Shown: one piece after another, positions 1 through 64,000 of the stretch | How the letters are laid out: every line of letters starts with the position of its first letter | Position numbering within the stretch: the first letter of the stretch is position 1 | Assembly (NCBI RefSeq): GCF_036924535.1 | Contig: NZ_JAZHRT010000001.1 | Span: 186,001-250,000 of the forward strand | Direction: 5' to 3' | DNA length: 64,000 nt | Source of the DNA: Bradyrhizobium sp. AZCC 2262 | GTDB lineage: Bacteria; Pseudomonadota; Alphaproteobacteria; Rhizobiales; Xanthobacteraceae | Notes under the pieces: model-generated | Databases searched by the model: none | Told to the model about the DNA's origin: nothing | Seen by the model: only the letters and a program-made list of their open reading frames with translations | Program-made: the position numbers and the translations under genes

Positions 1-482
1 TGAGTTATGAGCGGTTGCCCGGCATCGCGTTTCTGATGGTTGCCGCCCGCGACCATGCGCTGGCTGCCTACCGCGGCAAAATTCCCAAGGCGGTTCTTGG
101 AAAACATACCCAGATCGTTCTCACCGACAGGTCGGAGCTATCTTCGGGGCGCGAATTCGGCGTTATGTCGTCCGCGACCTGGCGGCTTGCGGATCTCTTT
201 GCCAAGCATCATTTCCTGCTCCAGGGTCTTGGATGGGGCGGCATGCCATTACATGCCGTGCGCAAGGATCTGGCAGAGGGGCGCCTTGCCGTGCTGCCGA
301 TCGAGGACGTGCCGCCGGATGGTTTGATGCTGCCGATGTCGGCAGTGTGGCAGACCAAGTCACCGCCTGGACCGGCCGGCCGATGGTTCGTCGACCGCCT
401 GAAGCAGTTTCCGGTGGATACGGGCAAGGTGCCGAAACCGCCGGTCGGCAGGAAGAAGGCTGGACGGTCTGCGAAAGCCTAG
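1..482 (+). CDS. LysR-family transcriptional regulator, C-terminal part (5' end outside window)
   Basis: The reading frame is open from the left edge to the stop at 482, giving about 160 residues with no helix-turn-helix. The fold-like pattern is that of the distal half of a LysR effector-binding domain: an IAFLMVAARDHALA strand/helix, a GLGWGGMP segment typical of the second subdomain (the co-inducer loop region seen as GxGxxxLP in the family), then a strand with LAVLPIED. The Lys/Arg-rich tail (VGRKKAGRSAKA) is a normal feature of rhizobial members. The gene converges on the DoxX gene, 31 bp away. The target genes cannot be deduced because the DNA-binding half and its divergent neighbour lie outside the window. 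Confidence 0.8.
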   Translation, partial: SYERLPGIAFLMVAARDHALAAYRGKIPKAVLGKHTQIVLTDRSELSSGREFGVMSSATWRLADLFAKHHFLLQGLGWGGMPLHAVRKDLAEGRLAVLPIEDVPPDGLMLPMSAVWQTKSPPGPAGRWFVDRLKQFPVDTGKVPKPPVGRKKAGRSAKA

Positions 483-513
483 CCGGCCAGCCAGGAGTCA
501 GTCCCTCCAGTCG

Positions 514-915
514 TCACGCCCTGACATTTTTCAGATCGCGCGCGTCCAGACTGAAGCGCCCGGCGCCAAAATGCGCGATCTGCAACAGCCCGCCGATGAT
601 CATGATGTTCTTGAGAAAATGGATCATCTGATTCTGGTCGGCGAAATTCCTGTGAAAGAAGATCGCCGTTGCCAACGTGAACACGGCCACGCCGAGCGCA
701 ACCGTTCGCGCACGAAAACCAAGCACCAGCAGCAGACCGCCGCCGATCTCGAAGGCAACGGCAATCGCCCAGCCAAGCGGGGCCAGCGGCAAGCCGACAC
801 TGCCGATATAGGCCGTCGTTGCCGCATAGGTGGTTAGCTTGCCAACGCCGCTCATGAGAAACGGCAGGCCGATAAGCAGGCGGCCAAGCAGCGGCAGAAA
901 CCTCGTGACGTCCAT
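514..915 (-). CDS. DoxX family membrane protein
   Basis: A 133-residue inner-membrane protein with four hydrophobic segments, at about residues 7-25, 47-67, 70-90 and 100-118. The start of the first (LLGRLLIGLPFLMSGVGKL) is the hallmark of DoxX/SURF4-like proteins, as is the central FEIGGGLLLVLGF segment. The start codon is preceded by AAGGAGAG at a good distance. The family is linked to thiosulfate oxidation in archaea (DoxD/DoxX) and to redox or thiol stress in bacteria; the precise function here is unknown. It is divergent from the hydrolase gene at 1097, and a TATAAT -10 box with an adjacent perfect palindrome lies in front of it, so it is probably controlled by a repressor. Confidence 0.85.
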   Translation of the reverse strand: MDVTRFLPLLGRLLIGLPFLMSGVGKLTTYAATTAYIGSVGLPLAPLGWAIAVAFEIGGGLLLVLGFRARTVALGVAVFTLATAIFFHRNFADQNQMIHFLKNIMIIGGLLQIAHFGAGRFSLDARDLKNVRA

Positions 916-977
916 ATTCAGCTCTCCTTGCAGGGGTGAGATTCGATTCCGAACGACCGCACGCGGTCGTGATCAAT

Positions 978-1001
978 ATTATACTTTACGATCGTAAAGT
1001 A
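978..1001 (-). promoter_or_regulatory. doxX promoter -10 box with overlapping 20-bp palindromic operator
   Basis: On the reverse strand 978-983 reads TATAAT, a perfect -10 hexamer for doxX, about 63 bp upstream of its start. Positions 982-1001 are TACTTTACGATCGTAAAGTA, a perfect 20-bp palindrome that covers the spacer between the -10 box and the expected -35 position; the -35 itself is poor. This layout is typical of a TetR- or MarR-type operator. The site lies between doxX and the divergent hydrolase gene, so it could control both. The cognate regulator is not identified; the TetR gene at 8136 is a candidate. Confidence 0.6.
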
Positions 1002-1096
1002 AAATGCTATGAGTCCGGTTATGCGGTGCCGCTGTTGCAAGCCGCGATCGCAAAATGTCGGCGGCCAGCGCCGCGAAAACCGGGCGGAGACGAGCG

Positions 1097-2842
1097 ATGA
1101 TCGAGGAACGGGACATTTACGTCGCCATGCGGGACGGCACGCGGCTGGCCGTCGACGTCTACCGCCCGGATGCGCCGGGCAAATATCCCGTGCTGTACGC
1201 GTCGGCGCTGCACAACAAGGACATCCAGGGTCCCGACATCGCGGACATCCTGCCGCCGCAGCCGGCGCATGCGCCGCTCTGGTTCGGCCCGATCGAGGCG
1301 GGCGACACACGGCGCTTCATCGCCAACGGCTACATTCACGTGATTGCGCAGCCCAGGGGCTCCGCCAAGTCAGAAGGGCATTACGGCCACGAGGACACCG
1401 ACCACTACGATCTGATCGATTGGATCACGCAGCAGCCGTGGTCGGATGGCAAGGTCGGAATGGTCGGTATCTCCGGATTTGCCGGCGAGCAATGGCGCGC
1501 GGCGGCGCAGGGACACCCGGCGCTGAAAGCCATCTTTCCCTATGACGCTTGCAGCGCCTATGGCGGCATGTTCGGATTCCGCGACTTCAATCCCGGCGGC
1601 GTGCTGCATTCCTTCCCTTATCTGCTCGACGTCTTCAGCACGGTGCACGAATCGCGGGATCGACCCAGTGAACTTCCCGCCGCGGAGGAGGAGCTCTGGC
1701 GCCGGGCAATGCGCAATCCCGACTACAAGCAGTACATCAACCTCTACAACATCCTCACGCAAAAGGGTCAGCGCACGTTCATCATGTATCTGATGATGAC
1801 GCATCCCTGGGAACTCGACGGCACCGTCGAGCGCGCCGAAGAGACCTTCAAGAAAATCAAGATACCGTTCTATACCGGCTCGGGAGCCTACGCCTACACG
1901 TACAAGCTCCATTGGCTGGGCGCGCAGCACTACTTCGGCAATGTCGATGCGCCAAAGAAGCTGCTGTTTACCGGGCCGGCTCACCTGGAGCGGCCGTTCC
2001 ATCAGCATCACGACGAGATCATCCGCTGGTATGACCATTGGCTGAAGGGGAAGAACACCGGTATCATGGACGAGCCGCCGGTGCGCTACTGGCTGATGGG
2101 CGCCAACGAGTGGCGGACCGGAACCGATTGGCCGCTGCCGGAGACGCAGTGGACCAAATACTATCTCTCCCATTGGGAGACGCTGTCGACCGAACCGCCG
2201 CGTCCGGCCTCGGAGGCAGGCGCCGCGGTCCGCGAGCCCGATGTCTTCACGCAGATGCCGGTGACGCGGACGACAAAGGTCGAGCGGCTGCGCTACATGA
2301 CCGATCCCCTGCCGCACGACGTCACCGTCGCCGGCCCGATCACGCTGACGCTGCACGCGGCGATCGATCAGGAAGATACCAACTGGATTATCGTGCTCAA
2401 GGACGTCGGACCGGACGTCTCGGTTCGGACCGCGCGCGAAGGTGAGCGCGACGTTCCGTCGACGCTGCCCGAACGCGAGCTGACGCGCGGCTGGCTGAAG
2501 GCATCGTATCGGGCGCTCGACGAGAAACGTTCGAAGCCCTGGGAGCCGTTCCACAAGCTCACCCAGGATGCGATCGCGCCGGTGACGCCGGGAGAAGTGG
2601 TCGAGTACCAGATCCAGATCCTCGCCACCGCAAACCAGTTTAAGGCGGGGCACCGGATCTGTCTCGACATCACGTCGATGGATGTCCCGACCGGCACCGG
2701 CGCAATGACCAATGTCGAGTACATCCCGTACCACGTTTGCAGCAGCAAGACCGTCACGCACCGGATCTATCGCGACGCGGACCGGCCGTCGCATCTGCTG
2801 TTGCCGATCATCCCGGAACCCGCTGGCCGACGTCCGGCCTGA
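1097..2842 (+). CDS. CocE/NonD family hydrolase (X-Pro dipeptidyl-peptidase S15-like)
   Basis: A 581-residue alpha/beta hydrolase starting at the ATG at 1097, preceded by GGAGACGAG; an upstream in-frame start at 1055 has no such site. The N-terminal half shows RDGTRLAVDVYRPD (the usual strand entry of CocE/S15 enzymes) and the nucleophile elbow VGISGFAG, with Ser126 from this start. The likely histidine is in TGPAHLERPFHQHH, and the C-terminal half is the jelly-roll domain (MTDPLPHDVTVAGPITL; KAGHRICLDITS). Known members hydrolyse esters or amides such as cocaine or glutaryl-ACA. It is the first gene of a forward run with CoA-dependent enzymes, so release of a carboxylic acid for CoA activation is a reasonable inference. 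Confidence 0.85.
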   Translation: MIEERDIYVAMRDGTRLAVDVYRPDAPGKYPVLYASALHNKDIQGPDIADILPPQPAHAPLWFGPIEAGDTRRFIANGYIHVIAQPRGSAKSEGHYGHEDTDHYDLIDWITQQPWSDGKVGMVGISGFAGEQWRAAAQGHPALKAIFPYDACSAYGGMFGFRDFNPGGVLHSFPYLLDVFSTVHESRDRPSELPAAEEELWRRAMRNPDYKQYINLYNILTQKGQRTFIMYLMMTHPWELDGTVERAEETFKKIKIPFYTGSGAYAYTYKLHWLGAQHYFGNVDAPKKLLFTGPAHLERPFHQHHDEIIRWYDHWLKGKNTGIMDEPPVRYWLMGANEWRTGTDWPLPETQWTKYYLSHWETLSTEPPRPASEAGAAVREPDVFTQMPVTRTTKVERLRYMTDPLPHDVTVAGPITLTLHAAIDQEDTNWIIVLKDVGPDVSVRTAREGERDVPSTLPERELTRGWLKASYRALDEKRSKPWEPFHKLTQDAIAPVTPGEVVEYQIQILATANQFKAGHRICLDITSMDVPTGTGAMTNVEYIPYHVCSSKTVTHRIYRDADRPSHLLLPIIPEPAGRRPA

Positions 2843-2868
2843 CGCCGGCACAAGGAGGAAGAATTACC

Positions 2869-3657
2869 ATGACGACAGTCCGATTCGAACGAGACGGTGC
2901 CATCGGAAATCTTGTGCTGGGCGATCCTCCCTTCAACCGGGTCGACTCGCGCTTCGCGGAAACCTTGCGAACCGCCGTGCACCAGGCCAGCCAGAGCGAC
3001 ATCCGCGTGCTCGTGATCCGTTCCGAGGGGCCGCATTTCAGCTTCGGCGGCGAAGTGCGGGAATGGCCGGGAAAAGACGTCAACTGGTTCAGGACGTTCG
3101 TGGCGGATGTGAACGTGTCGTATCGCGCAATCGAAATGCTGAAGATCCCGACAGTTGCCGTGGTGCAGGGTATCGCCTTCGGCGGCGGCTTCGAGCTTGC
3201 ATTGGCCTGTGATTTCCTCGTCGCGGCCGAGAACACGATCTTCCGTTGCGTGGAAGTCACGACGGCGATGCTTCCGATCGCCGGCGCCCTGCAGCGCATC
3301 GCGGAGCGCGCCGGTCGGGCGCGCGCGTCGCGATTTGCGATGCTGGGCGAACCAATATCAGGCCGCGAAGCAGGGACACTCGGAATTGCGACCCACGTAG
3401 TGCCTGAACAAGAACTCGCAGCGACCGCGGCCGCGCTGACGCAGCAGCTCGCGACCGGGCCAACCCGCTCGTACGCTGCAACACGAACGCTGCTCAAGGC
3501 GTGGTCGAGCGGAGGGGTAGCTGCCGCCGACCTCATGATGCTCGATGTCGCCATGGAGCTCTACGACGGCGGCGATGCGCAGCGCGGATTCGCAAATGCG
3601 GCGGCGGCCTTCGACAAGGACATCGAACCCCCGGCGATGGCGTTCGAGGGGAAGTAG
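2869..3657 (+). CDS. Enoyl-CoA hydratase/isomerase family protein
   Basis: A 262-residue crotonase-fold protein. The ATG at 2869 follows AAGGAGGAA (2852-2859); the frame extends upstream but without a better start. Both glutamates used by classical enoyl-CoA hydratase are present with the correct 20-residue spacing: Glu109 in GIAFGGGFEL (oxyanion-hole loop) and Glu129 in IFRCVE. This supports real hydratase or isomerase activity on an acyl-CoA thioester in the cytoplasm. It lies 26 bp after the CocE-type hydrolase and 63 bp before the acyl-CoA ligase, probably in one transcript. The substrate is not evident from the sequence. Confidence 0.88.
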   Translation: MTTVRFERDGAIGNLVLGDPPFNRVDSRFAETLRTAVHQASQSDIRVLVIRSEGPHFSFGGEVREWPGKDVNWFRTFVADVNVSYRAIEMLKIPTVAVVQGIAFGGGFELALACDFLVAAENTIFRCVEVTTAMLPIAGALQRIAERAGRARASRFAMLGEPISGREAGTLGIATHVVPEQELAATAAALTQQLATGPTRSYAATRTLLKAWSSGGVAAADLMMLDVAMELYDGGDAQRGFANAAAAFDKDIEPPAMAFEGK

Positions 3658-3720
3658 GGCGTCGGCGGCATGCAGCCCATGCCGGTCGAGCATCAGGGAC
3701 AGAGGCCATTGGAGGTGGTC

Positions 3721-5403
3721 GTGCAGCGCGAAAGTTATGTGCATGGCAATAGCGGCGCGCCCTTGATCGGGAAGACGATCGGCGCGCTTCTGGACGAAGT
3801 GGCTGCGATCGACGGCTCTCGCGAGGCGCTGGTTGTGACGCACCAGAACATTCGCTGGACCTATTCGGAACTCAAGGCGCGCTCTGACGCATTCGCATCG
3901 GGGCTGCTGGCGCTCGGCCTCGAGCCGGGCGATCGCGTCGGCATCTGGGCCCCGAACTGCGCTGAATGGACCATCGCGCAGTTTGCGACGGCGAAAGCGG
4001 GCCTGATCCTGGTCAACGTCAATCCTGCCCATCGCCTGAGCGAACTGGAACACGCCCTCCGAACCGTGGGATGCCGCGCGCTGATATCAGCCACTCGCTT
4101 CAAGACCAGCGACTATATCGCCATGATTCGCGAACTGGTTCCGGAGCTGCGTAGCGGAAGCAGCGAACTGAGGAGTGTACGGCTGCCGGAGCTGCGCTAC
4201 GTCATCTCAATCGAAGGAAAGCATGACGGCCTCGTCGCGTTTGAGCGGATATTGGAGATCGGCAAGCAGGTCGGTAACGAGCGGCTCGACGCGATTTCGG
4301 GGACGATCCAGATCGACGATGCCGTCAATATCCAGTTTACGAGCGGCACCACGGGATTGCCCAAAGGCGCCACGCTCTCGCATCACAATCTGATCAACAA
4401 CGGCTTCTTTGTCGGAGAAGCCACCGGAATCGAGCCTGGTTCCCGCGTTTGCATTCCGGTGCCGCTGTATCATTGTTTCGGCATGGTGATGGGAAACCTC
4501 GGTTGCGTGACCCATGCCGCAACAATGGTCTATCCATCCGAGGCCTTCGATCCGTTGCGGACGCTGGAGACCGTTGAAGCCGAACGCTGCGATGTACTCT
4601 ACGGGGTACCCACGATGTTCATCGCCCAACTCAATCACGCCGAATTCTCGCGCTTCGATTTGAGTTCGTTACGGCGGGGCATCATGGCGGGAGCTCCATG
4701 CCCGATCGAGGTCATGAAGGAAGTCGCCTCAGTCATGCATATGGGCGAAATAACCATCGCCTATGGGATGACCGAAACCAGTCCCGTCAGCTTCCAGAGC
4801 AGCCGGGAGGATCCGCTCGAGCTGCGTGTCTCCACGGTCGGCAGGATCCAGCCGCATCTCGAGGTCAAGATTGTGGATCGAGACGGCCGGGTCGTTCCGC
4901 GCGGCGAAGCCGGCGAGCTCTGCACGAGAGGCTACTCGGTCATGCTTGGCTACTGGGACGATGAGGCGCGGACCAGGGACGCGATCGATACGGCCGGCTG
5001 GATGCATACCGGCGACCTGGCGACGATCGACAATGATGGCTATTGCCGCATCGTCGGCAGGATCAAGGACATGGTGATCCGCGGTGGCGAGAACATCTAT
5101 CCGCGTGAAGTCGAAGAATATCTGTATCAGCATCCGGATATCCAGGACGTCCAGGTATTCGGCGTTCCCGACACGAAATACGGTGAAGAACTCTGCGCGT
5201 GGATCGTTGCAAAGGCCGGCGTCACCCTCGATGAGGAGGGCGTCCGCAAGTTTTGCCAGGACCGTATCTCGCACTACAAGATCCCCCGCCACATCCGGTT
5301 CGTGGAGAGCTTCCCGTCCACGGTGACCGGCAAGGTCCAGAAGTTTGCGATGCGCGAGGCGATGATCGAGGAATTCGCCGGCGCAACGAGAACCGGCACA
5401 TGA
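3721..5403 (+). CDS. Acyl-CoA synthetase (AMP-dependent ligase, fatty-acyl-CoA synthase type)
   Basis: An ANL-superfamily enzyme that activates a carboxylate with ATP and CoA. All core motifs are present from the GTG start: [10 protein letters not shown] (P-loop, about 207-216), YGMTETSP (about 348), HTGDL with the adenosine-binding Asp (about 432), [16 protein letters not shown] hinge (about 445-460) and the C-terminal catalytic Lys of TVTGK (about 538). GTG 3721 is preferred because GGAGG lies 5 nt before it and the protein then begins QRESYVHG, the usual N-terminus of this subfamily; an ATG at 3670 in the same frame would add 17 residues. Its place between an enoyl-CoA hydratase and an FAD hydroxylase suggests catabolism of an imported or released acid. 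Confidence 0.88.
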
Positions 5404-5518
5404 GCATAGCGAAAAGCGCATGCGTGGCGTATCGGCCGAGATGTCCCGCGGATAGTCGCAGCCAATCGGTAATCTCGCGCGGTCCGCAGTTGCGGCGCAC
5501 AGAAAAGGTCTGAAGGAA

Positions 5519-6715
5519 ATGCCTGGCTCGCTTCGCATTGCAATCATCGGCGGCGGTATTGGCGGTCTGACTGCTGCGCTCGCACTTCGGGCGCGGGGTC
5601 TTCATGTAACCGTGTTCGAGCAGGCCGAAGTTGTCAGGGAGATCGGAGCCGGGGTCTCGCTCCATCCAAATGCCGCCCGGTTGCTGAAGCGCATCGGCCT
5701 CGATGATCAACTGCGGAAGATCGGCTCACCCATCAGCAACATTACACTAAGCACGTCGCAAGGCGATGCGATCACCACTCCGGCGGGGCCGGCAACGCCT
5801 GCGTTTTCGCGGGATGGTGGTCAGGGCTACAACGTTCATCGTGCCGACTTCCTGAACCTGCTATTTGCCGCACTACCGAGAGGAACGGTCAATCTTGGTC
5901 ATCGGTGCATCCAGCTTGGGGAAGACGGCGATCGGGTCCGCTTTTCGTTCGCGAACGGCGTTGCTGCGGACGCAGACGTCTTGATCGGTGCTGACGGAAT
6001 TCGTTCCGTCGTCCAGCGCGAAATCGGGCTGCACAGTCGCCCGACAAGCGAAGGAATCATGGCCTACCGCGGATTGATCCCCGCCGAGCGGCTCGCCTGG
6101 GCCCACGATCTCACAGACCCCGCGCTTTGGCTTGGATCAGGCCGGAGTTTCCTGCTTTATCCCGTCGCCGGCGGGCGGTTGATCAACATGGTGGCTTTCG
6201 TTCCCACTGACACCAAGTCGGAGGAATCCTGGTCTGCGCCAGGCGACCTCAAGGCGTTGGCCGCCGAATATGCCGGTTGGGACAAGCGCGTCCGGGACAC
6301 CATCCATTCGCTCGACGAGACCTTTCGTTGGGGAATCTACGATCGCGCCCCGTTGCCGTACTGGTCGACGGGCCGCATCACGCTGATGGGCGATGCGGCA
6401 CATCCCATGGTCCCCCACGTGGGTCAGGGCGCTGGTCAGTCAATCGAAGATGCAATTACGCTTGCGGTTGTTCTGGAGGGATGTACTGCCGTCGATGTCG
6501 CAGGCCGCCTGAAGCTGTATGAGGCGCTCAGGCTGGCGCGGACCAGCCGCGTCCAGGCGCTCGCGCGCGCCGCAGGCAAACTCTATCGCTCCGAGCATGA
6601 CAACCCTTCGGAAAAGGCCGAGCGCCTGCGCGAATGGATGGCGCAGGGAAAGTGGGTCTTCGAGCACGATGCGGAAGAAGCCGCCCGAGATGCTCTCGCG
6701 AAGTCAGGGCACTGA
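5519..6715 (+). CDS. FAD-dependent monooxygenase (salicylate/3-hydroxybenzoate hydroxylase-like)
   Basis: A 398-residue class A flavoprotein hydroxylase. The dinucleotide-binding GGGIGG is at residues 11-16, the DG motif (GADGIRS) at about 157-163 and the GD motif (LMGDAAHPMVPHVGQG) at about 289-304. These three signatures define the PHBH/salicylate hydroxylase group, which uses NAD(P)H and O2 to hydroxylate an aromatic or related ring. The gene is 115 bp after the acyl-CoA ligase and 36 bp before an MFS transporter. Substrate and regiochemistry cannot be read from sequence; 6-hydroxynicotinate-type substrates are as possible as salicylate. Confidence 0.87.
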   Translation: MPGSLRIAIIGGGIGGLTAALALRARGLHVTVFEQAEVVREIGAGVSLHPNAARLLKRIGLDDQLRKIGSPISNITLSTSQGDAITTPAGPATPAFSRDGGQGYNVHRADFLNLLFAALPRGTVNLGHRCIQLGEDGDRVRFSFANGVAADADVLIGADGIRSVVQREIGLHSRPTSEGIMAYRGLIPAERLAWAHDLTDPALWLGSGRSFLLYPVAGGRLINMVAFVPTDTKSEESWSAPGDLKALAAEYAGWDKRVRDTIHSLDETFRWGIYDRAPLPYWSTGRITLMGDAAHPMVPHVGQGAGQSIEDAITLAVVLEGCTAVDVAGRLKLYEALRLARTSRVQALARAAGKLYRSEHDNPSEKAERLREWMAQGKWVFEHDAEEAARDALAKSGH

Positions 6716-6751
6716 GCAAAGTCGATCGAAAAGAGCGGGAGAGGGGGAAAC

Positions 6752-8032
6752 ATGTCTCAAGGAATAGCTTTCGGAAGCAGATGGTGGATCGTGTTCGGCG
6801 CGACGTTGTCGATGGTGGTGGCTCAAGGACCGGTCATTCTGTACACGTTAGGCCTGTTCATCAAACCGCTGAATCAGGAATTCGGCTGGGATCGCGCCAG
6901 CATCTCTGCCGCCGGCGGCATTGCCGCAATCTTCTCCGCGATCACCGTTCCCTTCGTGGGATCAATGATGGATCGCTGGGGTGTCCGCACCGTTCTGCTT
7001 CCGATCGCCGTCCTTTGCGCTTCAAGCGTCGCACTCATTGCTCTGACCCCGAAATCAATGGCCGTATTCATGTTGTTGTTTGCGATCACCGGCGTTTTGG
7101 GATCAGGCCAGGGGCCGCTCGGTTATGCAAAATGTGTCTCTGCCTGGTTTGACGACAGGCGAGGACTGGTGCTGGGAATAACGATGAGCGGGATCGGTCT
7201 GGGAGCGGCCCTGGTTCCGCAGTACACCCAGTTTCTCATCGGTAATCTCGGCTGGCGCGCAGCCTATGCTGGCCTCGGCCTGCTCACGCTGATGGTGGCC
7301 TTTCCGGCAGTGTTTCTGTTCATTCGCGAGCCGACCAAGGCAGACACTGCGGCCGACAGCGTGGTCGCGCAATCTTCTGCTTCCGAAGACCGGCCGCCCG
7401 ACCTCGAGGTGCGGGAGGCGCTGGGCGGCCGCCGGTTCTGGCTCATCGCTTGCGCCTTGTTGCTGGTTTCGACCGTGACGCAAGGATTGGTCGTACACAC
7501 GGTGCCGCTCTTGACGGACAAGGGCTATTCGCCCGAAGCGGCAGCCGCCCTGATGATTGCCGTTGGCCTCTCCACGATGGCCGGGCGCCTGCTATCCGGA
7601 TATCTGGTTGACAGGATCTTCGCGCCTTTCGTCGCGGCGTTCTTTTTTCTGCTCCCGTGCCTGGGGATCTACTTGCTCGACAGTGCCATTTCACCGGTCG
7701 TGGGCATCATCAGTCTCGGTCTGGCATCCGGTACCGAAATTGACATGATTGGATTTCTGACGTCCCGATATTTCGGAATGAAACGCTTCGGGCAGTTGTA
7801 CGGATACCTGTTCGCCAGCTTCGTAGTCGGTTCGGCTGTCGGACCCTACATGATGGGCCTGGCCTTCGAGCGGCTGCATTCCTACGAACCCGCCCTCTGG
7901 ACGTTTTGCGCGTTCATGCTTCTCGCAAGCGGTGCGATACTCTCTCTCGGTCCCTATCGTTATCCAGCTGAAGAAAAGGCTCCGGCAGGCGCCGGGCGAG
8001 TTGTGGACGCTCCTGCCGCCGAACATGCATGA
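6752..8032 (+). CDS. MFS transporter
   Basis: A 426-residue major facilitator protein with about 12 hydrophobic segments and a central hydrophilic loop (residues about 195-220, containing ASEDRPPDLEVREALGG). The conserved loop 2-3 motif appears as GSMMDRWGVR at about residue 70. The ATG follows GAGGGGGAAA closely. The profile (Gly-rich helix 5, SAWFDDRRGLVLGI) resembles the monocarboxylate/oxalate-formate-like branch of MFS, so uptake of the organic acid handled by the neighbouring CoA ligase is an inference. It is the last structural gene before the TetR regulator. Confidence 0.87.
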   Translation: MSQGIAFGSRWWIVFGATLSMVVAQGPVILYTLGLFIKPLNQEFGWDRASISAAGGIAAIFSAITVPFVGSMMDRWGVRTVLLPIAVLCASSVALIALTPKSMAVFMLLFAITGVLGSGQGPLGYAKCVSAWFDDRRGLVLGITMSGIGLGAALVPQYTQFLIGNLGWRAAYAGLGLLTLMVAFPAVFLFIREPTKADTAADSVVAQSSASEDRPPDLEVREALGGRRFWLIACALLLVSTVTQGLVVHTVPLLTDKGYSPEAAAALMIAVGLSTMAGRLLSGYLVDRIFAPFVAAFFFLLPCLGIYLLDSAISPVVGIISLGLASGTEIDMIGFLTSRYFGMKRFGQLYGYLFASFVVGSAVGPYMMGLAFERLHSYEPALWTFCAFMLLASGAILSLGPYRYPAEEKAPAGAGRVVDAPAAEHA

Positions 8033-8135
8033 GAGGGGTATGTACCGGACAACCGGCGGCCTGCGATGCGCTCAGGAATGGCCAATCAACACTTAGCTTG
8101 GCGTTCGGTTGGGAACCATGTTAATCGAAGGCCAA

Positions 8136-8819
8136 ATGGCGAAGAAAACTGTCCGGCGAGAGCGCCCGCGCAAGAGGGCCGAGCAACAGCGCGCGCTCGA
8201 AACGCGAGCCTCGATTCTGGACGCTGCGATTGCTGAATTCGCCGAGCGCGGATTTGAAGGGGCCAGCATTCGCGCCATTGCCGACCGCCTCGGCTTGCAA
8301 CATCCGCTGATCACATACCATTATCGCAGCAAGGATATTCTGTGGCGGGCCGCGGCCGAGCATGCGTTCGAACAGATCAGGGCAGGTTGGGATAGTTCGG
8401 CGCCGGAAAACTCCGAGCTTTCGCCGCTTGCCCGATTGCGAGAGGAATACGCCACGCTGTTTCGCTACACGGTCGCATTCCCCGAATTTCACCGGTTCAT
8501 GCGTCAGGAATCGCTTTTGAACAATCCACGGCTGAAGTGGGTTGCGGAAACGGTGGTGGCGCCGCTTCTGGAACGATTGATTCCGCAGATCGTCGCAGCC
8601 CAGAAGCAGGGGCTGCTTGCCGCGGCCGATCCGATTCTTTTTCATTATATGATGGTCAGCCTCACCGCCACGCTCTCCGGGTTCGGGCCTGAAATGCAGG
8701 TTACGAGCGGACTATCTGGCAAGGACACCAAGGTCGTGGAAGCGTATTGGCGCCTGGTTGACGAAACGGTCTTTGGAACACATGCGGGCGGCAAGTCTGC
8801 TCGGAAGCGAACGGATTAG
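8136..8819 (+). CDS. TetR/AcrR family transcriptional regulator
   Basis: A 227-residue regulator. The N-terminal TetR helix-turn-helix is clear: ILDAAIAEFAERGFEG, then ASIRAIADRLGLQHPLITYHY, about residues 27-70. The C-terminal part is helical and ligand-binding in type. ATG 8136 has CGAAGG just upstream; ATG 8118 and TTG 8109 in the same frame are possible alternatives. It follows the MFS gene by about 100 bp in the same direction and probably represses the 1097-8032 cluster. It is the only TetR gene in this window that could bind the palindrome at 982-1001, but no such palindrome is seen in front of the gene itself. Confidence 0.85.
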   Translation: MAKKTVRRERPRKRAEQQRALETRASILDAAIAEFAERGFEGASIRAIADRLGLQHPLITYHYRSKDILWRAAAEHAFEQIRAGWDSSAPENSELSPLARLREEYATLFRYTVAFPEFHRFMRQESLLNNPRLKWVAETVVAPLLERLIPQIVAAQKQGLLAAADPILFHYMMVSLTATLSGFGPEMQVTSGLSGKDTKVVEAYWRLVDETVFGTHAGGKSARKRTD

Positions 8820-8981
8820 TACCAGCCGTCAACGTCCAACCGTTGTCGTGAGAAGGTGCTCCAAGCCGGTCGCCTGGCATGCTTCGTCAATCGTACAGGT
8901 GAGTCGCTGGGCAAACGGAAGCGAACTCCTCGAAGCGCTGGACCTTGGAAGGGACTGAGTAATTTGACGCAGGATGATCCC

Positions 8982-10364
8982 TTACGCGCGTTTTCCCATC
9001 GGCACCACGTTTCCATCGCTCCGCCGCACCAGGGACACGACTGCCGCCCTTGCGAGGTCTTCCAAGGCGGTCGCAATGTATTTCGCGTAGTGCCGCTCGA
9101 TCATTTTGACTGAGGTGTTGTGCAGTTTGGCGACCTGTTGAATGGGCAAACCCTTTCGGAGACCGCGCACGATGCTCGAGTGCCGCAAAGCATAGGGAAT
9201 CACCGGCATGCCGGCGCGCTCGCGAATGGCCTTCCAGGGACGTGCAAGTTCGCCTCTTTTCCACGGACCGCGTTCAGACTTTTTCCAAGCGATACCCCCC
9301 GGCTCCTGTTCATGGATCCATCGCTCGAAAAGAGGTGCATCGCTTGGCCGCCCGGCGGTTGCGGGAATGAGCACCTCAATCACATCGTCGCCCACTGGAA
9401 CTGGGTCTGAGCCGCTATTGCCGCCGCGCCCCTTGTAGGAACCCGGCACCATCAGACGCCGTGCAGAAACCTGTACGTCGCCCACGCGCATTCGCCTGAC
9501 CTGGGCATACCGCGCGCCGGTCGCGGCCAGACATACGGCGATCCGATATAGATCGCCATCAAATCCTTGCTTCTGATCGACTTCACACGCAGCTTGAAGG
9601 ATGGCGCCAACCTTCTCATCCGTGAGAATCTGGTTATCCCGAGCAACCGACACAACATCATCATCATCGATCCGCTCGGCTTTGAAGCCGGCTTTCACGA
9701 TGGCGAGGAACGCCGGGTTTAGTGTCTTCCGATCTGCCGATAGCCGCGGCCACGCGGCGTTTAGTGCGGCCTTGAGGTCATTCACGAACCGCTGCTTGGT
9801 CGTGACCTTTAAGTCCTCCGGCAAACCCTCACGCCACGTTATCAAGTCGCCTTCTTTCAAGACATGCAGATGCACCGATGCAAGAGGAGCTGGTTCCGCA
9901 GCTTCCTGGTTGCCGCGCTTTTCTTGACCAAGAACGTATCGCCGCAGCTTGGTACCGGCGTCGGATCGGACGTCGCGACCTGTTCGGCGTCTTTCTCGAG
10001 CGTCGCGTTCCTTGACGTAGGATTCAACGGCCGATCGCACGGTAGGAGCTGGGCCCGCCGCTTGTGACGCGGCTTCTGTTCTGGCACGAGCTACCGCCTC
10101 CCGTGCCGTTCTCACGGCCTGTTCGTAGGTCAGAATCCCGGCGGCGGGCTTGTCATTGATGTCGTTGGCGACGCCGACTGGCACCTGCCTGTAGTTTCCG
10201 CCTTTGTGGTGATTACGCCAGCGGACAAACCAAACGCCGCCCTGTTTTCCTTTGCGATAGCCCAGATGCGCTTCCGCATCGAGGCGACGCCAATGCACGC
10301 CGAGCTCGAGCCTGGAGCGCGCGTTAGCCGTCGTGACCTGAGCCTCGGTGAGTGTCTTCGACAT
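8982..10364 (-). CDS. Tyrosine-type site-specific recombinase (phage/ICE integrase)
   Basis: A 460-residue integrase from the ATG at 10364. The N-terminal third is a DNA-binding region, and the core follows from about residue 110 (TVRSAVESYVKER, SAM-like) to the catalytic domain after 245. Catalytic residues read as Arg285 (ATGARYAQV), probable Lys311 (SYKGRGG), Tyr-x-x-Arg394-His395 (PYALRHSS), His425 and nucleophile Tyr426 (ERHYAKYI). The first box has Gln where Glu is usual. The gene is intact, and its start points to a tRNA 3'-end sequence about 170 bp away, the normal layout for an element inserted in a tRNA gene. Confidence 0.88.
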   Translation of the reverse strand: MSKTLTEAQVTTANARSRLELGVHWRRLDAEAHLGYRKGKQGGVWFVRWRNHHKGGNYRQVPVGVANDINDKPAAGILTYEQAVRTAREAVARARTEAASQAAGPAPTVRSAVESYVKERDARERRRTGRDVRSDAGTKLRRYVLGQEKRGNQEAAEPAPLASVHLHVLKEGDLITWREGLPEDLKVTTKQRFVNDLKAALNAAWPRLSADRKTLNPAFLAIVKAGFKAERIDDDDVVSVARDNQILTDEKVGAILQAACEVDQKQGFDGDLYRIAVCLAATGARYAQVRRMRVGDVQVSARRLMVPGSYKGRGGNSGSDPVPVGDDVIEVLIPATAGRPSDAPLFERWIHEQEPGGIAWKKSERGPWKRGELARPWKAIRERAGMPVIPYALRHSSIVRGLRKGLPIQQVAKLHNTSVKMIERHYAKYIATALEDLARAAVVSLVRRSDGNVVPMGKRA

Positions 10365-10530
10365 ATCGTTTGCCGCACTGTTATACGTCGAATATCTGTC
10401 GAATATATGACGGTGTACGTCGGCGAACAATACCGGATTGTGGACATTCAACCCATTGAAATAATTGGACGTCAGCGGACATCGGCGGACGGAGGCAGAC
10501 CCATTATTTGGCTCTCTCAAGGCTGAAACA

Positions 10531-10556
10531 GGGTTCGATTCCCCTAGGGAGCGCCA
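10531..10556 (+). other. tRNA 3'-end sequence, probable integrase attachment site
   Basis: The 26 bases read GGG-TTCGATT-CCCCT-AGGGAGC-G-CCA: the 3' end of the T stem, a canonical 7-nt T-loop, the T-stem return strand, a 7-nt acceptor strand, a discriminator base and CCA. The 5' half of a tRNA is absent: the T-stem 5' strand pairs only over three bases and no anticodon arm is found upstream. GCTCTCT at 10511-10517 could pair with the acceptor strand (one G-T wobble), but only about 30 nt lie between. Such a 3' fragment is what is left at the far end of an element integrated into a tRNA gene. I cannot assign the isotype. Confidence 0.65.
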
Positions 10557-10837
10557 GCAAATTCAGGCACTTAGGTAGCAATCAAGCAGCGTTGGTTGAT
10601 TAAGACGCTGGTGAACAGCAGCGAGCACTTGCGGAATCTACTGCCGCCTCGGCGCGATGCCTCACCGTCGCTGGCGCATTCGCGAAAAACTTCCTCGTCG
10701 CCCTTGGTGTCCGGAAATATTCAAACCGCCGCTGACGTGCGCTGTCGTGCGCTAGCGCCCTCGGATGTTCGCATTGACGTTGCTTGTCGCACGATGAACT
10801 CTTGTCCCGTCGAGCTTTGTGCGAGTAGGAGGCCTAC
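10557..10837. other. Intergenic region, no gene seen
   Basis: There is no frame with protein-like composition here, only an AGGAGG ribosome-binding site at 10827-10832 that serves the next gene. The stretch reads as less G+C-rich than the flanking operons, which fits its place in a mobile-element segment. Confidence 0.5.
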
Positions 10838-11104
10838 GTGAGATACAATCGACGAGAGAAAACTGGCGGACAACAGTCATCAGTCAGTCTATCCGCTCCG
10901 AAAGCCGCAGAACCGAGCACAATGCCATTCGCCCAGCGGCTCACCTGCACGATTGACGATGCATGCGGAGTGACTGGCTTGGGACGCACGAAGCTTTACG
11001 AGTTGATAGGAGCTGGGCGTATCGTCACGACAACCATCGGACGTCGGCGATTAGTCGTGGTGCGCTCACTTCTGGCGCTTCTTGACACCAACATGTCGAA
11101 CTAA
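10838..11104 (+). CDS. Excisionase-like helix-turn-helix DNA-binding protein
   Basis: An 88-residue protein starting at GTG 10838, supported by a strong AGGAGG 5 nt upstream; an internal ATG at 10922 would give only 60 residues. The second half is a MerR/excisionase type winged helix: CTIDDACGVTGLGRTKLYEL, then IGAGRIVTTTIGRRRLV, with the usual recognition helix followed by a beta wing. The family includes recombination directionality factors and small element regulators. It sits beyond the attachment-like site from the integrase, so it may belong to the same element or to an older remnant. Its basic N-terminus (about 28 residues) has no recognisable domain. Confidence 0.7.
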   Translation: MRYNRREKTGGQQSSVSLSAPKAAEPSTMPFAQRLTCTIDDACGVTGLGRTKLYELIGAGRIVTTTIGRRRLVVVRSLLALLDTNMSN

Positions 11105-11572
11105 TGGACGTGCGACCTAAGGGAGCAACCTCACTTTGAACTCGCTTTCGTCAGGCACTCATTTTGATGACGCGACCGTGCTCCCTTAGCCGGTCGAACT
11201 CGTCCTCCCATCACCGCATCATCCGCACGGCGCTCCTGCCAGAATTCGGCGGCATGAGTATAGCGCCACGGATTTCATTCGTCGCCCGTTGCGCAAGTGA
11301 ACGTTCGATCGCACCCGCTTGTCACTTGTCGCTTCGTTCGGGAGCGCTGACGCGGCCGGCACTGAAAGGGTGGGTGCCTAGACGACGGCGATATCGACGG
11401 TCGGTTCTTTCCAGCGCCAGCAGTGGGCCAAGTGGGAAAAGGCTGGAAAAGAAAGCCAGAGCAGCAAGACTTTCTCTCGCAGGGACTTTTTTCGAAATAG
11501 GGAGCGGCTTGATTGGAATTATTTTCTAAGTACCTTTCGTATTTGGGTATGTCTTAGAAGAAAGTTCTATAT
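11105..11572. other. Gene-poor stretch with a possible decayed reverse-strand gene end
   Basis: No intact gene is seen. On the reverse strand, 11265-11165 reads as a protein-like tail (HAAEFWQERRADDAVM, then EDEFDRLREHGRVIKMSA and a stop) only if one base is removed from the CCC run at about 11207-11209, and the frame is closed by a stop a few codons upstream. This may be the end of a broken gene or chance. The last 15 bases before 11573 hold AGAAAGTTCT, shared with the leader of the second Lrp gene. The stretch is A+T-richer near 11510-11570. Confidence 0.4.
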
Positions 11573-12085
11573 ATGACCGACATCATCGAGATTGCTCCGG
11601 AAGTCGTGCGCCGTATCGACGCGATCGACCGGAAGATCCTTAGGGTGCTCCAGGAAGATGCATCGCTATCCGTGGCCGAGATCGGCGAGCGGGTTGGCCT
11701 TTCGTCCACGCCGTGCTGGAAGCGCGTCCAGCGTATGGAGAACGAAGGCATCATCACCGGCAAGGTCGCGTTGGTCGACCAGAACAAGATCGGCCTTGGA
11801 TTGTCGGTGTTCGTCTCGGTCGAGAGCAACGACCACTCCGATGCGTGGCTGAAGAAATTCGCGCAAGCCGTCAGTGCCATGCCTGAAGTCATTGAGTTCT
11901 ACCGTATGGCTGGGGACGTCGACTACATGCTGCGCGTCGTCGTCGCCGACATGCGGAGCTATGATATCTTTTACAGGAAGCTGATCGGCTCGGTCGCGCT
12001 GGTGAAGAATGTGACGTCGCGCTTCGCCATGGAAAAAATCAAGTCGGTGACCGCGTTGCCCGTACCGTCCTACGAGGCGGCGTAG
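11573..12085 (+). CDS. Lrp/AsnC family transcriptional regulator (left copy)
   Basis: A 170-residue feast/famine regulator. The N-terminal winged helix is IDAIDRKILRVLQED, then SVAEIGERVGLSSTPCWKRV, about residues 16-56. The C-terminal RAM/ligand domain contains GLGLSVFVSVES and MPEVIEFYRMAGDVDYMLRVVV. It is about 85% identical by eye to the regulator at 57690-58199; the two genes point toward each other's interval from opposite ends of the sulfur region. The segment AAGAAAGTTCTATAT before the ATG provides a weak ribosome-binding site and is shared with the paralogue. Lrp-type proteins sense amino acids, so control of the MetQ and sulfonate systems between the two copies is a plausible inference. 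Confidence 0.92.
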   Translation: MTDIIEIAPEVVRRIDAIDRKILRVLQEDASLSVAEIGERVGLSSTPCWKRVQRMENEGIITGKVALVDQNKIGLGLSVFVSVESNDHSDAWLKKFAQAVSAMPEVIEFYRMAGDVDYMLRVVVADMRSYDIFYRKLIGSVALVKNVTSRFAMEKIKSVTALPVPSYEAA

Positions 12086-12170
12086 TTTTCAGCCTCGCTC
12101 AGTGAGGGACGATTCACGGCACGCTTTGCAGCGTCTTGGCCGGCGAGCATCGGTTCAAACGATTCCCTAA

Positions 12171-13139
12171 TCAATCTCGCTTCGGCGTCCAGATCTTTGC
12201 GGTGCCGGCATCGACCTGCACCGGAAGTAATCTCTCCGCGAAAAATGCGTCGGCGATGCGCTGCTGCTCGGACAGGCCGGGCGCCGTCACGACGCCGACC
12301 TTATAAGAGCGATGGCTGTTGGCCTGTTCTACCGTTGCCGCATCGATTCCCCAGAGGCCGGCCAGCAATGTCGCGGCTTCCTTGGGATGCGCCTTGACCC
12401 ATTTGCCGGTTTCATCAAGCTTGCCGAAGATGATATTCAGGACGTCTCCGCGCCGATCCGCGAAGGCTGCCGATGACAAATAGTATCGCTTGCAGCTCGC
12501 AAGGCCGTTACTGCCGTCGGACAATACCCGTGCATTGGATTGGCGTTGCGCGCTGGTCAGGAATGGATCCCAGGCGACCCACGCATCGACATTGCCGCCG
12601 ATGAATGCGGCGCGGCCGTCGGCCGGCGTGAGGTAGGCCGGTGAGATATCCTTGAAGCTCAGACCGGATTTGGCGAGCGCGGCCAGCAGCAGGAAATGAC
12701 TGCCGGCACCCTTGGTGACGGCGACCTTCTTGCCTTTCAGGTCGGCCAGCGTCTTGATCGGCGATTCCGCACCGACCAGGATGGCCTGTGCCGAAGGGGA
12801 GGCGGCTTCTTCCGCGATGTAAGCAAGCTTGGCTCCAGCCGCCTGCGCGAACAGGGGCACGGTATCGGCGACGTCGGCGCCAAAGTCGATGTTGTCGGCG
12901 TTGATTGCCTCCAAGAGCGGCAGGCCGCTGGTGAATTCATGCCAAGAGACCCGGACGCCGAGCGGCGCAAGCGCTTTCTCCAACACGCCATTGGTCTTCA
13001 GGATGGCTGTCAAAGTTGAAGACTTTTGATAGCCGATGCGAACCGTGTCGGAGGACGGCGTTTGCGCGGCAGCTGGGGTAACCGAAGCAATCGTGACGGC
13101 CGCTAATATTCCGACGATCGATTTGATACGAATGCGCAT
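12171..13139 (-). CDS. Aliphatic sulfonate (SsuA-like) ABC transporter substrate-binding protein, orphan
   Basis: A 322-residue periplasmic protein with an N-terminal signal peptide (IVGILAAVTIASVTPAAAQ, residues about 8-26). The mature start TVRIGYQKSSTLTAI is the SsuA hallmark, followed by APLGVRVSWHEFTSGLPLLEA, the DFGADVADTVPLFAQAAGA strand-helix and KGKKVAVTKGAGSH of the second lobe. Family members bind alkanesulfonates. No permease or ATPase gene is next to it, so it must use another importer (for example those at 18400-20068 or 40535-42144) or be a leftover. The ATG at 13139 is chosen because it is followed directly by the signal peptide. The divergent spacer to the hydrolase at 13421 is 281 bp without another gene. 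Confidence 0.87.
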   Translation of the reverse strand: MRIRIKSIVGILAAVTIASVTPAAAQTPSSDTVRIGYQKSSTLTAILKTNGVLEKALAPLGVRVSWHEFTSGLPLLEAINADNIDFGADVADTVPLFAQAAGAKLAYIAEEAASPSAQAILVGAESPIKTLADLKGKKVAVTKGAGSHFLLLAALAKSGLSFKDISPAYLTPADGRAAFIGGNVDAWVAWDPFLTSAQRQSNARVLSDGSNGLASCKRYYLSSAAFADRRGDVLNIIFGKLDETGKWVKAHPKEAATLLAGLWGIDAATVEQANSHRSYKVGVVTAPGLSEQQRIADAFFAERLLPVQVDAGTAKIWTPKRD

Positions 13140-13420
13140 GAGATGTCTTCGCCCAACGCCATTGCAAGGTTTCATCAGGCTAAGGTCAGCTTGGTAACAG
13201 TCAATAGAACCACTATTCGTTATCAAGCCGGGTGGAATACAACGCTGCTACGAAGAATGAAAATGAAAGGCGGAAATTTCACGCATCCTATCTCACTTCC
13301 GGATCGCAACGTATCGTGCGCGAAATTGCGATAGTTCGAAGCGCTCTCTGGAAAACTACTGCGCTGAACTGGATCAAGGTATATTGCAGTCGCCACGCAA
13401 TTGATCGGGGAAGGGCGTCC

Positions 13421-14302
13421 ATGTTTGAGGGGTTTGAACGGCACGAAATCGATACCGAAGACGCACGCATCGTGTCGTTTATCGGTGGAGAGGGGCCGCC
13501 TTTGCTGCTTCTGCACGGTTATCCGGAGACTCACGTCGCCTGGCATCGCCTCGCGCCGGTGCTGGCGCAACATTACACGGTGGTGGCGACGGATTTGCGG
13601 GGCTATGGGGATAGCCGGGGTCCGCAGCAGGCTGATGCCGCGGCTTATTCCAAGCGGACCATGGCCGGCGATCAGCTCGCCGTGATGAAACATTTTGGTT
13701 TTCACCGTTTCGGCCTGATAGGTCACGACCGTGGTGCGCGGGTGGGATATCGGCTGGCTCTGGATCATCCCGGTACGGTGCAGGCATTTGTGTCGTTGAC
13801 GGTCATTCCGACGACTGAGATGTGGGCGAGGGCAGGCAAGGCGTTCGGGCTCGGCGCCTATCATTGGTTCCTGTTTGCCCAACCCTATGATCTGCCGGAA
13901 CGCCTGTTGAGCGCCGATCCTGATTACTTTCTGGATTGGACACTACGGAAGATGGCGAAGGATCCCGGCTGTTTGTCGGACGAGGCGCTGGCCGCCTATC
14001 GCGCGGCATTTCGGCGGCCCGAAGTCCGACACGCGATGATGCAGGATTACCGGGCCGGAGCGACGGTCGACCACGAGCACGATCTTGCCGACCGCGCCGC
14101 CGGGCGCGTCCTCGATTGCCCGGTATTGGTGCTGTGGGAGCAGGGGCGTTTTGAGGGGAAGGAAACGCCGCTTACGATCTGGCAAGCCTGGGCAACACAA
14201 GTCGAAGGACGGGCCATTCCCGGCGGCCATCTGCAAGCCGAGGAGCAGCCGGACGCCGTACTTGACGCGATCGGCCCGTTTCTTGCCCGACACCTGCGTT
14301 GA
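13421..14302 (+). CDS. Alpha/beta hydrolase, haloacetate (fluoroacetate) dehalogenase-like
   Basis: A 293-residue enzyme from ATG 13421 (GGGGAAGG upstream). HGYPE at 32-36 is the oxyanion region. The nucleophile elbow is GHDRGARVG with Asp103, Arg104 and Arg107, matching the Asp-Arg-x-x-Arg carboxylate-binding pattern of fluoroacetate dehalogenases. His148-Trp149 (YHWFLFAQP) and Tyr210 (DYRAGAT) correspond to the halide pocket, and His270 (GGHLQAEEQP) to the catalytic base. The acid after strand 6, Asp in the characterised enzyme as I recall it, appears to be Thr127 here (SLTVIP). Reaction expected: hydrolytic removal of halide from a 2-haloacid, or a related ester hydrolysis. It stands alone, next to an SsuA-like gene in the opposite direction. 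Confidence 0.8.
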   Translation: MFEGFERHEIDTEDARIVSFIGGEGPPLLLLHGYPETHVAWHRLAPVLAQHYTVVATDLRGYGDSRGPQQADAAAYSKRTMAGDQLAVMKHFGFHRFGLIGHDRGARVGYRLALDHPGTVQAFVSLTVIPTTEMWARAGKAFGLGAYHWFLFAQPYDLPERLLSADPDYFLDWTLRKMAKDPGCLSDEALAAYRAAFRRPEVRHAMMQDYRAGATVDHEHDLADRAAGRVLDCPVLVLWEQGRFEGKETPLTIWQAWATQVEGRAIPGGHLQAEEQPDAVLDAIGPFLARHLR

Positions 14303-14544
14303 TTGCTGACCGACCTGCACGACCTTGAGGTCGCAAGGAGTCGGCGTTTCCCGCGATAGGACTTCGCTGCGGCATTTCTGTTTTGTAGATTTTCATTCCG
14401 ACGTTGCGCCAAACGACGTGCCGGATTTTGCGTTTTTGATACAGGGATAGTCGCGCCGCAATTAATTGCTGCAGCACGCAAGTGCGAACGCTTAGCCATC
14501 ATACGTTCGGCAAATCATCTGCCCTTACGATGAGGTGGCTCGGC

Positions 14545-15984
14545 ATGTCTTCTCAAAATGCTCTCTTGCGCAATTCAGCGTCCCAACAAGGCAGGCCGGA
14601 TGACCTTGCCGATCTCTCGGCCGTCGATCTGGTCGAACAATATCGAGCAAGGTCTCTCTCGCCCGTTGAGACCACACAGGCCGTGCTCGACCGCGTCGAG
14701 CGCCTCGACCGGCGTGTCAATGCCTTCGCATTGCTGGATGCCGAATCCGCGCTGGCATCGGCGCGCGAGTCCGAAGCGCGTTGGCAGCGCGGCGAGCCGC
14801 TCGGCCCCGTCGATGGCGTGCCGGTTGCGCTGAAGGATCTCATCCTGGCCAAGGGCTGGCCGACGCTGCGAGGCAGCCGCGCCGTCGATCCGGTCCAGGA
14901 CTGGAATGAGGACTCTCCTGCTACCGCTCGCCTCCGGGAGCAAGGTGCGGTGCTGCTGGGAAAGACGACCACGTCCGAATTTGGCTGGAAGGGCCTTGGC
15001 GACAGCCCGTTGACGGGGATTACGCGAAATCCGTGGAACGTCGCCCACACGCCGGGCGGCAGCAGCGGCGGCTCGGCAGCCGCCACAGCGCTCGGCTTTG
15101 GACCGCTTCATGTCGCAACCGATGGCGGCGGATCGACCCGGCTTCCGGCGGCGCATAGCGGCGTCTTCGGGTTTAAGCCGACCTTCGGCCGCGTTCCCGT
15201 CTATCCACCGTCACAGAACGGGACTCTCTTCCACGTCACGCCGATGACGCGCTCGGTGGACGACGCGGTGCTGCTGCTCGATGCGATCGCGCGCTCCGAT
15301 TTGCGCGACTGGAATGCGTTGCCAACTCAGGAGGGTTCCTGGTTTGAGAACCTCGATCAGGGCGTCAAGGGACTTCGTATCGCGTTCAGCCCGACGCTCG
15401 GTTATGCGCAAATCGATCCGGAGCTCGAGAGGATCGTCAGCGATGCGGCCAATACATTTGCGGAACTTGGCGCGATCGTGGAGCGCGTCGATCCCGGTAT
15501 CGAGGATCCCTTCGATATCTTCCAGACGTTTTGGTTTGCCGGCGCAACCAAGCTGGTGGCTTCGTTCGATCCCGGTCGCCGAGCTTTGATTGAGCAGGGG
15601 CTGCAGGAGGTCGCGGAGAAAGGCCGGTCGATTGACGTTATTACCTATCTTCAGGCCGTCGATCGTCGCGAAGCGTTGGGACGGCATTTCAACCAGTTCC
15701 ATCAGAAATGGGACCTGCTGCTCACGCCGACGACGGCCCATCCGGCCTCGGCGATCGAAGCATCGGGTGCCGATCTCGTGGTGCGGCCGATCCGCTCGCC
15801 CTTCACCTATCCGTTCAACATGACGCAACAGCCTGCAGCCTCCGTGCCGGCAGGGCTGACGGCCGGAGGCCTGCCCGTCGGCTTGCAGATTATCGGCGCG
15901 AAATTCGCTGATACCAGCGTACTGCGCGCTGCGAAGGCGTTCGAACAGGCCCGTCCGTTCGCGCGCCCGAAAGATCCGTCATGA
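14545..15984 (+). CDS. Amidase signature-family enzyme
   Basis: A 479-residue amidase, first gene of a nine-gene forward operon. The Ser-cisSer-Lys triad is complete: Lys97 (PVALKDLI), cis-Ser173 in PGGSSGGSAAA and nucleophile Ser197 in DGGGSTRLPA, with the 24-residue Ser-Ser spacing of the family. ATG 14545 is preceded by GAGGTGG with a 6-nt spacer; ATGs at 14530 and 14482 are less well placed. The enzyme hydrolyses a small amide in the cytoplasm. It overlaps the next amidase by 4 nt, so the two are translationally coupled and precede a NitT/TauT-type importer, suggesting an imported amide-containing substrate. A GCAATTAATTGC palindrome lies upstream at 14458-14469. Confidence 0.9.
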   Translation: MSSQNALLRNSASQQGRPDDLADLSAVDLVEQYRARSLSPVETTQAVLDRVERLDRRVNAFALLDAESALASARESEARWQRGEPLGPVDGVPVALKDLILAKGWPTLRGSRAVDPVQDWNEDSPATARLREQGAVLLGKTTTSEFGWKGLGDSPLTGITRNPWNVAHTPGGSSGGSAAATALGFGPLHVATDGGGSTRLPAAHSGVFGFKPTFGRVPVYPPSQNGTLFHVTPMTRSVDDAVLLLDAIARSDLRDWNALPTQEGSWFENLDQGVKGLRIAFSPTLGYAQIDPELERIVSDAANTFAELGAIVERVDPGIEDPFDIFQTFWFAGATKLVASFDPGRRALIEQGLQEVAEKGRSIDVITYLQAVDRREALGRHFNQFHQKWDLLLTPTTAHPASAIEASGADLVVRPIRSPFTYPFNMTQQPAASVPAGLTAGGLPVGLQIIGAKFADTSVLRAAKAFEQARPFARPKDPS

Positions 15985-17420
15985 CTGTACAAATCGAGAG
16001 CCTTGACTTCGAACTGCCGCAACTGACGGCGGCCTACGCACGCGGCGCGCTCACGCCGTCGACCGTGGTCGAGCATATCCTTCAGGAGATCGCGAGCCGC
16101 GGCGCGGACGGCGTCTGGATCAGTGTCGTTTCGCGTGAGGATGCGCTTTCGCGTGCAAGGCAGCTCGAGGCGCTGTCGAAGAGCGAACGTGAGGCGCTCT
16201 CGCTGTGGGGAATTCCGTTCAGTGTCAAAGACTGCATCGATACGATAGGGTTGCCGACGACGTCTGGCTGCCCGGTCTTTTCCTACACGCCCGCCAAGAA
16301 CAATCTTGCGGTCGAGCGTCTCCTGGCGGCAGGCGCGATCCTGATCGGTAAGACGAATATGGATCAGTTCGCGACCGGGCTGGTCGGTGTGCGCTCACCC
16401 TATGGCGTCGCGCGCAATCCCTTCGATGCGGCTTATATTCCCGGCGGCTCCAGCTCCGGCGCCGCCGTTTCGGTTGCGGCCGGACTGGTCAGCTTTGCGC
16501 TTGCCACCGATTGCGGCGGGTCGGGACGGGTACCGGCGGCTTTCAACAACGTGGTGGGCCTGAAGCCGACCCGCGGATTGATCAGCGGGATCGGTACGGT
16601 TTCGGCCTGCCGCTCGATCGAGACGCTCTCGATCTTCGCGCTCACGGTTGGGGACGCGCAGGCGGCGTTCGAGGTGGCGCGGGCGTACGACGAGGATGAT
16701 CCATTTTCGCGGCCTGATGCGCTCGAGGCGGTTCGCCCGTTGCCGGCCAGGTTCAACTTCGGTGTTCCCGGCGCGCGATGGCTGGATTTCTTCGGCAATT
16801 CGGACGCGGCGGCGCTGTTCGCCAACGCGGTTGAGCGGCTGGAAAGTTTCGGCGGGCGCAAGGTTGAGGTCGACTACACGCCGTTCACGGAGATCAACGA
16901 TCTCCTGTTCAAGGGCCCTTGGCTGGCGGAGCGCTACGGCGCCTTGCAGCACTTCGTCGACGAACGGCCTGACGCGCTATTTCCCATCACCCGCGACATT
17001 CTCGTGGGCGGCAGGAGCATTTCCGGAGCCGAGGTCTACGCCGCGCAGCAGCGGCTGAACATTCTGAAGCGGCAAGTTGCGAAGCTCTGGAATGAGATCG
17101 ACATCCTCGCCGTTCCCACCACCGGAACGATCTACCGCATCGACGAGGTCGAGGCCGATCCGATCACTCTCAATGCCAGAATCGGGACCTACACCAACTT
17201 CGTCAACCTGGCCGACCTTTCGGCGGTCGCCGTTCCCAGCGGCTTCCTGCCCAATGGTCTGCCGCAGGGCATCACATTGATCGCGCCGGCGTTTGCCGAT
17301 CGTCATGCGGCCTCGATCGGCGATCGATTTCACCGTGCAAGCGGCCTGCCATTCGGCGCGCGCCATCTGCGGGCGGCCCGTCCCAATCATGTCAACCAAC
17401 GCGAGGAGAATCTAACGTGA
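15981..17420 (+). CDS. Amidase, allophanate hydrolase (AtzF)-like catalytic domain only
   Basis: A 479-residue amidase that shares the 4-nt ATGA overlap with the previous gene. Catalytic residues are Lys83 (PFSVKDCID), cis-Ser157 (IPGGSSSGAAV) and Ser181 (DCGGSGRVPAAF). The stretches GVRSPYGVARNPFDAAYI and FNNVVGLKPTRGLIS are those of allophanate hydrolases, which split allophanate to ammonia and CO2. Those enzymes normally have a further C-terminal domain of over 100 residues; this protein stops after the amidase domain, so it may act on another carbamoyl-amide. It overlaps the binding-protein gene at 17417 by 4 nt. Confidence 0.85.
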   Translation: MTVQIESLDFELPQLTAAYARGALTPSTVVEHILQEIASRGADGVWISVVSREDALSRARQLEALSKSEREALSLWGIPFSVKDCIDTIGLPTTSGCPVFSYTPAKNNLAVERLLAAGAILIGKTNMDQFATGLVGVRSPYGVARNPFDAAYIPGGSSSGAAVSVAAGLVSFALATDCGGSGRVPAAFNNVVGLKPTRGLISGIGTVSACRSIETLSIFALTVGDAQAAFEVARAYDEDDPFSRPDALEAVRPLPARFNFGVPGARWLDFFGNSDAAALFANAVERLESFGGRKVEVDYTPFTEINDLLFKGPWLAERYGALQHFVDERPDALFPITRDILVGGRSISGAEVYAAQQRLNILKRQVAKLWNEIDILAVPTTGTIYRIDEVEADPITLNARIGTYTNFVNLADLSAVAVPSGFLPNGLPQGITLIAPAFADRHAASIGDRFHRASGLPFGARHLRAARPNHVNQREENLT

Positions 17421-18403
17421 GATCCATTGCTGCTGTTGTCGGACGAAGAGGGCTCGCGCGCGCGGCTGGGGCTGTGGCGCTCGCGGCCGTCATGGCGTTG
17501 GGGGCCGTGCCGTCGCCCGCCCAGGATATCACCATCGGCGAAGGCATCGCGCTCGGGTGGGGACAGTTCTTCGTCGCCGATCACGACAAGACCTGGGAAA
17601 AGCACGGGCTGATTCCCAAAGTATCGACATTCGCGAGCGGCCGGCTGGTGCTGGACGCACTGGTCGGTGGCGGGGTGGTGATCGGCACCGCGGCCGAGAC
17701 GCCAGTGGTGTTCGCCACACTCAACGGGCTGCCGGTGCGTATCATCGCCACGATGAACCGGCATGAGCCGTTCGATCTCGTCGCCATCAAGGACATCAAG
17801 ACCAACAAGGATATCAAGGGCCGGCGCATCGGCTATTCGCAGGGTACCAATGCGCATCTCTACTTGTCCAAATTGCTCAAGCAGGAAGGCCTTTCGTGGT
17901 CGGATATTACCGCGGTCAGCCTCAACCCTGGCGATTTCGTCAGCAGTCTCGCCGGCGGAGCGATCGATGGTTTCATCTGGACCGAGCCGCACCTGTCGCA
18001 AGCGGTCGGGCAGGCGCCGGACAAGTTCCACATCATTCGCGCGGAAGGTCTCTACAACACCTATTCGACGGTCATCACCCTGCAATCCACCATCGACAGC
18101 AAGCCGGACCTGCTCGTCAAGGCGCTGAAGGCGCTCATCGAGGCGGATGACAACATCAAGCGGGATCCCGATGCTGCCGCGACGCTGACGGCCGAGCGCA
18201 TCAAGCTCGATCCCGCCATTGCAAAGGCGTTCTGGAAGCGGGCGAATTTCAAGTTCGATCTCGACAAGCCGGCGCTGGTTTCCCAGCTCGAAGAGCAGGC
18301 CAGGTGGGCGGTTGACAACAAGCTGGTGCGGCCGGACGCCAAGATCCCGGACTTCAATACGGTGGTGGTGACGTCGGTGCTCGACAAGGCACGCAGGGAA
18401 TGA
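17417..18403 (+). CDS. ABC transporter substrate-binding protein, NitT/TauT family
   Basis: A 328-residue periplasmic binding protein starting at GTG 17417, coupled to the amidase by 4 nt. The signal peptide covers about residues 10-35 (VALAAVMALGAVPSPAQ). The mature part shows DITIGEGIALGWGQFFVADH, GRLVLDALVGGGVVIGTAAETPV (first lobe) and KGRRIGYSQGTNAHLYLSKL (hinge and second lobe), as in nitrate, sulfonate and taurine receptors. The stop overlaps the ATPase start by 4 nt. It is the receptor of the importer encoded by the next two genes; the ligand is unknown and, given the amidases, may be an amide or an N-substituted sulfonate. Confidence 0.9.
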   Translation: MRSIAAVVGRRGLARAAGAVALAAVMALGAVPSPAQDITIGEGIALGWGQFFVADHDKTWEKHGLIPKVSTFASGRLVLDALVGGGVVIGTAAETPVVFATLNGLPVRIIATMNRHEPFDLVAIKDIKTNKDIKGRRIGYSQGTNAHLYLSKLLKQEGLSWSDITAVSLNPGDFVSSLAGGAIDGFIWTEPHLSQAVGQAPDKFHIIRAEGLYNTYSTVITLQSTIDSKPDLLVKALKALIEADDNIKRDPDAAATLTAERIKLDPAIAKAFWKRANFKFDLDKPALVSQLEEQARWAVDNKLVRPDAKIPDFNTVVVTSVLDKARRE

Positions 18404-19197
18404 ACGCTAGGGTGGAAATCTCGCCGCACGCCGCTGTTGATCGACCGCTGATCAATTGCGTTGATCTCGGCCATGTCTACGATACAGGGCGCGGCCGGAC
18501 GACCGCGCTCGGCAACGTCTCGCTCACCATCGACCGCGGCGAATTTGTCTGCGTGCTCGGCCCGAGCGGATGCGGCAAGACCACGCTTCTGAATATCCTT
18601 GCCGGTTTCGTCGCGCCGTCGCACGGCGATATCAAAGTCAATGGCAGCGCGATCGATGGTCCGAGTGCGGAGCGAGGGGTCGTATTCCAGGACTACTCGC
18701 TGTTTCCGTGGCTGACGGCGCAGGCCAATGTGGAGTTTGGATTGCGGATGGCTGGGCGGGCGGCGCGGGAACGCGCCGAGATTGCGCGCGATCTGCTCCG
18801 GCTCGTCGGCCTGCCCGAGGCGGGCGCGAAGTACCCGTTCGAACTGTCGGGAGGCATGAAGCAGCGCGTTGCAATTGCACGGGCGCTGGCCACCCGTCCT
18901 TCGCTGTTGCTGATGGACGAGCCGTTTGCCGCGCTGGACGCCATGACGCGAAGCTCGTTGCAGGCCAGGCTGATCGACATCCACAAACAGGAGCATCCGA
19001 CCATCCTGTTCGTGACCCATAACATTGCGGAAGCTTTGGTTCTCGCAAGCCGCCTGATCCTGATGTCGGCCAATCCGGGACGAATCATCGAGGACATAAA
19101 GGTGGATTTGCCGCGGCCACGGCGGCGAACGTCGCCACGCTTCAATGAACTGTACGAGCATCTCGAGCGTGCCATTGGGCTCGAGACGGCGGAATAG
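18400..19197 (+). CDS. ABC transporter ATP-binding protein, NitT/TauT family
   Basis: A 265-residue nucleotide-binding subunit. Walker A is GPSGCGKT at 54-61, the Q-loop VVFQDYSLFPW at about 94, signature LSGGMKQ at 149-155, Walker B LLLMDEP at 169-175 and the switch His in FVTHN at about 207. The phrase FQDYSLFPW followed by MKQRV is typical of SsuB/TauB-like ATPases. It overlaps the binding-protein gene by 4 nt and is followed 4 bp later by the permease, which forms one membrane complex with it. Confidence 0.92.
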   Translation: MNARVEISPHAAVDRPLINCVDLGHVYDTGRGRTTALGNVSLTIDRGEFVCVLGPSGCGKTTLLNILAGFVAPSHGDIKVNGSAIDGPSAERGVVFQDYSLFPWLTAQANVEFGLRMAGRAARERAEIARDLLRLVGLPEAGAKYPFELSGGMKQRVAIARALATRPSLLLMDEPFAALDAMTRSSLQARLIDIHKQEHPTILFVTHNIAEALVLASRLILMSANPGRIIEDIKVDLPRPRRRTSPRFNELYEHLERAIGLETAE

Positions 19198-19201
19198 GGA
19201 T

Positions 19202-20068
19202 ATGGCCGTTCGCTTCAGCCGCAATACCGTCGCCGGCATCATCGGTACGCTTGCTTTCTTTGGTGCCTGGGAAGCCCTGAGCCGGAGCGGGCTCGTCAAC
19301 AGCGTGATGCTTCCGGCGCCCAGCACAATCGTTCAATCCGGCTGGTCGCTGATCGTCGATGGCGAACTGCCCCGTCACCTCGGCGCCAGCCTGCTGCGTG
19401 CGGCGGTCGGGTTTGTCGCTGGATCGGTGCTGGCCGTGCTGGTCGGGGTCGCGATGGCGCAACTGCCGCTACTGCACGGAACCATCAATCCGCTGGTACA
19501 GATGTTCCGGGCCGTACCGTCGCTTGCATTCGTGCCGCTTGCGATCTTCTGGTTTGGCATCGGGGAGGCATCAAAGATCTTCCTGATCGCCTGGGGCGTG
19601 TTCTTTCCGGTCTGGGTCAACACCTACGTCGGAGTACGCGACACCAGCCCGCTGCTGGGGCGCGCGGCGGCCAGTCTGGGCGCGCGCGGTTGGCGTAATT
19701 TCGCGTACGTCGTCATCCCCGGTGCGTTGCCCTTCATCATCGCCGGGCTTCGGGTCAGCCTGTCAGTCGCGCTGGTAGTGTTGGTCGCGGCGGAACTGGC
19801 CGGTGCGGCCTTTGGGGTCGGTTACCTCATTCAGATGTCGCAGCAGGTGTTCCGCGTCGATCAGATGTTCGTCGGCTTGATCGTGCTCGGTGCGATGGGA
19901 TTTACGGCCGATCTCCTGTTCGAACGCACAGTTCGCCGATTGCTACCCTGGTACGGTGCCGAGCGGGGCGGGGCAGCGGGGCGGGCAGATCGAGCGTTCT
20001 CGGTCGCCGTGAACGGAAGCAGCGCGAAAGCAATTTATTGCGGGTCCCAATGGACCGGACCAGCCTAA
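19202..20068 (+). CDS. ABC transporter permease, NitT/TauT family
   Basis: A 288-residue inner-membrane subunit with about six transmembrane segments. ATG 19202 follows GGAATAGGGA. The EAA-like coupling loop is LGRAAASLGARGWRNFAYVVIPGALPFIIAG (about residues 155-185). RAVPSLAFVPLAIFWFGIGE is the conserved segment of the SsuC/TauC group. The C-terminal tail beyond RLLPWYGA (about 40 residues, rich in Gly, Ala, Ser and Arg) is longer than usual and has no hydrophobic pattern; it may be a read-through of an altered stop. It is the partner of the two preceding genes. Confidence 0.9.
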   Translation: MAVRFSRNTVAGIIGTLAFFGAWEALSRSGLVNSVMLPAPSTIVQSGWSLIVDGELPRHLGASLLRAAVGFVAGSVLAVLVGVAMAQLPLLHGTINPLVQMFRAVPSLAFVPLAIFWFGIGEASKIFLIAWGVFFPVWVNTYVGVRDTSPLLGRAAASLGARGWRNFAYVVIPGALPFIIAGLRVSLSVALVVLVAAELAGAAFGVGYLIQMSQQVFRVDQMFVGLIVLGAMGFTADLLFERTVRRLLPWYGAERGGAAGRADRAFSVAVNGSSAKAIYCGSQWTGPA

Positions 20069-20098
20069 AAGGCCGGACGACGACAATGCGAGGTGAAC

Positions 20099-20386
20099 GT
20101 GCAACCCACTAACGTCGAACTACGCGAAGAATCGACGGCGCTGGCACTGACCTGGCCGGATTGCGGAACCCGGCTGCTCGAAGCGGAGACGCTGCGCCGG
20201 GCAAGTCGTGCGGCCAGCGAGATTCGCCGGCAGGTCGACGGGGTCGAACTCGTGATTCCGTCAGGGCTTTACGTGTCCGCGGTCGAGCCGATCGGGAATT
20301 ATGCCCTGCGCCTGTCGTTTTCGGACGGGCACGATCGCGGCATCTATCCCTGGTCCTATTTGCGCGAACTTGCCGGACAGCATTGA
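20099..20386 (+). CDS. DUF971 (gamma-butyrobetaine hydroxylase-like N-terminal domain) protein
   Basis: A 95-residue protein whose second half shows the DUF971/GBBH-like_N pattern: LALTWPDCGTRLLEAETLR, then GNYALRLSFSDGHDRGIYPWSYLREL. These small domains bind Zn or assist Fe-S and radical enzymes in other contexts; the exact role of stand-alone members is unclear. GTG 20099 has GAGG five bases upstream; GTG 20093 is also possible. It lies between the permease and the AprA-like flavoprotein gene, 9 bp before the latter, so it belongs to the same transcript and may assist assembly of the flavoprotein-ferredoxin pair. Confidence 0.8.
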   Translation: MQPTNVELREESTALALTWPDCGTRLLEAETLRRASRAASEIRRQVDGVELVIPSGLYVSAVEPIGNYALRLSFSDGHDRGIYPWSYLRELAGQH

Positions 20387-20395
20387 GGTCGCGAC

Positions 20396-22132
20396 ATGGA
20401 TGAGATCAAGGACGGCGTGACAGAAGTCACCTGCGATGTCCTCGTGATCGGTGGCGGGACCGCCGGGCCGATGGCGGCGTACAAGGCCAAGCGCCGCAAT
20501 CCCGCCGCGCGCGTGGTGCTGCTAGAAAAAGCCAACGTCAAGCGATCGGGCGCAATCGCGATGGGCATGGACGGGCTCAACAACGCCGTCGTTCCCGGTT
20601 ATGCCACGCCCGAGCAATACACCAAGGAAATCACCATCGCCAATGATGGCATCTGCGACCAGGCGCCGGTCTACAAATACGCGTCGCGCTGCTTTGATAT
20701 CATCCAGGAACTCGACCGTTTCGGGATCAAGTTCCAGAAAAACGAGAACGGCGATTTCGACGTCAAGAAGGTCCATCACCTCGGCTCGTACGTGCTGCCG
20801 ATGCCGAACGGCGATACCGTCAAGAAGGCGTTGTATCGCCAGCTTCGCCGCGAAAAGGTACTGATCTCCAACCGCTATATGGCGACGCGCCTGTTGAATG
20901 GACGGGACGGGCAGATCGCGGGCGCAATCGCCGTCAATACGCGCAGCGCCGAGCTTCTGGTGCTGCGTGCCAAAACCGTGATCCTTTGCGCCGGCGCGGC
21001 GGGTCGTCTTGGCCTGCCGCAATCCGGCTATCTCTGGGGCACCTATGAGAATGCCACCAATTCCGGCGACGGATATGCGATGGCCTATCATGCCGGAGCG
21101 GGGCTCGCGAATCTCGAGTGCTATCAGATCAATCCTCTGATCAAGGATTACAACGGCCCCGCCTGCGCCTATGTGGCCGGTCCGTTCGGCGCCTATACCG
21201 CCAATAGTGAGGGTAATCGCTTCATCGAATGCGACTATTGGTCGGGCCAGATGATGCAAGAGTTCTACAACGAACTGCAATCCGGCAAGGGACCGGTGTT
21301 CTTGAAGCTCAACCATTTGCACAGCGACACCGTCAGCAAGATCGAGGCCGTGCTGCACAATGTCGAACGTCCGTCGCGCGGCCGGTTCCACGAAAATCGT
21401 GGCACCAACTACCGCGAGCGCATGATCGAGATGCATATTTCCGAGATCGGGTTCTGCTCAGGCCACAGCGCATCCGGCGTTTTCGTCGACGAGTTCGCGC
21501 GTACCACAGTGCCGGGCCTGTATGCCGCGGGCGATATGGCCAGCGTGCCGCATAACTACATGCTTGGCGCGTTCACCAATGGCGCGGTGGCGGGGGAGCA
21601 CGCGGCGGAATTCGCCGCGAATATCGATCTTCCCGACTACGACCCCGCTGACGTCGCCCGCGAGCAGGCGCGCGTGCTGGCGCCGACAAGGCGGGAGGAC
21701 GGGATTCCGCCGAACCAGCTCGAATACAAGGCCCGACGCTTCGTGAACGACTACCTTCAGCCGCCGAAGGTCACGGCGAAGATGAAGATCGGCCAGGCGC
21801 GCTTTGCCGAGATTCGCGAGGACATGGAAAACGCCATGGTGGTACGCGATGCGCACGAACTGATGCGCTCGCTGGAGGTCGCCTCCATTCTGGATTGTGC
21901 CGATATGGCGGCGTTCGCCTCGTTGTTCCGCACCGAGAGCCGCTGGGGCCTCTATCATCACCGCGTTGAATATCCGGAAAAGAACGATGACGAGTGGTTC
22001 TGCCACAGTATCCTGCGCAAGCAGGACGGCCTGATGATCGCGGAAAAGCGGCCGGTCGCACCCTATGTGGTTCTGATAGTGGAATCCGAGCGTTCTGCTT
22101 ACGACCGCCAGCGCATCCGCCAACACGCCTGA
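20396..22132 (+). CDS. AprA-like FAD flavoprotein (fumarate reductase / APS reductase alpha-subunit family)
   Basis: A 578-residue cytoplasmic flavoprotein. FAD-binding GGGTAG is at 19-24, followed by EKANVKRSGAIAMGMDGLN (44-62). The latter matches the FAD-contacting loop of APS reductase alpha subunits better than that of succinate dehydrogenases. A second FAD-contact region is GLYAAGDMASVPHNYMLGAF (374-393), and SGHSASG with His357 precedes it. By eye against Archaeoglobus AprA from memory, Asn62 and His357 match active-site Asn74 and His398, Tyr217 replaces Trp234, and Leu248 sits where the sulfate-binding Arg265 should be. The ferredoxin partner gene starts 14 bp downstream. Probable role: two-electron oxidation or reduction of a sulfur or related small substrate; not proven to be APS reductase. 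Confidence 0.82.
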   Translation: MDEIKDGVTEVTCDVLVIGGGTAGPMAAYKAKRRNPAARVVLLEKANVKRSGAIAMGMDGLNNAVVPGYATPEQYTKEITIANDGICDQAPVYKYASRCFDIIQELDRFGIKFQKNENGDFDVKKVHHLGSYVLPMPNGDTVKKALYRQLRREKVLISNRYMATRLLNGRDGQIAGAIAVNTRSAELLVLRAKTVILCAGAAGRLGLPQSGYLWGTYENATNSGDGYAMAYHAGAGLANLECYQINPLIKDYNGPACAYVAGPFGAYTANSEGNRFIECDYWSGQMMQEFYNELQSGKGPVFLKLNHLHSDTVSKIEAVLHNVERPSRGRFHENRGTNYRERMIEMHISEIGFCSGHSASGVFVDEFARTTVPGLYAAGDMASVPHNYMLGAFTNGAVAGEHAAEFAANIDLPDYDPADVAREQARVLAPTRREDGIPPNQLEYKARRFVNDYLQPPKVTAKMKIGQARFAEIREDMENAMVVRDAHELMRSLEVASILDCADMAAFASLFRTESRWGLYHHRVEYPEKNDDEWFCHSILRKQDGLMIAEKRPVAPYVVLIVESERSAYDRQRIRQHA

Positions 22133-22146
22133 GATACGGATACCTC

Positions 22147-22380
22147 ATGCCGATTGCCAACACCCCCACAACCGTCCCTGTCATTGTCGACGAGGCTAAA
22201 TGCATCGCCGACAAGGGCTGCACCGTCTGCGTCGATGTATGCCCCCTCGATGTGCTCCGGATCAGCGATCTCACCGGCAAGGCGTACATGAAGTATGACG
22301 AGTGCTGGTATTGCATGCCGTGCGAGACCGACTGCCCGACCGGGGCCGTGACCGTCAACATTCCCTATCTGTTGCGCTGA
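22147..22380 (+). CDS. AprB-like 2[4Fe-4S] ferredoxin
   Basis: A 77-residue protein with eight cysteines in two cluster motifs. The first is C-x6-C-x2-C-x3-CP (KCIADKGCTVCVDVCP), with an insertion relative to standard ferredoxin, similar in kind to the irregular first motif of AprB. The second is CWYCMPCETDCP. The end of the second motif, TGAVTVNIPY, parallels the GAIDVRGY of APS reductase beta subunits, but the C-terminal arm that wraps around AprA in the known enzymes is missing. ATG 22147 is 14 bp after the flavoprotein stop. It is expected to carry electrons to or from the flavoprotein. The HEAT-repeat gene starts 1 bp after its stop. Confidence 0.87.
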   Translation: MPIANTPTTVPVIVDEAKCIADKGCTVCVDVCPLDVLRISDLTGKAYMKYDECWYCMPCETDCPTGAVTVNIPYLLR

Positions 22381-22381
22381 G

Positions 22382-23347
22382 ATGACCGCGTTCGAACCAT
22401 TCGAGGCGTTCGGTGACCTCGAGGAGATTTCCGAGCGGCTGGATAGCCCGGATCCATCGGTGCGGCGTCTTGCGGTCATCGATCTCGTGGAGACGTCGAG
22501 CGGTGAGGCCATTCCGCTGCTGGTACGGGCAGCGGGCGATTCGGATGCCGAGGTAAGGCTGCAGACCGCCCGGGCGTTGGGCGAGTTCGACGGCGTAGAT
22601 GTGGCCAAAGCGCTGGCAGGTGCTCTGACCGACCCCGCGACGGTTGTCGCGCAGGCCGCCGCGGACAGTCTCGCGGAACTTCGCGATTCGACGGCCAGCA
22701 CCGTATTGCTCCCCTTGGTGACGCATTCATCGGCCTTCGTGCGTGCTGCGATCTTTCGCGCGCTCAAGGCGCTGCAGGTCAGCGCGTCGCTCGGGCCGGC
22801 CATTGCCGCCCTCGGCGACGCTGATGCCGCGGCGCGCGTGCAGGCGGTCGGCGTGATCGGCTATCTGAAGACGATCGAGACGTTGCCTTCACTGATCCAT
22901 GCGACCAGGGACGAGGACGCCGACGTCAGGCTTGCAGCCATCAATGCGCTGTCCTTTGCACGCAATGAGGCGGCGGCACAGGCGGCCGCGGACGCGCTGT
23001 CGGATGGCGAATGGCAGGTGAGAGCGGTGGCGGCCGAGACAATAGGGCGGATCGGCCAGATTTCGGTAGCGACGGCGCTGATCCGGTCACTCGATGATGG
23101 CTACTGGCAAGTTCGTCAGAAGGCGCTGCAGAGCCTTGGCCAGCTCCACGCACGTGCTGCCGTCGCCTCCATCATTCCATTCCTTGATGATCCGCTTCCC
23201 TCGCTGCGCAAGGACGCCGCCGCGGCGCTCGGCGAAATTGCCGATCCGAAAGCTAGCGACGCGCTTGCGGCGCGCGCTCAGGACGAAGATCCGGATGTAC
23301 GCAAGACCGTGATCTGGGCGCTCGGAAAAATCGAGGCGCGCAACTAG
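22382..23347 (+). CDS. HEAT-repeat protein
   Basis: A 321-residue alpha-helical repeat protein with no other domain. About ten repeats of 30-32 residues run from residue 23 to the end; each carries the VR-x2-A-x2-AL core of PBS-lyase-type HEAT repeats (for example EVRLQTARALGEF, DVRLAAINALSFA, WQVRAVAAETIGRI, WQVRQKALQSLGQL, DVRKTVIWALGKI). Such solenoids bind proteins or act as chaperones for cofactor insertion (as in phycobilin lyase subunits). The gene begins immediately after the ferredoxin stop, so the product most likely interacts with the flavoprotein-ferredoxin pair. It ends with a 4-bp overlap on the convergent Crp/Fnr gene. Confidence 0.9.
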   Translation: MTAFEPFEAFGDLEEISERLDSPDPSVRRLAVIDLVETSSGEAIPLLVRAAGDSDAEVRLQTARALGEFDGVDVAKALAGALTDPATVVAQAAADSLAELRDSTASTVLLPLVTHSSAFVRAAIFRALKALQVSASLGPAIAALGDADAAARVQAVGVIGYLKTIETLPSLIHATRDEDADVRLAAINALSFARNEAAAQAAADALSDGEWQVRAVAAETIGRIGQISVATALIRSLDDGYWQVRQKALQSLGQLHARAAVASIIPFLDDPLPSLRKDAAAALGEIADPKASDALAARAQDEDPDVRKTVIWALGKIEARN

Positions 23348-24180
23348 TCCTTGAACAGGATCGTCTCCAGCAGATCGATGCGCTTGATGCGGATGACGCT
23401 GCCCTCGATGGCGATGATGCGCTTGGCTTGAAAGCGCTTGAGCATCATCGTGACCCACTGGCGGGTCGATCCGACCATTGCCGCAATCTGGTCGTGGGTT
23501 ACCTTGCGATTGATGACGATCGTATCGCCATCGGAAACGCCGTAGAGCTCGGACAGGTTCAATAGATATTGCGCCAGCCGCTCGATCACTGATCGGGTTC
23601 CCAGGATCTGCGCCATTGAGGAGTAGCACTTGCCCTTGGCGATCAGCCCGTCGATCAGTGCCAGTGCAAACGCCGGCATCTGCGTCAGAAGCTTCTGCAG
23701 GGTGGCGCCGGACAATGCCGTGATCTCGCAATCCTCGATCGCGACGCCGGACCACATATGTATGCCGCCGCCGTATATATCCGGCCCGCCAATGAAATGG
23801 CCTGGCGTCCAGTAAGCAAGGGTGATCTCGCGGCCAGAGGGGGCGGTGTAATAGACCCGAACCTGGCCGCGCTTGATGACGAATATCCCGTCATGATGTT
23901 CACCCTGATTGAACACCATCTCGCCCTGGTGCACGGGAACGGTGCGACCCGCGCCCTGAACCTGCGCGATCTGCTGGGCGGACAGACGATCGAGAAAATG
24001 TGCGCCGACATTCAGCCCCTCGATGGATTCGCTCATGAACAGGGCGGATTCCTTGCGAGCGGGTGGCCTGGATACGACCGCAAGCCGTTCCTTGGCCGGC
24101 CAGTCCAGCTGTACGACAGCGCCGGTCCGGGCCATCAGGGCCGACGGTTCGGGGTCGGACGCTTCTTTGAGTGTTGTCAT
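23344..24180 (-). CDS. Crp/Fnr family transcriptional regulator
   Basis: A 278-residue regulator with a cyclic-nucleotide-type beta barrel (MVFNQGEHHDGIFVIKRGQVRVYY; REITLAYWTPGHFIG; about residues 85-150) and a C-terminal Crp winged helix (VTHDQIAAMVGSTRQWVTMM, about 230-255). There are no Fnr-type cysteines in the N-terminus, so oxygen sensing by an Fe-S cluster is not indicated. Several in-frame starts exist; ATG 24180 is a compromise, and an ATG at 24039 would remove a disordered 47-residue N-terminus. It is convergent with the HEAT gene and divergent from the NosL-fusion transporter operon at 24503, its most likely target. Confidence 0.88.
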   Translation of the reverse strand: MTTLKEASDPEPSALMARTGAVVQLDWPAKERLAVVSRPPARKESALFMSESIEGLNVGAHFLDRLSAQQIAQVQGAGRTVPVHQGEMVFNQGEHHDGIFVIKRGQVRVYYTAPSGREITLAYWTPGHFIGGPDIYGGGIHMWSGVAIEDCEITALSGATLQKLLTQMPAFALALIDGLIAKGKCYSSMAQILGTRSVIERLAQYLLNLSELYGVSDGDTIVINRKVTHDQIAAMVGSTRQWVTMMLKRFQAKRIIAIEGSVIRIKRIDLLETILFKD

Positions 24181-24502
24181 TGCCGTCGTTTCATTCGCGA
24201 TGTCGCCGACAGCTAAATGGGACGGAATGACAAAGTCCACTTCTTTGAACGAGTCGAAATACACTTAGCAAAGGTCATGCGCCAACGCGTTGTTGTCGAG
24301 ATGATTTATCTGCCGACCGTGCCGCAACGAGAAAATCATTTGACGGTATTCGACGGCACATTGCGACGGAATCACGACGCGGCGCGGGCAAGGGGTGGAA
24401 CGCAAGTAATTGCTTCAGCCGGCGACGCGCAGACTCGATAGTCCGGATCGATCGTTCATGCTGGCGGCAATGTGCCGGCCATCGATAGTCGAGGACAGGC
24501 CG
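24181..24502. other. Divergent promoter region between crp/fnr-like gene and transporter operon
   Basis: No gene is seen. The only symmetric element noted is GCAAGTAATTGC (24402-24413), with GCAA and TTGC arms as in the palindrome at 14458-14469. GAGGACAGG (24491-24499) is the ribosome-binding site of the next gene. No classical Crp site (TGTGA-N6-TCACA) or Fnr box is visible. Confidence 0.4.
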
Positions 24503-25924
24503 ATGATCTCTTCTGGTATTGTGAGAATAACCGCTGCCGTCGCGGTTGCGATGATCGGTCTGACCGGCATGTCGCGCGCCGAAACCATTCGTGTTGCGGT
24601 CGGGACGCAGGACACGACGATCAATTGCGTAACCGGCGGGCTTTTGATCCGCGAACTCAAGCTCCTTGAGAAGTTTCTGCCGCGCGATGGCAAATACAAG
24701 GACGTCACCTACGATATCCAGTGGAAGAACTTCACCAGCGGCGCGCCGCTCACCAACGAGATGGTTGCCGGCAAGCTCGATCTCGGCGCCATGGCGGATT
24801 TCCCGGGCTCACTGAACGGTGTAGCGTTCCAGAAAGCCAGCCGGCGCAGCCTCTTCATCAGCGTTCTCTCTGGCAGCACCAAGGGCAGCGGCAACGGCAT
24901 CGTGGTGCCGGTGAATTCCCCGGTGCAGTCGATTGCCGATCTGAAGGGCAAGACAATCTCCGTTCCCTTTGCGTCGACTTCTCACGGCATGTTGCTCCGA
25001 GCGATCGAAGCCCAGGGCTGGAACCCGGAGACGGACGTCAACATCATCACGCAGGCTCCTGAAGTCGCAGGACCCGCGCTGCAAGCGAACAAGATCGAAG
25101 CCCATGCCGACTTCGTGCCGTTCGCCGAGCTGTTCCCGTGGCGGGGTTTCGCGCGCAAGATCTTTGACGGATCGCAAGTCAACGCGCCGACCCTTCATGG
25201 ATCCCTGGTCGATGCCGAATATGCAGACAAATATCCCGAGATCGTCGTTGCGTATCTGCGCGCCGCACTAGAGGCCGACCGCCTGATCGCCGAAGAACCC
25301 GAAAAATACAGCGAGCTGATCACCAAGGTGACAGGCATCGATGCGGAAGTGGCTTATCTGTTTCACGGGCCGCTTGGCCTGCAGACGCGCAGCGTGACCT
25401 GGAAGCCGGAATACCGTCAGGCGGTAGCGACATCGATCAAGACGCTGAGGCATCTGAAGCGCGCCGACAGCGACCTCGACATCAATCAATTCGTCACTGA
25501 CAAATTCATCCGCACAGCGCTATCGCAGGTCGGCCGCGATTACGACGCTGAGCTGAAGGATTACGCCCAGCTTCCTCTGAAAGCCAAGGATGCGACGACT
25601 GGAGCCGACATCACGGATTTCAGCCGGGTGGCGCAAATCTGGGTCAAGGACGAACCCAAGCTCCGTCACTTCAGCTCGCCAGAGAACGCGTTGCAAGCGC
25701 TCGCTGCGCTGGAGAAGGAAGGCAAGGCGGTCCGCGTGGTCTATGCGCAGGATCGCGATAGCGGCATCAAGCTGTTTGCGAACCAGGCGTGGTTCGTCCG
25801 CTCGGGCAAGGGCGAACTGAGTGCGTTCCTGCTCAAGGACGGCGCCGAGAAATGGTCGAAGGAGCACGGCGGTAACGTGATCGATTACGCCGGTGCGCGC
25901 GGATCCCCGGTGGCGAGCCGGTAG
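24503..25924 (+). CDS. NitT/TauT substrate-binding protein with NosL-like C-terminal domain
   Basis: A 473-residue exported protein. The signal peptide is at residues about 8-25 (AVAVAMIGLTGMSRAE). Residues about 26-350 form a NitT/TauT binding domain (GKLDLGAMADFPGSLNGVAFQ; LKGKTISVPFASTSHGMLLRAI). The last 120 residues do not belong to that fold. They contain KLRHFSSPENALQAL, then LFANQAWFVRSGKGELSAFL and KEHGGNVIDY (454-457 is the EHGG), a pattern of NosL-type copper-binding accessory proteins, though NosL's Cys and Met ligands are not obvious. A normal family member has about 330 residues, so this is a fusion. It is first in a three-gene operon with a permease and an ATPase. Confidence 0.82.
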   Translation: MISSGIVRITAAVAVAMIGLTGMSRAETIRVAVGTQDTTINCVTGGLLIRELKLLEKFLPRDGKYKDVTYDIQWKNFTSGAPLTNEMVAGKLDLGAMADFPGSLNGVAFQKASRRSLFISVLSGSTKGSGNGIVVPVNSPVQSIADLKGKTISVPFASTSHGMLLRAIEAQGWNPETDVNIITQAPEVAGPALQANKIEAHADFVPFAELFPWRGFARKIFDGSQVNAPTLHGSLVDAEYADKYPEIVVAYLRAALEADRLIAEEPEKYSELITKVTGIDAEVAYLFHGPLGLQTRSVTWKPEYRQAVATSIKTLRHLKRADSDLDINQFVTDKFIRTALSQVGRDYDAELKDYAQLPLKAKDATTGADITDFSRVAQIWVKDEPKLRHFSSPENALQALAALEKEGKAVRVVYAQDRDSGIKLFANQAWFVRSGKGELSAFLLKDGAEKWSKEHGGNVIDYAGARGSPVASR

Positions 25925-25927
25925 CGG

Positions 25928-26731
25928 ATGGCATCTGGACGCACCATCGACCGGTTGCCGATGTTGCGGTGGCTCGTTCGTGCCGGGTCAATTCTGGCTT
26001 GCATTGGGCTTTGGCAGCTGGCCTCGTCATTGCACGTGCATCTTGGTATCGTGACGTTCCGCAATGTACCGCCCCCAACCGAGGTCGTTCAGTCCGCAAT
26101 CGTCCTACTGAAGTCACCAAAACTCTTCGCGCATATCAGCAGCAGCCTGTGGCGGGTGTTTGCCGGCTACGGTGCTGCGGTTGTTATCGGCATAGCATTC
26201 GGATTCGCGATCGGCCGGTCGCGCGCCGCCAGCGATCTGTTGCTGCCGCCACTTGAACTGCTACGGCCGATCCCCGCGGTGGCGTGGATACCGCTGTCGA
26301 TCCTGATGTTCCCGTCGTCCGAACTGTCGATGATCTATATCACCTTCATCGGCGCGCTGTTCCCGATCATCCTGAACACTGTGCACGGCGTCGCCAACAT
26401 CGACCGCAGGCTTGTTGCGTCCGCGCGCAGCCTCGGCGGCACGCCTGTCGCGATCCTGCGTGAGATCGTGTTGCCGGGTGCGGCACCCAGCATCGTTACG
26501 GGACTGGCTATCGGCATCGGCACGTCCTGGTTCTGCCTCGTCACCGCGGAGATGATCTCCGGCCAGTTCGGGATCGGTTACTACACATGGGAAGCCTACA
26601 CGCTGCAGAACTATGCCGACATCATTGTTGGCATGCTGGTGATCGGCCTGCTCGGAATGGGCAGCAGCTGGCTGCTGACGACGCTCGGTCATTATTTGAT
26701 GCCGTGGCGGCATCCGGCGGTCGCGCGATGA
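25928..26731 (+). CDS. ABC transporter permease, NitT/TauT family
   Basis: A 267-residue membrane protein, 3 bp after the binding-protein stop, with about six transmembrane segments. RPIPAVAWIPLSILMFPSSEL and the coupling loop DRRLVASARSLGGTPVAILREIVLPGAAPSI (about residues 160-190) are the SsuC/TauC signatures. The end of the gene overlaps the ATPase start by 4 nt (ATGA). It forms the channel of the importer whose receptor carries the unusual C-terminal domain. Confidence 0.9.
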   Translation: MASGRTIDRLPMLRWLVRAGSILACIGLWQLASSLHVHLGIVTFRNVPPPTEVVQSAIVLLKSPKLFAHISSSLWRVFAGYGAAVVIGIAFGFAIGRSRAASDLLLPPLELLRPIPAVAWIPLSILMFPSSELSMIYITFIGALFPIILNTVHGVANIDRRLVASARSLGGTPVAILREIVLPGAAPSIVTGLAIGIGTSWFCLVTAEMISGQFGIGYYTWEAYTLQNYADIIVGMLVIGLLGMGSSWLLTTLGHYLMPWRHPAVAR

Positions 26732-27567
26732 ATATCCGGGTTACCGACATAGCCACAAAGACCGTTGGACGCATCGACGTCGCCAATGTCTCGATTTCGC
26801 TCGGGGAGGGCGCCGACGCTTTCGAGGCGGTCCGCGGTCTCAATTTCGCGGTCGCGCCGGGCGAGCTCGTATGCGTTCTCGGCCCGTCCGGCTGTGGCAA
26901 ATCGACTTTGCTCGGCGCACTGGCGGGGCATTTGCAGCCGACGCAGGGGCAGTTGACCGTGGACGGTCAGCCGCTCCTCGGTCCAAGCCCCGACCGGGGA
27001 ATCGTGTTTCAGCAGCACACGCTGTTTCCCTGGAAACGGGTCCGCGACAATGTTGCGTTCGGACCGAAGATGCGCGGCATCGGCAAGGCTGAGCGGCGCC
27101 GTACGGCGGACGAAATCCTGAAGCTGGTCGGTCTTGATGGCTTCGAGACCTTCTATCCCTCGCAATTGTCCGGCGGCATGCAACAGCGGGTCGAAATCGC
27201 CCGCGTTCTCATCAATCAGCCTCGGGTGCTGCTGATGGACGAGCCATTCGGCGCCCTGGACGCACAGACGCGCAGCCTGATGCAGGAGGTGTTGCTGGAC
27301 ATCTGGACCAAAATTCCGACCACGACCGTGTTCGTGACCCACGATATCGAGGAGGCGCTCTTCCTTGCCGACCGGATCATCGTCATGAGCGTGCGGCCGG
27401 GGCGGGTGATCGACGACATCCGCCTGCCGTTCGCGCGGCCCCGTCATGGCGAACTCGTCACCGAGACCGAGTTCGTGCGTCTGAAGCGCCACATCCTTAA
27501 CTTGCTCCGGCGCCCCGACGATGCTCTGCCGCTGGCGCGGCTAAGCCCGCTCGGCGTTCCCGGCTGA
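26728..27567 (+). CDS. ABC transporter ATP-binding protein, NitT/TauT family
   Basis: A 279-residue ATPase starting at ATG 26728, which overlaps the permease stop by 4 nt. Walker A GPSGCGKS is at 52-59, Q-loop FQQHTLFPW at about 94, signature LSGGMQQ at 147-153, Walker B VLLMDEP at 167-173 and switch His in FVTHDIEEALFLADR. The first 40 residues before the strand ELVCVLG form a slightly longer N-terminus than in the other three paralogues. It energises the 25928 permease. The gene is followed by 33 bp and then a convergent small gene. Confidence 0.92.
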   Translation: MNIRVTDIATKTVGRIDVANVSISLGEGADAFEAVRGLNFAVAPGELVCVLGPSGCGKSTLLGALAGHLQPTQGQLTVDGQPLLGPSPDRGIVFQQHTLFPWKRVRDNVAFGPKMRGIGKAERRRTADEILKLVGLDGFETFYPSQLSGGMQQRVEIARVLINQPRVLLMDEPFGALDAQTRSLMQEVLLDIWTKIPTTTVFVTHDIEEALFLADRIIVMSVRPGRVIDDIRLPFARPRHGELVTETEFVRLKRHILNLLRRPDDALPLARLSPLGVPG

Positions 27568-27600
27568 AACGGCAAGCGCCTTACGTCTTGTGGAGAGCAA

Positions 27601-27912
27601 TCACTTTCTTTCGAGCAACGCAAGCAGATCGGCGTGATCGAGACGCATGGCCGAGCTGTTTACCGTAGCTGCATGACAGCGTGTCGGCGTCCAATGCGAT
27701 ATCATCGGCATGCCGCCTGCGCCGAACGCTGCGAATACAAGCGCGGGGTCATGCTGCTCCTGCAGAAGTGTGGTGACGAGGGTGCCCGCCGTCATGAGAG
27801 CTGCGGCGGCGAGCAAGAGTAGCGGAACGGCTTCACCGGAGCGCACCCGCAGGGATGCGGCCGGCGAAGTGTAACGGGAATGACCGTGTGAGACGGACTG
27901 AACTGGCGTCAT
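27601..27912 (-). CDS. Hypothetical small membrane protein
   Basis: A 103-residue frame that starts with an ATGA overlap on the stop of the broken metQ-like gene, the same coupling used by other operon partners here. It has one clear transmembrane helix (VPLLLLAAAALMTAGTLVTTLL, about residues 30-51), a basic cytoplasmic or periplasmic N-terminus and a C-terminal part HADLLALLERK. No family is recognised. The overlap and the helix argue for a real gene; the composition of the tail (SHWTPTRCHAATVNSS) is less convincing. It is last in the methyltransferase-LLM-metQ unit. Confidence 0.45.
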   Translation of the reverse strand: MTPVQSVSHGHSRYTSPAASLRVRSGEAVPLLLLAAAALMTAGTLVTTLLQEQHDPALVFAAFGAGGMPMISHWTPTRCHAATVNSSAMRLDHADLLALLERK

Positions 27913-28720
27913 TTGAGATAGTCCGGCAGCGCAAAGCCGTCGTAGAAGCGGTCCGACAGGATCGCCGTCTTGAAAGTCTGCGACTTGTAGCCCGCGCCAA
28001 TATCCTGCGCCCACGGGGCTTCCGCGTTGCCGCGTTTCACGACCACCACGTTGATATAGGGCGTCGTCATCTTCTCCAGCGCAAAGGCGTTGGTGAGCTT
28101 CAACCCGCTGTAGATCGCAAAATTTCCCTGGGATCGCGGCGAAATCGACATCGTCGAGGGCGCGCGGCGCCTGCGCCGCTTCCAGCGGCACGATCTTGAT
28201 GTTGCCGGGGTTCTTGATCACGTCAAGCTCGGAGACATCGATCGGCTTGCTGTCGCGAATTTCGATCAGGCCGAGGTCGCGCAGGATCCACAATGACCGC
28301 TGCAGGTTGACGGGGTCGTTGGGAACCGCGACGGTCGATCCGTGTTTGATCGCCGTGCCCGGCGGGTGCTTCTTCGAATAGAGGCCCATGGGCGGGGTCG
28401 GCACATGGACGATCCCCACCAGATCGGTCTGCTGGCGCTCGTTGTAGGAATTCAGGAAGATCGTGTGCTGCATGACATTGGCGTCGATCTCGTTCTTGAA
28501 CACGGCATTGTTGGCTTCGAGGCCGGTGGAGAACTCGACATAGCGGATGCGATATCCCTTTTTCTGCAGCTCGGGTGCAACGCCGGCCTTGAACTCGTCG
28601 ATATAGGGACCGGGCACGAACCCGACCTTGAGTTCGGGCTTGGCGGGCTCCTGGGCCTGCGCGGTTCCCGCAGCAAGCGCGCCGACGAGCAGGAAAGCAG
28701 CGGCGAAGTTTCTTGAACAT
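27909..28720 (-). pseudogene. MetQ-like (NLPA family) substrate-binding protein, frameshifted
   Basis: After correction the product would be about 269 residues, a normal MetQ length. Just after the start codon at 28720 the frame must shift (MFKK, then FAAAFLLVGALAAGTAQA in another frame). At 28130-28132 a run of three G (C on the coding strand) has one base too many: before it the frame reads APRALDDVDFAAI and after it QGNFAIYSGLKLTNAFALEK, a continuous MetQ sequence in two frames. The PYIDEFKAGVAPEL start of the mature domain and the GLYSKKH strand are typical. The product would be a D-methionine-type receptor in the same unit as an LLM monooxygenase. Either the gene is dead or the sequence has indel errors. 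Confidence 0.82.
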
Positions 28721-28788
28721 TTTCTTGAAAGCCTCGTGGAGTTGTGGGTGAGCAGCAGGGGAAATCCAGAGAGCGCCTTGTCAGCCGG

Positions 28789-30132
28789 TCACGCGATCGC
28801 CTGGATGGCATTGGAGAACACGCTGGCCGGCCGAGTCAGGCCGTAGTGGTCACGCAAGGTCTTCCCGGCATACTCTTCGCGAAACAGGCCGCGCTTGCGC
28901 AGGATCGGCACCACCTGCTCGGCGAATACGTCGAACCCGCCGGGCAGCCAGGGCGGCATGACATTAAAACCATCGGCTGCGCCGTTCTCGAACCAGGTCT
29001 GGATGTTGTCTGCGATCTTTTCCGGCGGCCCCGCGATCACCCAATGACCGCGGGCGCCGGCGAGGCGTTGCACCAGTTGGCGGATGGTCGGCTTCTCGCG
29101 ATCGACGATGTCGACGACGAGCTTGAAGCGGCTGGCGACACCGCGCGCGTCCTCGGTATCGATCAGGTGCCGCGGGAAGGGGCCGTCGAGGTCGAAGCCC
29201 GAGAGATCGAGCCCGATCATCTGCCGGAGCTGGGTCAGCGAATATTCCGGTTGGATCAACTCGTTGAACTCGTCCTGCAGGCGATCGGCTTCCACCTGCG
29301 TGCTGGCAATGAACGGGCTGATGCCCGGCAGGATCTTGATCTGATCGGGGTGCCGGTCGAAGGCTCGGGCCTGCCGCTTGATGTCGGCATAAAACTCCTG
29401 GGCGCTCGCGAGCGTCTGATGCGCGGTGAAGATCGCCTCTGCGAAGCGTGCGGCAAAGGCGCGGCCGTCCTCGGACGAGCCGGCCTGGACGTAGACCGGC
29501 CGTCCTTGCGGCGTCCTTGAGATATTGAGCGGCCCACGCACGCGGAAATGCTTTCCGATGTGATTTAACGCGTGGATCTTGCCGGTGTCGGCGAAAACGC
29601 CGGAGGCTGGGTCGTTGACGAGCGCGTCGTCTTCCCAACTGTCCCAAAGCCGCGTGATGACATCAAGATATTCCCGTGCTCGCTCGTAGCGCTCGTGATG
29701 AGGAGGATGCTCCGGCAGGCCGAAGTTCTGTGCCGCCTGCGGTGAGCTTGTCGTGACGATGTTCCAGCCGGCGCGGCCGCCGCTGATGTGATCCAGCGAA
29801 GCGAACAGGCGCGCCAGATTGTACGGCTCGGTGTAGGTCGTTGAAGCCGTTGCGATCAGGCCGATCCGCGTGGTGGCAGATGCAATTGCCGTGAGCAAGG
29901 TGATCGGCTCGAGACGGAAACGCGCCGCGTAGCGGACGTTGTCGGCAAGCACTGGACCGTCGGCGAAGAAGACCGCATCGAACTTGTGCGCTTCGGCGCG
30001 CTGCGCTAGCTCCTGATAGTACGTGATGTCGAGGACACGGTCGGATGCCGATGCCTTGTGGCGCCACGCAGCCTCGTGATGACCGTCCGGATAGATGAAG
30101 AAGTTGAGGGAAAGCTGCCGTCGTTCGCTCAT
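28789..30132 (-). CDS. LLM-class flavin-dependent monooxygenase (NtaA/SnaA/DszA family)
   Basis: A 447-residue FMNH2-dependent monooxygenase of the bacterial-luciferase fold. Features of the DszA/NtaA subgroup: the N-terminal strand LSLNFFIYPDGHH, DAVFFADGPV, then IGLIATASTTYTEPYNLAR with SGGRAGWNIVTT (about residues 90-125), ERYERAREYLDVITRLWDSW, GPLNISRTPQGRPVYVQAGSS and a C-terminal EYAGKTLRDHYGL. Members oxidise sulfones, EDTA/NTA-type amines or dibenzothiophene sulfone with a reduced flavin supplied by a separate reductase. It overlaps the upstream methyltransferase by 4 nt. The likely role is C-S or C-N bond cleavage of an imported compound. Confidence 0.9.
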   Translation of the reverse strand: MSERRQLSLNFFIYPDGHHEAAWRHKASASDRVLDITYYQELAQRAEAHKFDAVFFADGPVLADNVRYAARFRLEPITLLTAIASATTRIGLIATASTTYTEPYNLARLFASLDHISGGRAGWNIVTTSSPQAAQNFGLPEHPPHHERYERAREYLDVITRLWDSWEDDALVNDPASGVFADTGKIHALNHIGKHFRVRGPLNISRTPQGRPVYVQAGSSEDGRAFAARFAEAIFTAHQTLASAQEFYADIKRQARAFDRHPDQIKILPGISPFIASTQVEADRLQDEFNELIQPEYSLTQLRQMIGLDLSGFDLDGPFPRHLIDTEDARGVASRFKLVVDIVDREKPTIRQLVQRLAGARGHWVIAGPPEKIADNIQTWFENGAADGFNVMPPWLPGGFDVFAEQVVPILRKRGLFREEYAGKTLRDHYGLTRPASVFSNAIQAIA

Positions 30133-30974
30133 GTTCGTAGTCCGTGCGTGTTGTTAACGGGGAGGACTTTGCGGGCAAACGCAAAGCGTAGGTAACGTTC
30201 CAGCCGGAGGCCTTCGGGGAGGCGTTTGGCTTCGACCAGACGGGCGAAGGCTGCGCGCACCCGATCGCTTTCGGATTTCGAGAATCCATCCAGAAAATTG
30301 CCGAAGGCGCTCGCTTCCGACCATTTCAGCAAGGCATCTGCGTCCGGGTGGATGTCGATCAGCGATCGCAGGTCGCTGCGATAGTCGATGAAGCCGGCGC
30401 CCGCGAACAGCTCCTTCAACTGCTCGTCCGTTGCGCCGAGGACCGGGTTGGATTCGTGGTGCCGGTCCGCCAGACCTGCCTGCACGATCGCCTCGCGAAG
30501 CAAAACCCGGGACTCGTGCGGTCTGGAAGGATCTTGAACGTTCAGTCCCAGTCTGCCGCCAGGCCTGAGGACGCGGTGGATTTCGCGCAAGGCGCGATTC
30601 TTTTCCGCGATCCAGTGGAACACGCTGTTGAGGTAGATCGCATCGAACTGGCCATTGGCGAAACGAGACAAATCTTCCGCGTGGCCGGTCTCGAATGTCA
30701 GTATCCTCGACTGCCGCTGCCGTGCGACGTCGATACGATTTTGCAACGGGTCGATGCCGACGACCGAGCCATGCGAGCCGACCAGGCCGGCGACGAATTC
30801 GGCAAGCCGACCCGTCCCGGCGCCAATGTCCAGGATATGCTCGCCCGTCTTGATCGCGAGCGGCCCGATCAGGAACTTGCCGTGGTGAAACTGGACGATT
30901 CCGGCCCGTTCGTAGTTTCGAGCCATTTCGGGAGTATCCCGCTCAAGGCTGATCGTTCCGGCAGTCTGTGGCAT
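30129..30974 (-). CDS. Class I SAM-dependent methyltransferase
   Basis: A 281-residue protein with the Rossmann motif DIGAGTG at 49-55, the second-strand acidic residue in VVGIDPLQNRI (about 75), motif II/III LSRFANGQFDAIYLNSVFHW (about 103-122) and the post-motif LREIHRVLRPGGRLGLNV. The pattern is that of the UbiE/Coq5-like Methyltransf_11 group acting on small molecules; the methyl acceptor is unknown. It is the first gene of the reverse unit and overlaps the LLM gene by 4 nt, so methyl transfer to or from a sulfur or arsenic-like compound before or after oxidation is a possible inference. Confidence 0.85.
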   Translation of the reverse strand: MPQTAGTISLERDTPEMARNYERAGIVQFHHGKFLIGPLAIKTGEHILDIGAGTGRLAEFVAGLVGSHGSVVGIDPLQNRIDVARQRQSRILTFETGHAEDLSRFANGQFDAIYLNSVFHWIAEKNRALREIHRVLRPGGRLGLNVQDPSRPHESRVLLREAIVQAGLADRHHESNPVLGATDEQLKELFAGAGFIDYRSDLRSLIDIHPDADALLKWSEASAFGNFLDGFSKSESDRVRAAFARLVEAKRLPEGLRLERYLRFAFARKVLPVNNTHGLRT

Positions 30975-31364
30975 TGCAAATCCATCACCGCTGCAGTTAG
31001 CGGCGTGTCACCGCGTGCATCGGACTCTACGTCTGTGCTCGCGATGCTGTCGATGAAATGAATTTGCAATCTTGTGGTGGACCCCAGCATGAAACCCATG
31101 TGTTGATCGGAAAACGGAGTGAGTGTGCATCCCGCTGTGGGTGTCAGCATCTGAAAGCTGAAACAATTCTGCTTTCACGCAACAAAATTCGTCGCGTGAT
31201 GCCGGTCGTCGTGACCGACGCGTCATGATCACCGCAAATATTTCAGCACCTGCATGGACGACGACGCGATCGTTGTCGATTCGGGCAAACAACGCTGATT
31301 TCATTTCATTGACTGCAAGTCGTTCGCTTCTACGATTTGTCGAGCACACATGAGGTCGATCGTC
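30975..31364. other. Divergent promoter region, methyltransferase unit and FAD-oxygenase operon
   Basis: No gene is seen in these 390 bp. The right part holds a convincing promoter for the forward operon (see 31309-31336). The stem CGGTC-GTCGT-GACCG lies near 31203-31217. The left part next to the methyltransferase start carries no recognisable -10/-35 pair. Confidence 0.45.
31309..31336 (+). promoter_or_regulatory. Sigma-70-like promoter for the FAD-oxygenase/TauD/ABC operon
   Basis: TTGACT (31309-31314) and TACGAT (31331-31336) are separated by 16 bp. Transcription would begin near 31343, leaving a leader of about 20 nt to the ATG at 31365 that contains GAGG at 31352-31355 as ribosome-binding site. 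This supports ATG 31365 rather than ATG 31350 as the start. Confidence 0.5.
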
Positions 31365-32804
31365 ATGCCGAAAATTGATCCCGATAATGTTGCTCAAGAG
31401 ACGCTCCGCCTGATCGGACCAGATCCGCAGAACTGGGTGCCGGATCGCGATGGCATCGACCACAACGTATTTGTCGTGGGTGGAGGGCAATCCGGAAGTG
31501 CATTTGCTTTCGCGCTGCGACGGGCTGGTATCGGAAAAGTATCCGTGATCGATGCGGCGCCGGACAACGCCCTGGCCGGCGTATGGCGAACCAGCGCGCG
31601 CATGCATAAACTTCGGACGCCGAAGAGTCTGCCCGGTCCTGAACTGGGATTGCCTGGCTTGAGCTTTCAGGTCTGGTATGAGGCCCGCCACGGCGCGGCC
31701 GCCTATGACGCGCTCGATCGTATTCCGCGGCTGGATTGGGCCGCCTATCTAGATTGGTATCGCAAGCAGGTCAGTGTGCCGGTTCGCTACGGGACAAGGC
31801 TCGTTCGCATCGAGCCCGCGGGTGGTTATCTGCGGCTGCATCTGGAGGAGGGCGGGGCGACTCGGGTCGAGACAACGAGGAAGCTCATCCTGGCGAGCGG
31901 CTTTGCGGGTAGCGGCGGCGCCTATGTGCCTGAGGTGCTGACGCAGAATGTGCCGAGGTCCGGCTATGCGCACACGTCGGAGCGGATCGATTTCGAGGCA
32001 TTGCGCGACAAGTCGGTTGTGGTGCTCGGCAGCGCCGCGTCGGCCTTTGATGCGGCTGCCGTTGCACTTGAGACGGGAGCGCGCGAAGTCCACCTGTTCG
32101 CCCGTCGTGACAATCTCGCTTCGCTACCGGTGATCCGGATCCGCGGCTATCCCGGCGCCTACGACAACTACGGTTCATTGCCGGACGCTGCGCGCTGGCA
32201 TCAGGCGATCCGATTTCGCCGCGCCGGTTCGACACCGCCACCCGACGCTATTTCGCGGGCCGTGCAGTTTCCGAATTTTCACCTGCATCTGGCGTCGCCG
32301 TGGACAGCGGCAGAGGCTCTGGGACGGCGGTTCGTCGCGACTACGCCGCACGGCAAGGTCGCCTTCTACTTCGCGATTGCCGGCACCGGCTACACTGTTG
32401 ATCTGGCTGCTCAACCGGAATTGCGGGATTTCGCCGGCGAGATTCTGCGCTGGGGAGATCGCTTCACACCGCCCGATGATGAGCAGGACGAGAGCCTGGC
32501 GGCATATCCTTATCTCGGCTCGGGGCATGAATATCTCGAAAAAGAGCCGGGTCGGGCGCCGCAGCTAAAGAACATCCACGTCTTCAACCCGGCGGCCGTT
32601 GTCAGCTTTGGCCTGCCGATCGGGGATGTTCCGAGCTTCAAGCGCGATATCCCCGCCGTCGTGGCGCGGATCAGCCGCGATCTGTTCCTGGCTGACCTCG
32701 CCTCGCACGAGGAACGCATCAATGGTTCGATCGCCGAGGATTTCGCCGCTGAACTCTACGCTTCCGCTGTCTGGCGATCGCCCCACTCGGTTGCGGCCGA
32801 ATAG
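31365..32804 (+). CDS. FAD/NAD(P)-binding flavoprotein monooxygenase-like protein
   Basis: A 479-residue two-dinucleotide-domain flavoprotein. The FAD site is GGGQSG at 39-44 and the second Rossmann site VVLGSAASAFDAA at about 219-231. The layout and the W-x-x-Y-R-K stretch DWAAYLDWYRKQVSVPVRYG between the two resemble flavin-containing (class B) monooxygenases or related N-oxygenases. The FMO fingerprint FxGxxxHxxxY is not clear, so oxygenase activity is a guess. It is first in the operon with a TauD-type dioxygenase (94 bp downstream) and a complete NitT/TauT importer. Probable role: a first oxidation step on the imported compound. Confidence 0.78.
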   Translation: MPKIDPDNVAQETLRLIGPDPQNWVPDRDGIDHNVFVVGGGQSGSAFAFALRRAGIGKVSVIDAAPDNALAGVWRTSARMHKLRTPKSLPGPELGLPGLSFQVWYEARHGAAAYDALDRIPRLDWAAYLDWYRKQVSVPVRYGTRLVRIEPAGGYLRLHLEEGGATRVETTRKLILASGFAGSGGAYVPEVLTQNVPRSGYAHTSERIDFEALRDKSVVVLGSAASAFDAAAVALETGAREVHLFARRDNLASLPVIRIRGYPGAYDNYGSLPDAARWHQAIRFRRAGSTPPPDAISRAVQFPNFHLHLASPWTAAEALGRRFVATTPHGKVAFYFAIAGTGYTVDLAAQPELRDFAGEILRWGDRFTPPDDEQDESLAAYPYLGSGHEYLEKEPGRAPQLKNIHVFNPAAVVSFGLPIGDVPSFKRDIPAVVARISRDLFLADLASHEERINGSIAEDFAAELYASAVWRSPHSVAAE

Positions 32805-32898
32805 ACAACGTTTCACCCATGATTTCATTTCCGCCCCCGTCCCCGCGACCGGTGCCTGGCGGAGCAGTCAACAGCAGACATCGCGGCGGAGAAGCATC

Positions 32899-33828
32899 AT
32901 GACCCAGGCAACCACCATCGATAACGTCATCCCCCGCGCGGATATCGTCAAACGGGCGGCACGGCTCGGCGCGGAGATCAAGAACATCAAGCTGTCGGGC
33001 GACCTGTCCGATGAAACGATCGGCGCCATCAACAAGGTGCTGCTTGAGCACAAGGTCATCTTCTTTCGCGACCAGAACCACCTCGATGACTCCGAGCAGG
33101 AACGTTTTGCGATCCGGCTCGGCAAGCTGGTGCCGCATCCGACCGTCGGTGCGATCAAGGGCACGTCGTCGATCCTGGAGCTTGATTCCGGCCGGGGTGG
33201 CGGACGCGCCGATCAGTGGCACACTGACGTCACTTTTGTTGACGCCTACCCGAAGATATCGGTGCTGCGCGGCGTCGTGATCCCGCCATTTGGTGGCGAC
33301 ACCGTCTGGTCGAATACGGCCGCTGCCTATCTTAATCTGCCGCCGCCCTTGCAGCGTCTCGCCGACGAGCTTTGGGCGGTCCACAGCAATGCCTATGACT
33401 ACGCGGTCAAGTCGCGCGCTACCGAGGCCGACCGCAAGCACTTCGACGAGGTCTTCACCGGAACCGTCTACGAGACCGAACATCCGGTCGTCCGGGTCCA
33501 TCCCGAAACCGGCGAGCGGACGCTGGTGCTCGGCAATTTCGTGCAGCGTTTCGTCGGTCTGCCGAAATATGACGGCCAAAAACTGTTCGACCTGTTCCAG
33601 TCGCATATCACTTCGCCCGAAAATACCGTGCGCTGGAACTGGCAGACCGGCGATGTTGCGATCTGGGACAACCGTGCCACGCAGCATTACGCGGTCAACG
33701 ATTACGGCGACCAGCATCGCGTCGTACGCCGCGCCACCATCGATGGCGACGTGCCGGTCAGCGTTGACGGCCGCAATAGCGTAACGCGCATCAAGACCAG
33801 CAAGCAACCGGCAGCCAAGGCAGCTTAA
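32899..33828 (+). CDS. TauD/TfdA family 2-oxoglutarate/Fe(II) dioxygenase
   Basis: A 309-residue enzyme from ATG 32899 (GGAGAAG upstream). The Fe(II) ligands are His108 and Asp110 in DQWHTDVTF and His263 in NRATQHYAVNDY. The 2-oxoglutarate-binding Arg lies 11-15 residues further (RVVRRATI, Arg274-278), as in TauD. The RxD pattern HKVIFFRDQNHLD is also typical. Members release sulfite from taurine or alkyl sulfates, or cleave aryloxy acids. With the neighbouring importer, alkanesulfonate or alkylsulfate desulfonation is the most likely role; taurine itself is not certain. Confidence 0.92.
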   Translation: MTQATTIDNVIPRADIVKRAARLGAEIKNIKLSGDLSDETIGAINKVLLEHKVIFFRDQNHLDDSEQERFAIRLGKLVPHPTVGAIKGTSSILELDSGRGGGRADQWHTDVTFVDAYPKISVLRGVVIPPFGGDTVWSNTAAAYLNLPPPLQRLADELWAVHSNAYDYAVKSRATEADRKHFDEVFTGTVYETEHPVVRVHPETGERTLVLGNFVQRFVGLPKYDGQKLFDLFQSHITSPENTVRWNWQTGDVAIWDNRATQHYAVNDYGDQHRVVRRATIDGDVPVSVDGRNSVTRIKTSKQPAAKAA

Positions 33829-33856
33829 AACGTCGCTCTCATCAGGAACTAGCAAA

Positions 33857-34924
33857 ATGAAAGATCTATTTCGATCGATGCGCCCGATAGCGGCGGTTTT
33901 CACAGGAGAAGCAACCGGAACGGCATGGCGCGTGTTTTGGTCGTTCGTCGTGGCGGTCTGCTTGGTCGGTCAGGTAATGGCCGAGCCACTCGAAAAGACC
34001 GAGATCCGCTACCAAGGCTGGGCCGGGCAGGTGACATTCACCGAGCTTGCCGAGGACCTCGGCTATCTGGCGCCGCTCAAGCTCAAATGGGTTGGGAACA
34101 CGACCAGCGGGCCGCAGGACATCCAGACCGTGGTCACGGGCGATATCGATGTCGGCGGCGCATTCTATGGCGCCATCCTCAAGCTGATCGCGGCCAAGGC
34201 GCCAATCAAGGCGGTGGTCGGCTATTACGGATCCGACGCCAACACCTATTACGGCTACTATGTGAAGGACGACAGCCCTATCAAGAGCGCCCGCGACCTG
34301 ATCGGCAAGAAGGTCGCGGTCAATACGCTGGGCGCGCATCTAGAGTTCGTGTTGCGCGAATACCTCGCGCGAAACGGCCTTAGTGCTGCCGAAGCAAAGC
34401 AGGTAACGCTTGTGGCGATCCCGCCGGTTTCGCGCGAGCAGGCGCTGCGCCAGGGCCAGGTCGAGGTGAGCGCGCTCAGCGGCGTCCTGCGCGACAAGGC
34501 ACTCGAACGCGGCGGCATCCGCTCGCTGTTCAACGACACCGACCTGTTTGGGCAATTCACAGGCGGCGCCTACGTGCTTCGGCAGAAGTTCATTCAGGAG
34601 AATCCGAACACTGCCCGCAAAGTGACCGAAGCAATCTCCCGTGCGATCCACTGGGCGCAGACGACGCCGCCGGAAGAGGTGCGGGCGAAGTTCGACAAGA
34701 TCATCGCCGAGCGCAAACGCAATGAGGATGGCTCATCGATCAAGTACTGGAAGAGCACCGGTGTTGCGGCCAAGGGCGGCGTTATTACCGACTCCGAGAT
34801 CCAGGTATGGATCGACTGGCTGGAGAAGGACGGCCTGTTCAAGGCGGGCCAGATCAAGGCTTCCGACGTCTACACCAACGAGTTCAATTTTTATCGTCCG
34901 GGCAAGACGGCGGAAGCACGATGA
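33857..34924 (+). CDS. ABC transporter substrate-binding protein, NitT/TauT family
   Basis: A 355-residue exported receptor. The N-terminus is long: a hydrophobic signal core FVVAVCLVGQVMA ends near residue 42. The mature protein reads KTEIRYQGWAGQVTFTELAED, then NTTSGPQDIQTVVTGDIDVGG (first lobe) and GKKVAVNTLGAHLEFVLREYL (second lobe). The 4-nt overlap with the ATPase gene fixes its operon membership. The closest named families bind aliphatic sulfonates. Its partners are 34921 and 35768, and the TauD-like enzyme just upstream is the probable consumer of the ligand. Confidence 0.88.
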   Translation: MKDLFRSMRPIAAVFTGEATGTAWRVFWSFVVAVCLVGQVMAEPLEKTEIRYQGWAGQVTFTELAEDLGYLAPLKLKWVGNTTSGPQDIQTVVTGDIDVGGAFYGAILKLIAAKAPIKAVVGYYGSDANTYYGYYVKDDSPIKSARDLIGKKVAVNTLGAHLEFVLREYLARNGLSAAEAKQVTLVAIPPVSREQALRQGQVEVSALSGVLRDKALERGGIRSLFNDTDLFGQFTGGAYVLRQKFIQENPNTARKVTEAISRAIHWAQTTPPEEVRAKFDKIIAERKRNEDGSSIKYWKSTGVAAKGGVITDSEIQVWIDWLEKDGLFKAGQIKASDVYTNEFNFYRPGKTAEAR

Positions 34925-35775
34925 GCCCGGTCAAGATCAGCTTCCAGCAGGTCCGCAAGGAGTTTGTCGTTCGCGGCGAGGGAGGCGGGCCGGCACACCG
35001 CTTCACCGCGCTGGAGGATATCACGCTCGACTTGCGGCCCGGCGAGTTCCTGGCTCTCGTCGGCCCGAGCGGCTGTGGAAAGTCGACGCTGCTGGATCTG
35101 CTTGGCGGCCTGACGGCGCCGACCAGCGGCCGCATCCTGCTCGACGGCCGGCCGATCGAAGGGCCGGCGCGGGATCGCGGTATCGTGTTTCAGCAGTACG
35201 CGCTGTTTCCGTGGCGTACCGCCGCGCAGAACGTCGAGTTCGGGCTCGACATCGCAGGCCTCAAAGCGAGGGAGCGGCGCGAACGGGCGCTGCACTATCT
35301 TGAACTGGTTGGTCTTTCGGCTTTCGCCGGGCGGTATCCGCACGAACTCTCCGGCGGCATGAAGCAGCGCGTCGCGATCGCGCGCAGCCTGGCCTACGAT
35401 CCGGAAGTGCTGCTGATGGACGAGCCGTTCGCGGCGCTCGACGCGCAGACCCGGGAGACGCTGCAGGGCGAATTGCTGCGCATCTGGCGGACGACCGGCA
35501 AGACGATCCTTTTCATCACGCACGGGATCGACGAAGCGGTCGTGCTCGGCCAGCGGGTCGCCGTGATGACGTCGCGTCCCGGCCGCATCAAGCATGTCGT
35601 CGAAGTTCCCGAAGCGCTGCGCAGCGAGGAGGAGGACGTTCGATCGCTGCCCGAGTTCGGCCCCGTGCGACACGAGGTCTGGTCCTTGCTGCGAGAGGAA
35701 GTGCTGAAAGCGCAGCAATTGGCTGGCGGCGCCGGCCGCGCCAGCCGCGTTTTGGAGGAAGTTGCCCATGTCTAG
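34921..35775 (+). CDS. ABC transporter ATP-binding protein, NitT/TauT family
   Basis: A 284-residue ATPase whose ATG overlaps the receptor stop by 4 nt. Walker A is GPSGCGKS at 48-55, Q-loop FQQYALFPW at about 90, signature LSGGMKQ at 143-149, Walker B VLLMDEP at 163-169 and switch His in FITHGIDEAV. Residues 1-30 include a Gly-rich insertion (RGEGGGPAHRF) before the conserved core, a minor difference from its paralogues. The 3' end overlaps the permease start by 8 nt. Confidence 0.92.
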   Translation: MSPVKISFQQVRKEFVVRGEGGGPAHRFTALEDITLDLRPGEFLALVGPSGCGKSTLLDLLGGLTAPTSGRILLDGRPIEGPARDRGIVFQQYALFPWRTAAQNVEFGLDIAGLKARERRERALHYLELVGLSAFAGRYPHELSGGMKQRVAIARSLAYDPEVLLMDEPFAALDAQTRETLQGELLRIWRTTGKTILFITHGIDEAVVLGQRVAVMTSRPGRIKHVVEVPEALRSEEEDVRSLPEFGPVRHEVWSLLREEVLKAQQLAGGAGRASRVLEEVAHV

Positions 35776-36643
35776 CCTTGAGATGCTGACGCTTCTTGAA
35801 CTTGCGCAGGGACGGCCGGCCTCGTTGGCCCGGGCGGAAGCGCAACCGTCGCCGGTGCTACGTTTCGTCCGCTCTGCGATCCGCTGGTTGGCCGCCTTCG
35901 GGCACCGATCGCTGTTGCTGGTGGCGCTATTATCACTATGGGAGGCCGCTCCCAGGCTGGGCCTGATCGATGCCGTATTCCTGCCGCCGTTTTCGGAAGT
36001 GATTGCCGCCGGCTGGCAGCTTGCGCAAGCCGGCCAGCTCTACGACGACGTCGCCGCCAGCCTGCTGCGTGCCTTGAGCGGGTTTCTGATAGCGGTCGTG
36101 CTGATCGTTCCACTTGGCCTCGCGATCGGCTGGTATGCCCGGCTCGGCAATCTCCTGAACCAGTTCATCGAGATCTGCCGCAATACGGCACCGCTCGCGC
36201 TGCTGCCGGTGTTCATCCTGCTGCTCGGGATCGGCGAGCTGTCAAAGATCTCGATGGTGGTCTATAGCTGCGCCTGGCCGCTCCTGCTCAACACCATCGC
36301 CGCAGTCAAGCAGGTCGACCCGCTGCTGGTCAAGTCGGCGCGGACCATGGGTGCAACCCCGCAGCAACTGTTCCGCAAGGTGATCCTTCCTGCGGCGCTC
36401 CCGACCATCTTTGTCGGTATCCGCCTGGCGAGCGCCTCGGCGATGCTGGTGCTGGTCGCTTCCGAAATGGTCGGCGCCAAGGCAGGTCTCGGCTATCTCA
36501 TCATCAACAGCCAATACAGCTTCCTGATTCCGCAGATGTACTTCGGCATCCTGGGGATCACCGTGATCGGGCTGACATTCAACGCCATCCTTCAGGCATT
36601 GGAACAGCGCTTCATGCGGTGGAAGGCGCCGGCGACGGCATAA
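35768..36643 (+). CDS. ABC transporter permease, NitT/TauT family
   Basis: A 291-residue membrane subunit from ATG 35768, with GGAGGAAG ending 6 nt before it inside the ATPase gene. The first 40 residues are hydrophilic, then about six transmembrane segments follow. NTAPLALLPVFILLLGIGEL and the coupling loop LLVKSARTMGATPQQLFRKVILPAALPTI (about 190-220) are characteristic. It completes the importer of the TauD operon and converges on the serine acetyltransferase gene with 15 bp between them. Confidence 0.9.
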   Translation: MSSLEMLTLLELAQGRPASLARAEAQPSPVLRFVRSAIRWLAAFGHRSLLLVALLSLWEAAPRLGLIDAVFLPPFSEVIAAGWQLAQAGQLYDDVAASLLRALSGFLIAVVLIVPLGLAIGWYARLGNLLNQFIEICRNTAPLALLPVFILLLGIGELSKISMVVYSCAWPLLLNTIAAVKQVDPLLVKSARTMGATPQQLFRKVILPAALPTIFVGIRLASASAMLVLVASEMVGAKAGLGYLIINSQYSFLIPQMYFGILGITVIGLTFNAILQALEQRFMRWKAPATA

Positions 36644-36658
36644 TGCAGGCGGGCCGGA

Positions 36659-37612
36659 TCACGGCGCGGCAGGAGTATTCCGCGCCGTCGCCTGGGTCAC
36701 GATGCTGTTCGGCGGCACATCCTTTGTGAGCCAGACATTGCCGCCGATCGTCGAGCCGCGACCAATCGTGATCCGGCCGAGGATAGTGGCGCCGGCGTAG
36801 ATGACGACGTCGTCTTCGACGACCGGATGGCGGGCGTCGCCCTTGATCACTTTGCCCTCCTCGTCAGTCGGGAAATGCCGCGCGCCGAGCGTGACGGCTT
36901 GGTAGATGCGGACGTTGTCCCCGATGATGGCGGTTTCGCCGATCACGACGCCGGTGCCGTGATCGATGAAGAAGCCGGAGCCGATGGTGGCGCCGGGGTG
37001 AATGTCGATGCCGGTTCGGGCATGCGCGATTTCGGCCATCAGCCGGGCCACCAGCCGCGCGTTCTGGCGATGCAGGATATGGGCGAGGCGGTGATGGATG
37101 ATCGCCGTCATGCCGGGATAGCCGATCAGGATCTCCGGAAAATTACGTGCGGCCGGATCGCCGACGAAGGCTGCCCGCAGGTCGCTGATCAGAAGTCCGC
37201 GCACGGCGGGCAGTTGCGAGGCAAAGCTGCGCGTCAGCTCGACCGCATCCTCGCGGCGGAATCCCGGCAGCAAATCGTCGCCAACGAACTGCGCGCCGCG
37301 ATGGATCTGGTCGCACAGCGAATCCAACACAATGCTCAGGGTATTGCCGACGAAGTAGTCGATATTCTCGCCATCGAGCTCGGACTGGCCATAGTGCCGG
37401 GGAAACAGCGATTCCGTCAGGCCGTTGAGGATGGTCTCAAGGGCATCCCGCGACGGCGCACGTCGCGCCTCGCCATCGCGGCGGATACTGTGGGTCTCTT
37501 CCCGCGAGACGCGCAGTTCGGCGACGATCCGGTCGAGATGCCAGCGGGCCGGCGAGGGACTCGCGCCGGCGGTCGAGAGGTGTTGGGATTGCGGTGGCAC
37601 CTCGCGCTTCAT
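36659..37612 (-). CDS. cysE: Serine O-acetyltransferase (EpsC/CysE type)
   Basis: A 317-residue enzyme making O-acetylserine from serine and acetyl-CoA, the acceptor for sulfide in cysteine synthesis. The C-terminal left-handed beta helix is clear: IDIHPGATIGSGFFIDHGTG (with the catalytic Asp/His pairs), VVIGETAIIGDNVRIYQAVT and IGRGSTIGGNVWL. The N-terminal half is the helical domain of the longer EpsC-type form. ATG 37612 is preceded by AGGAGG with 5 nt between; the frame extends to 37642 without such a site. It is the last gene of the reverse desulfurisation operon, which ties sulfur release to its assimilation. Confidence 0.92.
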   Translation of the reverse strand: MKREVPPQSQHLSTAGASPSPARWHLDRIVAELRVSREETHSIRRDGEARRAPSRDALETILNGLTESLFPRHYGQSELDGENIDYFVGNTLSIVLDSLCDQIHRGAQFVGDDLLPGFRREDAVELTRSFASQLPAVRGLLISDLRAAFVGDPAARNFPEILIGYPGMTAIIHHRLAHILHRQNARLVARLMAEIAHARTGIDIHPGATIGSGFFIDHGTGVVIGETAIIGDNVRIYQAVTLGARHFPTDEEGKVIKGDARHPVVEDDVVIYAGATILGRITIGRGSTIGGNVWLTKDVPPNSIVTQATARNTPAAP

Positions 37613-37631
37613 CGTTTCCTCCTGCGTTACC

Positions 37632-38205
37632 TCAGCGGACATGCGCCAAGGGAATGCTCACCTCGGCGAGCAGATCCAGGTCGGTGTCGTGGTTGATCTC
37701 GAAATATTGGCCGTTCCAGTAAACGAGGCCGGACAGGCGATGCGACAGCTCCATGCCAAGCAGGCGGCCGACGATGATCGCGTGCGAATGGCGCTCGATA
37801 ATCTCCTCGGTCTGGCACTCGACCGTGGCAAGCGCGTCGGTAAGCAGCGGTACGCCGGATGTACCGGCTGACCAGGCTGTGCCGTCGAAACGCTGCCTTC
37901 CTTTTAGCTTGCCGTTGCTGAAGCGGTCGGCGAGCGTCTGTTGTTCCGAACCCAGGATGTTGACGCCGAACGACCGGTATCGCTCGATCAGGGCGAAGGA
38001 CGAGGGCCTGACGGTTGATACTGACCAACAGCCGCGGCGGGTTCGCGCTCAGCGACGTCAGCGAGGTAACGGTCATGCCCGTAATATCCTCACTGCGGCC
38101 GGCGGTGATGACGGCAACCCCGCCGGCGAGACGTCGCATGACCGAGCGGAACTGGCGTTCGATTTCGTCGGTCTCGTCGACGAGGTGGATATCCGCCTTG
38201 CTCAT
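37632..38205 (-). pseudogene. Flavin reductase family protein, frameshifted
   Basis: The start (ATG 38205, GGAGGG upstream) and the first 66 residues match flavin reductases (RRLAGGVAVITAG; DITGMTVTSLTSLSANPPRL; SINRQA). At 38004-38006 a GGG run (CCC on the coding strand) has one extra base. Downstream the correct sequence goes on in the next frame: SSFALIERYRSFGVNILG, then EQQTLADRFSNG and a normal end SIPLAHVR. The repaired length would be 190 residues, which is usual. The expected role is to supply FMNH2 to the SfnB/DszC-like and LLM monooxygenases. It is either inactivated or affected by an indel error. Confidence 0.85.
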
Positions 38206-38246
38206 TGGTCTTACCCTCCGCCGGCGCCTCGCCGGCTGTGCTTTGG

Positions 38247-39476
38247 CTAGAAGAAGCCCTTGGCTGGTAACGGCGTGCCGCTGATCTCGTACTGGCCGAT
38301 CGAGCGCGCCTTGTATGTGGTCGGGTTGTGTGACGACAGGGTCCGTGCATTGCGCCAGTGGCGATCGAAGTTAGTCACCTTCTTGGTGGCGGAGGCACCC
38401 CCGACGTCGAACAGCAGGCTGCCGCCACGAATGGCGAATTCGTCCGCGACGATCTTGGCCTTGGCCGAGAGCAGGGCCGCCCGGTGGGCTGCCTCGGCGG
38501 CATTTGCCTCGCCGGCATCGAATGCGTCGGTGGCAACGTCGAGCGCTTCGGCCGCCGCCAGCACGACGGTCTCCGCGGCGAAGGCGCCGCTCGCGATCTG
38601 GCCGACGGTCTGTTGCAGGAGCGGATCGTCGGTCGGGATCTCGCCCGGTGCGTAATAGAACGTCCGCTTGCGGGATTGGACCAGCGCCGTGGCATCGCGC
38701 AGAATGGCGCGGGCGATGCCGGCGTTGATCGCGGTCAGGAAGAGCTGCGCAAAGGTGTTGGAATAGGGAATGCCGTAGCCGGTGTCGGGCGCGTCAAATA
38801 CGACTTCCTGCCGCTTGACCCGGACATTGCGGAAATGCGTGGTGCCGGTCGCCGTCAGCCGTTGTCCCAGGCCATCCCAGTCGTCGATCAGTTCGATGCC
38901 TTCGCGATTGACCGGTATCAGGGCTGCCGCGTTGACGCCGGCAGAATCGGCGGTGCGGACGAGGACATAGTCCGAATAGAGCGTGCCCGTGCTGTAGTAT
39001 TTTGTGCCGTTCAGCAGGTAGTCGTCGCCATCCGGCGTCAATGTCGTGTTCGGCCGGACGTCGCCGACCTTCGGCGTTTCCAGTTCGGTAGCGGCCAACC
39101 CGATGATGGCGCCGCCAGCGACCGCCTTCTGCCATTCCCGATGCTGATCGGTCTGGGGCTGCCGCACCAGCCGCTCGACCACGCCGAAATGGTTGCGCAG
39201 GATATGCGCAACGTTGGCGTCGGCCTCGCCGAGGCGGATGACGATCTCGAACAGTTTCCGGATCGAGCTGCCGGCGCCGCCAGCTTCCTTCGGCAGCCGG
39301 AATGCGCCCAGCCGGGCCTTGCGGATGAGATCGATCTCCGGGAACGGAAGGGTGCGCTCACGTTCGCGTTCGCTGGCGCCTTCGGCGATACGGTTGAGAA
39401 GCGCCTCGAGATCCGGCGAGCGGAGGTCGAGGGGATGCGAGAGGTCCAGGGAGTGTGCAGATATCGGCTTGTTCAT
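38247..39476 (-). CDS. Acyl-CoA dehydrogenase-fold monooxygenase (SfnB/DszC-like sulfur acquisition enzyme)
   Basis: A 409-residue protein from ATG 39476. It has the three-part acyl-CoA dehydrogenase fold: helical N-terminus (LGEADANVAHILRNHFGVVE, about 85), central beta domain (YLLNGTKYYSTGTLYSDYVLV, about 155) and C-terminal helices. The end WRNARTLSSHNPTTYKARSI replaces the acyl-CoA signature and is typical of DszC, SfnB and related flavin-dependent oxygenases of sulfur compounds. It sits between a binding-protein gene and the flavin reductase, as in known desulfurisation operons. Substrate: probably a sulfone, sulfide or sulfonate imported by the upstream ABC system. Confidence 0.87.
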   Translation of the reverse strand: MNKPISAHSLDLSHPLDLRSPDLEALLNRIAEGASERERERTLPFPEIDLIRKARLGAFRLPKEAGGAGSSIRKLFEIVIRLGEADANVAHILRNHFGVVERLVRQPQTDQHREWQKAVAGGAIIGLAATELETPKVGDVRPNTTLTPDGDDYLLNGTKYYSTGTLYSDYVLVRTADSAGVNAAALIPVNREGIELIDDWDGLGQRLTATGTTHFRNVRVKRQEVVFDAPDTGYGIPYSNTFAQLFLTAINAGIARAILRDATALVQSRKRTFYYAPGEIPTDDPLLQQTVGQIASGAFAAETVVLAAAEALDVATDAFDAGEANAAEAAHRAALLSAKAKIVADEFAIRGGSLLFDVGGASATKKVTNFDRHWRNARTLSSHNPTTYKARSIGQYEISGTPLPAKGFF

Positions 39477-39513
39477 TTGTTTGACCCGGATCGAGTTGGT
39501 GGAATTGCCTTTG

Positions 39514-40512
39514 TCAAAGAGCCGCAAGATGCTCGGTAACCTTGACCGGCTCCGGCAAAACCTTGCGCGCGACCAGCCAGTCCGTCGCTTTCTGCAAGTT
39601 GGCGACGAACTGCCAGTCATTCACCGCGAAGTATCGGTACTGACGCTTCAGGGCGATGAACTGGTCGCGTACCTCGTCGCTGTACTTGCCGGCCTTCTGC
39701 GCGATGTACTCGGCGTCCTTGCTGTTTTCGGAAATCCACTTTCCTTCGGCGCGGAAGGCGTCGTTGACGGCGCTGACCAGCGCGGGATTATCGGTCGCGA
39801 ATTTGCGGGTGGTGAGGTAAGAGGTGTAGTCGATCTGGAAGTCGAGATCGCGGCCCTCGAGAAAGATGTCGTGCGCCTTGTATTCGAGTTTGGCGATGTC
39901 GACGCCGGGGCTCCACATCGCCCAGGCATCAACTTTTCCAGCTGCCAGTGCCGGCGCGGCATCCGGCGGGTTGAGATAAACGAATTTCACCTGCGAACGA
40001 TCGACCTTGTGCTTCTCCAGCGCCGCCACCAGCAGGAACTCACCTAGGCCGGAGCGGTTCACCGCAACCGATTTGCCGACGAGATCCTCGACCTTGTTGA
40101 TGCCGGAATCATCCTTGGCGATGATCGCGGTGGTGCGCGGCTCGTAGACCACGAATTGCGTGAACACCAGCGGCGATCCCGCGATGATGGCGGCCAGTGC
40201 CGGCGTGGTGCTGCCGCCAAAACTGAAATCGGCGCTGCCGCCGGTCACCGCCTGCAGCGTCGGGGCGTGGTTCGGGAACGGACCGAGCCATTCGACCTTT
40301 ATGCCGTCCTTGGCCAGCAGCTTTTCGAATTCGCCGCGCTCTTTGGCGATCAGGTTGAGGCCGCTAAGGCCCCAGGTCAGGCGGACCTTATCGGTGGTCC
40401 GGCCGGTCGCCGACAAGGCGTTCCCGGAAACACCGATGCCTGCGAGTGCGCCAAGTCCGGCAGTGGCGGTGCCAAGGAAGCGGCGGCGGCTTGGTTGCGA
40501 AAATTCAGTCAT
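39514..40512 (-). CDS. SsuA-like aliphatic sulfonate substrate-binding protein with Tat signal
   Basis: A 332-residue receptor. The N-terminus carries a twin-arginine motif SRRRFLGTATAGLGALAG, so it is probably exported folded by Tat. The mature start VRLTWGLSGLNLIAKERGEF, GGSADFSFGGSTTPALAAI and KSVAVNRSGLGEFLLVAAL are SsuA/TauA-like. AAGGA precedes the ATG. It is third in the reverse operon, after the permease and ATPase, and is followed 37 bp later by the SfnB/DszC-like gene. Confidence 0.9.
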   Translation of the reverse strand: MTEFSQPSRRRFLGTATAGLGALAGIGVSGNALSATGRTTDKVRLTWGLSGLNLIAKERGEFEKLLAKDGIKVEWLGPFPNHAPTLQAVTGGSADFSFGGSTTPALAAIIAGSPLVFTQFVVYEPRTTAIIAKDDSGINKVEDLVGKSVAVNRSGLGEFLLVAALEKHKVDRSQVKFVYLNPPDAAPALAAGKVDAWAMWSPGVDIAKLEYKAHDIFLEGRDLDFQIDYTSYLTTRKFATDNPALVSAVNDAFRAEGKWISENSKDAEYIAQKAGKYSDEVRDQFIALKRQYRYFAVNDWQFVANLQKATDWLVARKVLPEPVKVTEHLAAL

Positions 40513-40534
40513 GGCTCAGTCCTTACAAGAAAGC

Positions 40535-41260
40535 TCAAGCAGTGATGGGAGGCGATGCGACGACGCCGAGCTCTGCGAGCAGCTCGGCGCGCACGATTGG
40601 AGTCGTGCCGTCGCCTTTGGTGCGGTGTTCGAAGGCGATCCGGCCCTCGCGCATCACCAGGATGCGGTCGGCAAGTGTGATCGCCTCGTCGACGTCATGC
40701 GTTACCAGCAGAACCCCGGGCCGGTGCGCTGCCACCAGTTCACGGACGAGCGCGTGCATGCGGATGCGGGTCAGCGCATCCAGCGCCGCAAATGGCTCGT
40801 CGAGCAGAAGGAGCTCAGGCTCCTGAACCAGCGCCCGCGCCAGCGCCACGCGCTGTGCTTGTCCGCCCGAGAGGTTGCGAGGCCAGTCGTCGAGACGTTC
40901 AGCGAGGCCCACCTCGGACAGCGCCGCTGCGGCACGTTGGCGCGCGTCCGGCGCCTGAAGGCCCAGCGATACGTTGCGCCAAAGGCTGTCCCACGGCAGC
41001 AGGCGGTGTTCCTGGAAAACGACGGCGGGACGGCGCGGCGCCACGATGCGTCCGCCGTCGATCGGATCGAGCCCGGCCAGCGCCCGCAGCAGCGTGGTCT
41101 TGCCGCATCCGCTCTCGCCGAGCAGCACGACGAACTCGCCGCGCTCGATGCGCAGATTGAGGTTCTCGATGACGACCCGGCTGCCATAAGCGCGGCGCAG
41201 ATTGGTCACCACAACGGCCGGCGAGGAGACCGTTGAAGCGGGGGCGACGTGGACCGTCAT
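40535..41260 (-). CDS. SsuB-like sulfonate ABC transporter ATP-binding protein
   Basis: A 241-residue ATPase. Walker A is GESGCGKT at 48-55, Q-loop VFQEHRLLPW at about 81, signature LSGGQAQ at 130-136, Walker B LLLLDEP at 150-156 and switch His in LVTHDVDEA. The phrases FQEHRLLPW and GGQAQRVALARAL are those of SsuB rather than of generic NitT/TauT ATPases. It overlaps the permease gene by 4 nt and lies 22 bp before the receptor. Confidence 0.92.
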   Translation of the reverse strand: MTVHVAPASTVSSPAVVVTNLRRAYGSRVVIENLNLRIERGEFVVLLGESGCGKTTLLRALAGLDPIDGGRIVAPRRPAVVFQEHRLLPWDSLWRNVSLGLQAPDARQRAAAALSEVGLAERLDDWPRNLSGGQAQRVALARALVQEPELLLLDEPFAALDALTRIRMHALVRELVAAHRPGVLLVTHDVDEAITLADRILVMREGRIAFEHRTKGDGTTPIVRAELLAELGVVASPPITA

Positions 41261-42144
41261 CGTGCGGCTCGATAGTTGGGGTGCCAGGCGAGCAGGCGGC
41301 GCTCAAGAAAGCGAGCGATCCCATCAGCCGCTACGCCGATCAGCGCGTAGATCACGATGGTCAGCATGATCACGTCAGTGCGGAGAAATTCCCGCGCGTC
41401 CATGGCGAGGAATCCGATGCCGGATTGTGCGCCGATGGTTTCGGCGACGACCAGAGCGAGCCATGCGGTGGCGAGCGAATAGCGGACGCCGGTGAGGATA
41501 GAGGGCAGGGCGCCCGGTAGAATGATCCGCCGGATCAGTTCGAGCGTGGAAAGCCCCTGCACACGCCCGAGTTCGAGCAGCTTTGGATCGACCTGCCGGA
41601 TGCCCAGCGTGGTGTTGATGTAGATCGGGAAGGTGACGCCGAGCGCGACCAAAAATATCTTTTCAGCTTCTCCGACGCCGAGCCAGACGATCACCAGTGG
41701 CAGCGCGGCCAGGAACGGGATCGCGCGGATCATCTGCACGCTGCGGTCGATCACTGCTTCGGCGACGCGCGAGAAGCCCACCAAAGTGCCGAGCACGAAG
41801 CCGACGGCGCCACCGATCGCAAAGCCGGTAGCCGCGCGCGCGAGGCTAACGCCGAGATCGTTCAAGAGACCTCCGTTCGTCGTAAGCTTGAACGCAGTCT
41901 TGATGACCTTGCTAGGCGCAGGGAGGATGTGCGGGGTCAGCCAACCGGCCTGCGCCAGCACCTCCCAGACGATAAGGAGTACGACCGGCGCGAGCCAGGA
42001 AAGCAGCTGCAAGCCGCGCCGGCTGAACTCGAATGGTACCCTTCGCGATGACGGAGTGACATCGTCTTCACGCTGCGATTGATCAAATGCGGCCGGTGAA
42101 GCGGTCTGTTCGATATTACTCAAGATAGATCTATCCTCATTCAT
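41257..42144 (-). CDS. SsuC-like sulfonate ABC transporter permease
   Basis: A 295-residue membrane protein from ATG 42144, with about six transmembrane segments after a 45-residue hydrophilic N-terminus. RAIPFLAALPLVIVWLGVGE and the coupling loop KLLELGRVQGLSTLELIRRIILPGALPSI (about 190-220) are the conserved SsuC parts. First gene of a six-gene reverse operon: permease, ATPase, receptor, SfnB/DszC-like, flavin reductase (broken), serine acetyltransferase. Confidence 0.9.
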   Translation of the reverse strand: MNEDRSILSNIEQTASPAAFDQSQREDDVTPSSRRVPFEFSRRGLQLLSWLAPVVLLIVWEVLAQAGWLTPHILPAPSKVIKTAFKLTTNGGLLNDLGVSLARAATGFAIGGAVGFVLGTLVGFSRVAEAVIDRSVQMIRAIPFLAALPLVIVWLGVGEAEKIFLVALGVTFPIYINTTLGIRQVDPKLLELGRVQGLSTLELIRRIILPGALPSILTGVRYSLATAWLALVVAETIGAQSGIGFLAMDAREFLRTDVIMLTIVIYALIGVAADGIARFLERRLLAWHPNYRAAR

Positions 42145-42450
42145 CGCGTGGAGCCGCGCAGCCGGCGGAGCGCAGATGCAGATATCGACGCGCACTCAAT
42201 CGACGAGGATCTCGCCGCATGAATGAAATCCGTTTCTCACGCCGAAACTGTCCCACGATTTCGGTTCGACAGAAATAGAGTGGTTTTTCAATTGTCATTC
42301 GTTCCGTAGTTTTTCTGATTGCTCCGCGTGTGCGGCACGGCAAGGATTATCTTTTTGCGTCGCGTTGCTTGATCTATCGACGCGCCTTGGCGAATAACAG
42401 GCTCGGCTCTCGCGCGATGGATCATGCGAACAAGAGAAAAGAGATCGCAA
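42145..42450. other. Divergent promoter region, sulfonate operon and SfnG-like gene
   Basis: No gene is seen. A dyad CCGAAA-N11-TTTCGG occupies 42242-42264; the 11-bp spacing resembles LysR-type (T-N11-A) sites such as those of CysB/Cbl, but a six-base dyad can occur by chance. The right part near 42290-42330 is A+T-rich. Confidence 0.35.
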
Positions 42451-43545
42451 ATGACGACACGACCACTTCGTTTCGGCATCTGGGCGCTGGTTCACGGCTC
42501 GCGCGCCGCTTACCAGGACCCTGACGAACCCTATGACGCGTCGTGGGAGCGCAATCGCGATCTCGTGCTGGCCGCGGAACGGCTTGGCTACGACTCGACA
42601 TTGATTGCCCAGCATACGATCAATCCCCATCAGGAGGATCTCGACCAGCTGGAGGCATGGAGTGCGGCGGCGGCCATCGCCGCATTGACGAGCCGGATCG
42701 AGATCATCGCGGCGATCAAGCCGTATCTCTATCATCCAGTGGTGCTGGCCAAGCTGGCGCTCGGCATCGAGAACATCAGCCGCGGCCGGTTCGCGATCAA
42801 CCTCGTCAATGCCTGGAACCGGCCGGAGCTCGACAAGGCAGGTATTGGCTTTCCCGAGCACGACGCGCGCTACGCCTATGGCCGCGAATGGATCACGGTG
42901 GTGTCGCGCCTGATGCAGGGCGAGCGCCTCACGTACAAGGGCGAACACTTTGATGTTCGCGACTATGTTCTACGGCCTTCGAGCCTCCATCGTCCTCGGC
43001 CGTTGATTTATGTCGGCGGTGAGTCCGAGCCGGCTCGCGCGCTGGTCGCGGACCATGGCGATGTCTGGTTCATCAACGGCCAGCCTTTGGAGGATGTTGC
43101 CGGACTGATTGCCGATGTCGCGGCGCGGCCGCGTCAATCTGCGCCGTTGCGCTTCGGCCTCTCGGCATTCGTGATCGCGCGCGAGACGGATGAGGAGGCC
43201 CAGCGTGCCTACGCGCGATTACTGGAATTGTCGGCAAAGGATGCGCCGATCAAAGCGATCCAGAAGGCGAATACCGATCCAAAAGTCGTCATGATGCAGA
43301 CCATGCAGAAGAGCGCGCGGGTCGGCAGCAATGGCGGGACAGCGGCGGGTCTCGTCGGCAGCTATGATGAGGTCGCCGCGCGCATCAGTGCCTTCCATTC
43401 GGCCGGAATCGAACTGTTCATGCTGCAGTTTCAGCCGTTCGAAGCGGAGATGGAGCGCTTCGCAAAGGAAGTCATCCCTCGGGTTCGTGCCCTGCAGCCG
43501 ACCGAGCCCGTTGAAAGGCCGGCGGCGCAGGTAGCGAAGCGTTGA
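42451..43545 (+). CDS. LLM-class flavin monooxygenase, SsuD/SfnG-like
   Basis: A 364-residue FMNH2-dependent monooxygenase. LRFGIWALVHGSR at the N-terminus, LVLAAERLGYDSTLIAQH, RIEIIAAIKPYLYHPVVLAKL and NISRGRFAINLVNAWNRPEL (about residues 110-130) are shared with alkanesulfonate and dimethylsulfone monooxygenases. YGREWITVVSRLMQG with PRPLIYVGGESEPARALVADHGDVWFING supports the SfnG/SsuD side of the family rather than the NtaA/DszA side seen in the other three LLM proteins here. It is a single-gene unit divergent from the sulfonate operon, whose imported substrate it may cleave, releasing sulfite or sulfinate. Confidence 0.88.
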   Translation: MTTRPLRFGIWALVHGSRAAYQDPDEPYDASWERNRDLVLAAERLGYDSTLIAQHTINPHQEDLDQLEAWSAAAAIAALTSRIEIIAAIKPYLYHPVVLAKLALGIENISRGRFAINLVNAWNRPELDKAGIGFPEHDARYAYGREWITVVSRLMQGERLTYKGEHFDVRDYVLRPSSLHRPRPLIYVGGESEPARALVADHGDVWFINGQPLEDVAGLIADVAARPRQSAPLRFGLSAFVIARETDEEAQRAYARLLELSAKDAPIKAIQKANTDPKVVMMQTMQKSARVGSNGGTAAGLVGSYDEVAARISAFHSAGIELFMLQFQPFEAEMERFAKEVIPRVRALQPTEPVERPAAQVAKR

Positions 43546-43549
43546 CGGC

Positions 43550-44890
43550 TCAGGCGGAAGCAGCAGCGCGGGCCGGGCCGGCAAAGCGGCTTGGCGGATG
43601 CGGCAGACCGAAATGGTTGCGCAGCGTCGTCCCGGCATAGTCGCGCCGGAACAGCCCGCGCTTCTGCAGGATCGGCACTACGTTGTCGACGAAGACCTCG
43701 AGCCCGGACGGCAGCACGTCCGGCATCAGGTTGAATCCGTCGGCGGCACCTGCCTTGAACCATGCTTCGATGTCGTCGGCGATCTGCTCCGGCGTGCCCA
43801 CGATGATACGGTGACCAACGCCGCCGCCGAGCGCCCGCAGCAGTTGGCGGACGGTCAGATTGCCGCGGCGGGCGATATTCACGGTTCCCTGGAACATGGT
43901 GTGGTTCGCGTTGGGCGGGAGAGGCAACGGGTCGGGCAGGGGCTTGTCGAGTTCGAGCAGCGCGGGATCGATCTGCAGCGTGCCCGCAAGGCGCGCGAGG
44001 CTATATTCGATCGGGACCAGTTCCCAGAGTTCGTCCTGCCGCCGCTTTGCTTCTGCTTCGGTGCTCCCGATCACGGTAGCGAGCCCGGGCAGGATGACGA
44101 TCGAATCACCGGCGCGGCCGTATGCAACGGCGCGGGTCCGCAAATCTCGCGCATAGGCGACGCCTTCTTCGATCGTTTGCGCCAGCGTGAACACTGCTTC
44201 GGCCTGCGCCGCCGCGAGATCGCGGCCGTCGCTCGATCCACCGGCCTGCACGGTGACGGGACGCCCTTGCGGCGAGCGAGGCACATTCAGGGGGCCCGCC
44301 ACGGAGTAATGCGCGCCGCGATGAGCGATCGGATGCACTTTTGACGTATCGACGAACCGTGCGCTGGCCTTGTCGCCGATAAAGGCATCGTCTTCCCAGC
44401 TATCCCACAGCGCGTGCACCACCTCGGCGAATTCCTTGGCGCGGTCGTAGCGTGCCTTGTGCTCCAGTACGCCGGGGAGACCGAAATTGCGGCTCGCGGC
44501 GGCATCGGCCGTGGTGACCGCGTTCCAGCCGGCGCGGCCTCCGCTGGCGAGGTCGAGCGTCGCGAAGCGGCGGGCGATGTTGTAGGGCTCGTTGTAGGTC
44601 GTAGACGCAGTGGCGATCAGGCCGATGTGGCTGGTGGCGGCCGCAACCGTCGCCAGCACGATGGTCGGCTCCAGCGACATGAACGAACGGTAGTCGATCC
44701 GGTCCGTAATCGCGGGCGTGTCCGCCAGAAAGATCGCGTCCAGCCTGCCGCGCTCGGCGATCCTGGCGACGCGCACGTAATGGCCGATATCGAAGCAGGC
44801 GCGTGGGTCGCTCTCGGGCAGCCGCCATGCCGAGGCGTAGACGCCGGAGTGGAGGAGGTTGACGTTGAGGTGAAGCTGACGGGAGGACAT
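43550..44890 (-). CDS. LLM-class flavin-dependent monooxygenase (NtaA/SnaA/DszA family)
   Basis: A 446-residue paralogue of the protein at 28789, with the same order of motifs: LHLNVNLLHSGVYASAW, DAIFLADTPA, IGLIATASTTYNEPYNIARR, SGGRAGWNAVTT, DRAKEFAEVVHALWDSWEDD, GPLNVPRSPQGRPVTVQAGGS and FRRDYAGTTLRNHFGL at the end. ATG 44890 is used; GTG 44899 would add three residues. It converges on the SfnG-like gene (4 bp apart) and is divergent from the flavoprotein-ferredoxin operon. Role as for the family: cleavage of a C-S or C-N bond with reduced FMN. Confidence 0.9.
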   Translation of the reverse strand: MSSRQLHLNVNLLHSGVYASAWRLPESDPRACFDIGHYVRVARIAERGRLDAIFLADTPAITDRIDYRSFMSLEPTIVLATVAAATSHIGLIATASTTYNEPYNIARRFATLDLASGGRAGWNAVTTADAAASRNFGLPGVLEHKARYDRAKEFAEVVHALWDSWEDDAFIGDKASARFVDTSKVHPIAHRGAHYSVAGPLNVPRSPQGRPVTVQAGGSSDGRDLAAAQAEAVFTLAQTIEEGVAYARDLRTRAVAYGRAGDSIVILPGLATVIGSTEAEAKRRQDELWELVPIEYSLARLAGTLQIDPALLELDKPLPDPLPLPPNANHTMFQGTVNIARRGNLTVRQLLRALGGGVGHRIIVGTPEQIADDIEAWFKAGAADGFNLMPDVLPSGLEVFVDNVVPILQKRGLFRRDYAGTTLRNHFGLPHPPSRFAGPARAAASA

Positions 44891-45207
44891 GGCGGCCACG
44901 CGCTGATGGAAGGTGCCTCACGAGATACTGCGGGTTGGCACTGAAGGAAACGAAGCGGAACTGCACGCGAGCAGAAAGAAAAATCTGTCTCTGTTGCTAT
45001 GTCCAAAGTGCAAATCCCATGTCGCATCATGGGCAGGAACAAAACGTCCTATGCGCCGCCACGTGAATCTTCTTCTGTCCGCCGCGACAGGGAAAGCTTC
45101 GTCCAAGTCTCCGTAAATATCTGAAATTGCCAGCGACACGCGCGCGCGTAACGATGTTGGCGCGGCGCAATGCCGATCGCGATCGATTTTGCCCGGAGAA
45201 GTGGCCG
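44891..45207. other. Divergent promoter region, LLM gene and flavoprotein-ferredoxin-Met operon
   Basis: No gene is seen. CCCATG-TCGCAT-CATGGG (45016-45033) is an interrupted inverted repeat that may be an operator. GGAGAAGTGG (45195-45204) is the ribosome-binding site of the flavoprotein gene. Confidence 0.4.
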
Positions 45208-46836
45208 ATGACAGTTCAATCCACGCGCGCCCAAAGGGTGTCCGCGCCGACAGGCTCCGTCGAGTTCGATGCCGATGTCCTGGTCCTTGGCGGGGGCCCT
45301 GCCGGCACGTGGGCGGCGATCAGCGCAGCAGAACACGGCGCGCGTGTCGTTCTTGCGGACAAGGGGTTTTGCGGAACCTCGGGCGCCACTGCCGCGGCCG
45401 GCACTGGCGTCTGGTACGTCGATCCGGATCCGGCGCTGCGTGAAGCCGCGATGGCCAACCGCGAGAAGCTCGGTGGTCATCTGCAGGATCGCCGCTGGAT
45501 GGCGCGGGTGCTCGATCGGACCTACGAGCAGAGCAATCGGTTGGCGGACTGGGGTTACCCCTATCCCGTGGACGACAATGGCAAGTCCCAGCGCAACTCG
45601 CTGCAGGGCCCGGAATATATGCGGCTGATGCGCAAGCGCACCAAGCAGGCTGGCGTCACCATTCTCGATCATAGCCCGGCGCTCGAATTGCTCGTTGACG
45701 AAGATGGTTCCGTTGCTGGCGCGAGCGGACTGCGCCGGCAGAAACATGATCGCTGGACTGTGCGTGCCCGAGCGGTCGTGATCGCGACCGGCGGTTGCGC
45801 GTTCCTGAGCAAGACGCTGGGTTCGAACGTGCTGACAGGCGACGGCTACCTGATGGCGGCGGAGGCGGGCGCCGAATTCAGCAGCATGGAGTTCTCCAAC
45901 CCTTATGCGATCTCGGCTGCGTTTGGCTCGGTGACCAAGACGCTGTTCTATGGCTGGGCCACATTCACTTACGAGGACGGCAGTGTCGTGCCCGGCGCGG
46001 CCTCGAAGGGCGGCCGCTCGGCGATCGCCCGTGCGCTGACACAGGGCCAGGTCTACGCCCGGCTCGACAAGGCCGACGGCGATGTGCAGCGGCAGATGCG
46101 CGTCTCGCAGCCGAACTTCTTCCTGCCGTTCGATCGCACTGGTATCGATCCCTTTACCGATCGCTTTTCCATCACATTGCGGCTCGAAGGCACGGTGCGG
46201 GGCACCGGCGGGCTTCGGATCGTCGACGATAGCTGCGCGACCACGGTGCCGGGGCTCTATGCGGCGGGCGACGCGGCGACGCGCGAGCTGATCTGCGGCG
46301 GCTTTACCGGCGGCGGCAGCCACAATGCCGCCTGGGCAATCTCTTCCGGCACGTTTGCCGGGCAGGGGGCCGCCGATTATGCACGCCATGCTGGTCCCAC
46401 GCGCGGCCGCGGGCTGTCATCCGCGGGAACCGTCGCGCTTCGCCAGCGCGCCGGGCGACCGTTCAAGCCGGCCGAGCTCGCCTGGGCGGTTCAGAACGAG
46501 GTCTTTCCTTATGAGCTGAACTATTTTCGCGCGGCGGATCGACTGGGCGGCTCACTGGAGCGGCTCGACGCGCTCTGGGCCGAAGTCTCAAAGGCGGATG
46601 CTGCTGCCGCTGACGACGTATTCCGTGCGCGCGAGAGCGCATCCATGCTGGCAACGGCGCGCTGGATGTACCGCAGCGGCTTGGCACGAAAGGAGAGCCG
46701 CGGCATGCACCGCCGCGATGATTTCCCTGATCAGGACGACCGCCAGCGTCACTACATAACCTCCGGCGGGCTTGATGAGGTATGGACCGCGCTACGTCCA
46801 CATGCCGAAGCCGCCTATGCGGAGGCCGCGGAATGA
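45208..46836 (+). CDS. FAD-binding flavoprotein (fumarate reductase/succinate dehydrogenase family), second module
   Basis: A 542-residue flavoprotein from ATG 45208. The FAD site is GGGPAG at 28-33, with LADKGFCGTSGATAAAGTG (48-66) as the following FAD loop and GLYAAGDAATRELICGGFTGGGSH near 350. It is not close to the AprA-like protein at 20396: the SGHSASG histidine region is replaced by GTGGLRIVDDS, and the sequence between the two FAD loops differs. No fumarate-reductase active-site Arg/His set could be recognised. It is followed with a 4-nt overlap by a ferredoxin, repeating the architecture of the first module, and then by a methionine transporter. Probable role: oxidoreductase for a sulfur compound; substrate unknown. 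Confidence 0.82.
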   Translation: MTVQSTRAQRVSAPTGSVEFDADVLVLGGGPAGTWAAISAAEHGARVVLADKGFCGTSGATAAAGTGVWYVDPDPALREAAMANREKLGGHLQDRRWMARVLDRTYEQSNRLADWGYPYPVDDNGKSQRNSLQGPEYMRLMRKRTKQAGVTILDHSPALELLVDEDGSVAGASGLRRQKHDRWTVRARAVVIATGGCAFLSKTLGSNVLTGDGYLMAAEAGAEFSSMEFSNPYAISAAFGSVTKTLFYGWATFTYEDGSVVPGAASKGGRSAIARALTQGQVYARLDKADGDVQRQMRVSQPNFFLPFDRTGIDPFTDRFSITLRLEGTVRGTGGLRIVDDSCATTVPGLYAAGDAATRELICGGFTGGGSHNAAWAISSGTFAGQGAADYARHAGPTRGRGLSSAGTVALRQRAGRPFKPAELAWAVQNEVFPYELNYFRAADRLGGSLERLDALWAEVSKADAAAADDVFRARESASMLATARWMYRSGLARKESRGMHRRDDFPDQDDRQRHYITSGGLDEVWTALRPHAEAAYAEAAE

Positions 46837-47153
46837 TCGAGGTCATCGATGCACAGCGCTGCACGTCATGCGACATCTGCGTGAATGTCTGCCCGACCAA
46901 CGTGTTCGACAAGACCGATGGAATTCCGGTCATCGCGCGCCAAGGCGACTGCCAGACGTGCTTCCTCTGCGAACTCTATTGTCCCGAGGATGCGCTGTTC
47001 GTCTCGCCGTTCGCGGAAGTCCCGCAGCGTGTCGATCTCGAGGCGCTGAGGCAAAATGCGCTGCTCGGCAGCTATCGCCGGGCCGTCGGCTGGACCGAGG
47101 AAACAAAACACCATCGCGACATCGACCGCAGCTATCTGCTGTTCGGTCATTGA
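46833..47153 (+). CDS. 2[4Fe-4S] ferredoxin, second module
   Basis: A 106-residue protein overlapping the flavoprotein stop by 4 nt (ATGA). Both clusters have regular motifs: CTSCDICVNVCP (residues about 10-21) and CQTCFLCELYCP (about 47-58). A C-terminal arm of about 45 residues (VPQRVDLEALRQNALLGSY and onward to LLFGH) follows and could dock on the flavoprotein, something the AprB-like protein at 22147 lacks. Electron carrier for the 45208 flavoprotein. A strong hairpin separates it from metN. Confidence 0.9.
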   Translation: MIEVIDAQRCTSCDICVNVCPTNVFDKTDGIPVIARQGDCQTCFLCELYCPEDALFVSPFAEVPQRVDLEALRQNALLGSYRRAVGWTEETKHHRDIDRSYLLFGH

Positions 47154-47159
47154 TAGCCA

Positions 47160-47182
47160 GGCTGCCCGCAACGCGGGCGGCC
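47160..47182 (+). terminator. Intergenic hairpin between ferredoxin and metN
   Basis: GGCTGCCCGC-AAC-GCGGGCGGCC forms a 10-bp stem (one T-G wobble) with a 3-nt loop, 6 nt after the ferredoxin stop. No T run follows, so it may be a transcript-stability or processing element or a weak attenuator rather than a full terminator. It separates the redox pair from the transporter part of the operon. Confidence 0.5.
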
Positions 47183-47207
47183 GCATCGAAGAAACTGGAA
47201 TTCTGCA

Positions 47208-48329
47208 ATGAATGTGCATCAATCCCTGGCGGCCTCCCGGCCGCTTCAGTCGTTCTCTCCTCCAGACGGCGTACCTGCCAAGGCGGACGCCATGGTGCGG
47301 TTCGAAGGCGTTGAGAAGACGTATCCGGCCTATCGCGGCAAACCCAGCGTGCGGGCGCTGCAGAACATCGATTTCGCGGTTCCCCGCGGCTCGATCACTG
47401 GCGTCATCGGCCGTTCGGGTGCCGGCAAGTCGAGCCTGGTGCGTCTCATCAACGGCCTGGAGAAGCCGACCACCGGTCGCGTCGAGGTCGACGGGCGGGA
47501 TATTTCGGCGCTGTCCGGTCGCGAACTGCGGCTGGCGCAGCGTTCCATCGGCATGATCTTCCAGCACTTCAATCTGCTGTCTTCGCGGACGGCGGCGGCC
47601 AATATCGCCCTGCCGCTCGAAATCGCGAGCTGGTCGAAGACCGACATCGCGGTGCGCGTTGCCGAACTGCTCGAACTCGTCGATATCGCCGACAAGCATG
47701 ATCGTTACCCCCCGGAGCTTTCCGGCGGCCAGAAGCAGCGCATCGGCATTGCGCGCGCGTTGGCGACGCGGCCGAGCGTGCTGCTGTCGGATGAGGCGAC
47801 TTCCGCGCTCGATCCGCAGACCACCCGGGCGATCCTCGATCTGCTCGCCAACATCAACCGCGAACTCGGCGTGACCATCATCCTGATCACCCACGAAATG
47901 TCGGTCGTCAGGCAACTCGCGAACGAGGTCGTCGTCATCGACGCCGGTGACATTGTCGAACGGGGACATGTTGCCGATATCTTCACCCATCCAAAACAAG
48001 CGATCACACAGTCGTTCCTTGCCGAAGTCCTCGGCGATTCGGTGCCGGTCTCGCTCGCGAGCCGCCTGCAGGAAAAGCCCGTTCCTGGCGGGCAGGCCGT
48101 CCTTCGCGTTCTTGTTCGCGGCGACGCCGGCGATACGGTCGTAGCCCGCCTGGCGCGTGAGCTTTCCATTGACGTCGCGCTATTGTCGGCGCGTATCGAT
48201 GAGATCGGCGGCCGGCGTGTCGGATCGCTGACGATCGGCATTCCCGGTGGCGACGCCACTGCGCCGCAGGTTCTTGCTTATCTATCGCAACATCAGTTCT
48301 CAGCGGAGCGTCTCGGCTATGTCGCCTGA
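47208..48329 (+). CDS. metN: Methionine ABC transporter ATP-binding protein with C-terminal NIL domain
   Basis: A 373-residue MetN-type ATPase. Walker A GRSGAGKS is at 68-75, Q-loop IFQHFNLL at about 118, signature LSGGQKQ at 171-177, Walker B VLLSDEA at 191-197, and switch His in LITHEMSVV. The last 80 residues (LRVLVRGDAGDTVVARLAREL; GSLTIGIPGGDATAPQVLAYL) form the regulatory NIL/C2 domain that binds methionine in known MetN proteins. The N-terminus is about 28 residues longer than in E. coli MetN. It overlaps metI by 11 nt. Imports methionine or derivatives such as sulfoxides. Confidence 0.93.
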   Translation: MNVHQSLAASRPLQSFSPPDGVPAKADAMVRFEGVEKTYPAYRGKPSVRALQNIDFAVPRGSITGVIGRSGAGKSSLVRLINGLEKPTTGRVEVDGRDISALSGRELRLAQRSIGMIFQHFNLLSSRTAAANIALPLEIASWSKTDIAVRVAELLELVDIADKHDRYPPELSGGQKQRIGIARALATRPSVLLSDEATSALDPQTTRAILDLLANINRELGVTIILITHEMSVVRQLANEVVVIDAGDIVERGHVADIFTHPKQAITQSFLAEVLGDSVPVSLASRLQEKPVPGGQAVLRVLVRGDAGDTVVARLARELSIDVALLSARIDEIGGRRVGSLTIGIPGGDATAPQVLAYLSQHQFSAERLGYVA

Positions 48330-48984
48330 ACTCATCAACCTGATTATCCAGGCGACCGGCGAGAGCCTGTTCATGGTCGCCGTCGCCGCCCTGGTGGCAA
48401 CCTCGTTCGGCCTGCCGATCGGAATCTTCCTGGCCACCAGCGGGAAGGGCGAACTGTTCGCCGCGCCGAAAATCAACGCGGTGCTGGGCATCATCGTCAA
48501 CGCCACCCGATCGACGCCGTTCATCATCCTGGTCGTGGCCATCATTCCGTTCACGCGGCTGATTGCGGGGACATCGATCGGCTCGGGAGCCGCGATCGTG
48601 CCGCTGACAATCGCTGCGACGCCTTTCATCGCCCGCTTGGTCGAGGCGGCGATCCGCGAGGTGGACGCCGGCCTGATCGAGACCGCGTCCTCCTTCGGCG
48701 CCACCCCGCTGCAGATCGTGCTCAAGGTCCTCATCCCTGAGGCACTGCCGGGGTTGCTGCTGGCGCTGACGCTCGCGGTGGTCAGCCTGCTCGGCTATTC
48801 CGCCATGGTCGGCGCGGTCGGCGGCGGAGGCCTTGGCGACCTCGGTATCCGCTACGGTTACCAGCGCTTCATGCCGGAAATGATGCTGGCCGTCGTGGTG
48901 GTACTGATCGCGCTGGTGCAGACGGTGCAGACCGTCGGCGATTATCTGGCAAAGCGGGTCAACCGCCGGCTACGGCATCGCTGA
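48319..48984 (+). CDS. metI: Methionine ABC transporter permease
   Basis: A 221-residue membrane protein with about five hydrophobic segments, starting at ATG 48319 within the end of metN. NATRSTPFIILVVAIIPFTR, REVDAGLIETASSFGATPLQIVLKVLIPEA (coupling loop) and GYSAMVGAVGGGGLGDLGIRYGYQRF are close to canonical MetI. It is followed 26 bp later by a rhodanese gene and then by metQ, an unusual interruption of the NIQ order. Confidence 0.93.
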   Translation: MSPELINLIIQATGESLFMVAVAALVATSFGLPIGIFLATSGKGELFAAPKINAVLGIIVNATRSTPFIILVVAIIPFTRLIAGTSIGSGAAIVPLTIAATPFIARLVEAAIREVDAGLIETASSFGATPLQIVLKVLIPEALPGLLLALTLAVVSLLGYSAMVGAVGGGGLGDLGIRYGYQRFMPEMMLAVVVVLIALVQTVQTVGDYLAKRVNRRLRHR

Positions 48985-49010
48985 AGCTGAAGTCCTCACG
49001 GAGATACCTC

Positions 49011-49796
49011 ATGGCCATTGATCCCGTCATAGAACCCGACGCGTTGCGCGATCTCGGCCCGTTTCGGCTTCTGGAAGCAGCCTCGCTCGAAGGTGTTGGT
49101 CGTGCCGACATTGCCCGTGTCCCCCTTGAAGTCTGGGAAGCTGCGGCGAAGTCGGGCGAAACCTCCTTCGAAAACATTGGCTATTGGGAGCGTGCGATTG
49201 CGGCTCTGGGGATAGACGGCTCGCTGCCGGCCGTCGTTTTCGACGATGGGCGCCTGACCGAAGCAGCGCGGGTCTGGTTCATCCTGCAGTATTTCGGAGC
49301 GCAGGCATTCATTCTCAATGGCGGATGGGCTGCGATCAAGGACCGCGAGGACGTGCGCGGGGTCATTCCGAACTCCGGCACAGCCAGTTTCAAGGCGCGG
49401 CCCGGATCGGGATCGGCCGCGCTTGTCGATCGGCGGACCTTGAAGGCCGAACTGGACGCAGATGTCCGGATATTCGATGCACGGACGGCCGGTGAGTTTG
49501 CTGGCGAGGATCTCCGGCGCAATTCGCGCGGCGGTCATCTGCCGGGCGCGCGGCTGCTTCCGCATACGAATCTCCTCGATGCCAGTCGCCTCCGGTCCCC
49601 CAATGAGTTGCGTCAACTGCTGACCGACGCCGGCTTCCAGTCGGGAGACCACATTGTGACCCACTGCGATGGCGGCGGACGGGCGGCGTTGGCTGCGGCG
49701 GCAGCGCTTCGAGCGGGATATCGGGATGTCCGCGCCTATTACCTGAGCTTTGCCGATTGGGCCAAAGACGAAAGCTGCGCGATCGTTCGCGACTGA
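49011..49796 (+). CDS. Rhodanese-domain sulfurtransferase (two-domain thiosulfate/mercaptopyruvate type)
   Basis: A 261-residue protein with two rhodanese domains: the N-terminal one (residues about 1-115, AARVWFILQYFGAQAFILNGGWAAI) is inactive in type, and the C-terminal one (about 135-255) carries RIFDARTAGEFAGE, GGHLPGARLLPH and the active-site Cys219 in IVTHCDGGGRAAL. The loop CDGGGR differs from CRKGVT (thiosulfate) and CGSGVT (mercaptopyruvate) loops, so the donor is open. Located between metI and metQ, it would handle sulfane sulfur or a persulfide from an imported methionine-like compound. Confidence 0.88.
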   Translation: MAIDPVIEPDALRDLGPFRLLEAASLEGVGRADIARVPLEVWEAAAKSGETSFENIGYWERAIAALGIDGSLPAVVFDDGRLTEAARVWFILQYFGAQAFILNGGWAAIKDREDVRGVIPNSGTASFKARPGSGSAALVDRRTLKAELDADVRIFDARTAGEFAGEDLRRNSRGGHLPGARLLPHTNLLDASRLRSPNELRQLLTDAGFQSGDHIVTHCDGGGRAALAAAAALRAGYRDVRAYYLSFADWAKDESCAIVRD

Positions 49797-49849
49797 GCGA
49801 GGTGGCGGCAGCTCAATCGGCAACATCATCCAGTTTTCAGGAGACCTTT

Positions 49850-50626
49850 ATGCGTATGTTCCCTCTACTCATCGCGGCCGCGACCGTGCTCGCTGGCGCC
49901 GCGCACGCCGAGACTATCCGGGTGGGTGTCACGGCCGGTCCGCACGCGGAGATCACCGACGTCGTGAAGAAAGTGGCTGCCGAGCGCGGACTTGACATCA
50001 AGGTTGTCGAGTTCACCGACTACGTCATTCCGAACCAGGCCTTGGCCTTGAAGGACCTCGAAGCCAATTCGTTCCAGCACGAACCCTATCTGAAAAATCA
50101 GATATCGAAGACCGGCTGGAACATCGTCAAGGTCGCGAACACCATCGCTTCGCCGCAGGGCGTCTACTCGCTGAAATACAAGAAGTTGTCGGAACTGCCG
50201 GAGGGTGCACGGGTTGCGATCGCCAACGACCCGTCGAACGGCGCGCGCGGGTTGATGATTCTCGCCCTTCATGGTGCCATCAAATTGAAGGATCCGAACA
50301 ACGTTACCTCGACGATTGCCGACATCACGGACAATCCGAAGAAACTGCGTTTCGTCGAGCTCGATGCGGCGCAGCTGCCGCGCTCGCTGCAGGATGTCGA
50401 CGTTGTTTCGATCAACAACAATTATGCAGTGCAGGCTGGCCTCAATCCGGCGGTCGATGCAATCGCCCGCGAAGCGGCGGATGGCCCATGGGTCAACATC
50501 ATCGCGGTGCGCGACGAGGACAAGGACAAGCCCTGGGTCAAGCAATTGGCGGATGCCTATCGTTCAGAGGAAGTGAAAGCGTTCCTCGATAAGCGCTTCA
50601 AGGGCACGTACATCGCGACCTGGTAA
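49850..50626 (+). CDS. metQ: MetQ-like (NLPA family) substrate-binding protein
   Basis: A 258-residue receptor from ATG 49850 (AGGAGACC upstream). A signal peptide (LLIAAATVLAGAAHAE) ends near residue 20 and has no lipobox Cys, unlike lipoprotein MetQ. The mature part has the NLPA signature: IRVGVTAGPHAEITDVVK, EFTDYVIPNQAL, ANSFQHEPYL, ARVAIANDPSNGARGL and VVSINNNYAVQAGL. It completes the importer of metN and metI. Three other MetQ-like genes in the window have no transporter of their own and may use the same MetNI. Confidence 0.9.
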   Translation: MRMFPLLIAAATVLAGAAHAETIRVGVTAGPHAEITDVVKKVAAERGLDIKVVEFTDYVIPNQALALKDLEANSFQHEPYLKNQISKTGWNIVKVANTIASPQGVYSLKYKKLSELPEGARVAIANDPSNGARGLMILALHGAIKLKDPNNVTSTIADITDNPKKLRFVELDAAQLPRSLQDVDVVSINNNYAVQAGLNPAVDAIAREAADGPWVNIIAVRDEDKDKPWVKQLADAYRSEEVKAFLDKRFKGTYIATW

Positions 50627-50661
50627 GGGCCTGGTCGGCCGCCAGATACCGCGAGCGCGCG

Positions 50662-52071
50662 CTATTCGGCGGCGTCCGATCGCACGTCGCTCGCCGAAGC
50701 CGCTTGGCGGCGAAAACCCGCAGCCGGATGCACCGCGGGCAGGCGGGCACCGCGCCCCGGAAACAGCTTTTCGCGCAGAGTCCCCTCGCGATAGGCGGTC
50801 TTGTAGACGCCGCGGGATTGCAATTCCGGCACCACCAGATCGACGAAGGCGTTCAGCGTCTCGGGAACGACCAGGCGGAACAGATTGAAGCCGTCCACAT
50901 CGGTCTCTTCGGCCCAGGCGATCAATTCGTCGGCGACGTCTTGGGGCGAGCCGACCACAAACGGGGAACGTGCGCCGACGCGGCTGAGGGTGGCGAGATC
51001 TCCGATCCTGACCGGACGATCGCTGCGAAGCGTGAAATTCTCCACCATCGACTGGATCGCATTGCTCTCGACATATTGCACGGCCTGGTCAGGCTGGTAG
51101 GTGGAGAAGTCGATGCCGGTCCAGCCGGAGAGCAACGCGAGTTGGCCTGCCTGATCGACATGGCGGGCGTAGTCCTCGAGGATATCTTCGGCCTCCGCGC
51201 GGGTCGGCGCGACGATCACGGTCGCGCCGGCAAACAGCCTGATGTCGTAGGGATCGCGGCCGAACTCCTTTGCTGCGTTCCTGATCTCGCGGGTGGCGCG
51301 TGCCAGGATCGGCTTCGTCTGGCCGTTAACGAAGATCGCTTCCGCATGCCTGGCCGCGAAAGCGCGGCCGCGTTTTGAAGTTCCCGCCTGATACAGCAGT
51401 GGTGTCCGCTGCGGCGACGGTTCGGCAAGATGAATGCCGTTGACGCGATAATGGCTTCCTTCGTGCCGGACAGTGTGAACCTTTGCCGGATCGGTAAAGA
51501 CACGCGCGTCGCGATCGCGCCGGACCGCATCATCCTCCCAGCTTCCTTCCCACAATTTGTAGGTGGCTTCCAGAAAGTCCTCAGCGGCATCATAGCGCTC
51601 GTCATGGGCGCGCGAGGCGGGCAGGCCCATGCCGCGCGCGCCGCTGTCGAGATAGCCGGTGACGATGTTCCAGCCGATACGCCCGTTGGTGAGATGATCG
51701 AGCGTCGAGAAGCGGCGGGCCAACTGATAGGGGTGCTCGAACGTCAGGTTCGATGTAATGCCGAAGCCGAGATGTTTTGTAGCCAGCGCCATGGCGGAGA
51801 CCAGCAGCGTCGGATCGGCGTTCGGCAGTTGCACGGCATGGCGCACGGCCGTATCGGGACTATCGCCGAACACGTCATAGACGCCGAATACGTCGGCCAG
51901 GAAGATGCCGTCGAGCAGTCCGCGCTCCGCGGTCCTGGCGTAGTCGACCCAGTAATCGAGCGAATTGTAGTTGATCGATGTGTCGCGCGGGTGCGACCAC
52001 AGTCCAGCCCAGTTATGGCTCGGGGCGGTCATGTTGAACGCGTTGAACCGCAGTTCTCGTGGTTTGGCCAT
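50662..52071 (-). CDS. LLM-class flavin-dependent monooxygenase (NtaA/SnaA/DszA family)
   Basis: A 469-residue enzyme. LRFNAFNMTAPSHNWAGLW at the start and NSLDYWVDYARTAERGLLDGIFLADVFGVYDVF are those of the DszA-like branch. LGFGITSNLTFEHPYQLARR, NGRIGWNIVTGYLDSGARGM (about 125-145) and LYQAGTSKRGRAFAARHAEAIFVNG complete the pattern. GGAGCAGG precedes the ATG. It is divergent from the O-acetylhomoserine sulfhydrylase gene across 401 bp, so its released sulfur may feed that enzyme. The C-terminal 30 residues are Ala-rich and low in pattern. Confidence 0.9.
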   Translation of the reverse strand: MAKPRELRFNAFNMTAPSHNWAGLWSHPRDTSINYNSLDYWVDYARTAERGLLDGIFLADVFGVYDVFGDSPDTAVRHAVQLPNADPTLLVSAMALATKHLGFGITSNLTFEHPYQLARRFSTLDHLTNGRIGWNIVTGYLDSGARGMGLPASRAHDERYDAAEDFLEATYKLWEGSWEDDAVRRDRDARVFTDPAKVHTVRHEGSHYRVNGIHLAEPSPQRTPLLYQAGTSKRGRAFAARHAEAIFVNGQTKPILARATREIRNAAKEFGRDPYDIRLFAGATVIVAPTRAEAEDILEDYARHVDQAGQLALLSGWTGIDFSTYQPDQAVQYVESNAIQSMVENFTLRSDRPVRIGDLATLSRVGARSPFVVGSPQDVADELIAWAEETDVDGFNLFRLVVPETLNAFVDLVVPELQSRGVYKTAYREGTLREKLFPGRGARLPAVHPAAGFRRQAASASDVRSDAAE

Positions 52072-52472
52072 CGGCCTGCTCCGGCAAGACAGTCTCGGCG
52101 ATCTTCGACAGACCGTTTAGCATCTTGCCCGGATAACGTTATTTTCTATTAGGCCCATCGAAATGCAAATCGTGCTGCAAACAAATTTGGGTGTAGCAAT
52201 GTTTCGCTTCTCGCCGTGAACGCGTGAAAATCGCGCTGAAGGAAGTTCAAATGACTTCGCTCGGCTTGCTCGACGAACGCGATAAACTCGCAACAGTAGC
52301 GATGAAACAATAAACTCTGCTCGTCGCGCGCGCTGAAAAATTAGTGGCGCGATGCGCTGATGCTGCAGCACGCTCATCGCTATTTTTTTCAACGTCTCGA
52401 CAGCGCTGAATTCGCTGCGCATCATTTTGGCGTTGGTGACACATGGTTCGCGCATTGAAGGGAGACCAGGAT
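52072..52472. other. Divergent regulatory region, LLM gene and sulfhydrylase operon
   Basis: No gene is seen in these 401 bp, which are A+T-richer than coding DNA (for example 52130-52200 and 52380-52395). Small symmetric words occur (CAAATTTG near 52173), none strong. GGGAGACCAGG (52460-52470) is the ribosome-binding site of the sulfhydrylase gene. Confidence 0.4.
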
Positions 52473-53795
52473 ATGCCCGTCGAAACGAAGAACGCCGAGA
52501 CACTTGCCCTGCACGGCGGTTCCTACCGTTCTGATCCAGCGACCGGCGCCGTTGCCGTTCCGATCTACCAGACGACATCCTTCCAGTTCGAGAACACGGA
52601 TCATGCGTCGCGGTTGTTTGCGCTGGAGGCGCTCGGGCAGATCTACACAAGGATCAAGAATCCGACGACGGATGCGTTTGAGGAACGACTCGCGGCGCTT
52701 GAAGGTGGTGCTGCCGCGCTTGCCGTCGCTTCGGGGCAGACCGCCTCGGCCTTTTCGATCTTCAATATCGCACAGGCCGGCGACAACATCGTCTCTTCGA
52801 CCGATCTCTATGGCGGCACCTGGACGCTGCTGTCACAGACGCTGAAGCAGTTCGGCATCGAGGTGCGGTTCGTCGATCCGGCGGATCCCGAGAATTGTCG
52901 TCGTGCCACCGACGCGAAGACCCGCGCATATTTTGCTGAGACATTGCCCAATCCGAAGCTCCACGTGTTCCCGATCAAGGAGGTTGCCGACATCGGCCGC
53001 TCGCTCGGCGTTCCCCTGATCCTCGACAACACCGCAGCTCCGATCATCGCCCGGCCGTTCGAGCACGGCGCGGCGGTCGTGGTCTATTCGACCACAAAAT
53101 ATATCGGCGGCCATGGCACCGCGATCGGCGGCGCCATCATCGACGGTGGCAATTTCGATTGGGAAGCGCATGCGGGACGTTTCCCGCTCCTGACCCAGCC
53201 GGACGCGGCCTATCACGGTGCGGTCTGGACTGAAGCGGCCAAGCCGTTCGGACCGATTGCCTATATCCTGCGTGCCCGGGTGAAACTGTTGCGCGATCTC
53301 GGGGCGGCGATCGCTCCGCAGAATGCGTTCCAGTTCATCCAGGGGCTGGAAACCCTGCCGCTGCGGCTGCGCCAGCACAATGAGAACGCGATCAAGGTCG
53401 CCAACTTCCTGGCCAAGCATCCCGCGGTTTCGCAGGTGATCTTTCCTGGGCTTCAGAGCGGGGAGAACCGGCGTCGCGCGGACGCGTATCTGAAGGGCGG
53501 GTACGGCGCACTGGTTGGATTCGAGCTGAAGGGTGGCATCGAGGCCGGCCGCCGGTTCATCGATGCGCTGAAACTCCTCTATCACGTCGCCAATATCGGC
53601 GATGCCCGCTCGCTGGCGATCCATCCCGCCTCGACCACGCATCAGCAGCTCACCGCCGAGGAGCAACTCGCCGCCGGCGTGACGCCCGGCTATGTGCGGC
53701 TGTCGGTCGGGATCGAGCATCCTGACGACATCCTGGCCGATCTCACCCAGGCACTCGCCGAAGCGGAGGCCGATGGTGCCCGCAAGGCAGCCTGA
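52473..53795 (+). CDS. metY: O-acetylhomoserine sulfhydrylase (aminocarboxypropyltransferase)
   Basis: A 440-residue PLP enzyme of the Cys/Met-metabolism family, making homocysteine from O-acetylhomoserine and sulfide (or methionine directly from methanethiol). Early motifs: LALHGGSYRSDPATGAVAVP, IYQTTSFQFENTDHA, YTRIKNPT and ASGQTASAFSI. The PLP Lys is Lys209 in YSTTKYIGGHG, and the cofactor Asp is in ILDNTAAP (Asp185). GNFDWEAHAGRFPLL and a C-terminal SVGIEHPDDILADL match MetY/OAH-OAS lyases rather than cystathionine synthases. ATG 52473 is preceded by a good ribosome-binding site. Followed 36 bp later by a MetQ-like gene. Confidence 0.93.
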   Translation: MPVETKNAETLALHGGSYRSDPATGAVAVPIYQTTSFQFENTDHASRLFALEALGQIYTRIKNPTTDAFEERLAALEGGAAALAVASGQTASAFSIFNIAQAGDNIVSSTDLYGGTWTLLSQTLKQFGIEVRFVDPADPENCRRATDAKTRAYFAETLPNPKLHVFPIKEVADIGRSLGVPLILDNTAAPIIARPFEHGAAVVVYSTTKYIGGHGTAIGGAIIDGGNFDWEAHAGRFPLLTQPDAAYHGAVWTEAAKPFGPIAYILRARVKLLRDLGAAIAPQNAFQFIQGLETLPLRLRQHNENAIKVANFLAKHPAVSQVIFPGLQSGENRRRADAYLKGGYGALVGFELKGGIEAGRRFIDALKLLYHVANIGDARSLAIHPASTTHQQLTAEEQLAAGVTPGYVRLSVGIEHPDDILADLTQALAEAEADGARKAA

Positions 53796-53831
53796 TCAAT
53801 AAGCCCAGAAACAAGAAACGGACTAAAAACG

Positions 53832-54629
53832 ATGAAGATATTCTTGCGCCTCGCGCAGGCTGCCGGCCTGTCGCTTGCCTTGACCGCCACCGCCATCGCT
53901 GACGAACCCCTGAAGATCGCAACCAGCGCCGGTCCGGTCGGGCAGTTGGCCTCCTTTGCCGCAAAGCTCGCCAAGGAGAAGGGGCAGGACGTCAAGATCG
54001 TCGAGCTATCCGATTGGGTCGCGTTGAACGAGGTGGTCAACAGCGGCGATGTCGACGCCAATCTGTTTCAGCACGGGACTTATCTGGCGCTTCAGAACAA
54101 GCAGCGCGGATTCAATCTCGTGCAGGTCGACAAGGTCGGCGTGATCGCGCCGGTCGGACTGTTCTCAAAGAAGATCAAAAGCCTCGAAGAGATCAAGTCC
54201 GGTGACAGCGTTGCGATTCCGAACGAGCCGCTGAACGGCGCCCGCGGGCTGATCCTGCTCGAACGTGCCGGCTTGATCAAGCTCACGCTGGGCAAGGGAT
54301 TCTCGGTCAGCAAATTCGACATTATCGAAAACCCCAAGAGCCTGAAGATCGTCGAACTCGATCCGGCGCAGACTTATCGTTCGCTCGATGACGTCACGCT
54401 CGCACTGGTCAACATCACCTATCTGATCCCGGCGGGCGGCGATCCGAAATCGGCACTGATCATCGATCGCACCGTCGACGACGGCCTCGTGCTGCGCTTC
54501 GCTGCACGGCAGGACAAGAAGGACGATCCGCGGCTGAAGGCGTTCATCCAGGTGTTCAACTCGCCGGAAGTCAAGCAGTTCATCGAAGAGAAGATTCCAG
54601 CGTTCATTCCCGCCGGATTCAATAGCTAG
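53832..54629 (+). CDS. MetQ-like (NLPA family) substrate-binding protein, divergent
   Basis: A 265-residue receptor. The signal peptide (LAQAAGLSLALTATAIADE) has no lipobox Cys. The NLPA pattern is present but altered: LKIATSAGPVGQLASFAAK, SDWVALNEVVNSGDVDAN, LFQHGTYLALQNKQRG, SVAIPNEPLNGARGLILLERAG and SLDDVTLALVNITYLIPAG. The usual NNYA region of MetQ is VNITYLIPAGG here, so a different ligand is likely. It shares a transcript with metY and has no transporter next to it. The end overlaps the convergent FAD-protein gene by 4 bp. Confidence 0.87.
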   Translation: MKIFLRLAQAAGLSLALTATAIADEPLKIATSAGPVGQLASFAAKLAKEKGQDVKIVELSDWVALNEVVNSGDVDANLFQHGTYLALQNKQRGFNLVQVDKVGVIAPVGLFSKKIKSLEEIKSGDSVAIPNEPLNGARGLILLERAGLIKLTLGKGFSVSKFDIIENPKSLKIVELDPAQTYRSLDDVTLALVNITYLIPAGGDPKSALIIDRTVDDGLVLRFAARQDKKDDPRLKAFIQVFNSPEVKQFIEEKIPAFIPAGFNS

Positions 54630-56014
54630 GCGGATCGCGCGGCGATGAGCTCGGCCAAACTCGCCTCGTTGACGTGGGCGAGTTTGGCAGCAAGCTCGGC
54701 GCATTGGTTGCGGATATCGGGGATCGCTATGATCTCCCAGAAGGCGGCGCGGGTGAGCGGACCCACGGCAAACAATCGCCGCGACGGAACGCCGTCGTGG
54801 TTGACGATCGCGCCATCCGCGCTGGTCTCGATACCGATGTGCAGCGGGTCAACCCGTGCCAGGCCCCGGTCGAACAGGCTGCGCACGGCCGGATTGGCCG
54901 ACGCGAGGGGGTCTTTCACGATCCCCGTGCAATCGACGATGGCGCCGACCTGCATGCTGAGGATTTCGCTTTGACCGCGTCGGCGGTAGCGGATCCGGGC
55001 GCCGGCTTCGTTGGGTTCGATGCCGGCCACTTTCGCCGCCATAACGGTCAAACGGCCGGCACACAGCGCATCCGTGATGCGCGCTTCCACTTCCGGCGCC
55101 ATGCGATGGCGGTGCACGTCCCACCAGGCGCGCGCGTGTTCGAGGAAGCGGCGTTTGGAAGCAGGCGGAAGCTCGCGCCAGAGCTGTTGGGTGTAGGGCC
55201 GCAGGCCGTCGATAACGCTGCGCCAGTCGCCACCCTGGGCGACGTGGCCGTCGACCCGGCTGCGGAACCAGCGCAACAAGTGACTGATCCCGGCGCCGAA
55301 CGGAACGTCCGTTTCCTCGATGCGAATTGGATCCACGCGGCGATGGGGCTTCGTCAGCAGACCGCGCCGAGACATCGCGACGATCGGACCGCGGTGTCCA
55401 TCCTGGACAACCGACTGAACGTAATCGACCATCGTCAGCCCGGTGCCGAGGATGAGTATAGTTGCGTCGGGATCGATACCCGCCGAGGAGGGCAGCACCC
55501 AGGGATCGGCGTAACCCGGCGAACAGGATCGGACATCGTGACCGGTGGCAAGAATGGCGATATCGCCGACATAGCATCTGCCGTCGTCCAACCGGACCGA
55601 GACCTCGCCCGGCCCTTCGCTGACGTCGACGCATGTGCCCTGCACGATAGAGAGCCGGTGCGATGAGCGTCCTTTGGACGTCATCAACAGGCTGGCAATG
55701 TAGTCGCCATAGATGCGCCGTGGCACGAAACAGAAGGGATCGGGACACGGCGGTGGCACGCCTTCACGCGAGGTCAGCCAGCGCCAGAAATGGTCCGGCT
55801 CATCCGGCAGCGCGCTCATGTTGGCGACGCGCACGTTGAGCACGTGTTCGGGATTGCCGGTGTGATAGGCCAGACCACGACCGATTTCAGGACGCTTCTC
55901 GATCAGCGTGATGCGAAAGTCAGGGGTTGAACGCTGTAGCAACTGATAGGCTAAGAGAACGCCGCTGGCGCCGCCGCCTATGATGATCGCGTGTCGGCTT
56001 GCGAAAGCATTCAT
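54626..56014 (-). CDS. FAD/NAD(P)-binding protein (HI0933/NAD_binding_9-like)
   Basis: A 462-residue flavoprotein from ATG 56014. The FAD motif IIIGGGASGVLLAYQL is at about 10-25, with LIEKRPEIGRGLAYHTGNPEHVLNVRVANMSA (about 35-70), typical of the NAD_binding_9 family. RRIYGDYIASLL, ILATGHDV and ILILGTGLTMVDYVQSV (second nucleotide site, about 200) follow. The C-terminal GIVKDPLASANPAVRSLFDRGL and FAVGPLTRAAFWEI are also family marks. Such proteins are annotated as hydroxyacyl- or sulfur-compound oxidoreductases without proven reactions; some are N- or S-oxygenase-like. Single-gene unit, convergent with the MetQ-like gene. Function unknown. Confidence 0.8.
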   Translation of the reverse strand: MNAFASRHAIIIGGGASGVLLAYQLLQRSTPDFRITLIEKRPEIGRGLAYHTGNPEHVLNVRVANMSALPDEPDHFWRWLTSREGVPPPCPDPFCFVPRRIYGDYIASLLMTSKGRSSHRLSIVQGTCVDVSEGPGEVSVRLDDGRCYVGDIAILATGHDVRSCSPGYADPWVLPSSAGIDPDATILILGTGLTMVDYVQSVVQDGHRGPIVAMSRRGLLTKPHRRVDPIRIEETDVPFGAGISHLLRWFRSRVDGHVAQGGDWRSVIDGLRPYTQQLWRELPPASKRRFLEHARAWWDVHRHRMAPEVEARITDALCAGRLTVMAAKVAGIEPNEAGARIRYRRRGQSEILSMQVGAIVDCTGIVKDPLASANPAVRSLFDRGLARVDPLHIGIETSADGAIVNHDGVPSRRLFAVGPLTRAAFWEIIAIPDIRNQCAELAAKLAHVNEASLAELIAARSA

Positions 56015-56590
56015 GCAACCGCCCCCCGTTTTAGCCAAGTGATAAGCTAACGCGAAACTGTCTCGTCGGATCGTGGCTGAATTCCAGCAGCGGAGGTACG
56101 AGTAGTTGAAAAGAAAATCGTTCTGCGCGGGAAGGGCACAAGAGTATCGAGATTCTGGGAACTCTGACGTGCGCAGAGATTTTCAGCGGGGCCAACCTCG
56201 TCGAAGCTGCGCAATATCTGTGCAAGGGGCGCTTTGATCAGGATTCGCGACCGCAGATTCGTTTCGAACGGGCGGCTTAAGCTCTCGAAGATCGTTCCGT
56301 TTCCTTTTCTGTCGGACGCATAGAACCGCCGACGCGTCGCGACGACAACATTGAATAGCCATTTCATTGACGTGATCGACGCCGTCAATACTATCTGCGT
56401 AGGGAATTGCCCCGCTCAAGAGTTGCCGCATGCGATCTGATCGAACACCAGCGTCCGGAAATGCGCCTCAGCGCGTGACGCTGCGCTGCTTCTCTGCGGC
56501 CACCGGCGCCTGTCGCTGATCTTCCTGTTCAAGATAAATCGTCATCACTAACCAGACAGGACACCGGATCACTCCGGTGAAAGAGCAGAC
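56015..56590. other. Long intergenic region, no gene seen
   Basis: In 576 bp no frame shows protein-like composition. The two reverse-strand frames of about 80-110 codons at 56047-56431 have no recognisable pattern or ribosome-binding site. The region probably holds the promoters of the FAD-protein gene (left) and of the small gene and metQ-like gene (right). No strong palindrome is seen. Confidence 0.45.
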
Positions 56591-56806
56591 ATGACCCAAG
56601 CCTACATCATCGAAATCGAGAGCCGAACCGCAGGCATTGTCGCCAGGGACGAGCGGGGATACCGGTTCTTTTCCTCAGATCGTACGTTCGACGGCCTCGA
56701 AGGTCGCGAATTCCGGTCCGCGCGCGACGCCGAGCGGGCCGTCAGAACGTTGCTGCAGCAGCGGCGCCATTTGCTGACAAGCCCATCGCTCGCATCGGCG
56801 TTCTAA
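56591..56806 (+). CDS. Small conserved-looking hypothetical protein
   Basis: A 71-residue protein starting at ATG 56591, with AAAGAGCAGAC upstream as a modest ribosome-binding site. The sequence has an alternating strand-turn-strand pattern (AYIIEIESRTAGIVARDERG, then YRFFSSDRTFDGLEGREF) and an Arg-rich helix (SARDAERAVRTLLQQRR). No family name is recognised. It precedes the MetQ-like gene at 56846 by 39 bp in the same direction, so the two may be co-transcribed. Codon use fits the neighbours. Confidence 0.65.
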   Translation: MTQAYIIEIESRTAGIVARDERGYRFFSSDRTFDGLEGREFRSARDAERAVRTLLQQRRHLLTSPSLASAF

Positions 56807-56845
56807 TTACCAATCCCAATCTTCACAAAGTTAACGGAGACCAAA

Positions 56846-57628
56846 ATGTTGTTTCGTTCTGTTCTGATTGCATCGACGGTACTCGCCGCTTGGTCGGCGA
56901 GCTCCGCGGCCGAAGCCATCAAGATCGGCGTCACGCCGGGGCCGCATGCTCAGATCCTCGAAGCTGTGAAGCCGATCGCCGCGAAGAAGGGGTTGGACAT
57001 CCAGTTGATCGAGTTTTCCGATTACGTGGTGCCGAACGCCGCGCTCGATGCCGGCGAGCTACAGGCCAACTCGTTTCAGAACCAACCCTATCTCGATAAC
57101 CAGAAAGCCGATCGCGGGTACAAGATCGAATCGGTGGGCCTGACGGTCAAATTCCCCATCGGGGTCTATTCGAAGAAGCATAAGGGCTGGTCGGACATTC
57201 CGAACGGCGGCACGGTTTCGATACCGAACGATCCGACGAATGGCGGACGGGTGCTGCTTCTGCTGCGCGACAAGGAAGTCATCAAGCTGAAGGATGGAGT
57301 CGGTTTCAAGCCGAAGATCTCTGATATCACTGAAAATCCGAAGAAGCTCAAGTTTATCGAAATCGATGCGGCGCAGTCGCCGCGTGCGCTCGACGATGTC
57401 GATGCCGCAGCGATCAACACCAATTACGCGACCCAGGCGGGACTTGATCCCGTCAAGGATCCCATCCTTCGCGAAGATCCGAAGGGGCCGTATGTCAATC
57501 TGATTGCGGTCCGAGCGGCCGACAAGGACAAGCCGTGGGTCAAGGCTTTGGTGGAGAGTTACCACACGCCCGAGGTGAAGGAGTTCGTCCTGACCAAGTT
57601 CAAGGGCGCGGTCTTGCCGAGCTGGTAA
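56846..57628 (+). CDS. MetQ-like (NLPA family) substrate-binding protein
   Basis: A 260-residue receptor, close in pattern to the product at 49850: signal peptide LIASTVLAAWSASSAAEA without a lipobox Cys, then IKIGVTPGPHAQILEAVK, LIEFSDYVVPNAAL, ANSFQNQPYLDN, GTVSIPNDPTNGGRVLLLL and AAINTNYATQAGL. The ANSFQ-N-QPYL and NNYA-type segments match MetQ well, so methionine or a close analogue is the likely ligand. It has no permease or ATPase of its own. A hairpin directly follows its stop codon. Confidence 0.9.
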   Translation: MLFRSVLIASTVLAAWSASSAAEAIKIGVTPGPHAQILEAVKPIAAKKGLDIQLIEFSDYVVPNAALDAGELQANSFQNQPYLDNQKADRGYKIESVGLTVKFPIGVYSKKHKGWSDIPNGGTVSIPNDPTNGGRVLLLLRDKEVIKLKDGVGFKPKISDITENPKKLKFIEIDAAQSPRALDDVDAAAINTNYATQAGLDPVKDPILREDPKGPYVNLIAVRAADKDKPWVKALVESYHTPEVKEFVLTKFKGAVLPSW

Positions 57629-57647
57629 GCCACGACCGGTGTGGCTT
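57627..57647 (+). terminator. Hairpin after the MetQ-like gene
   Basis: AAGCCAC-GACCGGT-GTGGCTT is a perfect 7-bp stem with a 7-nt loop that starts inside the stop codon of the preceding gene. No T run follows on either strand. It lies between the converging MetQ-like and Lrp genes and may act as a bidirectional, possibly Rho-assisted, terminator. Confidence 0.45.
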
Positions 57648-57689
57648 GGAAGTCGCGCAGCATAACCCTGGCGCGATTTGAGGCCGCGA

Positions 57690-58199
57690 TTACGCCGCCT
57701 CAACCGACGGAACCGGCAAGGCCGTCACTGACTTGATTTTCTCCATCGCAAACCGCGAGGTCACATTCTTCAGGGCGACCGCACCGATCAACTTCTTGTA
57801 AAAGAGATCATAGCTAAGCATGTCAGCGACGACCACGCGCAAGACGTAGTCGACGTCGCCGGCCATGCGGTAAAACTCGAGAACCTCGGGCATGGCGCTG
57901 ACGGTGGCCGCGAATTTCTTCAGCCACGCCTCGGAATGATCGTCGCTTTCCACGGACACGAATACCGACAAACCCAAACCGATCTTGTTCTGATCGACCA
58001 GCACGACTTTGCCGGTGATGATGCCGTCGTTCTCCAGACGTTGAACTCGCTTCCAGCAAGGCGTCGAGGAAAGCCCAACGCGTTCGCCGATCTCGGACAC
58101 CGACAGCGATGCATCTTCTTGAAGTACCCGAAGTATCTTGCGGTCGATCGCATCGAGGCGCCGGGGCGTTCCCGGCAAGGACACGCTGACTTCGCTCAT
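57690..58199 (-). CDS. Lrp/AsnC family transcriptional regulator (right copy)
   Basis: A 169-residue regulator and close paralogue of the protein at 11573. From residue 14 on nearly all positions agree (LDAIDRKILRVLQEDASLSV; SSTPCWKRVQRLENDGIITG; NKIGLGLSVFVSVESDDHSE; AMEKIKSVTALPVPS), while the first 13 residues differ (SEVSVSLPGTPRR against TDIIEIAPEVVRR). Domains are the same: N-terminal winged helix, C-terminal RAM domain. The AGAAAGTTCT sequence at 58205-58214 (reverse strand) precedes the start with the same spacing as in the left copy. It points toward the 11-57 kb region and converges on the MetQ-like gene. Confidence 0.92.
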   Translation of the reverse strand: MSEVSVSLPGTPRRLDAIDRKILRVLQEDASLSVSEIGERVGLSSTPCWKRVQRLENDGIITGKVVLVDQNKIGLGLSVFVSVESDDHSEAWLKKFAATVSAMPEVLEFYRMAGDVDYVLRVVVADMLSYDLFYKKLIGAVALKNVTSRFAMEKIKSVTALPVPSVEAA

Positions 58200-58471
58200 A
58201 TTTTAGAACTTTCTTTCAAATGATTGGCAGCAACCAACGATAGAGGAAAAACTATTCCGCACAAGGTAGCGGGTTTTCGAAGAAGGCCTCCGTTATAGAA
58301 ATACGTTCTGTTCAGATGGCTTACTTCAGCGCATCTGCGCTCTTGCCTGCGGCGAAGGATACAAGGAGCAGTATCAGCGCACTTTTCTTCGCCAGCCGAC
58401 CAAGACATGGTAAAAATCCGAGCGGTTATTGCGTGCAACATTGTATTCGATCTCAGGGGGAGGGACGTAGC

Positions 58472-58738
58472 ATGGCAAATTGCATCGTCATCGTTCAGTT
58501 TGATCTGCCGAAGCGGACGCAAGAGCAGGCCATCGCGGGTGGAACCGGCTCGGCGCCCATCTATCGCGGGCTGGCCGAAAAAGGTCTGATCCGTAAGGAC
58601 TACCTGAACGGAGCGGCCGGCACGGGCGGTGTTTACTTGTGGGAGAGCCGAGAAGCCGCCGAAGGTTGGTTTACGGAAGCCCGGATCGCTGAACTGACGG
58701 AGCGTTTCGGCACACGCCCCCCGACTCACCTGGTATGA
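58472..58738 (+). CDS. YdhR-like small monooxygenase-fold protein
   Basis: An 88-residue protein from ATG 58472, preceded by GGGGGAGGGA. The pattern ANCIVIVQFDLPKRTQEQAI, then AEKGLIRKDYLNGAAGTGGV and YLWESREAAEGWFTEARIAEL is that of the YdhR family, a dimeric alpha/beta barrel like the small antibiotic monooxygenases. Their substrate is unknown. The gene stands alone between the Lrp gene and the peptide-transport operon. Confidence 0.8.
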   Translation: MANCIVIVQFDLPKRTQEQAIAGGTGSAPIYRGLAEKGLIRKDYLNGAAGTGGVYLWESREAAEGWFTEARIAELTERFGTRPPTHLV

Positions 58739-58867
58739 CACGCATGTCACGGTAGATAACGTGAGAGGGGAAACAAGGGTCAACGGCGTGCCCCTCTCGA
58801 TAGCCGCGGAATGAAAGCCGACGACGGGATCTCCCTTGTCGGCCTAGCGCTCGATCCGCATGCCGAT

Positions 58868-60577
58868 TCAGTATGCCGTGACGACCGACCTGTTGCGCGG
58901 GTGCGGCACCTGGGCGGCACCTGACGGGATCGACGCCAGCAACGACCGGGTATAGGGCTGGCGAGGATTGTCGAAGATATCGGTGACGGTCCCATGTTCG
59001 ACGATGCGCCCGCGATGCATTACCGAGACGGTGTGGGCGAGCTGGCGCACCAGGGCCAGGTCATGGGAGACAAACACATAGGTCAGGCCCAAATTGGCCT
59101 GTAGCGAGAGCAGCACCTCAACGATGTCTGCCTGGACGGTGACGTCGAGCGCGGAGGTGGGTTCGTCGAGCACAATCACATCCGGCTTGAGGACCAGCGA
59201 CCGGGCGATGGCCACGCGCTGGCGCTGACCACCCGACAGAGCTCCCGGCTTGCGGGAGAGCAGGTGCTCGCCGAGCCCGACGTCGGCCAGCGCCTCGCGG
59301 ACCCGCTCGACCCGCTCCTTGGGGGCTCCGATCTTGAACCGGTCGAGCGGCTCGCGCACCAGCTGCTCGACCTTCCAGGTCGGGTCGAGCGAAGTAAACG
59401 GGTTCTGGTAGATGAGCTGAAGGTGGCGCCACACGGCGCGCAGCGACTCGGGCGAGCGACCGGTGAGCTGCTCGCCGGCGATCGAGATATTTCCGGTGTC
59501 GGGTTGCTCAAGCCCAAGCAGCAACCGGATCGCCGTCGTCTTGCCCGAGCCCGACTCGCCAACCAGCGCGTGCGTGGTGCCGCCCGGGACGGTGAACGAC
59601 ACGTCGTCGACAGCCGTCAGCGCCTTGCCGTCGACGGTGAAGGTTTTCGTGACGGCGCGAACCTCGATCTTCGGTGTTGCGCCGGCGTCGGTGTTGAGGC
59701 GACGGAAGCCGGGGTCGCGCAGCGCAGCGTAGCGGTCGGGGTTGAGGGCCGGGACGTCGGCGTACAACTTCCTTGCGTATGCCGACCGCGGCGAGGAGAA
59801 GACAGAAGCGGTCCTGCCGGCCTCCTGGATGACGCCGTCCTTGAGCACTACGAGCGAGTTCGCCCGCTCCGTGGCGATCGCCAGATCGTGGGTGATAAGC
59901 AGCAGGCTGATATCCAGCTCGTGCTGCAATCGCGACAGCAGGTCGAGAATCCGTTTCTGGATCGTGACGTCGAGCGCGGAGGTTGGCTCGTCCGCGACCA
60001 GCAACTCCGGCCGGGGGAGGATCGCCAACCCGATCAGCACACGTTGCAGCATGCCGCCGGACAGCTGATGTGGGTAGGAGTCGTAGACACGCTGGGGGTT
60101 GTCTAGCCCGACCTGGGCGAATGTCTCCAGGATGAGCTGCTTGCGGTTCGCCTTGTCCGGTTCGTCGCGGAGCGCGGCCGCCTCCTTCGCCTGGGCGCCG
60201 ATCGTCCGCACCGGGTTGAGCGAATTGCCGGGGTCCTGCGGGACGAATCCGATGGCCCGTCCTCGCAACGGCCGGAAGCGACGCTCGGAGAGCCCCAATA
60301 TTTCCTGGCCGTCGTACTCGATGCGGCCGGTGGCGTGCCCACCGCTGGGAAGTAGCCGCAGTACTGAGCGGGCGATCGTCGACTTGCCCGAGCCGGACTC
60401 CCCAATGAGGGCGAGGCTCTGCCCGCGACCCAATTCGAACCCGACGTCGGTAACGACCTCGTGCGGCCCGTAGGACACCGACAGGCCGTGGACCCGGAGC
60501 AGAGATGCGGACGGCTGCAACGTCGATGCAATGGTCTCGGCGCGGGCGAGAGTGGTCAGTCCGTCTTGCGGAGCCAT
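58868..60577 (-). CDS. Peptide/nickel-type ABC transporter, fused two-domain ATP-binding protein (DppD-DppF-like)
   Basis: A 569-residue protein with two complete ATPase domains. Domain 1: Walker A GESGSGKS at 59-66, signature LSGGMLQ at 172-178, Walker B LLVADEP at about 192. Domain 2: Walker A GESGSGKT at 340-347, signature LSGGQRQ at 447-453, Walker B VIVLDEP at about 470. Both halves end with the Opp/Dpp-type C-terminal region (SPRSAYARKLYADVPALNP; NPRQPYTRSLLASIPSG). ATG 60577 lies inside the end of the permease gene. Last gene of the reverse operon; it powers import of a peptide or other small compound. Confidence 0.92.
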   Translation of the reverse strand: MAPQDGLTTLARAETIASTLQPSASLLRVHGLSVSYGPHEVVTDVGFELGRGQSLALIGESGSGKSTIARSVLRLLPSGGHATGRIEYDGQEILGLSERRFRPLRGRAIGFVPQDPGNSLNPVRTIGAQAKEAAALRDEPDKANRKQLILETFAQVGLDNPQRVYDSYPHQLSGGMLQRVLIGLAILPRPELLVADEPTSALDVTIQKRILDLLSRLQHELDISLLLITHDLAIATERANSLVVLKDGVIQEAGRTASVFSSPRSAYARKLYADVPALNPDRYAALRDPGFRRLNTDAGATPKIEVRAVTKTFTVDGKALTAVDDVSFTVPGGTTHALVGESGSGKTTAIRLLLGLEQPDTGNISIAGEQLTGRSPESLRAVWRHLQLIYQNPFTSLDPTWKVEQLVREPLDRFKIGAPKERVERVREALADVGLGEHLLSRKPGALSGGQRQRVAIARSLVLKPDVIVLDEPTSALDVTVQADIVEVLLSLQANLGLTYVFVSHDLALVRQLAHTVSVMHRGRIVEHGTVTDIFDNPRQPYTRSLLASIPSGAAQVPHPRNRSVVTAY

Positions 60578-61398
60578 CGGCTGATCCTGTTGACAGAGAG
60601 GACGGTGGCGATCGTGACGAAGGCGGGCGCGTACACCAGCCATGGCCATTTGAGGTAGTCCTTGCCGATGGAGATCAGCAGGCCCCAGTCGGAGGCGGGC
60701 GGCGGGTCGCCGTATCCTAGGAAGGCAAGGCTGGCGATCACCAGGATCGACAGGCCGAACTGCAGCGCCGCAAGCGGGAACACCGAGCGCGACGCGTTCG
60801 GCAGCACGTGCCGCAACAGGATGTGCCAGCGCCAGCCGCCCAGCAGGAATGACGCCTCGACGAACGTCGCCTGCCGCGTCTTGATGACCTCCGCGCGCAT
60901 CACCCGGGCGAAGACGGCCACCGCCGAGATGCCGGTGGCGATGGCGGCGTTCGTAGTGTCGAAACCGATTGCGGTGACAACGATGACGGCCAGCAAGAAG
61001 TTGGGGATCGCCAGCAGGACGTCGACCAGACGAGCGAGCACGATGTCCACCCAGCCGCCGAGGAAGCCTGCCAGAAGCCCTATGAGGCCGCCGGCGACGG
61101 CGGCGATGACGACGGCGATGAGTGCGCTCGTCACCGAGGACGCCGTGCCATAGACGACGCGGGTGTAGAGGTCGCGACCCAAATGGTCGGTGCCGAACCA
61201 GTGCTCGGCGCCGGGGCCGAGCAGCTTGTCAGCGGGGATGCCGTTGACCGGGTTGTGACTCGTGAACAGGCCCGGTACGAGCGACCAGGCAATCACGAGC
61301 GCGATGACCGCGAAAGAGAGCGCGACGGTCGGCGGTATCCAGAGGGCTGTCAGTCGGCTGGTCGCCGTGGCGCGCGAGGCTGAGGAGACGAAGGTCAT
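60556..61398 (-). CDS. Peptide/nickel-type ABC transporter permease (DppC-like)
   Basis: A 280-residue membrane protein with about six hydrophobic segments. HWFGTDHLGRDLYTRVVYGTASSVTSALIA is the DppC/OppC signature, and VIKTRQATFVEASFLLGGWRWHILLRHVLPNA (about 170-200) is the EAA coupling loop. It overlaps the DppB-like gene by 4 nt and the ATPase gene by 22 nt. Confidence 0.92.
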   Translation of the reverse strand: MTFVSSASRATATSRLTALWIPPTVALSFAVIALVIAWSLVPGLFTSHNPVNGIPADKLLGPGAEHWFGTDHLGRDLYTRVVYGTASSVTSALIAVVIAAVAGGLIGLLAGFLGGWVDIVLARLVDVLLAIPNFLLAVIVVTAIGFDTTNAAIATGISAVAVFARVMRAEVIKTRQATFVEASFLLGGWRWHILLRHVLPNASRSVFPLAALQFGLSILVIASLAFLGYGDPPPASDWGLLISIGKDYLKWPWLVYAPAFVTIATVLSVNRISRWLRKTD

Positions 61399-62405
61399 GT
61401 GGTCACCGCCCGCGAAGTGTCAGCGGAGTTTTCGTCAGCGGTGGTCGGACGGTACTTGGGACCGCCGATGAGCTTCACGCGTGGATCGAGCAGGGGGTAG
61501 ACGAGGTCGGCGATCAGGTTGACGAGCACGAAGACCACCGCCGCCAGCGAGACGACCGCCTGCAGGACGGGTAGGTCCTGCGTGCTCACCGAACGCTGCA
61601 CCAGGCTGCCGACACCGGTGCGTCCGAAGACGGTCTCGGTGATCAGCGAGCCGCCGAGCAGTTCGCCGATGGCGAGTGCGATCACGGTGACGACAGGGAG
61701 CGAAGACGGCTTGAGCAGGTGCTTGGCGAAGAGGCGTACCTGCCCGAGACCGCGACCGCGCGCGACGGCGGCGTACTCCTGCTCCGCCTCGTGATCGAGA
61801 TTCGCGATCAGCACCTCGGCGATCCGAGCGGATACCGGGATGCCGAGCGCGATCGCCGCGAAGAGAGTCGCCAGGAAGCTGTTCGATTCGATCACGCGGA
61901 AGAGGCCGAGCTGGAAGCCGAAGGTGTGGATCAGCACCAGGCCGATCACGAAGTTGGGCACCGACAGGAACAATGACGGGAAGCCCCGAAGCAAGCCCTG
62001 GCCGAACCGTCTTGGAACGAACTGGGTGCCGTAGGCGATCGCCGCCGCCAGCGCCAGCGCGACGCCGAGACCGGTGGATGCGAGGATCAGCGTCGAGGGA
62101 AGCACCTCGGCGATCAGGGTTGTCACGGGCCGGTTGGACCGCATCGACAGGCCCAGATCGCCAGTCACGAAGTTGGACAAGGCCGTCCAGAGCTGGACCA
62201 GAATCGGCCTGTCCAGGCCTTGGGCGGCGATGATCTCCTGGATCTGTTTCTCGCTGAAACCGTTCTGTGGGTCGCGCAGGACGTTGGTGATGGGGTCGCC
62301 CGGCAAGATGCTGACGACAACGAAGGTGAAGACGTAGGCCAGCAGGATGACGACGACGGCCTGGACGAGGCGCTTTGCGGCATAGGATAGGTAGGTACTG
62401 TTCAT
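61395..62405 (-). CDS. Peptide/nickel-type ABC transporter permease (DppB-like)
   Basis: A 336-residue permease from ATG 62405. The N-terminal helix YAAKRLVQAVVVILLAYVFTF, SILPGDPITNVLRD, FVTGDLGLSMRSNRPVTTLI and the coupling loop QEYAAVARGRGLGQVRLFAKHLLKPSSLP (about 205-235) match the BPD_transp_1/DppB family. It shares a 4-nt overlap with the next permease. The C-terminal 35 residues after LDPRVKLIGG are hydrophilic and longer than usual. Confidence 0.92.
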   Translation of the reverse strand: MNSTYLSYAAKRLVQAVVVILLAYVFTFVVVSILPGDPITNVLRDPQNGFSEKQIQEIIAAQGLDRPILVQLWTALSNFVTGDLGLSMRSNRPVTTLIAEVLPSTLILASTGLGVALALAAAIAYGTQFVPRRFGQGLLRGFPSLFLSVPNFVIGLVLIHTFGFQLGLFRVIESNSFLATLFAAIALGIPVSARIAEVLIANLDHEAEQEYAAVARGRGLGQVRLFAKHLLKPSSLPVVTVIALAIGELLGGSLITETVFGRTGVGSLVQRSVSTQDLPVLQAVVSLAAVVFVLVNLIADLVYPLLDPRVKLIGGPKYRPTTADENSADTSRAVTT

Positions 62406-62443
62406 GCCGGTCACCTCGACACACTGCTCGGTTGCACTGCGGG

Positions 62444-64000
62444 CTACTCGCTGATCGTGGCCGTGTAGTAGCTGGCGTAGGCGATGCCGTTGTAGACCTC
62501 CCCCTTGAGCTTCGGAGACTGCACGTAGATCCACTGGACGATCTGGGTGCGCGGAATGAAGTAGCCCTGCTCGAGGACATACTTCTGAAGCTCGTCGAGG
62601 AGCGGGTCACGGATTTGGGTCGAGGCAGCGCTGGCGATCTTGTCGCGCAGTTCGTTGAGCTTCTTGTCGCTTTCACCGAGGGCGAACCAATTCTCGCCGT
62701 TGTTGGCGTCGGTAAGGATGCTGGCCACGGTGCCGGCGTCGATGAAGCTGCGCGTCACCTCGTAGGCCGGCACGGCCGGGCCGCCGAACTTGACCTTCTC
62801 GCCGAACGTTACGACGTCGTAGGCCCGGATGTAGACCTTCCAACCGATCTTGCCGAGTTGCTGGGCGATGAGTTCGTCGATCGACTTCGAAGTCGCGAGG
62901 TAGGGGTTGGAGTACAGCGTCAGCGATAGCTGCTTGCCGTCCTTGGAACGGATGCCGTTAGAGCCCTTGGTCCAGCCCGCCTCGTCGAGAAGCTTCTCGG
63001 CTCTGCCCGGATTGTAGGCCAGCAGGTCGCTATGGTCAGTCGCGCCGGGCACGTTGCTCTGTATGAAAGACGTCGCGAGCTTCCAGTCAGGTGTGTATAC
63101 GGTGTCAAGGATCTCCTTCCGGTTGATTCCGGACTGGAAGGCCTGGCGCACCTTCACGTCGTTATACGGCTCCAGCTTTGTGTTGATCGCCAAGCCGTTC
63201 ACGAAACCTAGATAGCGCGGTGTCGCGATGGTGAAGCCCGCCTCCTTGAGGGATTTCAGTTCCTGCGGCGAGGCGTTGTAGGCGACATCGGCCTGGCCAG
63301 ACTGGACGGCGGCGACGCGTAGCGATGGCTCGGATACAAGCTTGTAGGTGATCGAATCGAGGTGGGCCGGGCCGGTATGGCCGACTGCGGCGGGACCCCA
63401 ATTGTAATCCTTGCGCCTGATCAGCTTCACGAAGTCGCCCTCTTTCCAGGAGTCGACCACGTATGGGCCGCTGCCAGATGTCTTGGCCAAGTCAGCCTGC
63501 TGGCTGGCAGGCTGCGCGATGGTCTTCGGGGAGATGAGGATCGAGCCGTGGTATCCGAGAGTCGGGATGAAGCCGAGCGTCGTCGCTTTGAAGAAGACCT
63601 TCACTGTCGTCGCGTCAACCGCCTCGGCGCGGTCGTAGGTCTTCGGGAAGAGGCCGATCGGATTGATGCCCTCGTTCCGGCGGCCGGCGTACCAGATGTC
63701 GAGGTTGGCAACGACGGCCGACGCATCGAGCGGCGTACCGTCGGAGAAGGTCACGCCCTTCTTGAGGTGGAGAGTGAACTGGGTGGCGTTATCGTTCTGC
63801 TCCCAGCTCTCGGCGATCCACGGACTGACCTTGCCGTCAGCGTCGACATAGACGAGCTTGTCGGTCACGTGGCCCCATATGTGGCCCTGAAAGCTAGAGA
63901 TAGCGCTGTTGTTCGGGATCCAGGTGCTGCCCAGCGAGTCGATGAGGAAGGTAATGTTGCCGCCATTCTGCGGAACGCCGGCACTCTGAACCGGATTAAG
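62444..64000 (-). CDS. Peptide/nickel-type ABC transporter substrate-binding protein (5' end outside window)
   Basis: The frame is open to the right edge, giving at least 518 residues; the signal peptide is not included. It is a family-5 (DppA/OppA) receptor: HVTDKLVYVDADGKVSPWIAESW and NATQFTLHLKKGVTFSDGTPLDASAVVANLD are its standard N-terminal marks, with SGPYVVDSWKEGDFVKLIRRKDYN and VRQAFQSGINRKEILDTVYT further on. The end ILTDANNGENWFALGESDKKLNELRDKI is also typical. It is the first visible gene of the reverse operon with DppB-, DppC- and fused ATPase genes; the ligand is unknown. Confidence 0.9.
   Translation of the reverse strand, partial: LNPVQSAGVPQNGGNITFLIDSLGSTWIPNNSAISSFQGHIWGHVTDKLVYVDADGKVSPWIAESWEQNDNATQFTLHLKKGVTFSDGTPLDASAVVANLDIWYAGRRNEGINPIGLFPKTYDRAEAVDATTVKVFFKATTLGFIPTLGYHGSILISPKTIAQPASQQADLAKTSGSGPYVVDSWKEGDFVKLIRRKDYNWGPAAVGHTGPAHLDSITYKLVSEPSLRVAAVQSGQADVAYNASPQELKSLKEAGFTIATPRYLGFVNGLAINTKLEPYNDVKVRQAFQSGINRKEILDTVYTPDWKLATSFIQSNVPGATDHSDLLAYNPGRAEKLLDEAGWTKGSNGIRSKDGKQLSLTLYSNPYLATSKSIDELIAQQLGKIGWKVYIRAYDVVTFGEKVKFGGPAVPAYEVTRSFIDAGTVASILTDANNGENWFALGESDKKLNELRDKIASAASTQIRDPLLDELQKYVLEQGYFIPRTQIVQWIYVQSPKLKGEVYNGIAYASYYTATISE

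Follow-up and report, generated by a model that had tools for sequence, protein, structure and literature searches.

A conserved AprA-like flavoprotein-ferredoxin pair beside a sulfonate-type importer in Bradyrhizobium sp. AZCC 2262, with a possible role in sulfur scavenging

Three described systems come closest to the genes reported here. Methanothermococcus thermolithotrophicus has a PAPS reductase (8a8o; PMC10322725) that likewise combines a flavoprotein with a small 2[4Fe-4S] ferredoxin. It acts on a nucleotide substrate, and the accessible parts of that article describe no HEAT protein or importer. Dissimilatory AprBA (1jnr, 2fja) has the same FAD loop, the same active-site Asn, Lys and His, and a similar CW motif region in its small subunit. 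AsfA/AsfB of asfRABC form a flavoprotein-ferredoxin pair next to a sulfonate-type importer and are thought to be the electron-transfer chain of an oxygenase in aromatic desulfonation (PMC4267179, PMC2864759). We analyzed a 64,000-nucleotide stretch of Bradyrhizobium sp. AZCC 2262 (the window, to which all positions refer) that encodes a pair related to these systems.

The pair consists of an AprA-like FAD flavoprotein of 578 amino acids (20396..22132, + strand) and a 2[4Fe-4S] ferredoxin of 77 amino acids with an AprB-like core, matching Fer4 families (22147..22380, +), followed by a HEAT-repeat protein (22382..23347, +; HEAT_2 4.5e-49, with a match to the C-terminus of PRK13800). Both the flavoprotein and the ferredoxin reading frames are real genes, packed tightly, with surrounding gaps of 9, 14 and 1 bp. 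The first-pass annotation had correctly recognized both and had missed the HEAT-repeat gene; its account of the pair as a whole stands once gene content and setting are corrected. With 1069.6 bits against a cut-off of 587 for NF006131, the flavoprotein belongs to PRK08275, and PRK13800 is the form of this family in which flavoprotein and HEAT protein are one fused polypeptide (as in locus L113). The system is thus not new in the strict sense, since NCBIfam already holds the family as PRK08275/PRK13800; a literature search, mostly outside subscription journals, found no functional study of it.

Upstream in the same operon lie two lineage-specific amidases (14482..17420, +; PRK06169 at 14482-15984 and an allophanate-hydrolase-like protein at 15981-17420), a first ABC importer (17417..20068, +; binding protein 17417-18403, ATPase 18400-19197, permease about 19202-20068), and a DUF971/GBBH-like_N protein (20093..20386, +; PF06155 1.1e-17), joined by 4-bp overlaps or short gaps as initially described. 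The amidases had been taken as the defining context of the pair, and they occur in just 11 of 80 surveyed loci. The importer that travels with the pair is not the upstream one but a second, downstream importer (24410-27567). The conserved module comprises the flavoprotein, ferredoxin, HEAT protein, DUF971 protein or Mrp, regulator and downstream importer, with Mrp/NBP35 standing in for the DUF971 protein in cyanobacterial relatives. The regulator is of Crp/Fnr type (23344..24264, - strand; cNMP_binding and HTH_Crp_2). Because 31 of the 80 loci are on the Bradyrhizobium list, these loci are not independent. SCO1, PCuAC and di-heme genes adjoin the module in some of them.

The downstream importer begins with a SsuA/TauA-like binding protein with a NosL-like C-terminal domain (24410..25924, +, start uncertain), continues with a permease (25928..26731, +; PF00528 8.8e-21), and ends with an ATPase (26728..27567, +) that matches taurine/nitrate-type ABC ATPase models below cut-off. 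The binding protein scores 111.5 bits against TIGR01728, below its cut-off of 163.5, and SsuA and TauA predominate among its relatives of known structure. A copper link through the NosL-like domain was considered and rejected, as the NosL match is below cut-off (20.4 bits) and no conserved Cys or His was apparent by eye. Among 398 genomes sampled, all 20 with the binding protein also carry the flavoprotein (a raw count, uncorrected for kinship). The same importer type, with permease, ATPase, a binding protein 30-41% identical and a CRP or GntR regulator, recurs in three loci (L126, L129 and L130) that carry, instead of the flavoprotein module, a sulfatase and formylglycine-generating enzyme (maturase), together with SulP in L126 and L129. 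Based on genome samples and plasmid records, the module is found in proteobacteria, cyanobacteria and one actinobacterium, and the flavoprotein family is frequently plasmid-borne. Viral contigs scanned for relatives of AprA and the flavoprotein yielded none.

The flavoprotein contains the FAD loop SGAIAMGMDGLN and a SGHSASG region, aligned to SGAVAQGLYAIN and GSHATG of AprA. Asn62 and His357, which we take to be the active-site residues Asn74 and His398 of AprA, are invariant in all 34 aligned relatives. Tyr217 and Leu248 align with Trp234 and Arg265 of 1jnr, and both replacements hold in 34/34 relatives, so the early claim that the sulfate-binding Arg had become Leu and the Trp had become Tyr extends to the family. 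Trp and Arg occupy these positions in all six AprA sequences compared and in an Ilyobacter PAPS-reductase-like protein, and the M. thermolithotrophicus enzyme retains them as well. The missing Arg was sought at other aligned positions and was not found there. Arg325, Arg328 and Arg335 are invariant and family-specific, and might substitute spatially for the lost Arg265. The ferredoxin has an irregular first cluster motif, C-X5-C-X2-C-X3-C, followed by CWYCMPCETDCP, as had been noticed, and its CW motif is kept in 98 of 98 relatives. It scores 33.6 against the AprB model TIGR02060 (cut-off 135.65) and, at 77 amino acids versus 150 for Archaeoglobus fulgidus AprB, has no space for the AprB docking tail, whose absence had been pointed out from the start.

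By sequence, the nearest solved relatives of the flavoprotein are the PAPS reductase 8a8o_A (193 bits) and the APS reductase 1jnr_A (132 bits), and the two also rank top by fold in a comparison made with a modest predicted model. This AlphaFold model, built from 25 close relatives, reaches a mean pLDDT of 65.3 and is weak near the active site, so no pocket argument was built on it. In a tree of 28 rows the flavoprotein falls outside the AsfA, SdhA and NadB-like rows. The AprA/PAPSR rows fall within the flavoprotein family in the unconstrained tree, where long branches meet; a tree forcing the 15 family rows together was not rejected (p-AU 0.308), so that monophyly of the family is neither shown nor rejected.

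Sequence and context support both the kinship of the flavoprotein to AprA and PAPS reductase and its membership in a module with a sulfonate-type importer. The early proposal of a redox enzyme with a substrate other than APS is therefore partly upheld: an AprA-type enzyme acting on something else fits the family-wide Arg and Trp replacements, the nearest solved relatives and the conserved association with sulfonate-type uptake, while the amidase setting and strict novelty fall away. Gene context also supports a role in sulfur scavenging. Since distant kinship to sulfate-reduction enzymes coincides with a sulfonate-type importer, the pair may free sulfite from organic sulfur, and we tentatively regard NADPH- or ferredoxin-driven reductive sulfite release from an imported organosulfur anion as the best explanation, at a little short of even confidence.

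In such a pathway, the downstream importer would take up the organosulfur anion, and electrons would in many relatives probably come from NADPH via ferredoxin-NADP reductase and FdxA, one or the other of which is encoded near the flavoprotein in 50/80 loci. They would then travel by way of the small 2[4Fe-4S] ferredoxin to the non-covalent FAD of the AprA-like subunit, and the reduced FAD would attack the substrate sulfur, the mechanism put forward for APS and PAPS reductase. The sulfite freed would enter assimilation, and any surplus could leave in many relatives through the exporters YeiH or TauE. The HEAT protein would probably bridge ferredoxin and flavoprotein, replacing the AprB tail. 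The direction of electron flow, an FAD adduct, sulfite as product, the role of the HEAT protein and the class of substrate, whether sulfonate, sulfate ester or sulfamate, are all inferred.

Sulfite release is favored by the nearest solved relatives, by Asn62, Lys250 and His357, which the alignment shows in common with AprA, and by the constancy of the partners, with the ferredoxin near the flavoprotein in 80/80 loci and the HEAT protein in 79/80, the remaining one having it fused. The co-occurrence of binding protein and flavoprotein, the importer type seen in sulfatase loci and the frequent ferredoxin-NADP reductase or FdxA genes also speak for it. Against it count the Leu in place of Arg265 throughout the family, the weakness of the predicted model near the active site and the nature of plain sulfonates and sulfate esters, whose leaving groups are poorer than that of APS. 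The binding protein is also missing near the flavoprotein in 8/80 loci and lies far from it in one genome, and neither YeiH nor TauE was found in the 64-kb window. In other loci these exporters count in its favor, YeiH or TauE families being present near the flavoprotein in 33/80 and both of them on each of three cyanobacterial plasmids; YeiH confers sulfite resistance in Salmonella (PMC12880088). The remaining 47/80 show neither, and outside the Bradyrhizobium list an exporter occurs in 10 of 49.

Possible, if unlikely, is that the organosulfur compound taken up is reduced by the flavoprotein at some other group, such as a C=C, N-O or sulfoxide, or that a thiosulfonate is reduced, with other enzymes freeing the sulfur later. 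Hydride transfer is performed by complex-II relatives, and the loss of Arg and Trp gives room to a non-sulfuryl substrate; the AprA active-site residues Asn, Lys and His, all retained, and an importer type common to sulfatase loci speak against this. We judge it rather improbable that the pair would be the electron-transfer chain of an oxygenase without itself cleaving the sulfur bond. Its layout of flavoprotein, ferredoxin, sulfonate importer and regulator is that of asfRABC (PMC4267179, PMC2864759), and FMN monooxygenases (two tested) are encoded in the island to which the pair belongs and near 4/80 relatives. Those 4/80, however, are the only loci with the monooxygenase type that was looked for, and the module has no recurrent oxygenase. 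AsfA is also just ~24-25% identical and lacks equivalents of Asn62, Lys250 and His357 in the alignment.

The window encodes an AsfA-like protein as well, distinct from the flavoprotein at 20396..22132; that protein and the probable CH34 AsfA are the two sequences giving ~24-25% identity, and AsfA forms a separate clade. The module was first taken for asfRABC, and a search of the Cupriavidus metallidurans CH34 megaplasmid returned only distant flavoproteins. One of them has a ferredoxin and a sulfonate-type importer as neighbors, is 25% identical to ours and is probably AsfA; the flavoprotein described here is therefore not AsfA. From its make-up and rough position in a record unannotated there, the CH34 pair is presumably Rmet_4334/5.

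That the pair is a variant APS or PAPS reductase of sulfate assimilation is very improbable: these enzymes are its closest relatives by sequence and fold, but Leu and Tyr replace Arg265 and Trp234 in 34/34 relatives, the AprA profiles are missed by far (TIGR02061, 141.6 versus 641.75; NF005331, 268.4 versus 557), and the partner importer is of sulfonate type. The genome itself gave no aprA match at E<=1e-150. That the flavoprotein works as fumarate reductase or succinate dehydrogenase, the name NCBIfam gives to PRK08275, is hardly credible, the product name being contradicted by Asn246 and Gln285 (34/34 each) in place of the HPTG His and Arg286 of E. coli SdhA, which we take to be the catalytic residues of these enzymes and of aspartate oxidase, and by the position outside the SdhA and NadB-like rows.

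With reductive sulfite release as the preferred reading, we propose, more tentatively still, a family of O2-independent reductases, driven by ferredoxin and present in aerobic and oxygenic bacteria, whose FAD-sulfite chemistry would turn imported organosulfonates, sulfate esters or sulfamates directly into sulfite, a HEAT-repeat subunit substituting for the tail of AprB. Such a family would be a reductive counterpart to sulfatases and oxygenase-based desulfonation. The module, its residue signature and its swap with sulfatase make the function testable. If true, soil organosulfur would yield sulfur to bacteria without oxygen and without the ATP cost of sulfate activation, and the family would be an example of the APS reductase scaffold shifting to a new substrate.

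In the 9.48 Mb single-contig genome of Bradyrhizobium sp. AZCC 2262, nine genes lie on the plus strand at 14482-23347 with spacings of -4 to 24 bp (computed with the permease start set at 19202), in the order two amidases, binding protein, ATPase, permease, DUF971, flavoprotein (20396-22132, 578 aa), ferredoxin (22147-22380, 77 aa) and HEAT-repeat protein (22382-23347), followed by a Crp/Fnr regulator (minus strand) and a second importer (plus strand, 24410-27567). The first-pass annotation, in which the flavoprotein-ferredoxin pair ended an operon of amidases, importer and DUF971 protein, was right in part: the genes it named belong to the run, which ends with the HEAT-repeat gene. Near 6.67 Mb the operon recurs: the flavoprotein there is 96% identical, and a regulator, a binding protein and a permease belonging to that copy lie close by. 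This copy (6.66-6.69 Mb, G000:C1, loci L127 and L128) is near-identical over the whole operon, and two LLM-type monooxygenase-like genes were seen nearby by eye.

NCBIfam assigns the flavoprotein to PRK08275 and the HEAT-fused form to PRK13800, both named fumarate reductase/succinate dehydrogenase flavoprotein subunit; as far as literature searches show, the family has a name but no published study. Unlike SdhA, with its catalytic His and Arg286, the flavoprotein has Asn246 and Gln285 at the aligned positions. A 28-row tree grouped the family with AprA and a PAPS-reductase-like row and separated it from the AsfA-like, SdhA and NadB-like rows (99/99), with a long-branch warning from the program and family monophyly neither shown nor rejected. 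Foldseek, queried with a modest-quality model, gave PAPS reductase as the top match, followed by APS reductase, and the profile score fell below AprA family cut-offs. Alignment to 1jnr (AprA) and relatives bore out the AprA-like motifs noticed earlier, with Trp234 replaced by Tyr217 and Arg265 by Leu248. Asn62, Tyr217, Leu248, Lys250 and His357 are identical in 34/34 aligned relatives (proteobacteria, three cyanobacteria and one actinobacterium), whereas Trp and Arg occupy the Tyr217 and Leu248 positions in 6/6 AprA sequences and in an Ilyobacter PAPS-reductase-like protein (gene between cysC and cysD; a gap at Asn62 in the alignment used), so the two swaps are defining traits of the family rather than a peculiarity of one genome. 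Arg325, Arg328 and Arg335, invariant within the family and different in AprA, PAPS-reductase-like and AsfA-like rows, are candidate replacements for the missing anion contact. In one MAG (L045, 10001-11734) a single in-frame stop interrupts the flavoprotein frame; the copy is either broken or misassembled.

Ninety-nine loci were annotated by BLAST against chosen partner proteins (coverage at least 50%), which can miss divergent partners; the 80 with at least 7.5 kb on each side served as denominator, and are not independent, as 31 belong to a Bradyrhizobium list compiled by hand. The ferredoxin is present at 80/80, a separate HEAT protein at 79 (the other, L113, has the fused form), DUF971 or Mrp at 69, the second binding protein at 72 and a CRP/GntR/LysR regulator at 74. 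Ferredoxin-NADP reductase was found at 44, FdxA at 21 and either at 50, amidases at 11 and FMN monooxygenase at 4; this BLAST search matched sulfatase and AsfA at 0/80. YeiH occurs at 30, TauE at 5 and either at 33 (10 of the 49 loci off the Bradyrhizobium list); YeiH stands in line with ferredoxin-NADP reductase and flavoprotein in L008, L040 and L042, beyond the regulator in L043 and L046, and three cyanobacterial plasmids carry it alongside TauE. The window has no YeiH or TauE match over cut-off, leaving its flavoprotein copy without a local exporter; elsewhere the genome has 2 YeiH and 16 TauE matches over cut-off. On Acidithiobacillus caldus pTcM1 (L114, 10574-14035) the genes that come after the module are fdxA and one for a 1153-aa FAD-dependent oxidoreductase. 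In the cyanobacterial relatives L111, L135 and L118 (9688-11688, minus strand, 666 aa) the LysR regulator is over-long, and its C-terminal part weakly resembles an NMT1-type binding-protein domain, under cut-off.

The second importer and the flavoprotein belong together. In a sample of 398 genomes from the phylum, 21 have the flavoprotein and 20 the second binding protein, all within those 21 (hypergeometric 8e-33, kinship not corrected); in one (G028) they are widely separated, at 1.39 and 4.28 Mb. Five solved relatives of this binding protein (24410-25924) comprise two SsuA, TauA, a 'nitrate transport protein' and an uncharacterised protein. It carries an extra C-terminal NosL-like domain (about 25625-25888, a weak match), and the three NosL matches in the genome, all under cut-off, fall on this type. 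Weak binding-protein matches were found in Paenibacillus and A. caldus records. At eight loci (L009, L015, L026, L043, L046, L048, L052 and L067) the module importer has SCO1 and a di-heme cytochrome-like gene as neighbours, with PCuAC, like SCO1 copper-handling, at all except L043.

Four loci have the second-importer type without an adjoining flavoprotein gene. One is L144 of G028, a genome with its flavoprotein at a distant site; the remaining three pair the importer with a sulfatase and a formylglycine-generating enzyme, near 1.37 Mb in the Bradyrhizobium genome (importer copy 3; PF00884 3.4e-37, PF03781 5.8e-81, SulP PF00916), on a Paraburkholderia plasmid (also with SulP) and on a Gordonia plasmid. 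Since a sulfatase replaces the flavoprotein beside the same importer type, these loci suggest that the imported compound bears an -SO3 group, removed by hydrolysis at sulfatase loci and, we infer, by reduction at flavoprotein loci. The second-importer type was not found in the stretch searched of a Mycobacterium adipatum record with close sulfatase, maturase and SulP, nor near four more distant sulfatases (45-46%). An extra gyrB lies beside sulfatase, maturase and GntR genes on Gordonia (L130, 2558-4495) and Mycobacterium (L150, 8579-10501) plasmids, perhaps, as a guess, for self-protection against a gyrase inhibitor.

The window also encodes an AsfA/AsfB-like pair (45127-46836 and 46782-47153), whose flavoprotein shares 65% identity with the probable AsfA of C. 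metallidurans CH34, so the flavoprotein-ferredoxin-importer plan occurs twice. According to published accounts, asfRABC clusters serve aromatic desulfonation and couple a reductase/ferredoxin pair to a sulfonate importer (PMC4267179, PMC2864759). The AsfA-like flavoprotein differs from the PRK08275 protein in clade and active-site letters. The two pairs lie in an island with at least two NtaA/DmoA-family monooxygenases (28789-30132 and 43550-44899).

In the proposed mechanism, the small 2[4Fe-4S] protein would receive electrons from reduced ferredoxin; its CW motif is conserved in 98/98 relatives, and the Trp of that motif may be the counterpart of PAPS reductase Trp42. FAD N5 would then attack the substrate sulfur, and sulfite would leave. 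An electron-transfer role for Trp42 and N5 attack on sulfur have been proposed for PAPS reductase (PMC10322725). In Tsukamurella the HEAT protein is fused to the flavoprotein, and it may substitute for the AprB tail in keeping the complex assembled. Ordinary sulfonates and sulfate esters offer a poor leaving group; this, the lost Arg and the missing local exporter in the window are the strongest objections. The first-pass sequence claim, an AprA/AprB-like pair with altered active-site residues, was right. The mechanism we favour, tentatively, is reductive sulfite release. Context supports a sulfur role for the module; its chemistry, direction and substrate are inferred. By our own estimate, organosulfur scavenging is likely what the module does.
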